A stretch of DNA of 43,176 nucleotides, from contig CAJXRR010000002.1 of assembly GCA_913060575.1 (NCBI GenBank), positions 1-43,176 of the forward strand, read 5' to 3'. Position numbers and translations under genes: made by a program. The notes beneath the pieces are model-generated. The model was not told the origin of the DNA, did not search any database, and saw only the letters and a program-made list of their open reading frames with translations. Source of the DNA: an uncultured Flavobacterium sp. Lineage in GTDB: Bacteria; Bacteroidota; Bacteroidia; Flavobacteriales; Flavobacteriaceae. Below are positions 1 to 43,176 of the stretch, one piece after another. Within the stretch, counting starts at the first letter, position 1. Each line of letters starts with the position of its first letter.

Positions 1-45
1 ACACAGAGTAGATCGTCGGCAGCGTCAGATGTGTATAAGAGACAG
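1..45 (+). other. Illumina Nextera adapter and i5 index left on the contig end
   Basis: Bases 13-45 match the 33-nt Nextera read-1 transposase adapter, ending in the Tn5 mosaic end agatgtgtataagagacag (27-45). Bases 5-12 (agagtaga) match Nextera i5 index S504, and bases 1-4 (acac) match the end of the P5 primer. This is synthetic library DNA, not genome. It also creates a false GTG start at 31 giving the peptide MYKRQ. True genomic sequence begins at 46. The match is from memory of the adapter sequences but is exact over all three parts. Confidence 0.98.
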
Positions 46-663
46 ATGCTAGGCTGTCATGACGGAATCCCCGTATTAGATCTAAAAGGGAAAAAAGTAA
101 ATGGAGTCTATCACGAAGGGTTATTAAAAGATAACGAGATTGAAGAAGTCATGAATATTATAATAGACCGTGGTGGAAGAGTAAAAAACCTCTATGACCC
201 TTCTGGAAAAAAAATATCATACTATCAAGTAAATGCCACTTTTTTTAGTGCTTTAGGAGAAGATAACCAAAAGATGTTATTAGCTCGGGCAATCCAAATG
301 TTTATGCCAGGAATTCCACAAGTTTGGTATTTAGATATTTTTGCAGGAAAAAATAATTACTTAGCTGCAGATAAACGAGGAAGTGGAAGTCATAAAGAAA
401 TTAACAGAACTACTTTGTCTGAGGAAGATATTTCTGAAGGACTAAAAACTCCAATTGTTAAGAATCAATTAAAAATAATGAGATTAAGAAACACTTCCAA
501 AGCATTTTTAGGAGAAGTGAATATTAATGATTCTGAAGAGAATATACTTGATATCACCTGGTCATCAAAAAATGAATTTGCTCAATTAAAAGCAGATCTT
601 ACTAAGTATATTTTCTCAATACATTATTCAGAAGAAGGAGTTCGCAAGCAAATTAAATTTTAA
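46..663 (+). CDS. Sucrose-phosphorylase-like GH13 enzyme (subfamily 18 type), C-terminal part only
   Basis: This is the last ~205 residues of a GH13 phosphorylase; the family is usually about 480-580 residues, so the catalytic nucleophile and acid/base lie off the contig. The visible part starts at the conserved region IV motif CHDGIP, whose Asp is the transition-state stabilizer. It continues with ALGEDNQKMLLARAIQ, MPGIPQVWYLDIFAG and the basic/Asn-rich HKEINRTTLS stretch typical of sucrose phosphorylases. Members split sucrose, sucrose 6-phosphate or glucosylglycerate with phosphate, giving glucose 1-phosphate; which substrate applies here cannot be told from the C-terminus. The ORF-track start at 31 is in adapter DNA. 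The ATG at 46 is an internal codon, so the gene is 5'-truncated by the contig end. It lies far from the starch locus and has no visible partner gene. Confidence 0.82.
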   Translation: MLGCHDGIPVLDLKGKKVNGVYHEGLLKDNEIEEVMNIIIDRGGRVKNLYDPSGKKISYYQVNATFFSALGEDNQKMLLARAIQMFMPGIPQVWYLDIFAGKNNYLAADKRGSGSHKEINRTTLSEEDISEGLKTPIVKNQLKIMRLRNTSKAFLGEVNINDSEENILDITWSSKNEFAQLKADLTKYIFSIHYSEEGVRKQIKF

Positions 664-836
664 AGAATATCACATACTTAATTTATCTTTATGAATATCA
701 ACACGTAATTAAAAATAATTTGTATTTAGATAGTTTGTTGTAGAGTATTAACCTAATAAAAAACACAAGAAAAATGAACAAAAATCTCGAGAGATTACTA
801 AAAATATTCAGTTTATAAAAGATAGATAGAAGCATA

Positions 837-865
837 TTGTCTTTCTTTGATAAAGTATATATTTG
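837..865 (+). promoter_or_regulatory. Predicted Bacteroidetes sigma promoter of maeB
   Basis: A TTG at 837-839 is followed after 18 nt by TATATTTG (858-865), an exact match to the flavobacterial -33/-7 consensus TTG-N17-23-TAnnTTTG. Transcription would start near 872, about 20 nt upstream of the ATG at 891. The same TTG was taken as a start codon by the ORF track. A promoter here argues for the downstream ATG as the true maeB start. This is a consensus match only. Confidence 0.65.
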
Positions 866-890
866 TAAGTCACACACAAATGACGATTAC

Positions 891-3161
891 ATGAGTGATT
901 CTAGAAAAAGACACGAAGCTTTACTATACCACGCAAAACCAAAACCAGGAAAAATTGAAGTTGTTCCGACAAAAAAATACACAACCCAACACGATTTGGC
1001 TTTGGCGTATTCTCCAGGAGTCGCAGAACCTTGTTTAGAAATTGCAAAAGACAGAAATAATGTTTACAAATATACCGCTAAAGGAAACTTAGTAGCGGTA
1101 ATTACCAATGGAACAGCTGTTTTAGGTTTGGGTGATATTGGTCCAGAAGCCTCAAAACCTGTGATGGAAGGAAAAGCATTGTTGTTTAAAATATTTGCAG
1201 ATATTGATGTATTTGATATTGAAATTGATGCAACAGATGTTGATAAATTTGTAGAAACAGTTAAGGCAATCGCGCCAACTTTTGGTGGAATTAATCTAGA
1301 AGATATTAAAGCTCCGGAAGCTTTTGAAATAGAAAGAAGATTAAAAGAAGAGCTGAATATTCCTGTGATGCATGATGATCAGCATGGAACAGCAATTATT
1401 TCTGCTGCTGCTTTAAAAAACGCGATAGAAATTACTGGGAAAGACTTGGCAAAAGTTCAAATTGTAATAAATGGTGCTGGTGCAGCTGCAATATCTTGTT
1501 CTCGTTTGTACATGAAATTAGGAGCTCAGAGAGAAAACATGGTCATGTGCGATAGTAAAGGTGTGATTAGAAAAGATAGAGGGAATTTAACTTCACAGAA
1601 AGAAGAATTTGCCACTGATAAAAATCTAAATACTTTAGAGGAAGCAATGCAAAATGCTGACGTGTTTATTGGCTTGTCAAAAGGAAATGTAGTCACGCCA
1701 GAGATGTTACTTTCTATGGCAAAAGATCCTATTGTGTTTGCCATGGCTAATCCAGAGCCAGAGATTTCATATGATGTTGCGTGTGCTACAAGAGAAGATA
1801 TCATTATGGCAACAGGAAGATCAGATCATCCTAACCAAGTAAATAATGTATTAGGTTTTCCTTTTATATTTAGAGGAGCTTTAGATGTTAGAGCAACAAA
1901 AATTAATGAAGAAATGAAGATGGCAGCTGTCAATGCTTTGGCAGATTTAGCCAAACAATCAGTTCCTGAACAAGTAAATATTGTATATGATGAGGTTAGT
2001 CTTTCTTTCGGAAAAGAATATATTATTCCAAAACCTTTTGATCCAAGATTAATTTATGAAATTCCTCCCGCAATCGCTAAAGCAGCCATTGATTCTGGAG
2101 TTGCTTTAGAGCCTATTGAAGATTGGGATAAGTATAGAGACGAATTAATGGACAGGTCAGGAACTGGAAGTAAAGAAATTAGATTACTTCATAACAGAGC
2201 CAAAAGAAGTCCAAAAACGGTTGTGTTTGCAGAAGCGGATCATTTAGATGTGTTAAAAGCTGCACAAAGAGTTCACGAAGAAAAAATTGGACTTCCAATT
2301 TTATTGGGAAGGAAAGAAGTGATTTTGGCTTTAAAAGAAGAATTAGGTTTTACAGCGGATGTTCCAATTTATGATCCTAAAACCGATGAAGAAGAAGACA
2401 GAAGAAATCATTTTGGTTATAAGTATTGGGAAACCAGACAACGTAAAGGAATTTCACTTTTTCAAGCAAAAAAATTAATGCGAGAGCGCAATTATTTTGC
2501 AGCAATGATGGTCAACGAAGGTGAAGCAGACTCATTAATTACCGGATATTCTAGACCGTATCCAACGGTTGTAAAACCAATGATAGAGTTGATTGGAAAA
2601 GATAAAGGTGTTTCTAGAATCGCGGCAACAAACTTGATGCTAACCAATCAAGGGCCTATGTTTTTAGCTGATACAACAATTAATATTAATCCTACTGCAA
2701 AAGATTTAGCGAAGATTTCTCAGATGACGTATAAGATTGCAAAAATGTTTGGTATGAAACCAAATATTGCCATGTTGTCTTTTTCTAATTTTGGATCTTC
2801 TAATTCAGAAAGCTCTCGTAAAATTCAAGATGCAGTCTCTTATATTCATAGACATTTTCCTAATGTTAATATTGATGGAGAATTACAAGCAGATTTTGCT
2901 CTAAATCCAGAAATGCTAGCAAAAGAATTTCCTTTTTCTAAATTAAACGGAAAAAAAGTAAATGTCTTAATATTTCCTAATTTAGAATCAGCAAATATTA
3001 CGTACAAACTATTAAAACAGATTGATGGTTCAGAGTCTATTGGGCCTATTATTCTTGGATTTAAAAAACCAGTTCACATTCTGCAATTAGGGGCAAGTGT
3101 AGATGAAATGGTAAATATGGCTGCAGTAGCAGTTGTAGATGCACAACAAAAACAGCGCTAG
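891..3161 (+). CDS. maeB: NADP-dependent malic enzyme with C-terminal phosphotransacetylase-like domain (MaeB type)
   Basis: It decarboxylates malate to pyruvate with reduction of NADP, in the cytoplasm. The malic domain has [12 protein letters not shown] near the N-terminus, then [17 protein letters not shown] and the [10 protein letters not shown] motif. An NAD(P)-binding domain follows (INGAGAAA). From about residue 430 to the end ([14 protein letters not shown] onward) there is a phosphotransacetylase-like domain, usually regulatory in this family. The length of 756 residues is typical for the fused bacterial enzyme. The ATG at 891 ([16 protein letters not shown]) is chosen over the TTG at 837 because family members begin there and a promoter overlaps the TTG. 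ruvA follows 40 nt downstream. Confidence 0.95.
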
Positions 3162-3201
3162 AATCAAATAATTTATTACATTCGAGCCTAGAAAGAAGAA
3201 A

Positions 3202-3783
3202 ATGATTACACAGATTAGGGGTAGACTTGTGGAAAAAAATCCAACATATGTAGTTGTTGATTGTTCCGGAGTTGGTTATTTATTACATATTTCTTTACAA
3301 ACTTTTTCAGCACTTCCAGAAGACGAAAATGTGCGTTTATTTGCTCATTTATCAGTCAGAGAAGACGCTCATACACTCTATGGTTTTATGACTAAAACCG
3401 AAAGAGAAGTATTTAAACTGCTTATTTCTGTATCTGGAGTAGGTCCAAGTATAGCTAGAACAATGTTGTCTTCGATGAGTTCAGAGGAAGTTCAGAATGC
3501 TATAGCTTCAGATAATGTAGCTTTAATTCAGTCTGTAAAAGGTATTGGAGCAAAAACGGCACAGCGTGTCATTGTTGACTTAAAAGATAAGATTTTAAAA
3601 ACGTTTGATATTGACGAACTTTCCCTAAATATAAACAATACAAACAAAGAAGAAGCGTTATCAGCATTAGAAGTTTTAGGGTTTAACAGAAAGCAATCTG
3701 AAAAAACAATTGCTAATATTCTCAAAGATTCTCCAAATGAAACAGTAGAACTGTTAATTAAAAAAGCACTAAAGAATTTATAG
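3202..3783 (+). CDS. ruvA: Holliday junction branch migration protein RuvA
   Basis: RuvA is the DNA-binding subunit of RuvAB, which drives branch migration of Holliday junctions in recombinational repair. The 193-residue length is standard. The N-terminal OB-fold begins MITQIRGRLVEKNP and contains the typical VDCSGVGYLLH. The central helix-hairpin-helix region holds SVSGVGPSIARTML and KGIGAKTAQRVIVDLKDK. The C-terminal domain III (EEALSALEVLGF onward), which contacts RuvB, is complete. The stop is only 4 nt before the sprA start, so the two genes are probably co-transcribed. Confidence 0.97.
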   Translation: MITQIRGRLVEKNPTYVVVDCSGVGYLLHISLQTFSALPEDENVRLFAHLSVREDAHTLYGFMTKTEREVFKLLISVSGVGPSIARTMLSSMSSEEVQNAIASDNVALIQSVKGIGAKTAQRVIVDLKDKILKTFDIDELSLNINNTNKEEALSALEVLGFNRKQSEKTIANILKDSPNETVELLIKKALKNL

Positions 3784-3787
3784 TCAA

Positions 3788-6700
3788 TTGAATCAGTTTC
3801 AAAAATACATTGTTTGTTTTTTATTTTTTGTTGGTTTTGCCAGCAATATAGATGCGCAGACAACTACTAAAAAGAAAGATTCTGTTACTACTAAAAAAGA
3901 CACCTTAGACCTTAAGTATAATTTTAATCACTCTAGAACGGGTAAAATGTTATTAAAATACCCCTCTAAAATTGAGGTTATTTATGACAAAGAACTTAAC
4001 AAATATGTTTTTGTAGAAAAAGTAGGAGATTACTATATAAGAACTCCCATATTTATGACTCCTGAAGAGTATGATAAATATCGTCTGAGAAGAGATATGT
4101 TAGAATACTTTAAGAGTAAGATTTCTGCCAGAAATAGTAGAGATGCGGCAGCTAAAAAAGATTTATTACCAACATATTATGTGAATTCTGATTTTTTTGA
4201 AACCATTTTTGGAGGAAATGAAATTAAAATTACACCCACAGGAAACATCAATCTTAAATTAGGTTTTATATATCAAAACACTGACAATCCTCAATTATCA
4301 GAACAGAATAGAAGTAGTTTTACATTTGACTTTGATCAACAAATAAACGCTGGTATACAAGCTCAAATAGGTGAACGCTTAAAATTAACAGCGAACTACG
4401 ATACACAAACTACTTTTGATTTTCAAAACTTAATTAAATTAGAATACACACCAAATGAAGATGATATTCTTCAAGGAATAGAAGCAGGTAATGTAACCAT
4501 GCCTATTAAAAACTCTTTAATAAATGGTGCACAAAGTTTATTTGGAGTAAAAACAAAACTCCAATTTGGAAAAACTAATATTACTGCGGTATTTTCTCAA
4601 CAAAACTCAGAAAGTAATACCGTTACAGCTCAAGGAGGTTCTTCTGTTCAAGAATTTGAATTAAGAGCAACCGATTATGATAACGACCGACACTTTTTCT
4701 TATCTCAATATTTTAGAGAAAATTATGCGAGATCATTACAAAATTATCCGCTAATTAGTAGTCCTATTAATATTACTAGAATTGAAGTTTGGATTACCAA
4801 TAGAAATGCATCAGTTGAAGACTTTAGAAGTATCGTTGCCTTTGCAGATATTGCAGAACCAAAACCAGAAAATTATGTAAGTGTGAATGGATTGGTAACA
4901 CCTTCACCAACAGCACCAGCTGTAAATACTGTTTTACTTCCAACCAATGAGTCAAATAATATTTCAGACGCCTTATCAAACTCGCAAATTAGAGATATAT
5001 CAACCGTAGATAGTTACTTGTCTGGAACCTACGGAATGAGTCAGGGTACTGACTATAGCCTATTACAAAATGCGCGAAAGCTTCAGCCTAATGAGTATAC
5101 ATTAAATTCTCAATTAGGTTTTGTTTCATTAAACCGAAGATTAAACGATGGAGAAGTTCTAGCAGTTGCTTATGAATATACCGTTGTTGGATCATCTAAC
5201 GGAGGAACTTCATTTAAAGTTGGAGAATTTTCAAATGACGGAATTACAGCTCCTGAAAATTTAGCTGTTAAGTTGTTAAGAAGTGAAATTTTAACAACAA
5301 AAAGAACAATTGCAGGTGTAGAAGAAGCGTTTCCTACTTGGAACTTAATGATGAAAAATGTATATGCGCTTGGGGCATTTCCATTAACACCAGATGGCTT
5401 TAGATTTGAGATTCAATATAGAGATGACCAAACAGGAATTCCTTCAAATACTTTACAAAATGCACAAACTACAGGTGTTGCAAACACACCTTTACTTCAG
5501 GTATTTAACTTAGACAGATTAGACCAAACACAATTTCAAACACCAGACGGTTATTTTGATTATGTAGAAGGAATTACCATTAATTCTCAAAATGGTTATG
5601 TGATTTTTCCACAAGCAGAACCTTTTGGAAACGATTTAGAATCTTCCCTAAACGTTCAGGCAGATGTTGATTTATTTGTGTTTAACGAACTGTATTTAGA
5701 TACAAAAATCAATGTAAAAAACAACAATCAGAACAAAGATAAATTCTTATTAAAAGGATATTTTAAATCTGAAAATAGTGGTGGAATTCCATTAAACGCA
5801 TTTAATGTTCCACGAGGTTCTGTAACAGTGACAGCCGGAGGAAGACAATTGGTAGAAGGTATAGATTATGTAGTAGATTACTTAGCAGGACGTGTTCAGA
5901 TATTAGATCCGGGGTTACAATCATCAGGAATCCCAATTCAAGTTTCAACAGAAAATAATGCGGTTTTTAATCAACAAAGAAAAACATTTATGGGAGTTGA
6001 TGTTGAACATATTTTTAACGAAAACTTCATATTAGGGGCCACCATTTTAAATGTAAATGAAAGACCATTAACACCAAAAGTAAACTTTGGTGTAGAACCT
6101 ATCAATAATACGATGTTGGGAATGAATTTAGATTTTTCAACAGAAATGCCAAAGTTTACAAAGTGGGTTAATAAATTACCATTTGTAGATACTGACGCTC
6201 CGTCAAATTTATCGATAAGAGCAGATATGGCATATTTAATTCCTGGTTCTCCAAGCGGAATAGATGTTTCAGGATCCGCAACAGCATATATCGATGATTT
6301 TGAGGCTTCTCAAATTCCGATTAGTTTATTAACTCCACTACAATGGTATACAGCAAGTACACCTCAAAGATCAGCCGCGAACTTAAATGGTTTAGCAGGT
6401 GATTTAACCTATAACGATTTACGATCTAGATTAGCATGGTATAATATTGATCCCATCTTTTATGGAGCAGGAAATACACCTGGCAATATTGATGCTGATG
6501 CACTTTCTAGAGCGGAAACAAGACAAATAAATTTTGATGAGTTATTTCCAAATCAAGAGTTAGATGTCACACAACAAACTTTGGTTAGAACCTTAGATTT
6601 ATCTTTTTTTCCGAGTGAAAGAGGACCTTATAATTTTGATACAGACAATGTAAGTTCAGATGGAACTTTTACAGATCCAAATACTCGTTGGGCTGGAATT

Positions 6701-9700
6701 ATGAGACCATTAACAACCAATAATTTTGAACAAGCCAACGTAGAATATATTCAGTTTTGGATGATGGATCCCTATACTAATTATTCTATTACTAACGCTG
6801 AAGGTTTGCCACAAGGAGTTAACCCGCAAGACCCACAAAACCAAGTTGGAGATTTATATTTTAACTTAGGAAATATTTCTGAAGATATCTTGAAAGATAA
6901 TCAGAAAATGTATGAAAATGGTTTGCCAACTGATGGATTAAACACGAATACTATTGATACACGTTGGGGAAAAGTTCCAAGAAACCCTTCAATTATTTAT
7001 GCATTTGATGAGGAAGATGCTTCACGTACTAGACAAGATATTGGTTTAGATGGGTTAACAGATGATGAGGAAAGAATTAAATTTCCAGCTTTTGCAAATC
7101 TAGAAGACCCCGCTTCCGATAATTATAGATATTACAGAGGAGGTGACTTAGACGCTATTGACGCCTCAATTATTACAAGATATAAATTGTTTAACAATAC
7201 CCAAGGAAATTCACCAACTCTAAATCAATCAACAGAATCTTTTCCGACGTCAGCAACTACATATCCTGATGTAGAAGACATCAACAAAGATCAAACTATG
7301 AATACGGTTGAGAGTTATTATGAATATAAAGTTTCATTAAATAGTAGCGATTTAAACGTGGGTCAAAACTTTATTGTTGATCAAAAAGATACCCAAGTAA
7401 CTTTAAATAACGGGCAAGTACAAACGGCAAGATGGTATCAATTTAGAATTCCAATTCGCAGTGGAACGCCCATCAATAATATATCAGATTTTAACAGCAT
7501 TCGTTTTATTAGAATGTTTATGACCAACTTTAAAATGCCAGTTGTTTTGCGTTTTGGAGAATTAGATTTGGTTCGTGGAGACTGGAGACGATACACAAGA
7601 ACATTAGACCCTAATATAAACCCAGATCAAGCATTAACGCAGCAAGAATTAAATAATTTTGAGGTAGGTGTTGTTAATATTGAACAAAATGAAGGAAGAT
7701 ATGTTTTACCTCCAGGAATTATTAGAGAAAGATTACAAGGGAGTACTACTGTTCAGCAGCAAAACGAGCAATCAGTTTCTATGACTGTAAATAATCTTGC
7801 TCAAAATAAAGTAAGAGCTATTTATAAAAACATTAGTGTTGATTTACGTAGATATAAAGAATTAAAAATGTTTTTACATGCCGAGCCAACGATGGTTGGA
7901 GGTGTTGGAGACGATGAATTATCTGCAATTATAAGATTAGGAACCGATTTAAATGATAACTTTTATCAATTAGAAATTCCTTTAAAAATATCTCCAAACG
8001 GAAGTTTAGCACCATTAGATGTTTGGCCAGAAGCCAATAATCTAGAAGCGATGCTAGAGGTTTTGGGGAAAACCAAGTTAGCAAGAGATGTTGCAAATGC
8101 TCCCATTAATGATTTATTTACGGCACCCGGAGGAAACCCTGGTGAATTGGTGATTAGAGTAAAAGGAAATCCAACGCTGGCTCAGATTAGAACTATTATG
8201 TTGGGTGTTAGAAATAATAGTCCAACAGATAAAAGTGCAGAAATTTGGTTTAACGAATTACGATCAGCCGGATTTGATAACGACGGAGGTTGGGCTGCAG
8301 TAGTAAGTGCAGATGCTAATTTTGCTGATGTCGCAAATGTTTCTATGACGGGTAGAATGCAAACCGTTGGTTTTGGAAATGTAGAGGATAGAGTGAGTCA
8401 ACGTTCTTTAGACGAAACTAAACAATATGATGTCTCTACGAGTATCAATTTAGGTAAAATGATGCCTAAAAGCTGGGGAATAGAGCTGCCAATGAATTAT
8501 AGTGTTGGTGAAACATTTATAGACCCGAAGTTTGATCCTCAATACCAAGATGTAGAACTTGCTGAAGTGGAAGACGCAGCTTTGTCTTCAAATATTCCTA
8601 GAGGAACCGATGTGTCTAGAGATTACACAAAACGCAAAAGTATCAGTTTTACTAATGTTAGAAAAAATCGTAATCCAGAATCATCTAAGAAACCAAAATT
8701 CTATGATGTAGAAAACCTTTCAGTATCTTATTCATTTAATGAAGAAACGCATCGAGATTATAATATTGAAAGAGCGATAAATCAAAATGTACTTGCCTCT
8801 GCTTCTTATAACTTTACTTTTGAACCGTTATATCTAGAACCTTTCAAGAAAAAAGAATTATTTAAAAGTAAGTACTTACAGTTAATAAGAGATATCAATT
8901 TTAATCCAATTCCAACAAGCCTTGCTGTTAATTCTAGAATCAATAGAACTTTTAATGAGCAACGTTCAAGAAATCTAGTAGAAGGCTTAAGCGCACAACC
9001 AACATTAAGGCAAAGAAGATTTTTATTTGATTGGGATTATGCTTTAGCGTTTAATTTTACTAAATCTTTAGCGGTTAATTTTAATGCAACCAACAGCTAT
9101 ATTTATGATGCTTTTGGAAATGGAGACGATTTAGAAATTTTTGATAATTTCTTTAATGTTGGAAGACCAAGTCAGTATCATCAAAAACTAAATACTACTT
9201 ATAAATTTCCAATAAATAAAATTCCACATTTAGGTTTCTTAGGAGTTGATTATGCTTATACCGCCGATTTTGATTGGAGCGCCACTTCTCAAGACGCTAC
9301 GATAGTAGAAAGAGTTGGGAATTTAATTCAGAATGCAAATACACATAACGTTACGGGTAATATTAACTTTGCAAAGCTTTACAAAGACACAAAATTTGAA
9401 AGCTTATTTGTAAAGAAAAAAGGAAGAGGGCAAGCAACTAAAAATCCCTTAGGAGGTCCAGGAGTTCCTAATCAGGTATCTGCAAGACAAAAAAATAAAC
9501 AACCTTTAGGGCAAAAAGTACTGAAAGGGTTTTATGATTTAATTACCTCAGTTAAAACAGGGAAAATTAGTTATACAGAAAACAACGGACAATTATTACC
9601 GGGTTACGAGCCAGAAGTAGGTTTCTTAGGAAGAGATAATTTTGGTGGAGGCTTAGCACCATCTTTAGGCTTTGTTTTTGGGAGTCAGGTAGATATTAGA

Positions 9701-10921
9701 AACAGAGCTCTTGAAAATGGCTGGTTAATAGCGCCAAGAGCAGATGGTCAAGATTATTATGATAAAACTTATGTAAGAACTCATTATAACAAATTAGATT
9801 ATAATTTTTCTTTAAAACCAGTTAAAGACTTAAATATAGAACTTACAGGAAACAAGATTACTACTAGAAGTTTATCACAACAATTAGATATTAGAGTAGA
9901 TGCTAGTGATCCTTCCGGAAATGGATTTATAGACGAAACTATTCCTGCGTTTATCACAGGAAATTTTAGCACAAGTCACTCAATGTTTTCTACCGCTTTT
10001 AAAGATGGAGACGAATTATTTCAACAATTAAGAACCAATAGAGTTGCCATCTCTAGACGATTAGGAGAACAAGCAGGAATCGATGTAAATGATCCAAGTA
10101 ATATAGACCCAGTAACTGGAACTGTAATAGGTTTTGGTAATAACAGTCAAGATGTATTATTACCAGCATTTTTAGCAGCATATTCTGGTAAAGATGCAGG
10201 AAAAGTGAAGCTTGGAATCTTTAGAGATATTCCTATTCCAGCATGGAATTTACGATACACAGGATTAATGAAATACAAATGGTTTAAAAAGAACTTTAGT
10301 AGTTTTAGTCTAAGTCACGGTTATAAATCTTCGTATACAATTTCTAACTTCACAAACAACCTTCAGTTTGATGCAAGCAATCCATCGGCAACAAATGCAG
10401 CTGGTAATTTCGAATCTAATATTTTGATCTCCTCAGCAACCTTGGTTGATGAGTTTTCACCGCTTATTCGTGTAGATATGAAGATGAAAAACTCATTTTC
10501 AATGCGTGGAGAAGTAAAAAGAGATAGAACACTTACTATGAATTTTAATAACAGTACGCTTACTGATATTAAAGGAACTGAATATATATTTGGTTTTGGT
10601 TATGTGTTTAAAGATGTAAAAATGAAGACTTCTTTTACAGGAAAGAAACAAACCTTGAAAGGTGATATTAATTTAAGAGCAGACGTTTCCTTAAGAGACA
10701 ATTTAACCTTGGTAAGGTCTGTAGATTCTGACAATGATCAAATTAGTGGAGGGCAAAAATTATTTTCATTAAAATTAACTGCAGAATACAGATTAAATAG
10801 TAATTTAACCACGTCGTTTTATTACAACCATCAAACGTCTAGATATGCGATTTCAACCACATTTCCAAGACAATCAATAAACGCAGGATTTAATTTTATA
10901 TATAATTTAGGAGGAAACTAA
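3788..10921 (+). CDS. sprA: SprA, T9SS outer-membrane translocon and gliding motility protein
   Basis: SprA (Sov in Porphyromonas) forms the giant outer-membrane beta-barrel through which T9SS cargo leaves the cell, and is needed for gliding in flavobacteria. The 2377-residue length fits the family. A signal peptide (about residues 1-23, ending NIDAQ) is followed by a long beta-rich protein with many aromatic-ended strands and the C-terminal strand FNFIYNLGGN. The start is TTG at 3788. An in-frame stop at 3770 rules out anything upstream, and the next ATG would remove the signal peptide. Its place between ruvA and gcvH matches my recollection of the Flavobacterium johnsoniae sprA region. A T9SS-sorted amylase in the same window is a likely client. 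Confidence 0.96.
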   Translation: MNQFQKYIVCFLFFVGFASNIDAQTTTKKKDSVTTKKDTLDLKYNFNHSRTGKMLLKYPSKIEVIYDKELNKYVFVEKVGDYYIRTPIFMTPEEYDKYRLRRDMLEYFKSKISARNSRDAAAKKDLLPTYYVNSDFFETIFGGNEIKITPTGNINLKLGFIYQNTDNPQLSEQNRSSFTFDFDQQINAGIQAQIGERLKLTANYDTQTTFDFQNLIKLEYTPNEDDILQGIEAGNVTMPIKNSLINGAQSLFGVKTKLQFGKTNITAVFSQQNSESNTVTAQGGSSVQEFELRATDYDNDRHFFLSQYFRENYARSLQNYPLISSPINITRIEVWITNRNASVEDFRSIVAFADIAEPKPENYVSVNGLVTPSPTAPAVNTVLLPTNESNNISDALSNSQIRDISTVDSYLSGTYGMSQGTDYSLLQNARKLQPNEYTLNSQLGFVSLNRRLNDGEVLAVAYEYTVVGSSNGGTSFKVGEFSNDGITAPENLAVKLLRSEILTTKRTIAGVEEAFPTWNLMMKNVYALGAFPLTPDGFRFEIQYRDDQTGIPSNTLQNAQTTGVANTPLLQVFNLDRLDQTQFQTPDGYFDYVEGITINSQNGYVIFPQAEPFGNDLESSLNVQADVDLFVFNELYLDTKINVKNNNQNKDKFLLKGYFKSENSGGIPLNAFNVPRGSVTVTAGGRQLVEGIDYVVDYLAGRVQILDPGLQSSGIPIQVSTENNAVFNQQRKTFMGVDVEHIFNENFILGATILNVNERPLTPKVNFGVEPINNTMLGMNLDFSTEMPKFTKWVNKLPFVDTDAPSNLSIRADMAYLIPGSPSGIDVSGSATAYIDDFEASQIPISLLTPLQWYTASTPQRSAANLNGLAGDLTYNDLRSRLAWYNIDPIFYGAGNTPGNIDADALSRAETRQINFDELFPNQELDVTQQTLVRTLDLSFFPSERGPYNFDTDNVSSDGTFTDPNTRWAGIMRPLTTNNFEQANVEYIQFWMMDPYTNYSITNAEGLPQGVNPQDPQNQVGDLYFNLGNISEDILKDNQKMYENGLPTDGLNTNTIDTRWGKVPRNPSIIYAFDEEDASRTRQDIGLDGLTDDEERIKFPAFANLEDPASDNYRYYRGGDLDAIDASIITRYKLFNNTQGNSPTLNQSTESFPTSATTYPDVEDINKDQTMNTVESYYEYKVSLNSSDLNVGQNFIVDQKDTQVTLNNGQVQTARWYQFRIPIRSGTPINNISDFNSIRFIRMFMTNFKMPVVLRFGELDLVRGDWRRYTRTLDPNINPDQALTQQELNNFEVGVVNIEQNEGRYVLPPGIIRERLQGSTTVQQQNEQSVSMTVNNLAQNKVRAIYKNISVDLRRYKELKMFLHAEPTMVGGVGDDELSAIIRLGTDLNDNFYQLEIPLKISPNGSLAPLDVWPEANNLEAMLEVLGKTKLARDVANAPINDLFTAPGGNPGELVIRVKGNPTLAQIRTIMLGVRNNSPTDKSAEIWFNELRSAGFDNDGGWAAVVSADANFADVANVSMTGRMQTVGFGNVEDRVSQRSLDETKQYDVSTSINLGKMMPKSWGIELPMNYSVGETFIDPKFDPQYQDVELAEVEDAALSSNIPRGTDVSRDYTKRKSISFTNVRKNRNPESSKKPKFYDVENLSVSYSFNEETHRDYNIERAINQNVLASASYNFTFEPLYLEPFKKKELFKSKYLQLIRDINFNPIPTSLAVNSRINRTFNEQRSRNLVEGLSAQPTLRQRRFLFDWDYALAFNFTKSLAVNFNATNSYIYDAFGNGDDLEIFDNFFNVGRPSQYHQKLNTTYKFPINKIPHLGFLGVDYAYTADFDWSATSQDATIVERVGNLIQNANTHNVTGNINFAKLYKDTKFESLFVKKKGRGQATKNPLGGPGVPNQVSARQKNKQPLGQKVLKGFYDLITSVKTGKISYTENNGQLLPGYEPEVGFLGRDNFGGGLAPSLGFVFGSQVDIRNRALENGWLIAPRADGQDYYDKTYVRTHYNKLDYNFSLKPVKDLNIELTGNKITTRSLSQQLDIRVDASDPSGNGFIDETIPAFITGNFSTSHSMFSTAFKDGDELFQQLRTNRVAISRRLGEQAGIDVNDPSNIDPVTGTVIGFGNNSQDVLLPAFLAAYSGKDAGKVKLGIFRDIPIPAWNLRYTGLMKYKWFKKNFSSFSLSHGYKSSYTISNFTNNLQFDASNPSATNAAGNFESNILISSATLVDEFSPLIRVDMKMKNSFSMRGEVKRDRTLTMNFNNSTLTDIKGTEYIFGFGYVFKDVKMKTSFTGKKQTLKGDINLRADVSLRDNLTLVRSVDSDNDQISGGQKLFSLKLTAEYRLNSNLTTSFYYNHQTSRYAISTTFPRQSINAGFNFIYNLGGN

Positions 10922-10939
10922 CAAAAAACAAGTATTAGA

Positions 10940-11320
10940 ATGAACATTCCATCAGATTTAAAATATACAAAAGACCACGAGTGGGTAAAAATTGAAGGAG
11001 ATACAGCAATCGTAGGGATTACTGATTTCGCACAAGGAGAATTAGGAGATATCGTTTATGTAGATGTAGATACATTAGATGATACCGTAGAAAAAGACGA
11101 AGTATTTGGTTCTGTAGAAGCTGTAAAAACAGTTTCAGATTTATTTATGCCGTTATCTGGAGAAGTAATAGAATTTAATGAAGAATTAGAAGATGAGCCA
11201 GAGCTAGTTAATAAAGATCCATACGGTAAAGGATGGATGATTAAACTAACAATTAGCGACGATTCTCAAATAGCCGATTTATTAGATGCTCAAACGTATC
11301 AAGACCTTATTGGAGGATAA
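10940..11320 (+). CDS. gcvH: Glycine cleavage system H protein
   Basis: GcvH is the lipoyl carrier that shuttles the aminomethyl group between the P, T and L proteins of glycine cleavage. The 126-residue protein begins [17 protein letters not shown]. The lipoylation motif GSVEAVKT places the modified lysine at residue 63. YGKGWMIKL and the acidic C-terminus are also typical. It starts 18 nt after sprA and its 3' end overlaps the VanZ-like gene by 35 nt. The P, T and L protein genes are not in this window. Confidence 0.97.
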
Positions 11321-11675
11321 GGCTATATTTATTGCTATTTCAATAACTATTTTTATAGCAATTCTTAGTCTCATTAAAACGGATAACATACCACTAGAAT
11401 CTTTTTCAAATTCAGATAAGGTATATCATGCTATTGCATATTTTTTCTTGATGCTTTCTTGGCTATATACTTTTCATAAAAAAGAAGCATTCAATAAAAA
11501 CGTTAAATATGTAATTCTTGCCTGTTTTATTTACGGCATAATTATTGAAGTATTGCAAGGTGTTACAACAACTTACAGGACAGCAAGTTATTTAGATATG
11601 CTAGCAAATGGTTCAGGAGTTGTCTTAGCGGTTTTAGCATTTCATTTATTTGAAAAAAAAATTCGGGTTATTTAA
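11286..11675 (+). CDS. VanZ-like small membrane protein
   Basis: This 129-residue protein has four likely transmembrane segments: [17 protein letters not shown], the [14 protein letters not shown] region, the [17 protein letters not shown] region, and [13 protein letters not shown]. The [13 protein letters not shown] and EVLQ...[12 protein letters not shown] pattern is that of VanZ-family proteins, whose general function in Bacteroidetes is not known. It starts inside gcvH in the +1 frame (35-nt overlap), pointing to translational coupling. The start ATG at 11286 gives a basic N-terminus ([12 protein letters not shown]) before the first helix. No drug-resistance role should be assumed. Confidence 0.85.
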
Positions 11676-11740
11676 TGTTAAATCTTGTAAATCACACAAT
11701 AATTTAATTAAATTAGCAAACTATTAAAAAACTTTCAGGA

Positions 11741-12460
11741 ATGGAAATCAAAAAAAACCCAAAAGCAAACTTAGAAAACTATAGTAAATTGTTTATGCAA
11801 TTAGGTCTAGTTTTAGCGCTTTTTGTTACCTATGTAGCTATAGAAAAAAAGACTTTTGATCGTCAATTTGGTGATTTAGGAGATGTGTCAATGAACGCTG
11901 ATATGGAAGAGGAAATTCCAATTACAGAGCGTATTGAACCAGAAATTCCTAAAACTCCACCACCACCAACTCCAGAAAAAATTGAGGTTGTTGAAGATGA
12001 AAAAGAAGTTGAAGAAACTGTCATAGAATCTACAGAAACTGATGAAACAGAAGCTGTAGAGGTTGAAGAAATTGTAGAGGTTGAAGAAGCTGAAGAAGTA
12101 ATTGAAGACGTTCCTTTTACTATTATTGAAGATGTACCGGTATTTCCAGGTTGTACAGGAAGTAAAGCTGAATTAAAATCTTGTTTTAACAAACAAATGC
12201 AAAGACATTTTGGTAAAAAATTCGATACAGATTTACCAAACGAGCTAGGATTATCTCCAGGTAGAAAAAGAATTATCATGTTATTTAAGATAGATAGAAC
12301 TGGTAATATTGTAGATATTAGAGCGAAGGCTCCACACCCAAGATTAACAGCAGAAGCTATTAGAATCATTAAATTACTTCCTAGAATGAAACCAGGAAGA
12401 CAAAGAGGAAAACCAGTAGGTGTAAAATACACACTTCCTATGAGAATAGATGTAGAATAA
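11741..12460 (+). CDS. tonB: Energy transducer TonB, first copy
   Basis: TonB couples the inner-membrane proton-driven ExbBD motor to outer-membrane TonB-dependent transporters. The 239-residue protein has one N-terminal membrane anchor (about residues 18-36, FMQLGLVLALFVTYVAI). A periplasmic linker follows with PKTPPPPTPEK and a long Glu/Val-rich run. The C-terminal domain (from about residue 125) carries PVFPGCTG, a second Cys in LKSCFNKQ, and ends KYTLPMRIDVE. The two Cys could form a disulfide. A strong terminator follows at 12486, and the next gene is a paralogue with the same plan. Whether this copy serves SusC cannot be told from sequence. Confidence 0.9.
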   Translation: MEIKKNPKANLENYSKLFMQLGLVLALFVTYVAIEKKTFDRQFGDLGDVSMNADMEEEIPITERIEPEIPKTPPPPTPEKIEVVEDEKEVEETVIESTETDETEAVEVEEIVEVEEAEEVIEDVPFTIIEDVPVFPGCTGSKAELKSCFNKQMQRHFGKKFDTDLPNELGLSPGRKRIIMLFKIDRTGNIVDIRAKAPHPRLTAEAIRIIKLLPRMKPGRQRGKPVGVKYTLPMRIDVE

Positions 12461-12485
12461 TAATACATCATTTTAAAAATATTTG

Positions 12486-12513
12486 AATCCCAACTTTATA
12501 GTTGGGATTTTTT
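12486..12513 (+). terminator. Intrinsic terminator after first tonB
   Basis: A perfect 9-bp stem (aatcccaac / gttgggatt) closes a 6-nt loop and is followed by a T-rich run. It sits 26 nt after the stop of the first tonB gene, so the second copy probably has its own promoter in the ~50 nt that follow. Confidence 0.88.
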
Positions 12514-12561
12514 ATTGGCATACTATTTGTTTTTTAGTAAATAATCTTAAAATAAATAGTT

Positions 12562-13281
12562 ATGCAAAACAAGAAAAACCCAAAGTACAATTTAGACAAT
12601 TACAGTAAAATTTTTATGCAACTAGGCTTAGTTTTAGCTCTCTTTGTTACCTATGTAATTGTAGAGTACGAAATAGTTAACAGAGAATTTAAAGAGCTTT
12701 CAGAAGTTAGTTTTATTTCTATTGTTGAAAATGAAACGATTATCACTAAAAGACCACAACCTAAAATACCTAAAGTTAAAAAACCACAACCTTTTATATC
12801 TATAGACAAAAAGAAAGATTTAGAAGACCTTATTGAAACTGTTATTAAACCGATAGATTTAGAACCAAAAGTTTCAGATTTTTTGGATACGTTTACTGAA
12901 GTTAAAATTGATGAAGAAATCATTGAAGATGTTCCAATGGATTTTGTTGAAAACGCACCAATATTTCCTGGTTGTAAAGGAAACAATAAAGAGTTAAAAG
13001 ATTGTTTTAATAAAAAAATCCAGCAACACTTTCAAAAGAAATTTGATTCAGATCTCCCAAATGAACTAGGATTGTCATCTGGAAAGAAAAGAGTCATTAT
13101 GCTTTTTAAAATAGATGAATCAGGAAACATTATCGATATCAGAACAAAAGCACCACATCCAAAGCTAGATAAAGAAGCTCAAAGAATTATAAAATTGTTA
13201 CCAAAAATGAAACCTGGACAACAACAAGGAAAAGCAGTACGAGTTAAATATACATTACCTATGAGAATAGATGTAGAGTAA
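12562..13281 (+). CDS. tonB: Energy transducer TonB, second tandem copy
   Basis: This is a paralogue of the preceding TonB with the same length of 239 residues. The start (NPKYNLDNYSKIFMQLGLVLALFVTYV) and the C-terminal domain (PIFPGCKG, LKDCFNKK, LPNELGLS, KYTLPMRIDVE) are closely similar. The linker has diverged: it is Lys/Pro/Ile-rich (RPQPKIPKVKKPQP) instead of Glu-rich. The pattern of conserved ends and a changed linker suggests an old tandem duplication with possible change of partner or spacing. A weaker hairpin follows at 13313-13340. Confidence 0.88.
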   Translation: MQNKKNPKYNLDNYSKIFMQLGLVLALFVTYVIVEYEIVNREFKELSEVSFISIVENETIITKRPQPKIPKVKKPQPFISIDKKKDLEDLIETVIKPIDLEPKVSDFLDTFTEVKIDEEIIEDVPMDFVENAPIFPGCKGNNKELKDCFNKKIQQHFQKKFDSDLPNELGLSSGKKRVIMLFKIDESGNIIDIRTKAPHPKLDKEAQRIIKLLPKMKPGQQQGKAVRVKYTLPMRIDVE

Positions 13282-13312
13282 TTTTATATTTTTAGGAAAT
13301 TCAGTTTACTAT

Positions 13313-13340
13313 AAAAAACAACTAAATTGGTTGCTTTTTA
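13313..13340 (+). terminator. Probable terminator after second tonB
   Basis: An A-rich left arm ending caac pairs with gttg followed by a T-run (aaaaaacaac / ggttgctttttat), with one mismatch in the stem. It lies about 30 nt after the stop codon. Confidence 0.5.
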
Positions 13341-13420
13341 TATTGATAGTAGATGCTAACAAAGATTTCAATAATAAATTGTATTTTCGAATCATATAAA
13401 ACGATACATTTCTTAGCTTT

Positions 13421-13999
13421 ATGAAATCTTACTTTGCACATGAAAGCGCTATCATAGATAATAATTGTAAAATTGGTTCTGGAACCAAAATTTGGCATTT
13501 TAGCCATGTGATGTCTAACTGTGTTATTGGTGAAAACTGTAATTTAGGTCAGAATGTTGTGGTTTCTCCAGAAGTTATTTTAGGCCAAAATGTAAAAGTT
13601 CAAAACAACGTTTCTATCTACACTGGAGTTATCTGTGAAGATGATGTCTTTTTAGGGCCTTCAATGGTATTTACCAATGTTATCAACCCAAGAAGTGCTA
13701 TTAAAAGAAGAGATGAGTTTAAAAGAACCCTGGTGAAACAAGGAGCAAGTATAGGAGCTAATGCTACCATTGTTTGTGGAAATGATATTGGTGAATATGC
13801 TTTTATAGGAGCCGGAGCCGTAGTTGTCAAAGAAGTTTTGCCCTATGCTTTGGTCGTTGGAAATCCTTCAAGACAAATAGGTTGGATTAGCGAATATGGA
13901 CATCGATTAGAATTTAATGAACATGGTTTTGCAATTTGTCCAGAGAGCAAAGAAACCTATCAATTAAAAGAAAATAGCGTATCTAAAATTAATCCTTAA
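13421..13999 (+). CDS. Hexapeptide-repeat sugar N-acetyltransferase (WbpD/WlbB type)
   Basis: The 192-residue protein is a left-handed beta-helix acyltransferase built of hexapeptide repeats such as [14 protein letters not shown]. The stretch [16 protein letters not shown], then [13 protein letters not shown], then [21 protein letters not shown], is characteristic of enzymes that acetylate a 3-amino group on UDP-2-acetamido-3-amino uronic acids for surface polysaccharide. The exact sugar is inferred by family only, and no matching dehydrogenase or aminotransferase is in view. The next ORF starts directly after its stop codon (taa|atg), so the two are co-transcribed and probably coupled. A possible promoter (TTG-N23-TACATTTC) ends close to the start codon. 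Confidence 0.85.
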
Positions 14000-16057
14000 A
14001 TGAAGAAACTTTTTCTTGCCATCTATATATTGCTTCCTATTATGGGTTTCTCTCAGGTAGAGAAATTTCCTGTTTTTGATGAATGTACAGGAGAAACCAT
14101 AGAAAACATAAAAGATTGTTTTTTTAAGCAAACAAAAGAAACATTTTACAACGAGTTTAAAGAACCACCAATAATTGAAAACGAGAATTTTAAAGGAATT
14201 ATCAACGCTACTTTTATTGTAAATAATCAAGGTTTTTTTAAGCTGATTTATGTCAATTCACCTTATCAAGAATTAAAAGATGAAGTAGAACGAGTTTTTT
14301 TAAAATTCCCTAAAATAAAACCGGCGAGTTATAATAATCATAATGTAGAAATGCAATTTGTTTTTCCGTTGGTTTTTCCTTTGTTAGATGACCCAGAACC
14401 AGAGATGATCTATAATTACGAACCTCAAAAAAAAGACCTCAATAAGGTAGTAAAAAGGTTAGTAAACACATCCAAATACCCAAAACATACAAGTCATTTA
14501 AATATTCCATTTACACATCAACGTTATGTAGATTATGAATATGCAATGCATAAAAATAATACGCATACGGCTTCAAAACCTTATTTATATAAAGATGTAA
14601 ATCAACTGATAAATTTAGATTCTACAGTAAATCAATTTATCAAACCTGAAAAACAAACTTGGCTTGGGAGAAAAGTTTGGAATGAACACTTATTATCCGT
14701 TCAAGGAGAAGATTATTGGTTTAATTTAGATTTTTTAGTTGATGTTCAACTAGGAAAAGATAATTCAGATAATGTTTCTTTTACCTATAATAACTCTAGA
14801 ATTTTACAAATACAAGGAGGCTTAGGAGAACAACTTTCTTACTCTGCAACGGTATATGAAAGTCAAGGTAGATTTGCAGGATATGTCAATGAATTTATTT
14901 CTAACCCCTCATTAAATAATCGTCCAGCTTTTTCTGAAGGATTAGTGCCAGGAAGAGGAAAAGCAAAAGGTTTTAAAGACGATGCTTACGATTATCCTGT
15001 AGCAGAAGGATATTTGTCTTATACACCAAATAAATTCTTACAGTTTCAATTTGGACATGGAAGAAATTTTATAGGAGACGGATATCGATCTTTTGTGCTT
15101 TCAGATGTGGCTGCTCCCTCTTTATATTTGAAGGCATCCGTAGATTTTTGGAAGTTTAAATATACAAATCTTTGGATATGGGGGAACGATTTAAGACCCG
15201 CTTCTGTTATTAATAATGAGCATGCTAGAAAGTACATTGCTATTCATTATTTGAGCATCAATATTACAGAAAGATTTAACTTAGGACTATTTGAAACGGC
15301 AATTTCTTCAAGTGAAAATGGCATTGATGCAGGTTTTTTTAATCCTGTAATGTTTTATAGATCTGTAGAATTTAATAGAGGTGAAGATTCTGGAAACGCC
15401 TTAGTTGGTTTAACTGCTAAGTATAAATTATCAGATCAAATCTCACTGTATTCTCAATTGGTCGTTGATGAATTTTCTGTTGGAAATCTTACAAACTTAG
15501 GAGACTGGAGAAATAAATTTTCTATTCAACTGGGGACAAAATATTTTGATGCTTTTAAGGTTAAAAACCTATTCTTACAAGGAGAGTTTAACTATGCAAG
15601 ACCTTATACTTTTGCTCATAGAAACCCAATATTAAATTATGGAAATAATAATCAAGCCTTAGGTCATTTATGGGGTGCAAATTTTTGGGAATTGGTAGGA
15701 ATTGCTAGATATAAAAAAGATCGTTGGAGTGGAAGCGCAAAGTTAATCATTGGTAAAAAAGGATTTGATTTTGTAGATGAAACGACCAGTTATGGAGGAA
15801 ACATTTTTCAATCGTATGATATAAGACTTGGTGATACGGGAAATGCTCTAGCTCAAGGAAACGCAGCTACTATTTTTAATATAGACTTACAGGGAGATTA
15901 TTTAATCAACCCTTCTAATAATTTAAGTTTATTTGCAGGTGTTAGTTATCGTAATTTTTCGATTGATGCACCAACAAATGGATTCTCAACTAACAATAAT
16001 ATGTGGATAAGAGCAGGTATCCGAGCCGATTTATTTAACTGGTATTTAGATTTTTAA
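14000..16057 (+). CDS. remB: RemB-like gliding motility protein with N-terminal TonB-C-terminal-like domain
   Basis: The 685-residue protein has a signal peptide (residues 1-19, ending MGFSQ). Residues about 20-130 resemble the C-terminal domain of the two TonB genes just upstream: FPVFDECTG, IKDCFFKQTKETF, and FPKIKPASYNNHNVEMQFVFP line up with TonB PVFPGC..., CFNK..., and LLPKMKPG...VKYTLP. The rest is beta-rich with many aromatic strands and repeated FQFGHGRN / GLFETAISS-like elements, as in outer-membrane barrel or Wzi-like proteins. From memory, F. johnsoniae remB lies a few genes after sprA and gcvH, which supports the name. RemB is linked to gliding, but its biochemical role is not established. 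It could equally be called a capsule-assembly-like outer-membrane protein. Confidence 0.72.
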   Translation: MKKLFLAIYILLPIMGFSQVEKFPVFDECTGETIENIKDCFFKQTKETFYNEFKEPPIIENENFKGIINATFIVNNQGFFKLIYVNSPYQELKDEVERVFLKFPKIKPASYNNHNVEMQFVFPLVFPLLDDPEPEMIYNYEPQKKDLNKVVKRLVNTSKYPKHTSHLNIPFTHQRYVDYEYAMHKNNTHTASKPYLYKDVNQLINLDSTVNQFIKPEKQTWLGRKVWNEHLLSVQGEDYWFNLDFLVDVQLGKDNSDNVSFTYNNSRILQIQGGLGEQLSYSATVYESQGRFAGYVNEFISNPSLNNRPAFSEGLVPGRGKAKGFKDDAYDYPVAEGYLSYTPNKFLQFQFGHGRNFIGDGYRSFVLSDVAAPSLYLKASVDFWKFKYTNLWIWGNDLRPASVINNEHARKYIAIHYLSINITERFNLGLFETAISSSENGIDAGFFNPVMFYRSVEFNRGEDSGNALVGLTAKYKLSDQISLYSQLVVDEFSVGNLTNLGDWRNKFSIQLGTKYFDAFKVKNLFLQGEFNYARPYTFAHRNPILNYGNNNQALGHLWGANFWELVGIARYKKDRWSGSAKLIIGKKGFDFVDETTSYGGNIFQSYDIRLGDTGNALAQGNAATIFNIDLQGDYLINPSNNLSLFAGVSYRNFSIDAPTNGFSTNNNMWIRAGIRADLFNWYLDF

Positions 16058-16077
16058 TCGGCACAGTCTTTATCAAT

Positions 16078-16111
16078 AAAAAAGAGGAAAACAATTGTTT
16101 TCCTCTTTTTT
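16078..16111. terminator. Bidirectional terminator between remB and the amylase gene
   Basis: A perfect 34-bp palindrome (core gaggaaaacaattgttttcctc, quoted here only as gaggaaaac / gttttcctc arms) has A-runs on one side and T-runs on the other. It therefore ends transcription from both convergent genes: remB on plus and the alpha-amylase on minus. It also marks the boundary between the core block and the starch locus. Confidence 0.92.
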
Positions 16112-16138
16112 TATCAGTCTAAAAAACAATAAACGATC

Positions 16139-18991
16139 TTATTCTTTAATAAGTTTAATGGTTTTGTTGTTTTGATTGTTTTTTATTCTAAGGAAATAGA
16201 TTCCTTTATTTAGAGAACTGATATCAAAATTATGACCGGCCTCAAACCTTCCATTAAATTCTTTAACTGCTTTTCCTAAAAGATTATAAATAATGACACC
16301 GTTAGTTTCTTTATTTATCTGGAAATTACTATTTGCAGGGTTTGGGTAAATAGATAAACCATTAGAAACAATACTCTCATCTTCTGATGATAGAGTAGCA
16401 GCAGCATTTCCAAAAATTCTAAATTCACCAGCTGGGATAAGAATTGGTGTTGAAGTGCTCGAGACATTAAATGAGGTATTATCCATTAAATTATACCATG
16501 TTCCAGTAGTTGGAAAATCGGGTACAATGTTTTGATCAATAGTTCTAAAGTTTGCTAAAATCACAACGTTTTTTAATTGACCATCTGGAATACTTGTATC
16601 AAAAATATAGGCTCTTACAGATTGTGTTGCTCCTTCTAAAACAAAATCACCTTCAAATACAGGTTCGTTTATTTTTAAATCAATTAAACGAGCCCAGGTG
16701 TTGTATAGATTACTTCTATCTCCATCGGCTAACCAGTTTTCTGTCCACTGAGGTTGTGGTTTGGTTGCTAATTTACAACCGTCATTTCCATTTTGGACAC
16801 TACCATTGTTACAAGTCCAAATTGAATCATCCATTCCTAAAGAAGCAAAATGCCAAATCATTTTAGGGCCAGGCAACGTTAAACTTACAGCCCCCATAGA
16901 TCCCATTCTTTTTAAAGCTATGTTTAAGTTTCTTACATTATGAGAAGAATTAGAATTGTTTCCAAAAGTTACAGCTTCATACATCACGCGCTCTTCATCA
17001 TGACTTTCTGGATACATCATCAATCTAGGGGCATTAAAACCTCTACTTTGATGCGTAGCTCTAGAAATATTTGAAGTAAATCCTTGAACAAAATCTGTGT
17101 ATTCTGAAGTCATTTTACCCCACATCATAACACCTTTTGAAACAGTCTCATTTAGTCTATAATTCGCCCACTGTTGTTCTTCATTATCAGATCCTAAATG
17201 CTCAAAAATTACATAGTGAGTTGGATCGATACTCCAAGAATGATCTGCATAAGATTTTAAAACGTCTACACGGTCTTGTTGGTAATTGTCTGTACAACCA
17301 CTACCAGAGCCCGGTCCACAATTTTGAGTAAATCCTTTGGTTAAATCCCAACGGAATCCATCAATTTTATATTCTGTAACCCAATGCTCAACAACCTTTT
17401 TTGTATAGTTTTGAGTTAATGAATTAGAATGATCAAAATCATTAAAAACACTATAATCGTGCTGAGCGACCGTGTTAAAATATGGGTTTTCAGAAGAAGG
17501 ACCTCCCCAACCATCATCATCGGGATCATCCATCCACATTCTTACTAAAGGATTTCTTCCAGTTGCATGGTTTAATGCAATATCAAGAATTACAGCAATT
17601 CCATTTTGATGACATAAATCAACAAATTCTTTGAATTTTTCTGGAGTTCCATAAAATTTATCCAATGCATAATGAAATGAAGTATTATATCCCCATGTTT
17701 CATTCCCATCAAATTCCATAATTGGCATTAATTGAATGGCATTTATTTTTAAGTTTTTAAAATAGTCGAAACGATCAATAAGGTTTTGATAACTTCTATT
17801 TGCATCAAAATCTCTAATTAATAACTCATAAACAACTAAATCCTCTTTTTTAGGTTTATCAAAACTATCAACTACCCAATTGTAGGGTGTTTGACCAGTT
17901 TTAATTAAGGTAACTTCTCTTTCTTGACCTGCTGGATATGAAGGCATTCCAGGAAAATTTGAAATTCCCCCGTCGTCAAATGGAGACAAAACTATTGGAG
18001 AATAAGGATCCGCAGTTTTTACGATTTGTGGTGAATTTGCAATGGGTGTTTCATCTACCAACCAATATTGATAGGTATAATATTGACCAGAAGTTAATCC
18101 TGTAATTTCTATCCAATATAAATCAGAATCTGAAACATCTTGTTTCATCACTAAGTTGTTATCGAATTCATAATTATTAAAGCTACCGGCAACAAAAATA
18201 TAATCTTTGTTGGGAGCTTTTACAGCGAGTGTTACTTTGGTTGCATCACTAGGGTTGTAATTAACTCCTTCAACAATTCCAGCTGGAATTGCCTCTTGAA
18301 CAACCGTTGGATTAACAACAACTTGAAACTCTTCAGAAAGTACTTCAGATCCATTATCTGCTTCTAACACAAAAGTCGTTGTGGTAGTTACAGAGGGAGA
18401 GAAATTATAATTAGTAATACCATTTTGAGTATTTACTGTTGCTCCATTTGCTTTTAAGGTAAAATCTGCGGTTTGTGTAGCAGTAGCAGTAATTGGAACA
18501 CTAGCTCCAGAGTTTACTATAGTTGGGTTATCTGTTGGTGCGGTAAGTGTTAGTTGAAAAAGGCCTACTTGAATAAAAAAATCACTACAACCAGTATCTT
18601 TAAATTCTTGACTTCCATCTTCATTTCTAAAGACCATTCCCAATTGAGTAACATTAGCAGCTTGAGTTGAAGTTAATGTATAATATGTAGATGGATTAAT
18701 GGTAATTGCCCAAAGACCACCACCAATAGAAATCATTTCTCCAACACCATCATCTTGTCCCCAATTACCAACAACATTAAATCCAAAGGCATTAGAATCA
18801 TCACCTGCACCAGAATGCATATAGACTTTTGTTGGATTATTGAATCCATTACAATCTGTATCTGTACTATTAACATCAACTGTTATAGTAATCGATTGAT
18901 TTAATTCAAAAGTACTAGGACTTACTGTTACTTGACCGTAAAAAGTTATTGAGGTAAGTATAAGGAGTAATAAAAGCGTAATTTTCTTCAT
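16139..18991 (-). CDS. Secreted GH13 alpha-amylase with starch-binding-type N-domains and T9SS sorting domain
   Basis: This endo-acting alpha-glucan hydrolase is probably the surface or extracellular enzyme of the locus (SusG role). Of 950 residues, 1-20 are a signal peptide (SITFYGQ). Residues ~21-142 form a beta-domain with a possible starch-binding role (VYMHSGAGD, MVFRNEDGSQEF), and ~145-230 are Ig-like. Residues ~245-330 are CBM48-like (FVAGSFNNYEF). The barrel starts near 385 (VVYELLIRDF). Catalytic residues are D549 in GFRWD, E597 in IFEHLG and D665 in PESHDEE; region I is VILDIALNH. Residues 879-950 are a type A T9SS C-terminal domain (SIYPNPANSNFQ ... GIYFLRI ... KLIKE). It is the last gene of the susCDEF set, separated from the SusF-like gene by a hairpin with a T-run. 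Confidence 0.93.
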   Translation of the reverse strand: MKKITLLLLLILTSITFYGQVTVSPSTFELNQSITITVDVNSTDTDCNGFNNPTKVYMHSGAGDDSNAFGFNVVGNWGQDDGVGEMISIGGGLWAITINPSTYYTLTSTQAANVTQLGMVFRNEDGSQEFKDTGCSDFFIQVGLFQLTLTAPTDNPTIVNSGASVPITATATQTADFTLKANGATVNTQNGITNYNFSPSVTTTTTFVLEADNGSEVLSEEFQVVVNPTVVQEAIPAGIVEGVNYNPSDATKVTLAVKAPNKDYIFVAGSFNNYEFDNNLVMKQDVSDSDLYWIEITGLTSGQYYTYQYWLVDETPIANSPQIVKTADPYSPIVLSPFDDGGISNFPGMPSYPAGQEREVTLIKTGQTPYNWVVDSFDKPKKEDLVVYELLIRDFDANRSYQNLIDRFDYFKNLKINAIQLMPIMEFDGNETWGYNTSFHYALDKFYGTPEKFKEFVDLCHQNGIAVILDIALNHATGRNPLVRMWMDDPDDDGWGGPSSENPYFNTVAQHDYSVFNDFDHSNSLTQNYTKKVVEHWVTEYKIDGFRWDLTKGFTQNCGPGSGSGCTDNYQQDRVDVLKSYADHSWSIDPTHYVIFEHLGSDNEEQQWANYRLNETVSKGVMMWGKMTSEYTDFVQGFTSNISRATHQSRGFNAPRLMMYPESHDEERVMYEAVTFGNNSNSSHNVRNLNIALKRMGSMGAVSLTLPGPKMIWHFASLGMDDSIWTCNNGSVQNGNDGCKLATKPQPQWTENWLADGDRSNLYNTWARLIDLKINEPVFEGDFVLEGATQSVRAYIFDTSIPDGQLKNVVILANFRTIDQNIVPDFPTTGTWYNLMDNTSFNVSSTSTPILIPAGEFRIFGNAAATLSSEDESIVSNGLSIYPNPANSNFQINKETNGVIIYNLLGKAVKEFNGRFEAGHNFDISSLNKGIYFLRIKNNQNNKTIKLIKE

Positions 18992-19004
18992 ATATAAATT
19001 TTTT

Positions 19005-19037
19005 AAAAAAAAAGGCTGAAATACATCAGCCTTTTTT
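19005..19037 (-). terminator. Hairpin with T-run between SusF-like gene and amylase (terminator or attenuator)
   Basis: On the minus strand a 12-bp stem (aaaaaaggctga / tcagcctttttt) with a 6-nt loop is followed by more T residues, just after the SusF-like stop and 14 nt before the amylase ATG. It has the form of an intrinsic terminator. No clear promoter fits between it and the amylase, so partial read-through or RNA processing is expected, which would lower amylase output relative to susCDEF. Confidence 0.82.
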
Positions 19038-19051
19038 GTCTATAAATACTC

Positions 19052-20518
19052 TTAGTTAGGTATGATTACATAGCTACCATCTAAGTCATTAAACCATACA
19101 TCGTATGAACCAGTTGGTGCATTGAAAGGGAAGTTATCTCCACCTGTATCAAATCTTCCTTGACCAAATAATTCATCTGATCCAGTATATCTCCAAAGAC
19201 CGTTACCCCAATCATCATTAGGTCTAATTAAGAACTCTTCACCGTTTGTGAATGTTACTCCATTAGCATACCATAAATGAGGGTTGTTAGGATCTTGTGT
19301 TAAATCTATTTCATCTCCATCTCCCCATCCACCGATAGCTTGACCAATAAGACCAATTCTAGCGTATGTTGGAGCTGTAGTAGCATCATAAGAAGTTACA
19401 GTAAATCCTGAACCAGCACTTAATGGAGCAAAAGTGTATGTATAATATCCAGCAGCACCTACATTAAATGTTCCTGGATCTGACCCACCACCTGGGTTTA
19501 CAGCAACTGTTGTACCATCATTGGTACCCCATTGTGGTTGCCATTGCCCTTTTGTTTCTAGCATTTTAAAGGCTCCTGCGTTAAAATAACCAGTAAAATA
19601 ATAAGAGTTTGGTGTCGTTTGACTTCTAAAAACCGCAGTATTGTTATTGTTGTTATTCCAACCTGGTGTGGTTGCATCTCCAACAAAATATAAATATGGG
19701 AAAATAGTATTAAAAGGTGTAATCGAAACAGTAATTGTTTCAGACGTTCTTGTTAAAGTACTTCCATTTTCATTAGTCGTTCTAGCGATAATTCTCATGT
19801 CAGCATCACCTGCTGTATCTGCAGGGATACCTAATCCTAAAGCAATAACATTTAATTCAGCATGAGTAACTTCTAATGTTTCTAAATTAGTTACAACACC
19901 AACAGCAGCAGGACTAGCAAAATCTGATCCTGCAGCAGCAGCTTCAATTGTATATTCAACATCAATACCTAAAGTAGATGATAATACTGCATCAGACCAG
20001 TTAACAGTCATTGCAACTAAATCTTGTGATGCTATTGATAGTACAAAACTATCTCCACCTACCGGACTACTTATTTGAGCAGGATCAGTTGGATAAGTAG
20101 TTACTAAAAATAACACTGTATTAGAGACCGAAGCCCCTGAATTAATTCTAACATAGACAGCTACATCTCTAAAGGTGGTAGCACCTGCATTAATGATTGC
20201 ATCATTTAAGTTTTCAACACTGTAAGAAAAAGATCTACCTGTAGCAGTTCCTAAAACGATAGGGGTTGCAAAAGTATCCTCTAATGACATTTCAACATCA
20301 TAAGAAGAGCTTCCTGTTAAATCATCTTTCCAAGTAACATTTAATGCTGGATTAGTAGGTAATCCAAAATTTAAGAAAATGTTACTAATTCCTGGTTGTT
20401 GTAATACAAAAGCAGCTTCAGGGCTAGTTATTGTAATACTTTCGTCGTCGTCACAAGCACCAAACAATAAAGTAAGGGCTAGAAAAGCAAAACTTAATTT
20501 TTTTAAATATAATTTCAT
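19052..20518 (-). CDS. susF: SusF-like outer-membrane starch-binding lipoprotein
   Basis: This non-catalytic alpha-glucan-binding protein is of the SusE/SusF group. A lipoprotein signal ends LLFGA|C22 followed by DDDES, an acidic run of the kind that directs Bacteroidetes lipoproteins to the cell surface. The N-terminal third is Ig/fibronectin-like (SusE-type domain). From about residue 275 two starch-binding modules follow. The first has YFVGDATTPGWNNNN and KGQWQPQWGTNDG; the second has GLIGQAIGGWGDGDE and ends YDVWFNDLDGSYVIIP. The 488 residues compare with 370 in its paralogue just upstream in the transcript. The exact SusE versus SusF label is by order and size only. The gap to the upstream gene is 21 nt. 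Confidence 0.85.
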   Translation of the reverse strand: MKLYLKKLSFAFLALTLLFGACDDDESITITSPEAAFVLQQPGISNIFLNFGLPTNPALNVTWKDDLTGSSSYDVEMSLEDTFATPIVLGTATGRSFSYSVENLNDAIINAGATTFRDVAVYVRINSGASVSNTVLFLVTTYPTDPAQISSPVGGDSFVLSIASQDLVAMTVNWSDAVLSSTLGIDVEYTIEAAAAGSDFASPAAVGVVTNLETLEVTHAELNVIALGLGIPADTAGDADMRIIARTTNENGSTLTRTSETITVSITPFNTIFPYLYFVGDATTPGWNNNNNNTAVFRSQTTPNSYYFTGYFNAGAFKMLETKGQWQPQWGTNDGTTVAVNPGGGSDPGTFNVGAAGYYTYTFAPLSAGSGFTVTSYDATTAPTYARIGLIGQAIGGWGDGDEIDLTQDPNNPHLWYANGVTFTNGEEFLIRPNDDWGNGLWRYTGSDELFGQGRFDTGGDNFPFNAPTGSYDVWFNDLDGSYVIIPN

Positions 20519-20539
20519 GTCTTTTATTTTATCTATTGA

Positions 20540-21652
20540 TTATAAGTTTAGAGGTATTAAAATATAACGACCTGTTAAGTCATTAAACCATACATCATAA
20601 TCATCTTCAACTACTACAGGAATATTTCCTCCATTCTCAGTTGCTTGTCCAGAAAACGATGTGCTTCCTGCCCAAACAGAACTTGTGTTAGTTAAAAATT
20701 GTAAATCACCAGGAACTAACCTTATATTATTCACATACCAGATATGACTATCAAATGTAGATTGAGTCATCGGAGCTGATGCAGGAGCTGATGATCCTTG
20801 CATTGTCATGCTTGTAAAATCAGTTGCTCCAGTTGCGTCGTAGGCCTCAAAAGAATAGTTATTATTAGAATAATCTATTCTAAAGGTATAAGAACCTGCT
20901 ACTGCAATAGGATTATTGTTGTTAGGGAATGTGTTAGGGTCACTTCCAGTTCCATCATTCACCTCAATAGAAGACCCATCATTAGTACCCCATTGAGGTT
21001 GCCATAATCCTTTAACTTCTAAAACTTTAAATTGTCCAGAATTGTAATAACCGGTATAGTAATATATGTTAGGATTTGATCCGTCTCTAAATAAAGGAGG
21101 GTTATTGTTGTTGTTATTCCATCCCGGAGCTGTTGCATCACCAACTAAATAATAGTCAGTAAACGGATAGTTAAAGAACGGACTCACCATCAAACTAATT
21201 GTGTTTGAAGTAAGTGGAATACCATTTTGCGATCCTAAAGAAGAGACAATTCTAACATAAATTGTACTAAAAGCAAATGGAGGTAAACCAACAGTTCCTG
21301 CAGCTGAGTTAAGTTCGTTGACACTTAATGTTGCAGAATTATTTCCAGTAACAGATGTTGTAGTTATTGGAGTGGTAAAAGCGTCATCTGATGCAAATTG
21401 AACTGCATAATTTACAGAGGCTTGTTGCCCGTAATCTGCTGATTGCCAATTTAAAGTAATCGCAGGATTGTTTGTGTTAACAGCATCTAATTCTATACTA
21501 GGAATTCCTAATTCTGCTAAAACAGGTGCGGTTGGGTTAGCAGCTGTAACAAATAGTTCTGCATCATCTTCACAAGAAGTAAACAGCACAATAGTAAGTG
21601 CCATGATGACCATGCTCGATAATAATTTTCTATAGTTTTTCATTGTTTTCAT
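20540..21652 (-). CDS. susE: SusE-like outer-membrane starch-binding lipoprotein
   Basis: Paralogue of the following SusF-like protein, 370 residues. The lipoprotein signal ends LFTS|C27 with EDDAE after the Cys, a surface-export type signal. An N-terminal SusE-type Ig-like domain (to about residue 160) precedes a module with YYLVGDATAPGWNNNN and KGLWQPQWGTNDG, and a C-terminal module ending YDVWFNDLTGRYILIP. These shared aromatic motifs probably line the glucan-binding sites. The start is either of two ATGs nine bases apart (MKTMKNYRK); the first, 4 nt after the susD stop, is given here. It sits directly after susD, as in known Sus loci. Confidence 0.86.
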   Translation of the reverse strand: MKTMKNYRKLLSSMVIMALTIVLFTSCEDDAELFVTAANPTAPVLAELGIPSIELDAVNTNNPAITLNWQSADYGQQASVNYAVQFASDDAFTTPITTTSVTGNNSATLSVNELNSAAGTVGLPPFAFSTIYVRIVSSLGSQNGIPLTSNTISLMVSPFFNYPFTDYYLVGDATAPGWNNNNNNPPLFRDGSNPNIYYYTGYYNSGQFKVLEVKGLWQPQWGTNDGSSIEVNDGTGSDPNTFPNNNNPIAVAGSYTFRIDYSNNNYSFEAYDATGATDFTSMTMQGSSAPASAPMTQSTFDSHIWYVNNIRLVPGDLQFLTNTSSVWAGSTSFSGQATENGGNIPVVVEDDYDVWFNDLTGRYILIPLNL

Positions 21653-21656
21653 TGTT

Positions 21657-23264
21657 TTAGTAACCTGGATTTTGAGTTAGGTTAGGGTTGGATGATAAAC
21701 TAGCAGCTGGAATTGGATATAAATCGTAATTTAAAGGTATTGCTATACCATTACTTCCATTTCCTTTCCATGCCCAGTTATAATTTCCGCCAGTGAAAAG
21801 ACCATATCTTATTAAGTCTTGACGTCTGTGTGCTTCCCAGTGTAGTTCTCTAGATCTTTCGTCTAAAATAAACTCTAGGGTAATATCTCCAACAGGAACT
21901 AAATTAGGGTTGTTAGCTCTTGTTCTTAATGCATCTATAAAACCTTTAGCGGTATTCATATCTCCACCATTTCCACCTCTTAATACAGCTTCAGCATACA
22001 TTAAGTAAACATCTGCTAATCTGAATAAAGGAAAATCTGTATCAACAAAAACTTGGTCAATACCAAAACCACCTGTAGAGGTTGCGTTAGAGTATTTTTG
22101 GATAATATATCCAGAATCTCTATCAGAAATATCAATGATGTTTACAGTTCTTCCTGCTGAAATGATCGTATTTCTTGTATCAGTACTATATAAACCACCA
22201 TCAAAAAGATCTGCAAATTGCTTTCTTACACGAAGGGCTCCTCCCCAGCCACCTGGCTCAACTCCTACTTCTGCTCCGTTTACTTCAATACTTCCAACAG
22301 AACCGTTAATCATTACTGTTCCTGGTCCAAAGTTTTGGGTAACTAAGCCATCTGAACCAATTGGGAAAATAATCTCATTAATTGCAGAATTCACATCGTT
22401 GTCTGCCATGAAATTGTGTGCATATTCATCTGCAAGCATAAACCCTCCACCAAGTATTTTATTAAGTTCTGTTAAAGCTTCAGTGTATTTAGCTTGTCCA
22501 ATATATACTTCTGCATTTAAATACATTTTAGATAAAATCATCCAAGCTACTGCTTGGTCAGCTCTACCATATTGATTTTGTCTTGGCGCTACTAAATCTG
22601 AATTAATTGCTTGTAGCTCAGACTCAACAAAAGCGAATAATTGTGCTCTGTCATATACTTGTGGAATTGTGTTTAAAGCATCGTCTTCAGTTATAAAGTT
22701 TGCTTTTCCGAATAAATCCATTAAGTGATAATAAGATAATGCTCTTAATAATCTTGCTTCTGCTCTGAAGTTTACAATCTCTGCACGAGTAGCTGCAGAA
22801 ACATTTCTTTCATCAAGTTTTGCATCTGTAGTCTCTCTTAATAAATTATTTGCAAATGCTACTGATGTATGAGCACGTCCCCAAAAACCTAAAAATATTG
22901 GGTTTTGAGTAGTCCAGATATTTCTTTGAATTTCTCTAGTTCCTGGATCATTTTCATAAGACCAAATCATTTGATCGGCCGATAATGTTTGCATGTAGAG
23001 CAATGTTCTACCGTACTGAGAAGTTCCGGCATCTAAACCTTGAATATTAGAACTTCCAGCACCATCAGTACCTGTTAATGCTAAGTTTCCATAAACACTA
23101 GCTAATACTTCTAGATAAGCACTTTCATTTTGAAAAAACTCGTCTGCCAGTGTGTTTTGATCATCTTGTGGTGTCACATCAAGATCTCCCTCACATGAGG
23201 TAAAGAAAGTGACTAGAACTAAGGATGCTATTAGAACCCTTAAATTTAAATATTTTGTTTTCAT
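21657..23264 (-). CDS. susD: SusD/RagB-family outer-membrane glycan-binding lipoprotein
   Basis: SusD forms the lid of the SusC transporter and captures glycan at the surface. The 535-residue protein has a lipoprotein signal (VTFFTS|C24, followed by EGDLD) and the family start DVTPQDDQNTLADEFFQNESAY. It has helical TPR-like segments (AEARLLRALSYYHLMDLFG) and the conserved C-terminal part ERSRELHWEAHRRQDLIRYG ending NPGY. Substrate is inferred from the neighbours (SusE/F, GH13, GH97) to be alpha-glucan. The start is 5 nt after the susC stop, as usual for SusCD pairs. Confidence 0.96.
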   Translation of the reverse strand: MKTKYLNLRVLIASLVLVTFFTSCEGDLDVTPQDDQNTLADEFFQNESAYLEVLASVYGNLALTGTDGAGSSNIQGLDAGTSQYGRTLLYMQTLSADQMIWSYENDPGTREIQRNIWTTQNPIFLGFWGRAHTSVAFANNLLRETTDAKLDERNVSAATRAEIVNFRAEARLLRALSYYHLMDLFGKANFITEDDALNTIPQVYDRAQLFAFVESELQAINSDLVAPRQNQYGRADQAVAWMILSKMYLNAEVYIGQAKYTEALTELNKILGGGFMLADEYAHNFMADNDVNSAINEIIFPIGSDGLVTQNFGPGTVMINGSVGSIEVNGAEVGVEPGGWGGALRVRKQFADLFDGGLYSTDTRNTIISAGRTVNIIDISDRDSGYIIQKYSNATSTGGFGIDQVFVDTDFPLFRLADVYLMYAEAVLRGGNGGDMNTAKGFIDALRTRANNPNLVPVGDITLEFILDERSRELHWEAHRRQDLIRYGLFTGGNYNWAWKGNGSNGIAIPLNYDLYPIPAASLSSNPNLTQNPGY

Positions 23265-23269
23265 TTTTT

Positions 23270-26155
23270 TTAGAATTTAATGTTAGCTCCAAATAAGAAA
23301 GTTCTTGCTCTTGGGTATATTGTATTGTCAATACCGTTAAATACTTCAGGATCTATCCCTGAATATTCACTGATAACAAATACGTTTTGCACACCAGTCC
23401 AAAGACGTACACTTTTAAACCCTTTAAATGGTTTTTCAAAGGTATATCCAAGTGTTACGTTATCCATTCTTAAAAAAGATCCATTCTCTATATAAATATC
23501 TGAAAGTATAACATCAGAAGTATTTAAAAAGTTCGTGTTTAAAACTGAAGTAGGAACGTTTCCTAAAACTGACTGATCTTGTAATAAAGCATATTGTGAG
23601 TTTGATGAGTTTACATTATTGTAAACATAATTTCCAATACTTGCTCTTAAGTTAAAAGAAAAATCAAAACTATCATAATTAAATGTCGATTGAAAACCAA
23701 AAGTAGCATCAGGGTCAGGATTGTTCTTTATATATCTGTCGTCATCATTAATTAAACCGTTACCATCTAAATCTGCATAAGCTCCTTCGATTGGATTGTT
23801 GTTGGTGTCATATAATTGTTTGTAAACAAAGAATGAATTTGGTGCAAATCCTTCACGAAGTAATTGAATATTATTTCCAGTTCCTCCTGCGATTCCTCCA
23901 GTTACAATATCTAAACCTAAAGGCAGATTGCTAATTTCTCTGTTAAAGAAAGAACCATTGAAGTTAATACTCCAGTTCATATTTTCCTTTTCTATAATAT
24001 CTGCATTGATAGAAAACTCTAATCCATCTACTCTAGAATCTCCAATATTTCGAACAATTCTGTTTGTAAAGTTTGCTCCTTCTGCTATTTGAGTAGGGAA
24101 TAATAAATCTTCAGATTTTTTTCGATAAGCACTTACACTACCTGTTATTTTATCATCAAATAGTCCGTAATCAATACCTACTTCTATAGTAGAAACTTCT
24201 TCCCATTTTAAATCTCTATTGATTGCTTGTGCAACTGCAGGAGAAATTACTAAACCTCCAAAGACAACTTGTGATTGTGGATCACCAGAACGAAAACGAT
24301 CTAAGTAAATAGTACCTTCATTAATACTCTGTTGACCATTGGTACCATAACTTGCTCTTAATTTTAAAGAAGAGATTGTTTTACTGTCTTTTAAGAAATC
24401 TTCTTCTCCAATTTGCCATGCACCTGCAACTCCAAAGAAGTTTCCAAAACGATTACTAGGACCAAACCTAGAAGTTCCATCTCTTCTGTAGTTAGCTGTA
24501 AATAAATATTTATCATTGTAAGATAACTCGAGTCTAGATATATAAGCCAAAAGGATCACATCATCATTTGTATTTACACCAGGAACAGAAAGAGGATCTC
24601 TTAAATTTCCTGTAAAGCTTCCTTCACCAACAAACTTTTGATAGTTATATCCTAAAGTACCTTTTACTTTTAACTTGTCAAAAGTCTTATCATAAGCAAA
24701 ATAAGTATTTAAGTTAGTATTTGTTGATTCAAAGTCTGAATACGATTCTGTACCTCTAAAAAGAGCTACAGGATCTGTAGTTGCAGCATATATAGAACTT
24801 AAAAATCTAGAATTAAATTTCTGATTATCGTACCCTAATTCTACAACTGCGTGTAATTCTGGTAAATTGTGAATTTCATAATCAAATCTTACATTTCCAA
24901 AAATTCTATCTGCATCAGTTATATTTAGATTCTGAGCTAATGCAGCTACTGGATTTCTTCCTCCGTTAGCAATATTAACACCATTTCTGTGTTGATAATA
25001 TCCTCCAAAAGGAGACATTGTATCAAAAACTGGTTGTGTTGGATCATAACGTAATGCTGCTGAAATTTGTCCTTGGTCTGCAGCGTCTCTAGAGTTATCA
25101 GCATAATTCGCATTAATGCTCACTTTTAAATGATCATCAAAGAAAGTAGGGTTTAAAGATAAAGAAACATTAGATCTTCTATTTTTATCGTGAATCAATA
25201 CTCCATTAACAACCGTATTACCAATAGATAGTCTTGTTGGTACTCCAAGAAGAGAACCTCTCACAGAAAGATTTGTGATTTTCTGTGCGCCATTTCTAAA
25301 GATTTCGTCTTGCCAATCTGTATTCGCAGTCCCTAAATCTCCAACTCTAGAAGGAAATTGTTGACCAACAATATTTCTAAATTCATCCGCAGAAAATACA
25401 TTTATTCTATTTTCATTAGTTGCAGAACTGTATTGTAAATCTAAATCAGCACTAAAACTCTTAGATCCTTTTTTAGTAGTAATGATGATGACACCATTTG
25501 CTGCACGAGACCCATAGATAGCTGTAGCTGATGCATCTTTAAGAATCGAAAAGGATTCGATATCATTTGGGTTTATAGAAGAAAGCGAAACGCCTTCTAA
25601 TGGTAAACCATCAATAATAATTAAAGGATCATTACTTCCAGAAACAGAAGCACCACCTCTTATACGAATTTGAGCACCTGCACCAGGAGCACCACTTTGT
25701 GTAATATTTACACCAGAAACACGACCAGATAATAAATTCTCTGGAGTTACAATATTTCCTCTAGTAAAGTCTTTTTGAGTAATAGCCTCTACAGAACCTG
25801 TAGCGTCTTTTATTGTAGTTGAACCGTAACCGATCACAACAATCTCATCGAGTCTTTGAGAACTTTCCTCAAGTTCAATTGTAATATTAAAATTTGAACC
25901 GATAGTAACTTCTTTGCTTGCAAAACCTAAATACGTTGCAACAATTACGTCTCCTGTCTTTATGTTTTTTAGTTCAAAGTTTCCATCAAAATCTGTAAAA
26001 GCACCATTCGTTGTACCTTTAACAATCAAGCTCACTCCAGGCAATCCTTCACCTGTTGCTTTTTCTTTTACCACACCTTTTAATGTTTGTTGGGCAAACA
26101 TCGCAAAAGATGAAAGTAGAAGAACTCCAGTTAACAATAATTTAAATTTTCTCAT
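23270..26155 (-). CDS. susC: SusC/RagA-family TonB-dependent outer-membrane transporter
   Basis: SusC imports oligosaccharides across the outer membrane using TonB energy. The start is set at 26155 (MRKFKLLLTGVLLL ... FAMFAQ, a clear signal peptide) instead of 26218 in the ORF track, which adds 21 residues before the signal peptide. The 961-residue protein has a carboxypeptidase-regulatory-like domain (LKGVVKEKATGEGLPGVSL) and a TonB-box-like segment (RLDEIVVIGYGS). The plug follows (IRIRGGASVSGSNDPLIIIDG, KDASATAIYGSRAANGVI), then a barrel ending RTFLFGANIKF. It is the first gene of the minus-strand operon, with paired operators upstream. Its TonB partner may be one of the two tonB genes in this window, but that is not shown. 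Confidence 0.96.
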   Translation of the reverse strand: MRKFKLLLTGVLLLSSFAMFAQQTLKGVVKEKATGEGLPGVSLIVKGTTNGAFTDFDGNFELKNIKTGDVIVATYLGFASKEVTIGSNFNITIELEESSQRLDEIVVIGYGSTTIKDATGSVEAITQKDFTRGNIVTPENLLSGRVSGVNITQSGAPGAGAQIRIRGGASVSGSNDPLIIIDGLPLEGVSLSSINPNDIESFSILKDASATAIYGSRAANGVIIITTKKGSKSFSADLDLQYSSATNENRINVFSADEFRNIVGQQFPSRVGDLGTANTDWQDEIFRNGAQKITNLSVRGSLLGVPTRLSIGNTVVNGVLIHDKNRRSNVSLSLNPTFFDDHLKVSINANYADNSRDAADQGQISAALRYDPTQPVFDTMSPFGGYYQHRNGVNIANGGRNPVAALAQNLNITDADRIFGNVRFDYEIHNLPELHAVVELGYDNQKFNSRFLSSIYAATTDPVALFRGTESYSDFESTNTNLNTYFAYDKTFDKLKVKGTLGYNYQKFVGEGSFTGNLRDPLSVPGVNTNDDVILLAYISRLELSYNDKYLFTANYRRDGTSRFGPSNRFGNFFGVAGAWQIGEEDFLKDSKTISSLKLRASYGTNGQQSINEGTIYLDRFRSGDPQSQVVFGGLVISPAVAQAINRDLKWEEVSTIEVGIDYGLFDDKITGSVSAYRKKSEDLLFPTQIAEGANFTNRIVRNIGDSRVDGLEFSINADIIEKENMNWSINFNGSFFNREISNLPLGLDIVTGGIAGGTGNNIQLLREGFAPNSFFVYKQLYDTNNNPIEGAYADLDGNGLINDDDRYIKNNPDPDATFGFQSTFNYDSFDFSFNLRASIGNYVYNNVNSSNSQYALLQDQSVLGNVPTSVLNTNFLNTSDVILSDIYIENGSFLRMDNVTLGYTFEKPFKGFKSVRLWTGVQNVFVISEYSGIDPEVFNGIDNTIYPRARTFLFGANIKF

Positions 26156-26267
26156 GTATTTTATGTTAAATAATAACCGTAAATTTGACTTGCGATTAAC
26201 AATAAATTTACATTCCACTTACCGAATGTATTAAATAAAAGTGTTGACTCCTTTAGTATATAACATA

Positions 26268-26281
26268 CGAAACCGATTTCG
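26268..26281. promoter_or_regulatory. Predicted LacI-type operator O1
   Basis: cgaaaccgatttcg is a near-palindrome (12 of 14 positions symmetric) of the LacI/GalR operator type with a central CG. It lies about 115 bp from the susC start and is the exact reverse complement of O2. It is followed by gtgttaacaactttt, which is repeated after O2. Binding by the adjacent LacI-family protein is inferred. Confidence 0.78.
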
Positions 26282-26308
26282 TGTTAACAACTTTTATTTT
26301 GATTTTTC

Positions 26309-26322
26309 CGAAATCGGTTTCG
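26309..26322. promoter_or_regulatory. Predicted LacI-type operator O2
   Basis: cgaaatcggtttcg is the exact reverse complement of O1 and starts 41 bp after it, close to four helical turns, so both sites would face the same side of the DNA. It lies about 70 bp before the ATG of the regulator gene. Confidence 0.78.
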
Positions 26323-26391
26323 TGTTAACAACTTTTGGAGGTTTTATCAAAAATACAAAAAACACTTATTTGATTATCGATATATCAAAAA

Positions 26392-27402
26392 ATGAAACAA
26401 AAAATTACAATAAAAACAATTTCAAAAGAACTAGGGGTTTCAACATCTACGGTATCTAAAGCTCTTAGAGATAGTCATGAAATAAGTGCAGAAACTAAAG
26501 AAAGAATTAAAGCGTACGCAGACTTTTTTAATTACAAACCTAATAACCTTGCATTACAGTTACGAAATCAAAAAACTAAAGTAATTGGTGTGATTCTTCC
26601 CAAAATAGTTCATCATTTCTTCTCAACAGTAATTAAAGGAATCGAAAAAGGAGCTAGTGAAAAAGGATATCATATCATGGTTTGCTTTTCTAACGAATCT
26701 TATCAAAGTGAGGTTGATAACTTAAAAGTGCTTTCTAACGGAAGTGTAGATGGCTTATTGATTTCTGTAGCCAAAGAGACTTTGCAAAATGAAGACTTTA
26801 AACACTTGCAAGATTTAGTAAATGAGGAAATTCCTTTGGTGATGTTTGATAGAGTTTTAGACTCTATAGATTGTGATAAAGTGATTGTTGATGATATCGG
26901 TGGTGGATATAAAGCTACGAAACATTTAATTGAGCAAGGAAGAAAAAGAATCGCAATGCTATCAACTCCAGCACACGTAAACATTGGTGTTTTACGAGAA
27001 AAAGGATATACAAGAGCATTAAAAGAGTTTAACTTATTAGAAAGCTCAAATCTTGCAATAGAGGTTGATGATAATTCTGATTTAAAAGAGCAAATTTTTA
27101 AAGTTATAGACAAAGATATTGATGCAATTTTTGCAGTAAATGAAATATATGCCGCTGTTGCAATTAGAGCAATAAGAGAAAAAGGAATGAAGGTTCCTGA
27201 AGATATTTCTGTCGTTGGATTTACGGACGGACTGATTTCAGAATATTCATCACCTTCAATAACAGCAATTGTTCAGCATGGTTTTACTATGGGAAAACAA
27301 GCGGTAGAATTGTTGATAGATAGAATAGAAAATGAAAGTGAAAATTTACCTCCAGCAACCAAGGTAATCTCTAGTACTTTAAATATTAGAGAATCTAGTT
27401 AA
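26392..27402 (+). CDS. LacI/GalR-family transcriptional regulator of the alpha-glucan locus
   Basis: The 336-residue protein has an N-terminal LacI-type helix-turn-helix (ITIKTISKELGVSTSTVSKALRDSHEIS, about residues 5-35) and hinge (YKPNNLALQLRNQKTKVIGVI). A periplasmic-binding-like sugar-sensing domain follows (VDGLLISVAKET, PLVMFDRV, VGFTDGLISEYSSPSIT). Such proteins bind palindromic operators and release or bind on meeting a sugar. The two operators just upstream and the divergent susC gene make it the probable local regulator and likely autoregulated. Classic Bacteroides Sus uses the membrane regulator SusR instead, which is not in view. Ligand (maltose, glucose or a phosphate ester) and sign of control are unknown. 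Confidence 0.94.
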   Translation: MKQKITIKTISKELGVSTSTVSKALRDSHEISAETKERIKAYADFFNYKPNNLALQLRNQKTKVIGVILPKIVHHFFSTVIKGIEKGASEKGYHIMVCFSNESYQSEVDNLKVLSNGSVDGLLISVAKETLQNEDFKHLQDLVNEEIPLVMFDRVLDSIDCDKVIVDDIGGGYKATKHLIEQGRKRIAMLSTPAHVNIGVLREKGYTRALKEFNLLESSNLAIEVDDNSDLKEQIFKVIDKDIDAIFAVNEIYAAVAIRAIREKGMKVPEDISVVGFTDGLISEYSSPSITAIVQHGFTMGKQAVELLIDRIENESENLPPATKVISSTLNIRESS

Positions 27403-27521
27403 GGTTAATTTTTTCTATTTTTCCTTCGCATTTCACAAAAAATTATATCTTTACCACATTATAAAAACAGATTTATCAATAAATTTCATTCCACACAATT
27501 GAAATTGATAAGTCTCAGCGC

Positions 27522-27553
27522 TTATCGTAGTATTAACTAACAATATACGATAA
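27522..27553 (+). promoter_or_regulatory. Inverted repeat ending at the transporter start codon
   Basis: ttatcgta (27522-27529) and tacgataa (27546-27553) form an 8-bp perfect inverted repeat with a 16-nt spacer; the last base is the A of the MFS start codon. In RNA it could hide the start codon, or in DNA serve as a protein site. A second arm pair (aatttca 27482-27488 / tgaaatt 27500-27506) lies just upstream. Function is unknown. Confidence 0.35.
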
Positions 27554-28896
27554 TGAAAAAGCGTACCTTAGGTTTTTGGGAGATTTGGAACATGAGTTTC
27601 GGATTTCTAGGAATTCAAATGGGTTTTGCCCTACAAAATGCAAACGCTAGTAGAATACTTCAAATTTTTGGAGCTGATGTTCACGAACTTTCATGGTTTT
27701 GGCTGATCGCACCATTAATGGGGTTAATTGTTCAGCCAGTCATAGGTCACTACAGCGATAATACATGGACACGATTTGGAAGAAGAAAACCCTTCTTTTT
27801 ATTAGGTGCTGTCTTAGCATCTGTCGGAATGGTGTTAATTCCTCAAGCAGACTTTATGATTGCAATTCTGCCAGCTCTATGGGTTGGTGCAGGAATGTTA
27901 ATGATCATGGATGCATCATTTAATATTGCGATGGAGCCTTTTAGAGCTTTAGTAGCGGATAACTTATCAGATGAACAAACTACAAAAGGATTTAGTGTAC
28001 AAACTGCATTAATTGGTATAGGAGCTGTTATAGGTTCTTGGTTGCCGTGGGTGCTAACAAATTGGTTTGGTGTTGCAAAATTTTCAGAAGAAGGAACTGT
28101 ACCGGATAATTTATTATGGTCTTTTATTATTGGAGCAGTAGTTTTAATTGTTTCAATTTTGATAACCATTTTCACCACAAAAGAATACAGCCCAGAAGAA
28201 ATGGCTCAGTTTGAAAATGCTGAAGAATCTGATGAAGAAAAACCAAAAGCAAAATTATCTGACATTTTTGAAGATTTCAGGAAAATGCCTGAAACCATGC
28301 GTCAACTTAGCTGGGTACAGTTTTTTTCTTGGTTTGCTTTGTTTGGGATGTGGGTTTTTGCAACACCTGCAATTGCTCAACATATTTATGGTCTGCCCTT
28401 TAGTGACTCTAGTAGTGAAACCTATCAAGAGGCTGGAAATTGGGTTGGAATCTTATTTGGAATTTACAATGGAGTATCAGCATTATTTGCATTCATCCTC
28501 CCTGTTATAGCAAAATCTATTAGTAGAAAGAAAACACACGCTTACGCATTATTTTGCGGTGGTATAGGTCTTTTACTAATCTATTTCTTACCAAACCCGA
28601 ATTGGTTAATACTTTCTATGTTGTTTATTGGAATCGCTTGGGCAAGTATCTTATCAATGCCATATGCTATGTTAGCAGGTTCTATTTCTCCAAAAAAAAT
28701 GGGAGTTTATATGGGAATATTTAATTTTTTCATAGTAATGCCCCAAATTATTAACGGAGTAATTGGAGGACCTTTAGTAAAATACGCTTATGGTAATCAA
28801 GCAATATTTGCATTGGTAGTAAGTGGTGTTAGTTTTTTAATTGCCGGATTCTTATCATTTAGAATTAATGATAAAAAAGATATAGTAATAAAATGA
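27553..28896 (+). CDS. MFS transporter of the maltose/sucrose (GPH/SLC45-like) type
   Basis: This 447-residue inner-membrane carrier has about 12 hydrophobic segments and probably brings maltose or short maltodextrins into the cytoplasm. The start GFWEIWNMSFGFLGIQMGFALQNANASRI and the loop SDNTWTRFGRRKPFFLLG after helix 2 are characteristic of the glycoside/sucrose-type MFS carriers found beside GH65 genes in Bacteroidetes. A charged central loop (YSPEEMAQFENAEESDEEKPK) separates the two halves. It follows the regulator by 150 nt, so it may have its own promoter; TATCTTTA at 27446 is a weak -7 match. Its last 4 bases overlap pgmB. Substrate is inferred from the GH65 neighbour. Confidence 0.88.
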   Translation: MKKRTLGFWEIWNMSFGFLGIQMGFALQNANASRILQIFGADVHELSWFWLIAPLMGLIVQPVIGHYSDNTWTRFGRRKPFFLLGAVLASVGMVLIPQADFMIAILPALWVGAGMLMIMDASFNIAMEPFRALVADNLSDEQTTKGFSVQTALIGIGAVIGSWLPWVLTNWFGVAKFSEEGTVPDNLLWSFIIGAVVLIVSILITIFTTKEYSPEEMAQFENAEESDEEKPKAKLSDIFEDFRKMPETMRQLSWVQFFSWFALFGMWVFATPAIAQHIYGLPFSDSSSETYQEAGNWVGILFGIYNGVSALFAFILPVIAKSISRKKTHAYALFCGGIGLLLIYFLPNPNWLILSMLFIGIAWASILSMPYAMLAGSISPKKMGVYMGIFNFFIVMPQIINGVIGGPLVKYAYGNQAIFALVVSGVSFLIAGFLSFRINDKKDIVIK

Positions 28897-29573
28897 AAAT
28901 AAAAGGGTTCATATTTGATTTAGATGGTGTTATTGTTGATACTGCTAAATATCATTTTTTAGCTTGGAGAAAATTGGCCAATTCAGTTGGTGTTGATTTT
29001 ACTGAAGAGCAAAATGAGCAACTAAAAGGAGTAAGTAGAGTTAAGTCTTTAGAAAAGATTTTGGCTTGGGGAAGCATAACACTCTCTGACGATAAGTTCA
29101 CTGAATTAATGACAAAAAAGAATCATGATTATTTGAAGTATGTCGATCAAATGGACGAGTCAGAAATTTTACCCGATGTTACCAAAGTTTTAGCGTATTT
29201 GCAATTAAAAAGTCAACCTATTTCTTTAGGTTCTGCAAGTAAAAATGCACGTAATATCTTAAAAAAAGTAAGCCTATTTGAATCATTTGATGCTATTGTT
29301 GATGGTACTGATGTTTCTAAAGGAAAACCAAACCCCGAAGTATTTTTAACTGCAGCTAAGCTTTTAAACTTAAGCCCAGAAGACTGTATCGTATTTGAGG
29401 ATTCTGTAGCCGGAATTCAAGCAGCAAATAATGCAAACATGATTTCTATTGGTATAGGAAGTTCAGAAGTGTTATTTGAAGCAGATTTTGTTTTTAAAGA
29501 TTTTACTGAAATCTCAACAGAATTTATAGACATGCTCTTAACAGAAGAGTTAAAATTAAAGAATCAATCCTAA
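28893..29573 (+). CDS. pgmB: Beta-phosphoglucomutase (HAD superfamily)
   Basis: It converts beta-glucose 1-phosphate, the product of maltose phosphorylase, to glucose 6-phosphate in the cytoplasm. The 226-residue HAD protein has the nucleophile motif FDLDGVIVDT (D9 nucleophile, D11 acid/base) and a helical cap with WRKLANSVGVDF and LKGVSRVKSLEKIL typical of this enzyme. Later come SLGSASKNA (motif II), KGKPNPEVF (motif III Lys) and VFEDSVAGIQAA (motif IV acids). It overlaps the transporter by 4 nt (atga) and precedes GH65 by 15 nt, the usual trio. Confidence 0.95.
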   Translation: MKIKGFIFDLDGVIVDTAKYHFLAWRKLANSVGVDFTEEQNEQLKGVSRVKSLEKILAWGSITLSDDKFTELMTKKNHDYLKYVDQMDESEILPDVTKVLAYLQLKSQPISLGSASKNARNILKKVSLFESFDAIVDGTDVSKGKPNPEVFLTAAKLLNLSPEDCIVFEDSVAGIQAANNANMISIGIGSSEVLFEADFVFKDFTEISTEFIDMLLTEELKLKNQS

Positions 29574-29588
29574 GAAAAAAATAGAAGA

Positions 29589-31895
29589 ATGAATCAAGAT
29601 TATATCATTCCAAATGAGTGGTCTATCGTAGAAGAAGGATTTGACCCTAAGACTGTAAAATCATCTGAAAGCCTTTTCAGTATTGGTAATGGAGCTATGG
29701 GCCAAAGAGCAAATTTTGAAGAAGATTATTCAGGAGAGACGTTTCAAGGAAGTTATATTGCAGGAGTATATTACCCAGATAAAACAAGAGTAGGTTGGTG
29801 GAAAAATGGATATCCAGAATATTTTGCCAAAGTCCTGAACGCTCCAAATTGGATCGGAATTAATGTATTTGTCAATCAAGAGAAATTAGACCTTAATACC
29901 TGTAAAGAAATTTCGAACTTTAGAAGAGAGCTCAACATGAAAGAAGGTTGGCTTTCTAGAAGTTTTAAAGCAACTTTACAAAACAACATTCAAATTAATG
30001 TAGTTAGTAAACGATTTTTGAGCTTACAGTTTGATGAATTAGGAGTTATCAATTATTCTGTAACACCAATAAACTCAGATGCAGAAATCACTTTAACTTC
30101 TTATTTAGACGGAGCTATTACCAATGAAGATACTAATTGGGACGATCAGTTTTGGAATATCACAGATATTACTCAAGAAAATCATCAGTCATTTATACAA
30201 GCAACAACCATGAAAACAGATTTTCATACCTGTACATTCATGGAATCAAGAGTATTTGTAGACAATCAATTAGTGAATTTAGACTGCGAAGAAATAAACT
30301 CTTCAGCTTCGGTTTCTACTTCTTACACAAACCAAACCAAACAAGGACAGACTATTGCCATTCATAAGTTTGGAGGGTATGTTGTGGATAGAAATCATGA
30401 CAAATTCAAACTCGTAGAGGCTGCAAAAAACATATTAAAAAAAGGAACTGATTTAGGTTTCGAAAAATTATTAGAGCTTCAAAAGAAATCATGGACTCAA
30501 ATTTGGGACATGGCAGATATCACTATTGAAGGAGATGTAAAAGCGCAACAAGCCATAAGGTTCAATATATTTCAATTAAACCAAACCTATTTAGGAACTG
30601 ATGCCTCACTAAACATAGGGCCTAAAGGCTTTACTGGTGAAAAATATGGAGGTAGTACCTATTGGGATACGGAAGCTTATTGTATTCCTTTCTACATGGC
30701 GACAAAAGATCAAAAAGTAGCAAGAACTTTATTAGAATATCGATACAATCATCTAGAGAAAGCTATTGAGAATGCTGAAAAATTAGGATTCAAAAATGGA
30801 GCTGCTCTATACCCAATGGTGACGATGAATGGAGAAGAATGTCATAACGAATGGGAAATTACTTTTCAAGAAATTCATAGAAACGGAGCCATTGCTTTTG
30901 CCATTTACAACTATCACCGATATACGAATGATTATAGTTATATTCCAGAAAAAGGATTAGAAGTATTAATAGCGATTGCTCGTTTTTGGCATCAAAGAGC
31001 TACTTACTCTACAGATAAAGGAAAGTATGTAATTTTAGGTGTAACAGGTCCAAACGAATACGAAAACAATATTAACAACAATTGGTATACAAATTATATT
31101 GCAAAATGGTGTATTGATTATGCTGTTGAATGTCTATATAAAGTAGCTGATGCGTATAGAGAGGATTCAATTAGAATTCTTAAAAAAACAAAGGTAACAA
31201 AAGCGGAAATTGAAAAATGGAAAGAAGTTGCAGAAAATATGTTTTTTCCCTATTCAGAAGAACATAAAGTCTTTTTGCAGCAAGATGGATTTTTAGACAA
31301 AGACTTAGTAACTGTTGCCGATTTAGATCAATCACAAAGACCCATCAATCAGCATTGGTCTTGGGATAGAATTTTACGATCTCCTTACATCAAACAAGCA
31401 GATACATTACAAGGGTTTTATTTCTTTGAAGACCATTTTTCAGAAGAAGAATTAGAACGTCATTATAATTTTTATGAACCATTTACCGTTCACGAATCTT
31501 CTTTGTCTCCTTGTGTACACAGCGTTCAGGCGGCTAAACTAGGTAAAATGGACGAAGCTTATACCTTCTATCTTAGAACCTCTAGATTAGACTTAGACGA
31601 TTACAATCATGAAGTGCATGAAGGACTACATATTACATCTATGGCAGGTACTTGGATGAGTATTGTAGAAGGTTTTGGAGGAATGAGAGTAAAGGATAAT
31701 AAATTATCATTTACGCCTAGAATTCCAAAACAATGGAAAGGATACTCGTTTAAAATTAATTTTAGAAATCAGGTTTTAAAAGTTAACATACACCAAAACA
31801 AAACTGATTTTGAATTAGATAGTGGAGATGAATTAACCATTTTAGTGAACGATAAATTAGTGGTAGTTACCCCAAACGACTTAGTAACAGTATAG
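29589..31895 (+). CDS. GH65 maltose phosphorylase
   Basis: An inverting phosphorylase: maltose + phosphate gives beta-glucose 1-phosphate + glucose, in the cytoplasm (no signal peptide). The 768-residue length fits the family. The N-terminal beta-sandwich is followed by the helical catalytic barrel with KGFTGEKYGGSTYWDTE, GEECHNEWEITFQEIHRNG, and VTGPNEYENN; E490 in GPNEYE is the predicted general acid. KQADTLQGFYF and STLSPCVHS-like HESSLSPCVHS form the phosphate-binding region. GH65 also contains trehalose and kojibiose phosphorylases; maltose is favoured by the pgmB, MFS and Sus-type setting. It yields free glucose as well, and no glucokinase is in this window. Confidence 0.9.
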   Translation: MNQDYIIPNEWSIVEEGFDPKTVKSSESLFSIGNGAMGQRANFEEDYSGETFQGSYIAGVYYPDKTRVGWWKNGYPEYFAKVLNAPNWIGINVFVNQEKLDLNTCKEISNFRRELNMKEGWLSRSFKATLQNNIQINVVSKRFLSLQFDELGVINYSVTPINSDAEITLTSYLDGAITNEDTNWDDQFWNITDITQENHQSFIQATTMKTDFHTCTFMESRVFVDNQLVNLDCEEINSSASVSTSYTNQTKQGQTIAIHKFGGYVVDRNHDKFKLVEAAKNILKKGTDLGFEKLLELQKKSWTQIWDMADITIEGDVKAQQAIRFNIFQLNQTYLGTDASLNIGPKGFTGEKYGGSTYWDTEAYCIPFYMATKDQKVARTLLEYRYNHLEKAIENAEKLGFKNGAALYPMVTMNGEECHNEWEITFQEIHRNGAIAFAIYNYHRYTNDYSYIPEKGLEVLIAIARFWHQRATYSTDKGKYVILGVTGPNEYENNINNNWYTNYIAKWCIDYAVECLYKVADAYREDSIRILKKTKVTKAEIEKWKEVAENMFFPYSEEHKVFLQQDGFLDKDLVTVADLDQSQRPINQHWSWDRILRSPYIKQADTLQGFYFFEDHFSEEELERHYNFYEPFTVHESSLSPCVHSVQAAKLGKMDEAYTFYLRTSRLDLDDYNHEVHEGLHITSMAGTWMSIVEGFGGMRVKDNKLSFTPRIPKQWKGYSFKINFRNQVLKVNIHQNKTDFELDSGDELTILVNDKLVVVTPNDLVTV

Positions 31896-31927
31896 AGAGG
31901 GTTTTGTAGCTGTTTAAAAAATAAAAG

Positions 31928-33862
31928 ATGAAAAAAAAAATCTATCTATTTGCATTCTTTGGCTTTCTTTTTTTGACTTCATGTCAAGAGAATCATATAA
32001 ATACAGATGCACCCGAACTTTCAGAAACATCAAATGATGTTGAACGAGTAGAGCCGCCAAATTGGTGGGTTGGTTTTGAAAACACTCAATTGCAATTACT
32101 TGTAAATCACCCTAATATTGGTAGAGCAGAAGCTTCTGTTTTATATCCTGGAGTTACTTTAAAAAAGGCTCACCAAGCAAAAAGTCCTAACTATGTATTT
32201 TTAGATTTAGAAATTAGTGATAAAGCTCCTGCAGGGAAATTTAACATCGTTTTTAAAACTCCAGAAGGGAAAGAATTAAAACAAACGTATGAGTTAAAAT
32301 CAAGGGAAAAATCAGCAGAAGAATATGTAGGTTTTAATAGCTCCGATGTATTGTATTTGATTACACCAGATAGATTTGCTAATGGAAATTCAAAAAATGA
32401 TGTTTTTGAAAGCTTGAATGAAAAAAAGATCAATAGAAAAGACGATTATGCACGTCATGGAGGAGACATTACAGGAATTACAAATCATTTAGATTACATC
32501 CAAGAGATGGGTTTTACAGCAGTTTGGCCAAGTCCTTTATTGACCAATGATATGCCAGGACAATCTTATCATGGATATGCTATGACAGATTTTTACGAAG
32601 TAGATCCTAGATTTGGCACATTAGAAGAATATAGGAAATTAGCAAATGAAGGACATAAAAGAGGTATTAAACTTATTATGGATCAAGTAGCCAATCATTG
32701 CGGATTAGAACATTGGTGGATGAGAGATTTACCATTTTCTGATTGGGTAAACTACCAAGAGAATTATGAAAATAATATAGACAATTGGAACAATAGCGTT
32801 AATCAAAACACCAATCATAGAAGAACAGCCAATCAAGATTCCTATGCTTCACAAGTAGACAAAAATCGTTTGTCTCAAGGATGGTTTGTTTCTGGAATGC
32901 CAGATTTAAATCAGCGAAACCCTTTTATGGCAAATTACATCACACAAAATAGTATTTGGTGGATTGAGACTTTAGGTTTGGGTGGAATTCGTCAAGACAC
33001 TTACCCGTATCCAGACAAAGAATTTATGTCAAATTGGGCAGGAGCCATCATGAAAGAATATCCCAACTTTAATATCGTGGGAGAAGAATGGAGTTATAAT
33101 CCATTATTAATTAGTTATTGGCAAGATGGAAAAGTAAACAAAGACGGATACGATTCTAATTTGCGTTCTACCATGGATTTTGCCATGCAAAGTTTGGTAG
33201 TGCAAGCCTTAAACGAAGAAGAATCTTGGGACAAAGGGTTGGTGAAAATCTATGAAGGTTTGGCGAATGATTTTGCCTATTACAACCCAAAAGACATTAT
33301 GGTATTTCCAGATAACCATGACATGAGTAGAATTTTTACTCAGTTGAAAGGAAATATTCCAAATACAAAAATGGCGTTGAGTACTTATTTAACCTTGCCA
33401 AGAACTCCACAGATATATTACGGAACAGAAATTTTAATGGATGATTTCAAAAAACCAGGTGATCACGGATTGATTCGTACAGATTTCCCTGGAGGATGGA
33501 ATGGAGATACAGTCAATGCATTTACTGGAGAAGGTTTGTCAGCAGATCAAAAAGACATGCAATCTTTTTTAAAGACCTTATTAAATTATAGAAAATCTAG
33601 TAAAGCAATTCATGTAGGAAAAACGATTCACTTTGCTCCAAGAGAAGGTATCTATGTAATGTTTAGAATGTATGAAGATGAAATAGTCACGATTATTTTA
33701 AACAAATCTGATGTAACACAAGTTGAAACAGGAATAGTCGCTGAAATTGGATTAGAAGGAAAAACAGTCAAAGATATTATTACTGGAAAAGAAATGATTT
33801 TTAAAGACGAAATCACAATCAATCCCAATGGAGTGACTTTATTGACCACTAAACTCAAATAA
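31928..33862 (+). CDS. GH13 neopullulanase/cyclomaltodextrinase-like lipoprotein (SusA role)
   Basis: It cleaves alpha-1,4 (and often pullulan or cyclodextrin) linkages of imported oligosaccharides, probably in the periplasm. Of 644 residues, the lipoprotein signal ends FLTS|C19 with QENHIN after the Cys; no acidic surface-export run is seen. Residues ~40-125 are the cyclomaltodextrinase-type N-domain (PPNWWVGFENTQLQLLV). The barrel has region I MDQVANH, nucleophile D357 (GGIRQD), acid E386 (IVGEEW) and D465 (FPDNHD), with MPDLNQRNP typical of neopullulanases. Note Gln at the position just before the nucleophile. It starts 32 nt after GH65 and ends 1 nt before the esterase gene. Confidence 0.92.
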   Translation: MKKKIYLFAFFGFLFLTSCQENHINTDAPELSETSNDVERVEPPNWWVGFENTQLQLLVNHPNIGRAEASVLYPGVTLKKAHQAKSPNYVFLDLEISDKAPAGKFNIVFKTPEGKELKQTYELKSREKSAEEYVGFNSSDVLYLITPDRFANGNSKNDVFESLNEKKINRKDDYARHGGDITGITNHLDYIQEMGFTAVWPSPLLTNDMPGQSYHGYAMTDFYEVDPRFGTLEEYRKLANEGHKRGIKLIMDQVANHCGLEHWWMRDLPFSDWVNYQENYENNIDNWNNSVNQNTNHRRTANQDSYASQVDKNRLSQGWFVSGMPDLNQRNPFMANYITQNSIWWIETLGLGGIRQDTYPYPDKEFMSNWAGAIMKEYPNFNIVGEEWSYNPLLISYWQDGKVNKDGYDSNLRSTMDFAMQSLVVQALNEEESWDKGLVKIYEGLANDFAYYNPKDIMVFPDNHDMSRIFTQLKGNIPNTKMALSTYLTLPRTPQIYYGTEILMDDFKKPGDHGLIRTDFPGGWNGDTVNAFTGEGLSADQKDMQSFLKTLLNYRKSSKAIHVGKTIHFAPREGIYVMFRMYEDEIVTIILNKSDVTQVETGIVAEIGLEGKTVKDIITGKEMIFKDEITINPNGVTLLTTKLK

Positions 33863-33863
33863 G

Positions 33864-34814
33864 ATGAAAAAATATATTCTTCCATTTTTATTTGTAATCT
33901 CTATTATTTCTTGTCAAACACAAGAAAAGAAAGATTCAAAAATTGCTGTTAAAACAGATCACAGTATTCAATTAGGTTCAGGAACCATTCAAAGAATAGA
34001 TTCTTTTCCTTCAAAAAACATCGTGCCAAGACCTGTAGACATTTGGCTTCCTGATGGGTATTCTAACAATAAAAAATACGCGGTTTTGTACATGCATGAC
34101 GGACAGATGCTATTCGATTCTTTGAGTACTTGGAACAAACAAGAATGGAAGGTAGATGAATGGGCAGGTCAATTACAAAAAGAAGGAAAAACAAAAGATT
34201 TTATAGTTGTCGCTCCACATAATATTTCTAAAATAAGATGGAATGATTATTTTCCAGAGAAAGCCTTCAATTACCTTTCTAAATCGGCACAAGATTCGTT
34301 AAAAATGATGGCCAAAAAAAATAATTTTGAAATGACAATGAATGCTGATAGGTATCTAAAATTCTTAACAGAAGAATTAAAACTTTACATCGATCAAAAC
34401 TATTCTGTACAAACAGATAAAGCCAATACAGTAGTTTCTGGCTCAAGTATGGGTGGTTTAATTTCTATGTACGCTATAAGTGAATATCCAGATGTATTTG
34501 GTGCTGCAGCTTGTATTTCTACACATTGGCCGGGTGCTGGTGTTTATGAAGGAAACCCAATGCCCGAAGCTATTTTTGCCTATATGAAAGAACACACACC
34601 TCCTTCAAAAGACCATAGATTATATTTTGATTATGGAACTAAAACCTTAGATCAATTCTATCCTCAATATGCAGAAACTGTAAATAAAATTTATACTGAT
34701 AACGGATACGACTCAACAAACTTTGTTAATAGATTATTTGAAGGAGCAGATCATTCAGAAAACTCTTGGAATCAACGATTAGATATTCCATTTATTTTTT
34801 TATTAGGTAAGTAA
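33864..34814 (+). CDS. Alpha/beta-hydrolase, esterase-D type lipoprotein
   Basis: The 316-residue protein has a lipoprotein signal (SIIS|C17) and a serine-hydrolase fold of the putative esterase (PF00756-like) type. VDIWLPDGYSNNKKYAVLYMHDGQ starts the domain. The nucleophile elbow is GSSMGG (S195), and a C-terminal GADHSENSW gives the probable catalytic His. Relatives include feruloyl, acetyl-xylan and enterobactin esterases as well as many enzymes of unknown substrate. It lies 1 nt from the GH13 before and 1 nt from the GH31 after, so it belongs to the operon. Its substrate is not clear: an acyl group on alpha-glucan is a guess, and a misannotated non-sugar ester role is possible. Confidence 0.85.
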   Translation: MKKYILPFLFVISIISCQTQEKKDSKIAVKTDHSIQLGSGTIQRIDSFPSKNIVPRPVDIWLPDGYSNNKKYAVLYMHDGQMLFDSLSTWNKQEWKVDEWAGQLQKEGKTKDFIVVAPHNISKIRWNDYFPEKAFNYLSKSAQDSLKMMAKKNNFEMTMNADRYLKFLTEELKLYIDQNYSVQTDKANTVVSGSSMGGLISMYAISEYPDVFGAAACISTHWPGAGVYEGNPMPEAIFAYMKEHTPPSKDHRLYFDYGTKTLDQFYPQYAETVNKIYTDNGYDSTNFVNRLFEGADHSENSWNQRLDIPFIFLLGK

Positions 34815-34815
34815 T

Positions 34816-37197
34816 ATGAAAAAAATAGTTGTTCTTTTTACAGTATTTTTAATTAGTCAATCAGTTTTTACACAGAATTCTGACAGAAAATACGTGTCTC
34901 ACTCAGATGAAGGCGGAGTATTTAAAGTAGTTACCAATGATGGTCAATACATTTTTCAAGTCTTTTCTTCTTCTATCATACAAACTTCTTTTATACCTAA
35001 AGAGGAAACACAAGATAAAAAATCACATGCTGTTGTGATGATTCCACATAAGATAAAAACAAATTACTCATTTAAAGGAGATACCATTATGTATGCAACT
35101 AATGGAGTTGCAGTCTCTATTACCACAGTTCCTTTTAAAGTATCTTATACATATAAAGGAAAAAAAATTATCTCTGAAAAAAGAGGGTATCAAAAACTAG
35201 AGAGCTCTGAAACCATTGAATTTAATCTAAACAAAGATGAAGTGTTGTATGGTGGAGGAGCGAGAGCTTTAGGAATGAACAGAAGAGGAAATAGACTTTC
35301 ATTGTATAACAAAGCGCATTATGGGTATGAAACCCGTTCAGAGTTGATGAATTTCACATTACCAATTGTTGTTTCTTCTGAGATGTATATGATTCATTTC
35401 GATAATGCTCCCATTGGATACTTAGATTTAGATAGTAAAAAAGACAATACACTAACGTATGAAACCATTTCAGGAAGAAAAACCTATCAAGTAATTGTAG
35501 GTGATTCTTGGTTCAATATTTTAGATAATTATACCGATCTAACAGGAAAACAACCTTTACCACCTCGTTGGGTATTTGGAAATTTTTCAAGCAGATTTGG
35601 ATATCATAGTCAAGAAGAAACAGAAAACACCATTGCTAAATTTAAAGAGGATAAGATTCCAGTTGATGCAATCATATTGGATTTATACTGGTTCGGAAAA
35701 ACAGTTAAAGGAACCATGGGAAATTTAGCTGTTGACAAAGATTCTTTTCCAGACATGAAAGGAATGGTTTCTAGATTAAAAGATAAAGGGGTAAAAACAG
35801 TTTTAATTACGGAACCATTTGTTTTAACAACTTCAAATCGTTGGGAAGAAGCTGTTAAGAAAGAGGTGTTAGCAAAAGATTCTCTAGGGAATCCATTTAA
35901 ATACGATTTCTATTTTGGAAATACAGGATTAATAGACATCTACAATCCCAAAGGAGAACAATGGTTTTGGAATCGTTACAAAGAAATTATTGATTTAGGT
36001 GTTAAAGGAATGTGGGGAGATCTAGGCGAGCCAGAAGTACATCCATCAAAATTAATACACGCAACAGGAACAGCCGATGAAGTTCACAATATTTACGGGC
36101 ATGATTGGGCAAGACTCGTTTTTGAAGGTTATCAAAGAGAGTATCCTAAGGATCGACCTTTTATTTTAATGAGAGCTGGTTACTCAGGGTCTCAAAGATA
36201 TGGACTCATTCCTTGGTCTGGCGATGTGAGTAGAAGTTGGGGAGGATTGCAATCTCAACCAGAAATTTCTTTACAAATGGGAATGCAAGGAATTGGATAT
36301 ATGCATTCTGATTTAGGTGGATTTGCTGGAGCAAATTTAGATGATGAACTTTATACACGTTGGTTACAATACGGAGTTTTTCAACCTATTTTTAGACCAC
36401 ACGCGCAAGAAGATGTTCCAAGTGAGCCTGTTTTTAGATCTAAAAAAGCCAAAGCTTTAGCGAAAGCAGCTATAGAATTACGCTATAAATTATTACCCTA
36501 CAACTACAATATTGCCTATCAAAACAGTCATGATGGAACTCCATTAATGCGTCCATTATTATTTGAAGAGCCGACAAAAAAACAACTAAATTCTTTGTCT
36601 TCAACGTATTTATGGGGTCATGACTTTTTGATTACACCTATTTTAAAACCTGAAGAAACTCAGGTAGAAGTTTATTTTCCTGAAAATAATATTTGGTTCG
36701 ACTTTTATTCTGATGAACGAATTGAAGGAGGTCAAACAAATACAGTTTTTACCAATGAAATATCAATTCCAACCTATGTGAGAGCTGGAGCTTTTATTTT
36801 AATGGCAAAACCGATGCAGACTACTGAAGAATATAAGGCTTCAGAGTTTGTATTGCATTACTATCATGATACTAGTATTTTAGAAAGTGAAAGAGAATAT
36901 TATAATGACGATGGAAAAACACCCAAAGCCTTTGAAAAAGGAATTTTTGAAATGCTAGAATTTGAAGCTGAGGTAGATAAAAAATGGTTGGAAATCGATT
37001 TTGAAGCCGAAATAGGTGAAAATTATCAATCTTCAGACAAACAAATTCAATTGATAGTTCATAATGTAAATTGGACACCAAAAATGGTAAAATTGAACGG
37101 TAAGAAAATTGTTGTCAAAAAGGAAGCAAATACGTTAATTATTCCTGTGCAATGGAATACGAATAAAGAAGTGAAAATTAAAATTTCATTAAAATAA
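34816..37197 (+). CDS. GH31 alpha-glucosidase or 4-alpha-glucosyltransferase
   Basis: A retaining GH31 enzyme acting on the non-reducing end of alpha-glucans, exported by a signal peptide (residues 1-20, SQSVFTQ) with no lipobox, so probably soluble periplasmic. The 793-residue protein has an N-terminal beta-domain (EVLYGGGARALGMNRRG) and the barrel opening PPRWVFGNFSSRFGYHSQEE. The nucleophile is predicted at D402 (GMWGDLGEPEVHP) and the acid/base at D470 (PWSGDVSRSWGGL). FQPIFRPHAQEDVPSEP follows, then distal beta-domains. The GDLGEPE form differs from the common WNDMNE of alpha-glucosidases and resembles, from memory, the transglucosylase Agd31B of Cellvibrio. So transfer instead of hydrolysis is a real option. 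Confidence 0.9.
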   Translation: MKKIVVLFTVFLISQSVFTQNSDRKYVSHSDEGGVFKVVTNDGQYIFQVFSSSIIQTSFIPKEETQDKKSHAVVMIPHKIKTNYSFKGDTIMYATNGVAVSITTVPFKVSYTYKGKKIISEKRGYQKLESSETIEFNLNKDEVLYGGGARALGMNRRGNRLSLYNKAHYGYETRSELMNFTLPIVVSSEMYMIHFDNAPIGYLDLDSKKDNTLTYETISGRKTYQVIVGDSWFNILDNYTDLTGKQPLPPRWVFGNFSSRFGYHSQEETENTIAKFKEDKIPVDAIILDLYWFGKTVKGTMGNLAVDKDSFPDMKGMVSRLKDKGVKTVLITEPFVLTTSNRWEEAVKKEVLAKDSLGNPFKYDFYFGNTGLIDIYNPKGEQWFWNRYKEIIDLGVKGMWGDLGEPEVHPSKLIHATGTADEVHNIYGHDWARLVFEGYQREYPKDRPFILMRAGYSGSQRYGLIPWSGDVSRSWGGLQSQPEISLQMGMQGIGYMHSDLGGFAGANLDDELYTRWLQYGVFQPIFRPHAQEDVPSEPVFRSKKAKALAKAAIELRYKLLPYNYNIAYQNSHDGTPLMRPLLFEEPTKKQLNSLSSTYLWGHDFLITPILKPEETQVEVYFPENNIWFDFYSDERIEGGQTNTVFTNEISIPTYVRAGAFILMAKPMQTTEEYKASEFVLHYYHDTSILESEREYYNDDGKTPKAFEKGIFEMLEFEAEVDKKWLEIDFEAEIGENYQSSDKQIQLIVHNVNWTPKMVKLNGKKIVVKKEANTLIIPVQWNTNKEVKIKISLK

Positions 37198-37202
37198 GTC
37201 AG

Positions 37203-39074
37203 ATGAACACGAAGAATACACTTTTATATTTATTGGTTTTTTCTGTGTTGTTTGGTTGTCAGACAGATAAAAAAACCGAAGGAATAATAGTTAAAGAGAA
37301 AATTCAAAAGAAAGTAGTATATCAGGTTTTTACAAGATTATTTGGAAATACAAATACCACTAATAAACCTTGGGGAACTATTGAAGAAAATGGTGTTGGT
37401 AAGTTTGCAGATTTTACAGACAAAGCTTTAAGAGAAATCAAAGACTTAGGAGTCACTCACATTTGGTACACTGGAGTTCCACATCATGATGTGATTCGTG
37501 ATTATACAAAATATGGAATTTCAAATGACGATCCAGATGTTGTAAAAGGACGTGCAGGATCTCCTTATGCAGTTAAAGATTATTACAATGTAAATCCTGA
37601 TTTAGCCATCGATCCCGCACATCGTTTACATGAATTTGAAGCTTTAATCGATAGAACTCACAAAGTAGGATTGAAATTGTTAATTGATATTGTGCCCAAT
37701 CATGTTGCAAGAAACTATGAGGGATTGACCAATCCAAAAGGAGTCCGAGATTTTGGAGCAGATGATAATAAACAGGTTGTTTATGACGTTAATAATAATT
37801 TTTATTACAACCCAGGAAAACCTTTTGAGGTTCCAGATTTTTTAAATAGTTACTTGCCTTTAGGTGGTGAAAAACATCTGATGTCAGATCAAAAATTTAA
37901 TGAGAATCCAGCTAAATGGACAGGAAATGGCTCACGTGCCTCTAAGCCTCATTTTTATGATTGGTATGAAACTGTAAAAGTAAATTATGGGATTAGTCCT
38001 GAAGGAAGAAAAGATTTTGATGAATTACCAGAAGGATTTGAAAACGAAGATTACAAAAAACACTACAATTTTTGGAAAGATAAAACTGTACCAAGCTCTT
38101 GGATAAAGTTTAAAGATATTGCTCATTATTGGATAGATAAAGGTGTAGATGGTTTTCGTTATGATATGGCAGAAATGGTTCCGGTTGAATTTTGGAGTTT
38201 TATGAATTCATCCATCAAAATGAAGAATCCAAATGCATTTTTGTTGGCGGAAGTTTACAATCCAAAAGAATATAGAAATTATATTAAAAAAGGTAAAATG
38301 GATTACTTGTATGACAAAGTTCAGTTATATGATACCATTAAACATATAATGCAAGGTCATGGTTTAACAGATAATATTCCTCCGATACAAGAAGATTTAA
38401 AAGACATAGAGCATCATATGTTACACTTTTTAGAGAATCATGACGAACAAAGAATTGCGAGTCCAGATTTTGCAGGAAATGCTTTAATTGGAAAACCGGC
38501 TATGGTGGTTTCTACCACAATTAGCTCAGCTCCAACAATGATTTATTTTGGTCAAGAATTTGGTGAACCTGGAGCTGAAGATGCCGGATTTGGAACACCG
38601 ACAAGAACTTCTATTTTCGATTATATTGGCGTGCCTAGTCTTCAACGTTGGGTTAATAACAAACAGTTTGATGGAGGTCAATCAACCAAAGAAGAATTAC
38701 AATTAAGAGACTTTTACAAACGCTTGTTAAACTTCACGATTAACAGTGAAGCTTTGATGGGAGCATACGAAGATATTCATCAATTTAATAGAGAAAGGAC
38801 ACTCAATTATAATTCAAAAATAGTATCATTTGCTCGTTGGTCAGAGAATGAAAAGCTGATAATTATCTCAAATTTTGATGCCGTTGGTCATCATAGATTT
38901 GTATTAGAAATCCCTTCAAAAATCATTAAAAGATGGAGTTTAAGCGATGGTAAATATCAACTAAAAGATGCTTTGTATAATAAAGTCTCGTATACATTGA
39001 ATGTAGCTGATTCAAAAGGATTCATAACAATTAAAATGAAGCCCCTAGAGTCTTTTATACTTCAACTACAATAA
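37203..39074 (+). CDS. GH13 alpha-amylase-family lipoprotein of uncertain subfamily
   Basis: A 623-residue GH13 enzyme with lipoprotein signal (SVLFG|C19, then QTDKK; periplasm-facing type). The barrel opens VVYQVFTRLFGN. Region I is IDIVPNHVARN, the nucleophile D321 (GVDGFRYD), the acid E350 (FLLAEVYNP) and D414 (LENHDEQR), all in order. A long insertion between region I and the nucleophile strand (about residues 170-300, with FYYNPGKPFEVPDFLNSY and SKPHFYDWYETVKVNYG) is unlike the neopullulanase and MalS-like neighbours. It may shape a distinct substrate site. The product is probably small maltooligosaccharides, but I cannot assign a subfamily. It sits 5 nt after GH31 and 17 nt before GH97. 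Confidence 0.88.
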   Translation: MNTKNTLLYLLVFSVLFGCQTDKKTEGIIVKEKIQKKVVYQVFTRLFGNTNTTNKPWGTIEENGVGKFADFTDKALREIKDLGVTHIWYTGVPHHDVIRDYTKYGISNDDPDVVKGRAGSPYAVKDYYNVNPDLAIDPAHRLHEFEALIDRTHKVGLKLLIDIVPNHVARNYEGLTNPKGVRDFGADDNKQVVYDVNNNFYYNPGKPFEVPDFLNSYLPLGGEKHLMSDQKFNENPAKWTGNGSRASKPHFYDWYETVKVNYGISPEGRKDFDELPEGFENEDYKKHYNFWKDKTVPSSWIKFKDIAHYWIDKGVDGFRYDMAEMVPVEFWSFMNSSIKMKNPNAFLLAEVYNPKEYRNYIKKGKMDYLYDKVQLYDTIKHIMQGHGLTDNIPPIQEDLKDIEHHMLHFLENHDEQRIASPDFAGNALIGKPAMVVSTTISSAPTMIYFGQEFGEPGAEDAGFGTPTRTSIFDYIGVPSLQRWVNNKQFDGGQSTKEELQLRDFYKRLLNFTINSEALMGAYEDIHQFNRERTLNYNSKIVSFARWSENEKLIIISNFDAVGHHRFVLEIPSKIIKRWSLSDGKYQLKDALYNKVSYTLNVADSKGFITIKMKPLESFILQLQ

Positions 39075-39091
39075 TTTAAAACTATAAAATC

Positions 39092-41209
39092 ATGAACAAT
39101 AAACTTCTTGGAGGGCTATTTTTTTTATGCCTAATGTTATTTTCTTGTTCTGTAAAACAAGATGTAAATATAGCTTCTCCAGATAGTAATATTCAACTAA
39201 GCTTTACATTGGATAATACTGGAAAACCGCACTATGAAGTTTTTTTTAAGAATAAAAAAATCCTAAAAAAATCTTCATTAGGGTTTGATTTTCAAGATAA
39301 AAAGTCTTTTGAAGATCATTTTGAAATGATCAAATCTTCTAAACAAAAATTTAATGAAACGTGGAAAATGCCATGGGGAGAACAGGCGGAGGTTGTTAAT
39401 GATTACAACGAATTAAAACTAGAGCTTCAAGAAAAATCAGCATTAAAAAGAAAATTAAATATCATTTTTAAAATCTATAATGATGGAGTTGGTTTTCGCT
39501 ATGAATTTCCAAAACAAGACAATCTTAAAGAGGTTTTAATTACAGAAGAAAATACAGAGTTTAATCTAACTGAAGATTATAAAACTTTCTGGACTCCTGG
39601 AGATTGGGATATTTATGAGCATTTATACAGCACCACTAAATTGTCAGAAATTGATGCAAAATCATACATCCCTAAAACGAACTTAGCACAATCCTACATA
39701 TCTGAAAACTCTGTAAATACTCCAGTTACTATGGTAGGAGAGGATGGTGTTCATGTAAGTTTTCATGAAGCGGCTTTAGTAGATTATGCCGGAATGACAT
39801 TAAAAGTTGATACCTTAAATTTAGGTTTAAAGAGTAGCTTGGTTGGGTCAAAAAATACAGTTTATAAAGTAAAAAAAACACTTCCATTTCATACTCCTTG
39901 GCGTACGATTCAAATTACAGATAACGCACCAGATTTAATAGCATCTAATCTAATTGTTAATTTAAATGAACCTAATAAATTAGGAGATGTTTCTTGGTTT
40001 ACACCTATGAAATATACAGGTGTTTGGTGGGAAATGCATTTAGGGAAATCTTCTTGGGATTACGGAATGGAAATGGAAGATGGAGTATGGAAAGATACAG
40101 GAAAAGCTCATGGAAAACATGGAGCCACAACAGAAAATGTAAAACAATTTATTGATTTTTCATCAAAAAATAATATTGGAGGTGTTTTAGTAGAAGGTTG
40201 GAATACGGGCTGGGAACGTTGGATTGGTTTTGAGGAAAGAGAAGGTGTGTTTGATTTTTTAACACCTTATCCAGATTACAATTTGGATGAAATAACGGCT
40301 TATGCAAAAGAAAAAGGAGTTCAAATTATAATGCATCATGAAACATCAGCAGCAACAGCTACGTATGAAAAACAACAAGATGCTGCCTATGCATTAATGC
40401 AGAAACACGGTATGCATGCCGTTAAATCTGGATATGTAGGTAAGATTTTACCAAAAGGAGAATATCATCACGGACAATACATGGTAAATCAGTATAACAA
40501 CGCAGCTATAAAAGCAGCGAAATATCAAGTTGCAGTTAATGCGCATGAGCCCATAAAAGCAACAGGATTAAGAAGAACCTATCCAAATATTATTTCTAGA
40601 GAAGGGTTACGTGGACAAGAATTTAATGCTTGGTCACAAGATGGAGGAAACCCTCCAGAACATCTATCTATTGTAGCTTTTACTAGAATGTTAGCGGGTC
40701 CAATTGATTTTACTCCAGGAATTTTTAACATCAAATTTGATCAATATAAGAAAGATAATCAAGTCAATACAACATTAGCGCATCAACTAGCTTTGTATGT
40801 TGTTATTTATAGTCCGGTACAAATGGCGGCAGATTTGGTAGAACATTATGAAGCAAATCCAGCACCATTTCAATTTATTAAAGATGTTGGAGTAGATTGG
40901 GAAAAAACAGATGTTTTAAATGGAGAAGTTGGAGATTTTGTCACCATAGCAAGAAAAGAACGAAACACTGGAAACTGGTTTTTAGGAGCCATTACAGATG
41001 AAAACTCAAGAACCATTAATATCAATTTTGATTTTCTAGATACAGACACAAATTACGAAGCGATTCTTTATAAAGACGGAGAAAATGCACATTGGAACAC
41101 CAATCCGTTAGATCTAAAAATAGAAAAAATTGAAATAACAAACCAATCAAAATTAACATTGAAATTAGCAGAAGGTGGTGGTTTGGCAATTAGTATCATA
41201 AAAAAGTAA
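39092..41209 (+). CDS. susB: GH97 alpha-glucosidase (SusB-like)
   Basis: A calcium-dependent exo-alpha-glucosidase releasing glucose from maltooligosaccharides, in the periplasm as a lipoprotein (LMLFS|C19). The 705-residue length is close to Bacteroides SusB. The N-terminal super-sandwich starts with SPDSNIQLSFTLDNTGKPHYEV. The barrel contains IIMHHETSA (E417), VNAHEPIKATGLRRTYPN (E486) and GLRGQEFNAW (E510). The spacing 417/486/510 equals that of SusB E439, E508 and E532 as I recall them, which marks the inverting branch of GH97 instead of the retaining galactosidase branch. It starts 17 nt after the GH13 and ends 6 nt before the last GH13. Confidence 0.93.
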   Translation: MNNKLLGGLFFLCLMLFSCSVKQDVNIASPDSNIQLSFTLDNTGKPHYEVFFKNKKILKKSSLGFDFQDKKSFEDHFEMIKSSKQKFNETWKMPWGEQAEVVNDYNELKLELQEKSALKRKLNIIFKIYNDGVGFRYEFPKQDNLKEVLITEENTEFNLTEDYKTFWTPGDWDIYEHLYSTTKLSEIDAKSYIPKTNLAQSYISENSVNTPVTMVGEDGVHVSFHEAALVDYAGMTLKVDTLNLGLKSSLVGSKNTVYKVKKTLPFHTPWRTIQITDNAPDLIASNLIVNLNEPNKLGDVSWFTPMKYTGVWWEMHLGKSSWDYGMEMEDGVWKDTGKAHGKHGATTENVKQFIDFSSKNNIGGVLVEGWNTGWERWIGFEEREGVFDFLTPYPDYNLDEITAYAKEKGVQIIMHHETSAATATYEKQQDAAYALMQKHGMHAVKSGYVGKILPKGEYHHGQYMVNQYNNAAIKAAKYQVAVNAHEPIKATGLRRTYPNIISREGLRGQEFNAWSQDGGNPPEHLSIVAFTRMLAGPIDFTPGIFNIKFDQYKKDNQVNTTLAHQLALYVVIYSPVQMAADLVEHYEANPAPFQFIKDVGVDWEKTDVLNGEVGDFVTIARKERNTGNWFLGAITDENSRTININFDFLDTDTNYEAILYKDGENAHWNTNPLDLKIEKIEITNQSKLTLKLAEGGGLAISIIKK

Positions 41210-41215
41210 CAACAA

Positions 41216-42853
41216 ATGAAAAAAATAGTTAGCCTATTATTTATAGCAATCGCTTTTATCAATTGCGAAAATAAACCATCAAAAAAATTCGTTTGGCAAG
41301 GAGCCAATGTATATTTTTTACTGACAGATCGATTTAATAATGGAGATACTTCTAATGATATTAATTTTGAAAGAACTAAAGAAACTGGAAAGTTGCGTGG
41401 TTTTGAAGGAGGAGACATAAAAGGGATTACTCAAAAGATTAAAGAAGGATATTTTACAGACCTAGGAATTAACGCCATTTGGATGACACCGATTGTGGAA
41501 CAAATTCATGATGGAACTGATGAAGGAACTGGACTTTCTTATGGTTTTCATGGATATTGGGCAAGCGATTGGACTGCCATAGATCCAAATTACGGAACTA
41601 AAGAAGATTTAAAAGAATTGGTAGATATCGCCCATAAAAAAGGTATTCGAATACTTTTAGATGCCGTGATCAATCATACGGGTCCCGTAACAGAGAAAGA
41701 TCCTGTTTGGCCTTCAGATTGGGTGAGAACAGCACCACAATGTACTTATGATAATTATCAAAATACCGTAACCTGTACTTTGGTCGAGAATTTACCAGAC
41801 ATTAAAACAGAAAGTAATGAAAATGTAGAATTGCCACCACATTTGGTAGCTAAATGGAAATCAGAAGGACGTTACGAAAAAGAAGTGAAAGAATTAGATG
41901 ACTTTTTTAAACGAACAGGTCATCCAAGAGCTCCTCGCTTTTATATCATGAAATGGTTGACCGATTATATCACCGAATTTGGAATTGATGGATACCGAGT
42001 TGACACGGTAAAGCACACTGAAGAATTTGTTTGGCAAGAATTTAAAACGGCCTGTGATGATGCTTTTGAGCAATACAAAAAAAACAATCCTAAGAAAGTA
42101 TTAGATAACAACGATTTCTATCTTGTAGGAGAGGTTTATAACTATGCCATTTCTCACGGAAAAGCATTCGATTTTGGGGATAAAAAAGTCAATTATTTCG
42201 ATAAAGCATTCAATAGTTTAATCAATTTTGAGCTCAAATGGAACGTAAAACAAATGAAAACTCAAGCAGTTTTTAATAAGTATGACAGTATTTTAAATTC
42301 AGAAATGAAAGGTTATGGGGTCTTAAACTACATGACGTCTCATGATGATGGTCAGCCTTTTGATGCTAAAAGAGAGTTGCCTTTTAAAACAGCCACCATG
42401 TTATTGTTAACTCCCGGAAATTCACAAGTTTATTATGGAGATGAATCAGCAAGGGATTTAATTATCGAAGGAACAATTGGCGATGCTACTTTAAGATCCT
42501 TGATGAATTGGAGTGATATTGCTAACAATACTAAAACTAAAGAAATACTAAGCCATTGGCAAAAATTAGGAAAGTTTAGAGTTAACCACCCTTCAGTTGG
42601 CGCAGGAAAACATCAAATGATAACTAAAACTCCTTATGTGTTTTCTAGAATGTATAATAAAGAAGAGTATTCTGATGCTGTAGTTATCGGACTAGAACTA
42701 CCCAAAGGACAAAAAACAATGGAAGTTGCAAGTATTTTTAAAGATGGAGAAACTATTCTTGATGCCTATTCAGGGAAAGAAGCTATTGTTAAAAAAGGTA
42801 AATTGACACTAATAACGGAACACACAATCGTTCTTTTAGAGAAAAAAGAATAG
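41216..42853 (+). CDS. GH13 periplasmic alpha-amylase-family lipoprotein
   Basis: The last gene of the operon, 545 residues. The lipoprotein signal ends AFIN|C17 (ENKPSKK). The barrel opens GANVYFLLTDRFNNGDTSND, a calcium-binding start seen in many alpha-amylases. GYWASDWTAIDPNYGT, region I LDAVINHTG, nucleophile D263 (GYRVD), acid E306 (LVGEVYN) and D377 (TSHDDGQP) follow in order. A Cys pair (APQCTYDN, TVTCTLVE) in the insertion after region I could form a disulfide, resembling the periplasmic MalS type. It probably makes short maltooligosaccharides for GH97 and GH31. A hairpin follows directly. Confidence 0.9.
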   Translation: MKKIVSLLFIAIAFINCENKPSKKFVWQGANVYFLLTDRFNNGDTSNDINFERTKETGKLRGFEGGDIKGITQKIKEGYFTDLGINAIWMTPIVEQIHDGTDEGTGLSYGFHGYWASDWTAIDPNYGTKEDLKELVDIAHKKGIRILLDAVINHTGPVTEKDPVWPSDWVRTAPQCTYDNYQNTVTCTLVENLPDIKTESNENVELPPHLVAKWKSEGRYEKEVKELDDFFKRTGHPRAPRFYIMKWLTDYITEFGIDGYRVDTVKHTEEFVWQEFKTACDDAFEQYKKNNPKKVLDNNDFYLVGEVYNYAISHGKAFDFGDKKVNYFDKAFNSLINFELKWNVKQMKTQAVFNKYDSILNSEMKGYGVLNYMTSHDDGQPFDAKRELPFKTATMLLLTPGNSQVYYGDESARDLIIEGTIGDATLRSLMNWSDIANNTKTKEILSHWQKLGKFRVNHPSVGAGKHQMITKTPYVFSRMYNKEEYSDAVVIGLELPKGQKTMEVASIFKDGETILDAYSGKEAIVKKGKLTLITEHTIVLLEKKE

Positions 42854-42897
42854 AGCTTTCTATTATTTTTATTGAATAAAGAGCTCTTATGCTTTTT
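42852..42897 (+). terminator. Probable terminator of the glucan operon
   Basis: agagctttctatt pairs with aataaagagctct (13-bp stem with one G-T pair and one mismatch), with a 10-nt loop, and a T-run (cttttt) shortly after. The stem begins within the stop codon of the last GH13 gene. Confidence 0.55.
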
Positions 42898-42914
42898 ACA
42901 AACTTTAAACCAAA

Positions 42915-42947
42915 CAAAAAATCCAGCCTATTTTCATAAGTTGGATT
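42915..42947 (-). terminator. Possible terminator of the minus-strand gene at the right edge
   Basis: Read on the minus strand, aatcca / tggatt arms (extended by a G-T and a few more pairs) form a hairpin followed by tttttg. It lies about 110 nt after the stop of the partial gene at 43058. Confidence 0.4.
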
Positions 42948-43057
42948 ACTTTTGCTCCCCCTCTTATGTCACTATCGAACCGTTATGGTTTAATAATTAA
43001 AGAGTTGGATGTTTTCAAGACCCTTGTTAAACATCGAAACTTTATGTTTTAGGATTA

Positions 43058-43174
43058 TTAATCCTTTAAAATTTCTTTAGCTCTACCATCTTGATCAATT
43101 TCCCAAGTGCTTTTAATTCCATCACCATCACTATCATTTATTGAGATTGCTCTTACCTTAAAGCCAGTATTATT
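43058..43174 (-). CDS. C-terminal end of an unrecognised protein with an Asp-rich metal-binding-like loop (partial)
   Basis: Only the last 38 residues are in the window and the ORF runs open through the right edge, so it is too short for the ORF track. The peptide reads NNTGFKVRAISIN followed by DSDGDGIKSTWEIDQDG and ends KEILKD before a taa stop. The DSDGDGI loop resembles calcium-binding EF-hand or thrombospondin type 3 repeats common in exported Bacteroidetes proteins. No family can be assigned from this piece. It is convergent with the glucan operon. Confidence 0.6.
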   Translation of the reverse strand, partial: NNTGFKVRAISINDSDGDGIKSTWEIDQDGRAKEILKD

Positions 43175-43176
43175 AG

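Follow-up and report, generated by a model that had tools for sequence, protein, structure and literature searches.

Structure of the left end of the contig

The window (the whole stretch of DNA analysed, 43,176 bases) is contig 2 of a draft assembly of 180 contigs and 2.21 Mb, which is 77% complete. The features identified at its left end are as follows.

1..4, + strand: last 4 bases of the Illumina P5 / i5 primer arm, ACAC (the end of AATGATACGGCGACCACCGAGATCTACAC, identical in PMC10528933 and PMC5861650)
5..12, + strand: Nextera i5 index S504/N504, AGAGTAGA (published oligos; index and arm copies across the assembly)
13..26, + strand: Nextera read-1 adapter arm, TCGTCGGCAGCGTC (exact sequence; published oligo)
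27..45, + strand: 19-nt Tn5 mosaic end, AGATGTGTATAAGAGACAG (no mismatch; contains ATG at 29 and GTG at 31)
46..54, + strand: first 9 genomic bases, ATGCTAGGC, the would-be Tn5 target duplication site (opening with an ATG that encodes an internal Met)
46..663, + strand: 3' remnant of a sucrose-phosphorylase-like GH13 gene, 205 codons and a stop (TIGR03852 profile; four congener homologues)

The order is therefore ACAC-AGAGTAGA-TCGTCGGCAGCGTC-AGATGTGTATAAGAGACAG, followed by genomic ATGCTAGGCTGTCATGACGG. Bases 1-45 are identical at 45 of 45 positions to the 3' part of a published Nextera i5 S504 oligo, oFH146 (PMC10528933), and the N504 i5 oligo (PMC5861650) has the same sequence save one inserted UMI. 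An earlier note on this DNA had read these bases as the P5 end, i5 index S504 and Nextera adapter and had proposed aligning them to Nextera oligos; the exact identity obtained in that alignment bears the reading out. The stretch has the layout of an i5-side Nextera or Nextera XT adapter with index S504 (N504), i.e. the TCGTCGGCAGCGTC arm lies directly 5' of the mosaic end, the 8-base slot is filled by an index from the i5 set and is preceded by the P5 bases ACAC (of ...CTACAC), and further copies, accompanied by the matching i7 arm, sit at contig ends across the assembly. It differs from the complete oligo in that P5 is reduced to its last 4 bases. In other public contigs, the i5 slot is occupied by other members of the index set, e.g. 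TATCCTCT, GTAAGGAG, and CTCTCTAT.

Given the base composition of the window, the numbers of exact 33-mer and 45-mer matches expected by chance are 1.6e-16 and 1.4e-23, respectively. The mosaic end is present in a single copy in the window (27-45) even with 3 mismatches allowed, and shuffled sequences contain 0.01 copies on average. At its right end (43176), the window is free of adapter.

Truncation of the GH13 gene

The 205-residue fragment encoded at 46-663 aligns with positions 284-468 of the 470 positions of the sucrose phosphorylase profile TIGR03852, so that the C-terminal third aligns. The earlier note had described the gene as truncated and had called for a search for the full-length gene in related genomes, and this search established the truncation: intact homologues, 61-74% identical to the fragment, are present in four genomes of the same genus, with open frames that span 584-595 codons and, in two of the four, encode 574 aa when counted from the first ATG, whereas the window contains the C-terminal third only. 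The alignment runs across the junction without a gap, the congeners having KTVN or KTIN followed by MLGCHDG, and the window having VYKRQ followed by MLGCHDG. Upstream of the junction, all four homologues continue with residues unrelated to those of the window. About 369 N-terminal residues, of about 574, are thus missing from the window gene. When the first 369 residues of a congener protein were searched against the same 77% complete assembly, no match was obtained; as a rough control only, the C-terminal fragment was retrieved by the same kind of search. The missing part of the gene therefore probably falls in an assembly gap.

The fragment scores 127.9 bits against TIGR03852 and the intact congeners 328-330 bits, neither of which reaches the curated cut-off of 334.4 bits. 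The closest PDB entry to an intact congener homologue is 6s9u, a 'putative sucrose phosphorylase' (E 3.4e-199). Since the intact homologues lie just below the profile cut-off, no substrate was assigned, and the label 'sucrose-phosphorylase-like' is used here.

False start codons generated by the adapter

A mechanical ORF list begins a 210-aa ORF at the GTG at 31, which is read as M-Y-K-R-Q followed by MLGCHDG. The earlier note had called this start false, correctly, as the homologues run past the junction and the GTG sits in the mosaic end. The gene frame is open through the adapter to base 1, and the adapter is translated without a stop into the 15 residues TQSRSSAASDVYKRQ, so that a gene caller accepting partial genes would yield TQSRSSAASDVYKRQ, and one requiring a start codon yields MYKRQ from GTG 31. 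The first genomic codon, at 46-48, is an ATG for an internal methionine that all four homologues share. Because of this ATG, a second false start remains once the adapter has been trimmed, and an ORF caller would again give a seemingly 'complete' protein of 205 aa. The window gene should carry a 5'-partial label. In the three frames of the mosaic end, translation gives MYKRQ from the GTG, MCIRD from an ATG (position 29 in the window), and a stop, respectively.

It might be supposed that the gene encodes a genuine short protein beginning near base 31 or 46, as the open ORFs of 210 aa from GTG 31 and 205 aa from ATG 46 would allow. This is very improbable: the 584-595 codon frame of all four intact congeners extends far beyond what the window retains, the match to TIGR03852 starts only at profile position 284 of 470, and genomic DNA ahead of base 46 is absent from the window.

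Another claim of the earlier note was that any database protein carrying MYKRQ at this N-terminus would be wrong. This holds for the window gene, but an adapter-made N-terminus is diagnosed by adapter DNA at the junction and not by the five residues on their own. The claim as extended to database entries is a sound inference rather than a demonstrated fact.

Distribution of adapter copies in the draft assembly

Pattern searches of the 180-contig assembly detected 219 copies of the mosaic end, 76 copies of the S504 arm (AGAGTAGA plus TCGTCGGCAGCGTC), and 101 copies of the i7 arm (GTCTCGTGGGCTCGG plus the mosaic end), whereas a control pattern consisting of the reversed (not complemented) mosaic end gave 0. 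Thirty ends were read base by base. Wherever an index could be read among these, it was CTAGTACG on the i7 side and AGAGTAGA on the i5 side; CTAGTACG is N702 of the Nextera index set, written as on the adapter strand. As all readable indices at the 30 ends are S504 or N702, one dual-indexed library accounts for all of them. The S504 and N702 indices each recur in several unrelated records, so no named sequencing run was assigned to the pair. Other contig ends of the assembly retain more of the P5 arm than the window does, e.g. ATCTACAC.

All of the 30 ends are located within 55 bases of a contig end, as checked against the lengths of the contigs. This comparison was made for these 30 ends, and the remaining matches were judged by start position; among the matches listed, those on the + strand all begin at base 36 or earlier. 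The view in the earlier note that the left edge of the window is an assembly end agrees with this distribution. ORFs of at least 100 codons start within the adapter at 8 of the 30 ends, these being mechanical ORFs and not annotated genes. S504 or N702 Nextera arms are present on most contig ends of the draft, and the genes located there have false N- or C-termini.

The mosaic-end motif is absent from 57 of 58 relatives, including all 47 genomes that are at least 90% complete. The sole other positive relative is an 84% complete draft of the same genus (G014) with 17 copies, which among the matches listed are at contig starts in every + strand case. Adapter at contig ends or gap edges is the usual form of untrimmed-adapter contamination of drafts, as in public genomes, viral contigs, phages, and plasmids, but the contamination is unusually heavy in the assembly of the window, with 219 copies per 360 contig ends.

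Signature of tagmentation and origin of the 45 bases

The target consensus of Tn5 is GNTYWRANC (cited in PMC8224930). In the genomic DNA directly inside 174 junctions, an average of 3.79 of the 7 scored positions match this consensus, compared with 2.67 at random window positions (sd 0.09; maximum of 1000 samples, 2.99) and 2.2-3.0 at shifted offsets. The strongest skew was observed at junction positions 1, 2, 4, 5, 6, and 9. This target bias indicates that the junctions are tagmentation ends, cut by Tn5 transposase during library preparation. With 4 of 7 positions matching, the junction of the window itself, ATGCTAGGC, is uninformative taken alone.

It is virtually certain that Illumina Nextera library adapter was retained at the contig end as bases 1-45, and that the gene at 46-663 is, in consequence, a 3' remnant for which GTG 31 is no start codon. 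The exact adapter identity and the target bias at the sister junctions show that Tn5 transposase cut the genomic DNA immediately ahead of base 46 and attached the mosaic end to it; the S504 i5 arm was added by PCR. Inserts shorter than the read length may then have let reads enter the adapter, which was presumably left untrimmed, and the assembler would have carried the contig into the adapter for about 45 bases before stopping. As the adapter sequence is common to all inserts, the assembly path would branch and the contig would end there.

The idea that bases 1-45 are genomic, being the end of a natural Tn5/IS50 element or of an engineered mini-Tn5 insertion beside the gene, draws on the descent of the 19-nt mosaic end from a transposon-end sequence, but its probability is negligible and it was ruled out, because the S504 index and P5 bases lying outward of the mosaic end are exclusive to Illumina primers, 219 copies placed at contig ends wherever checked, half of them with the unrelated i7 arm, are impossible as natural insertions, the intact congeners have no element inside the gene, and 20,395 E. 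coli chromosome and plasmid records gave 0 matches.

The feature assigned here to the Nextera adapter is a sequencing artefact, i.e. an ordinary and widespread assembly error, and not biology. Its identification removes one false protein N-terminus and one false gene boundary, and is of value for quality control only. The left edge of the window, like most contig ends of the draft, is a library artefact, and no claim that a gene is absent, starts, or is fused at an adapter-bearing end should be retained.

Adapter sequences in public records

Adapter artefacts of this type are certainly familiar in general. The same adapter also occurs in other public drafts and in phage and plasmid records, and at least one annotated protein starts inside it. 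Scans of GTDB species genomes and IMG/VR identified the adapter in at least 119 and at least 120 stretches, respectively, with 133 and 127 junctions in the matches listed. Among these, 121 of 133 (GTDB) and 125 of 127 (IMG/VR) junctions are within 100 bases of a stretch edge, and most of the remaining ones adjoin N runs or a second adapter arm. The 33-nt arm is present in 26 of 50,697 phage records and 8 of 72,556 plasmid records; no match to it was found in the E. coli chromosome and plasmid records of the complete-genome set (20,395).

In GenBank, the annotated start of VUF54202.1 of Escherichia phage ev017 (LR597643.1; L280 92-322) falls within the adapter, so that the protein begins with MCIRD, and the annotated phage protein VUF54226.1 (LR597653.1; L276 2-229) contains RRQRQMCIRDS. 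Among the papers covered by a literature search for the adapter peptides, none deals with the artefact and none prints MCIRDS or the 3' adapter peptides; the matches to DVYKRQ include transposon-mutagenesis papers, and MYKRQ has a match in PMC4658143. Mosaic ends at contig ends very probably act as systematic false starts in two of three frames, such that a recognisable share of public MAG and viral N-termini would be adapter-made. If this is true, a count of such cases, based on the adapter peptide in combination with adapter DNA, would provide a practical resource for clean-up.

Internal mosaic ends, more than 100 bases from an edge, were also observed in public contigs (L107, ~3073-3091; L113, 3882-3900; L159, 2168-2186; and L075, 151-169). 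Some of these adjoin N runs, poly-C, or full P5/P7 arms, and others resemble chimeric joins. Nextera arms are also found within 'complete' plasmids, namely NZ_CP040712.1 (254307-254339; L279) and other Klebsiella plasmid records, and one such arm underlies an annotated hypothetical protein on the opposite strand.

Other genes in the window

The window also contains a complete gene for the T9SS outer-membrane translocon SprA/Sov (3788-10921; TIGR04189, 2509 bits), which adjoins ruvA, gcvH, and a vanZ-like gene. These genes indicate a genome of the Bacteroidota, probably of the Flavobacteriia. A 685-aa ORF at 14000-16057 has no Pfam or NCBIfam match at E 0.001. The region at 16139-42853 is an alpha-glucan utilisation locus, which includes an alpha-amylase with a T9SS sorting tail and the Sus-type components SusD, two SusE/F-like proteins, and a TonB-dependent receptor (SusC-like). 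Further genes of this locus encode a LacI-type regulator, a sugar symporter, beta-phosphoglucomutase, a GH65 enzyme, and several GH13/GH31/GH97-like proteins.

Follow-up and report, generated by a model that had tools for sequence, protein, structure and literature searches.

Introduction

Alpha-glucan PULs rank with the most frequent PULs of marine Bacteroidetes, and what is known of their regulation comes mostly from gut Bacteroides and SusR. For the LacI family, published surveys describe CcpA, FruR, GapR, PckR and GluR in a central-carbon role, and within this phylum they cover only Bacteroides (PMC4052901). When CcpA works as an activator it binds 14 bp upstream of the -35 element (quoted in PMC6882875), and AraQ/MalR1 sites that lie upstream of -35 mark activated genes (PMC6882875). 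The flavobacterial sigma-A -7 box, described in F. psychrophilum, is TAnnTTTG at -12 to -5 (PMC9723704). Our literature search, which left subscription journals mostly uncovered, found nothing on LacI-type activation of starch PULs in Flavobacteriia, and no LacI global carbon regulator for Flavobacteriia either.

We analysed a stretch of 43,176 nucleotides (the window; contig CAJXRR010000002.1 of assembly GCA_913060575.1, positions 1 to 43,176). It carries an alpha-glucan PUL of a Polaribacter-group metagenome-assembled genome, with two operators, O1 and O2, located between susC and a lacI-type gene. In our main reading, to which we give a probability of about 0.58, both operators would be bound by the adjacent LacI-family protein, which would activate the susC operon, and O2 would be a duplicate.

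Results

A divergent alpha-glucan locus with two LacI-type operators

The locus comprises the following features:

16139..18991, minus strand: secreted T9SS-sorted alpha-amylase-family (GH13) protein
19052..21652, minus strand: two SusE/SusF-like genes (20540-21652 and 19052-20518)
21657..23264, minus strand: susD
23270..26155, minus strand: susC, TonB-dependent receptor, first gene of the outer-membrane operon
26223..26230, minus strand: predicted -7 box of the susC promoter, TACATTCG (consensus TAnnTTTG), with a predicted transcription start at about 26218
26268..26281, no strand assigned: O1, LacI-type operator CGAAACCGATTTCG
26282..26295, minus strand: tail 1, the companion box, reading AAAAGTTGTTAACA in susC sense and adjoining O1 on its upstream side
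26309..26322, no strand assigned: O2, LacI-type operator CGAAATCGGTTTCG, extra copy
26323..26336, minus strand: tail 2, second copy of the companion box
26392..27402, plus strand: LacI-family regulator, 336 aa, of dimer-type length, recognition helix VSTSTVSKAL
27553..42853, plus strand: alpha-glucan catabolic genes, in the order MFS/GPH transporter, beta-phosphoglucomutase, GH65, cyclomaltodextrinase-like GH13, esterase, GH31, GH13, GH97, GH13

The original prediction had placed the two operators in a divergent control region, and this setting is correct, with susC on the minus strand and the lacI-type gene (26392-27402) on the plus strand. The gene order, GH13-susEFDC divergent to lacI-MFS-bPGM-GH65-GH13, is kept in Polaribacter, Tenacibaculum, Cellulophaga and Arenibacter, as are the operator and the companion box. 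The predicted 5' leader of susC (26156-26218, minus strand) is also strongly conserved in sequence in relatives (GTGGAATGTAAATTTATTGTTAA ... AAATTTACAGTTATTATTTAACA); it holds an inverted repeat, GTAAATTT/AAATTTAC, at 26204-26211 and 26179-26186, with an ordinary folding energy (z -0.5).

As had been noticed, O1 and O2 are exact reverse complements, 41 bp apart from start to start, and both are followed by the identical tail TGTTAACAACTTTT (26282-26295 and 26323-26336); their assignment to the LacI-family type of operator is likewise supported. The spacing corresponds to 3.9 helical turns, so that O1 and O2 lie on one helix face. They are the only exact motif matches in the window, where three sites are found when up to two mismatches are allowed, against 0.20 expected (none of 100 shuffles reached three). 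Across the 2.2-Mb assembly, CGAAANCGNTTTCG has 6 exact matches, compared with about 0.06 expected from base composition. The motif is not randomly distributed in the genome, its other exact sites being at pckA, GAPDH, pfkA and one secreted-protein gene. Rfam gave no credible match in the O1/O2 region.

CGAAANCGNTTTCG is an even palindrome with a central CG, and 12 of its 14 positions are invariant in 46 relatives. In a near-palindrome with two variable positions, asymmetric copies can only be identical or mutually inverted, and the inversion therefore adds no information. In addition, relatives with a single site show the asymmetric core in either orientation (18 and 2 of 46), so we rejected any meaning in the mutual inversion of O1 and O2.

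The adjacent regulator is a LacI-family protein of dimer-type length

The 26392-27402 protein consists of an N-terminal LacI helix-turn-helix (PF00356, 42.4 bits, cut-off 27) and a periplasmic-binding-protein-like sensor domain (PF13377, 99.7 bits). Its structure matches are PurR, CcpA and LacI, and it is PurR/CcpA-like. The LacI match runs up to residue 309 of the 360 in LacI (query residue 313 of 336 in total), and the C-terminal tetramerisation segment beyond the core is absent. Two dimers side by side or a tetramer had been envisaged on the pair: the common helix face that this idea relied on stands with the 41-bp spacing, but with a protein of 336 residues, whose LacI match stops before the tetramerisation tail, a LacI tetramer bridging O1 and O2 is unlikely. 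A tetramer or loop was accordingly rejected on protein length and spacing.

A third LacI-family protein of the same genome (L070, contig C128) is probably another PUL regulator, judging from the many orthologues (L180-L209) that adjoin another susC-like gene.

O2 as a probable lineage-specific duplicate

Relatives of the LacI protein were found at 58 loci, almost all with a single operator, which precedes the lacI start codon by 85-92 bp and is followed by the box. The pair is not a conserved design: it is present in 1 of 168 genus genomes and relatives have a single operator with its companion box, which led us to reject a conserved double operator. A search for two sites within 10-40 bp found no other genome among the 168 of the genus; among 400 sampled family genomes there was one other pair (G223), with sites 48 bp apart and beside unrelated genes. 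We also looked in genus and family genomes for a close relative sharing the 41-bp duplication and found none.

When the two 41-bp units are compared, the operator and tail match at 26 of 28 positions and the remainder at only 3 of 13. O1 is 52 from the susC -7 box (51 in relatives) and O2 is at -83 from the lacI ATG (-85 to -92 in relatives); each site thus keeps one of the two ancestral distances, as expected from the insertion of one 41-bp unit. From these comparisons, O1 with its companion box is best read as the ancestral site and O2 as a recent, lineage-specific 41-bp tandem duplicate. The source genome is fragmented (180 contigs, 77% complete), which would fit an assembly artefact. Nevertheless, the single-site version is kept in 46 non-redundant relatives, the O1 and O2 copies differ in core and spacer, and the chance expectation is negligible, so that a chance repeat or an artefact has next to no probability; for the motif itself, both are already refuted.

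A distant relative (L036:7831-7875) has its own operator pair upstream of susC, 31 bp (three turns) apart, its second operator being 92 from the -7 box; by sequence, this is an independent case of in-phase doubling.

Fixed geometry of the susC promoter favours activation

Promoter positions were counted from the first base of the operator. In the 46 non-redundant relatives, the companion-box consensus is AAAGTTRTYAACA and the composite site, in susC sense, reads AAAGTTRTYAACA-CGAAANCGNTTTCG-T, with TATTG around 27-31 and TATATTTAC at 51-59. The box is nearly invariant, palindromic (GTTR-T-YAAC) and in a fixed place beside the operator. The -7 box starts at position 51 in 42 of the 46 susC promoters, with a predicted transcription start near position 63 and a predicted operator centre near -55.5. 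In susC and amylase promoters the -7 box follows the operator at 36 bp, which places the operator upstream of -33; in the susC set, 14 bp separate the operator end from the common TTG (29-31), as quoted for activating CcpA (PMC6882875), and a TTG at the -33 spacing is kept in 65%. In the window, O1 is at 52 rather than 51 and O2 at 93 (51+42, so 42 bp or four turns past the canonical 51). More distant relatives have their -7 box one helical turn further, at 60-61; in the most distant ones (L039-L041) the companion box is missing, but the phasing between operator and -7 box persists. The operator of Cellulophaga and Arenibacter has changed to GCAACNNGTTGC, with the box and position 51 retained.

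These phased spacings (51, 60-61 and 93) are as expected of a protein touching RNA polymerase from one helix face, and because the operator lies upstream at a fixed distance and helical phase, a dimer bound there would most likely touch the polymerase and work as an activator. An activator is also favoured over a repressor because the operator is upstream of -33 and centred near -55.5, as at CcpA/AraQ-activated promoters; the CcpA/AraQ-type placement, upstream of -35/-33 and in helical phase, is the one observed, at positions 51 and 60-61, one turn apart. By the predicted starts, the operator neither overlaps the promoter core nor lies just downstream of it, as a classical repressor site would. 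The repressor geometry implied by the original prediction does not match an operator that sits a constant distance upstream of the susC -33/-7 region.

We nevertheless considered that a LacI-family dimer at O1 (and O2) could block susC until released by maltodextrin, since most LacI-family proteins are local repressors, usually autoregulated (PMC4052901). A TTG inside the companion box would then serve as the -33 element and a TRnnTTTT immediately after the operator as the -7 box, with the operator in between, and TTG-N20-TRnnTTTT can indeed be read around the operator in many relatives. However, the otherwise invariant box varies most at the G of that TTG, the TRnnTTTT run is missing from the amylase promoters that bear the same composite site, and steric blocking would not require the -7 box to lie in phase at 51 or 60-61. 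The first two of these points also led us to set aside the companion box as a -33 element with the -7 after the operator, a model weakened because its TTG varies in G and the amylase promoters do not have that -7. Classical repression is thus unlikely, and our analysis favours activation over it. Some points still count against activation. Position-specific contact can repress too, as GalR does at its upstream site, and contact-dependent repression of this type would likewise need phase. The susC promoter is not obviously weak, given the 65% with a TTG at the -33 spacing, and the -7 box might instead be the TRnnTTTT run that directly follows the operator.

Alternatively, the real activator could bind the companion box and be displaced by the LacI protein as its antagonist. 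As such a scheme would have it, the box is palindromic, hardly varies and stays in its fixed place even where the operator sequence has changed, but in L039-L041 the operator is in phase with the -7 box without any companion box, and we consider a separate activator very improbable.

The activation model that we prefer would run as follows. The protein encoded alongside, a MalR-like candidate alpha-glucan regulator, would bind O1 and O2; its effector is probably maltose, a maltodextrin or a phosphorylated glucose. A dimer at O1, centred about -56 from the predicted start, would contact RNA polymerase and activate the susCDEF/amylase operon, while O2 (centre about -97, on the same face and four turns upstream) would probably raise local occupancy or synergy and may additionally act on lacI. 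The binding, the sign of regulation and the roles given to O2 and the companion box are what we infer, by sequence comparison, from the conserved sites, their fixed geometry and the gene set. One regulator may control its own gene jointly with the outer-membrane operon, as had been proposed, but on the lacI side no promoter element is found at a fixed distance to the operator in relatives, where weak -7-like sequences occur near -24. Autoregulation of lacI through O1/O2 is a plausible possibility.

The composite site recurs at amylase promoters

We searched 99 genus genomes for the composite site, defined as companion box plus operator with at most two mismatches. It is found in 58 of them, namely all 57 with a window-type LacI orthologue and one without, an agreement that is partly trivial because site and gene are neighbours. 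Extra composite sites elsewhere in some genomes lie upstream of alpha-amylase-type genes, five families in all: three of GH13, one of GH57 and a fifth without Pfam match. TAnnTT starts at 51 in 19 of these 20 extra promoters, with no other recurrent position and a background of 0.012 per position; the exception, off by one base, is C148 of the window's own genome. With the five families aligned at 51, 0 of 200000 random shifts achieve the alignment, the families being few and their promoters dissimilar outside the shared elements. Just 11% of the amylase promoters have a TTG at the -33 spacing, which fits promoters that depend on an activator.

The C148 site (L071, 2230-2255) is upstream of a 719-aa secreted protein without Pfam match, possibly an unrecognised alpha-glucan-binding or -degrading protein. 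In 8 of 10 family A amylase promoters (L322, L324, L325, L327, L329, L334, L338, L339), a second half-site, CGATTTCG, is seen at 24-31, over the -33 region and 17 bp centre to centre from the operator; it could represent a second binding event.

A near-identical motif marks central-carbon genes

The symmetric motif CGAAATCGATTTCG is exact at pckA, GAPDH and pfkA of the window's genome, G000 (C67:7455, C80:1522 and C85:9591; L074, L072 and L073), and one-mismatch sites are found before enolase (C66:10646) and in the pyruvate kinase operon (C106:7196). Genus-wide there are 167 exact motif sites versus 45 for the reversed pattern, and nearly all of the symmetric sites examined across the genus fall at these genes again. 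The GAPDH operator, with a -7 box at position 33, overlaps the -33 region and has no companion box. The pckA site (L074:7455-7468) is inside the first codons of the annotated frame (encoding TKSIS), as in many genus genomes; either it is an intragenic operator or the true start codon is further downstream. In the GAPDH promoters of G028, G035, G049, G057, G063, G068, G073, G081 and G090, a shortened CGAAATCGTTTGA nearer the -7 box replaces the full operator and may be a drifted site or a core-promoter element.

The motif is present in 71 of 85 genomes with a LacI match and in 2 of 14 without (both incomplete), the LacI-free genomes not being phylogenetically independent. GAPDH promoters of LacI-free genomes have lost the motif, genomes with only the C31-type LacI clade keep the GAPDH site, and half-sites persist in G049, G082 and G094, which have no clear C31 relative. 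The regulator of this set is probably the orphan LacI protein of contig C31 (clade helix VSISTVSK), and the set itself is a candidate LacI-family central-carbon regulon of Polaribacter-group bacteria.

The orphan protein might share O1 and O2 with the local one, or even be their main user, in which case they would convey carbon status and not maltodextrin. The recognition helices differ at one base-reading residue (VSTSTVSK vs VSISTVSK) and the two motifs by one or two bases, and bifidobacterial AraQ and MalR1 share operators in a similar way (PMC6882875). However, the symmetric TA core of the central-carbon genes occurs in 0 of the 46 local operators, the central-carbon sites lack the companion box and the composite site tracks the local LacI gene, which makes this reading improbable.

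Discussion

Taken together, the two motifs suggest a broader picture, which we offer tentatively and at somewhat less than even odds. In marine Flavobacteriaceae, a LacI-family activator on phased composite sites (about -55 or -65) would turn on starch uptake and amylases, an orphan LacI protein with nearly the same motif would run glycolysis and gluconeogenesis, and starch use would thereby be tied to central carbon flow in a single two-tier LacI network; the starch promoter of this genome has a second in-phase composite site. If this holds, SusR has given way in a large clade to a soluble LacI-family activator acting at a precisely phased promoter, its regulon is predictable by the rule of a composite site 36 bp before TAnnTT, and the system offers a clean test of LacI-type activation with the Bacteroidetes polymerase. 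In the same clade, the presence of CGAAATCGATTTCG at pckA, GAPDH and pfkA hints at a global carbon regulon of the LacI family that has yet to be described.

Comparison with known systems

As in the Bacteroides Sus system, susC, susD, susE/F-like and amylase genes for alpha-glucan are gathered in one locus. In contrast to SusR, the candidate regulator is a cytoplasmic LacI-family protein, and the divergent gene, at this locus, does not encode a membrane-bound SusR. SusR motifs are direct repeats 67/77 bp apart (PMC3878776), whereas here palindromes are 41 bp apart. The original prediction that regulation would be unlike SusR control agrees with this, the locus regulator being of the LacI family and its sites palindromic.

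MalR, MdxR and MalI (PMC4052901) share with this locus the LacI family, the maltodextrin context and an even palindrome with central CG; their typical role, however, is repression, and the window protein scores below the cut-off of the NCBIfam MalI model (118 vs 310 bits). The central-carbon set is comparable to LacI-family control of pckA, gap, pfk and related genes by GapR, PckR and GluR of Alphaproteobacteria and by FruR/Cra (PMC4052901), from which it differs in motif and lineage. CcpA of Firmicutes, in its activating mode, is likewise a LacI-family dimer 14 bp upstream of -35, but here the regulator is local and PUL-linked, and no HPr co-effector is indicated.

The Bifidobacterium AraQ/MalR1 system (PMC6882875) also has two LacI-type proteins, one with a maltose name, near-identical operators, control of central carbon genes (gap, eno, pyk) and activation when the site is upstream of -35. 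It belongs to a different phylum, its sites are unrelated and it has no single fixed distance, whereas here a fixed position (-55.5/-65.5) is common to the starch genes, together with a companion box.
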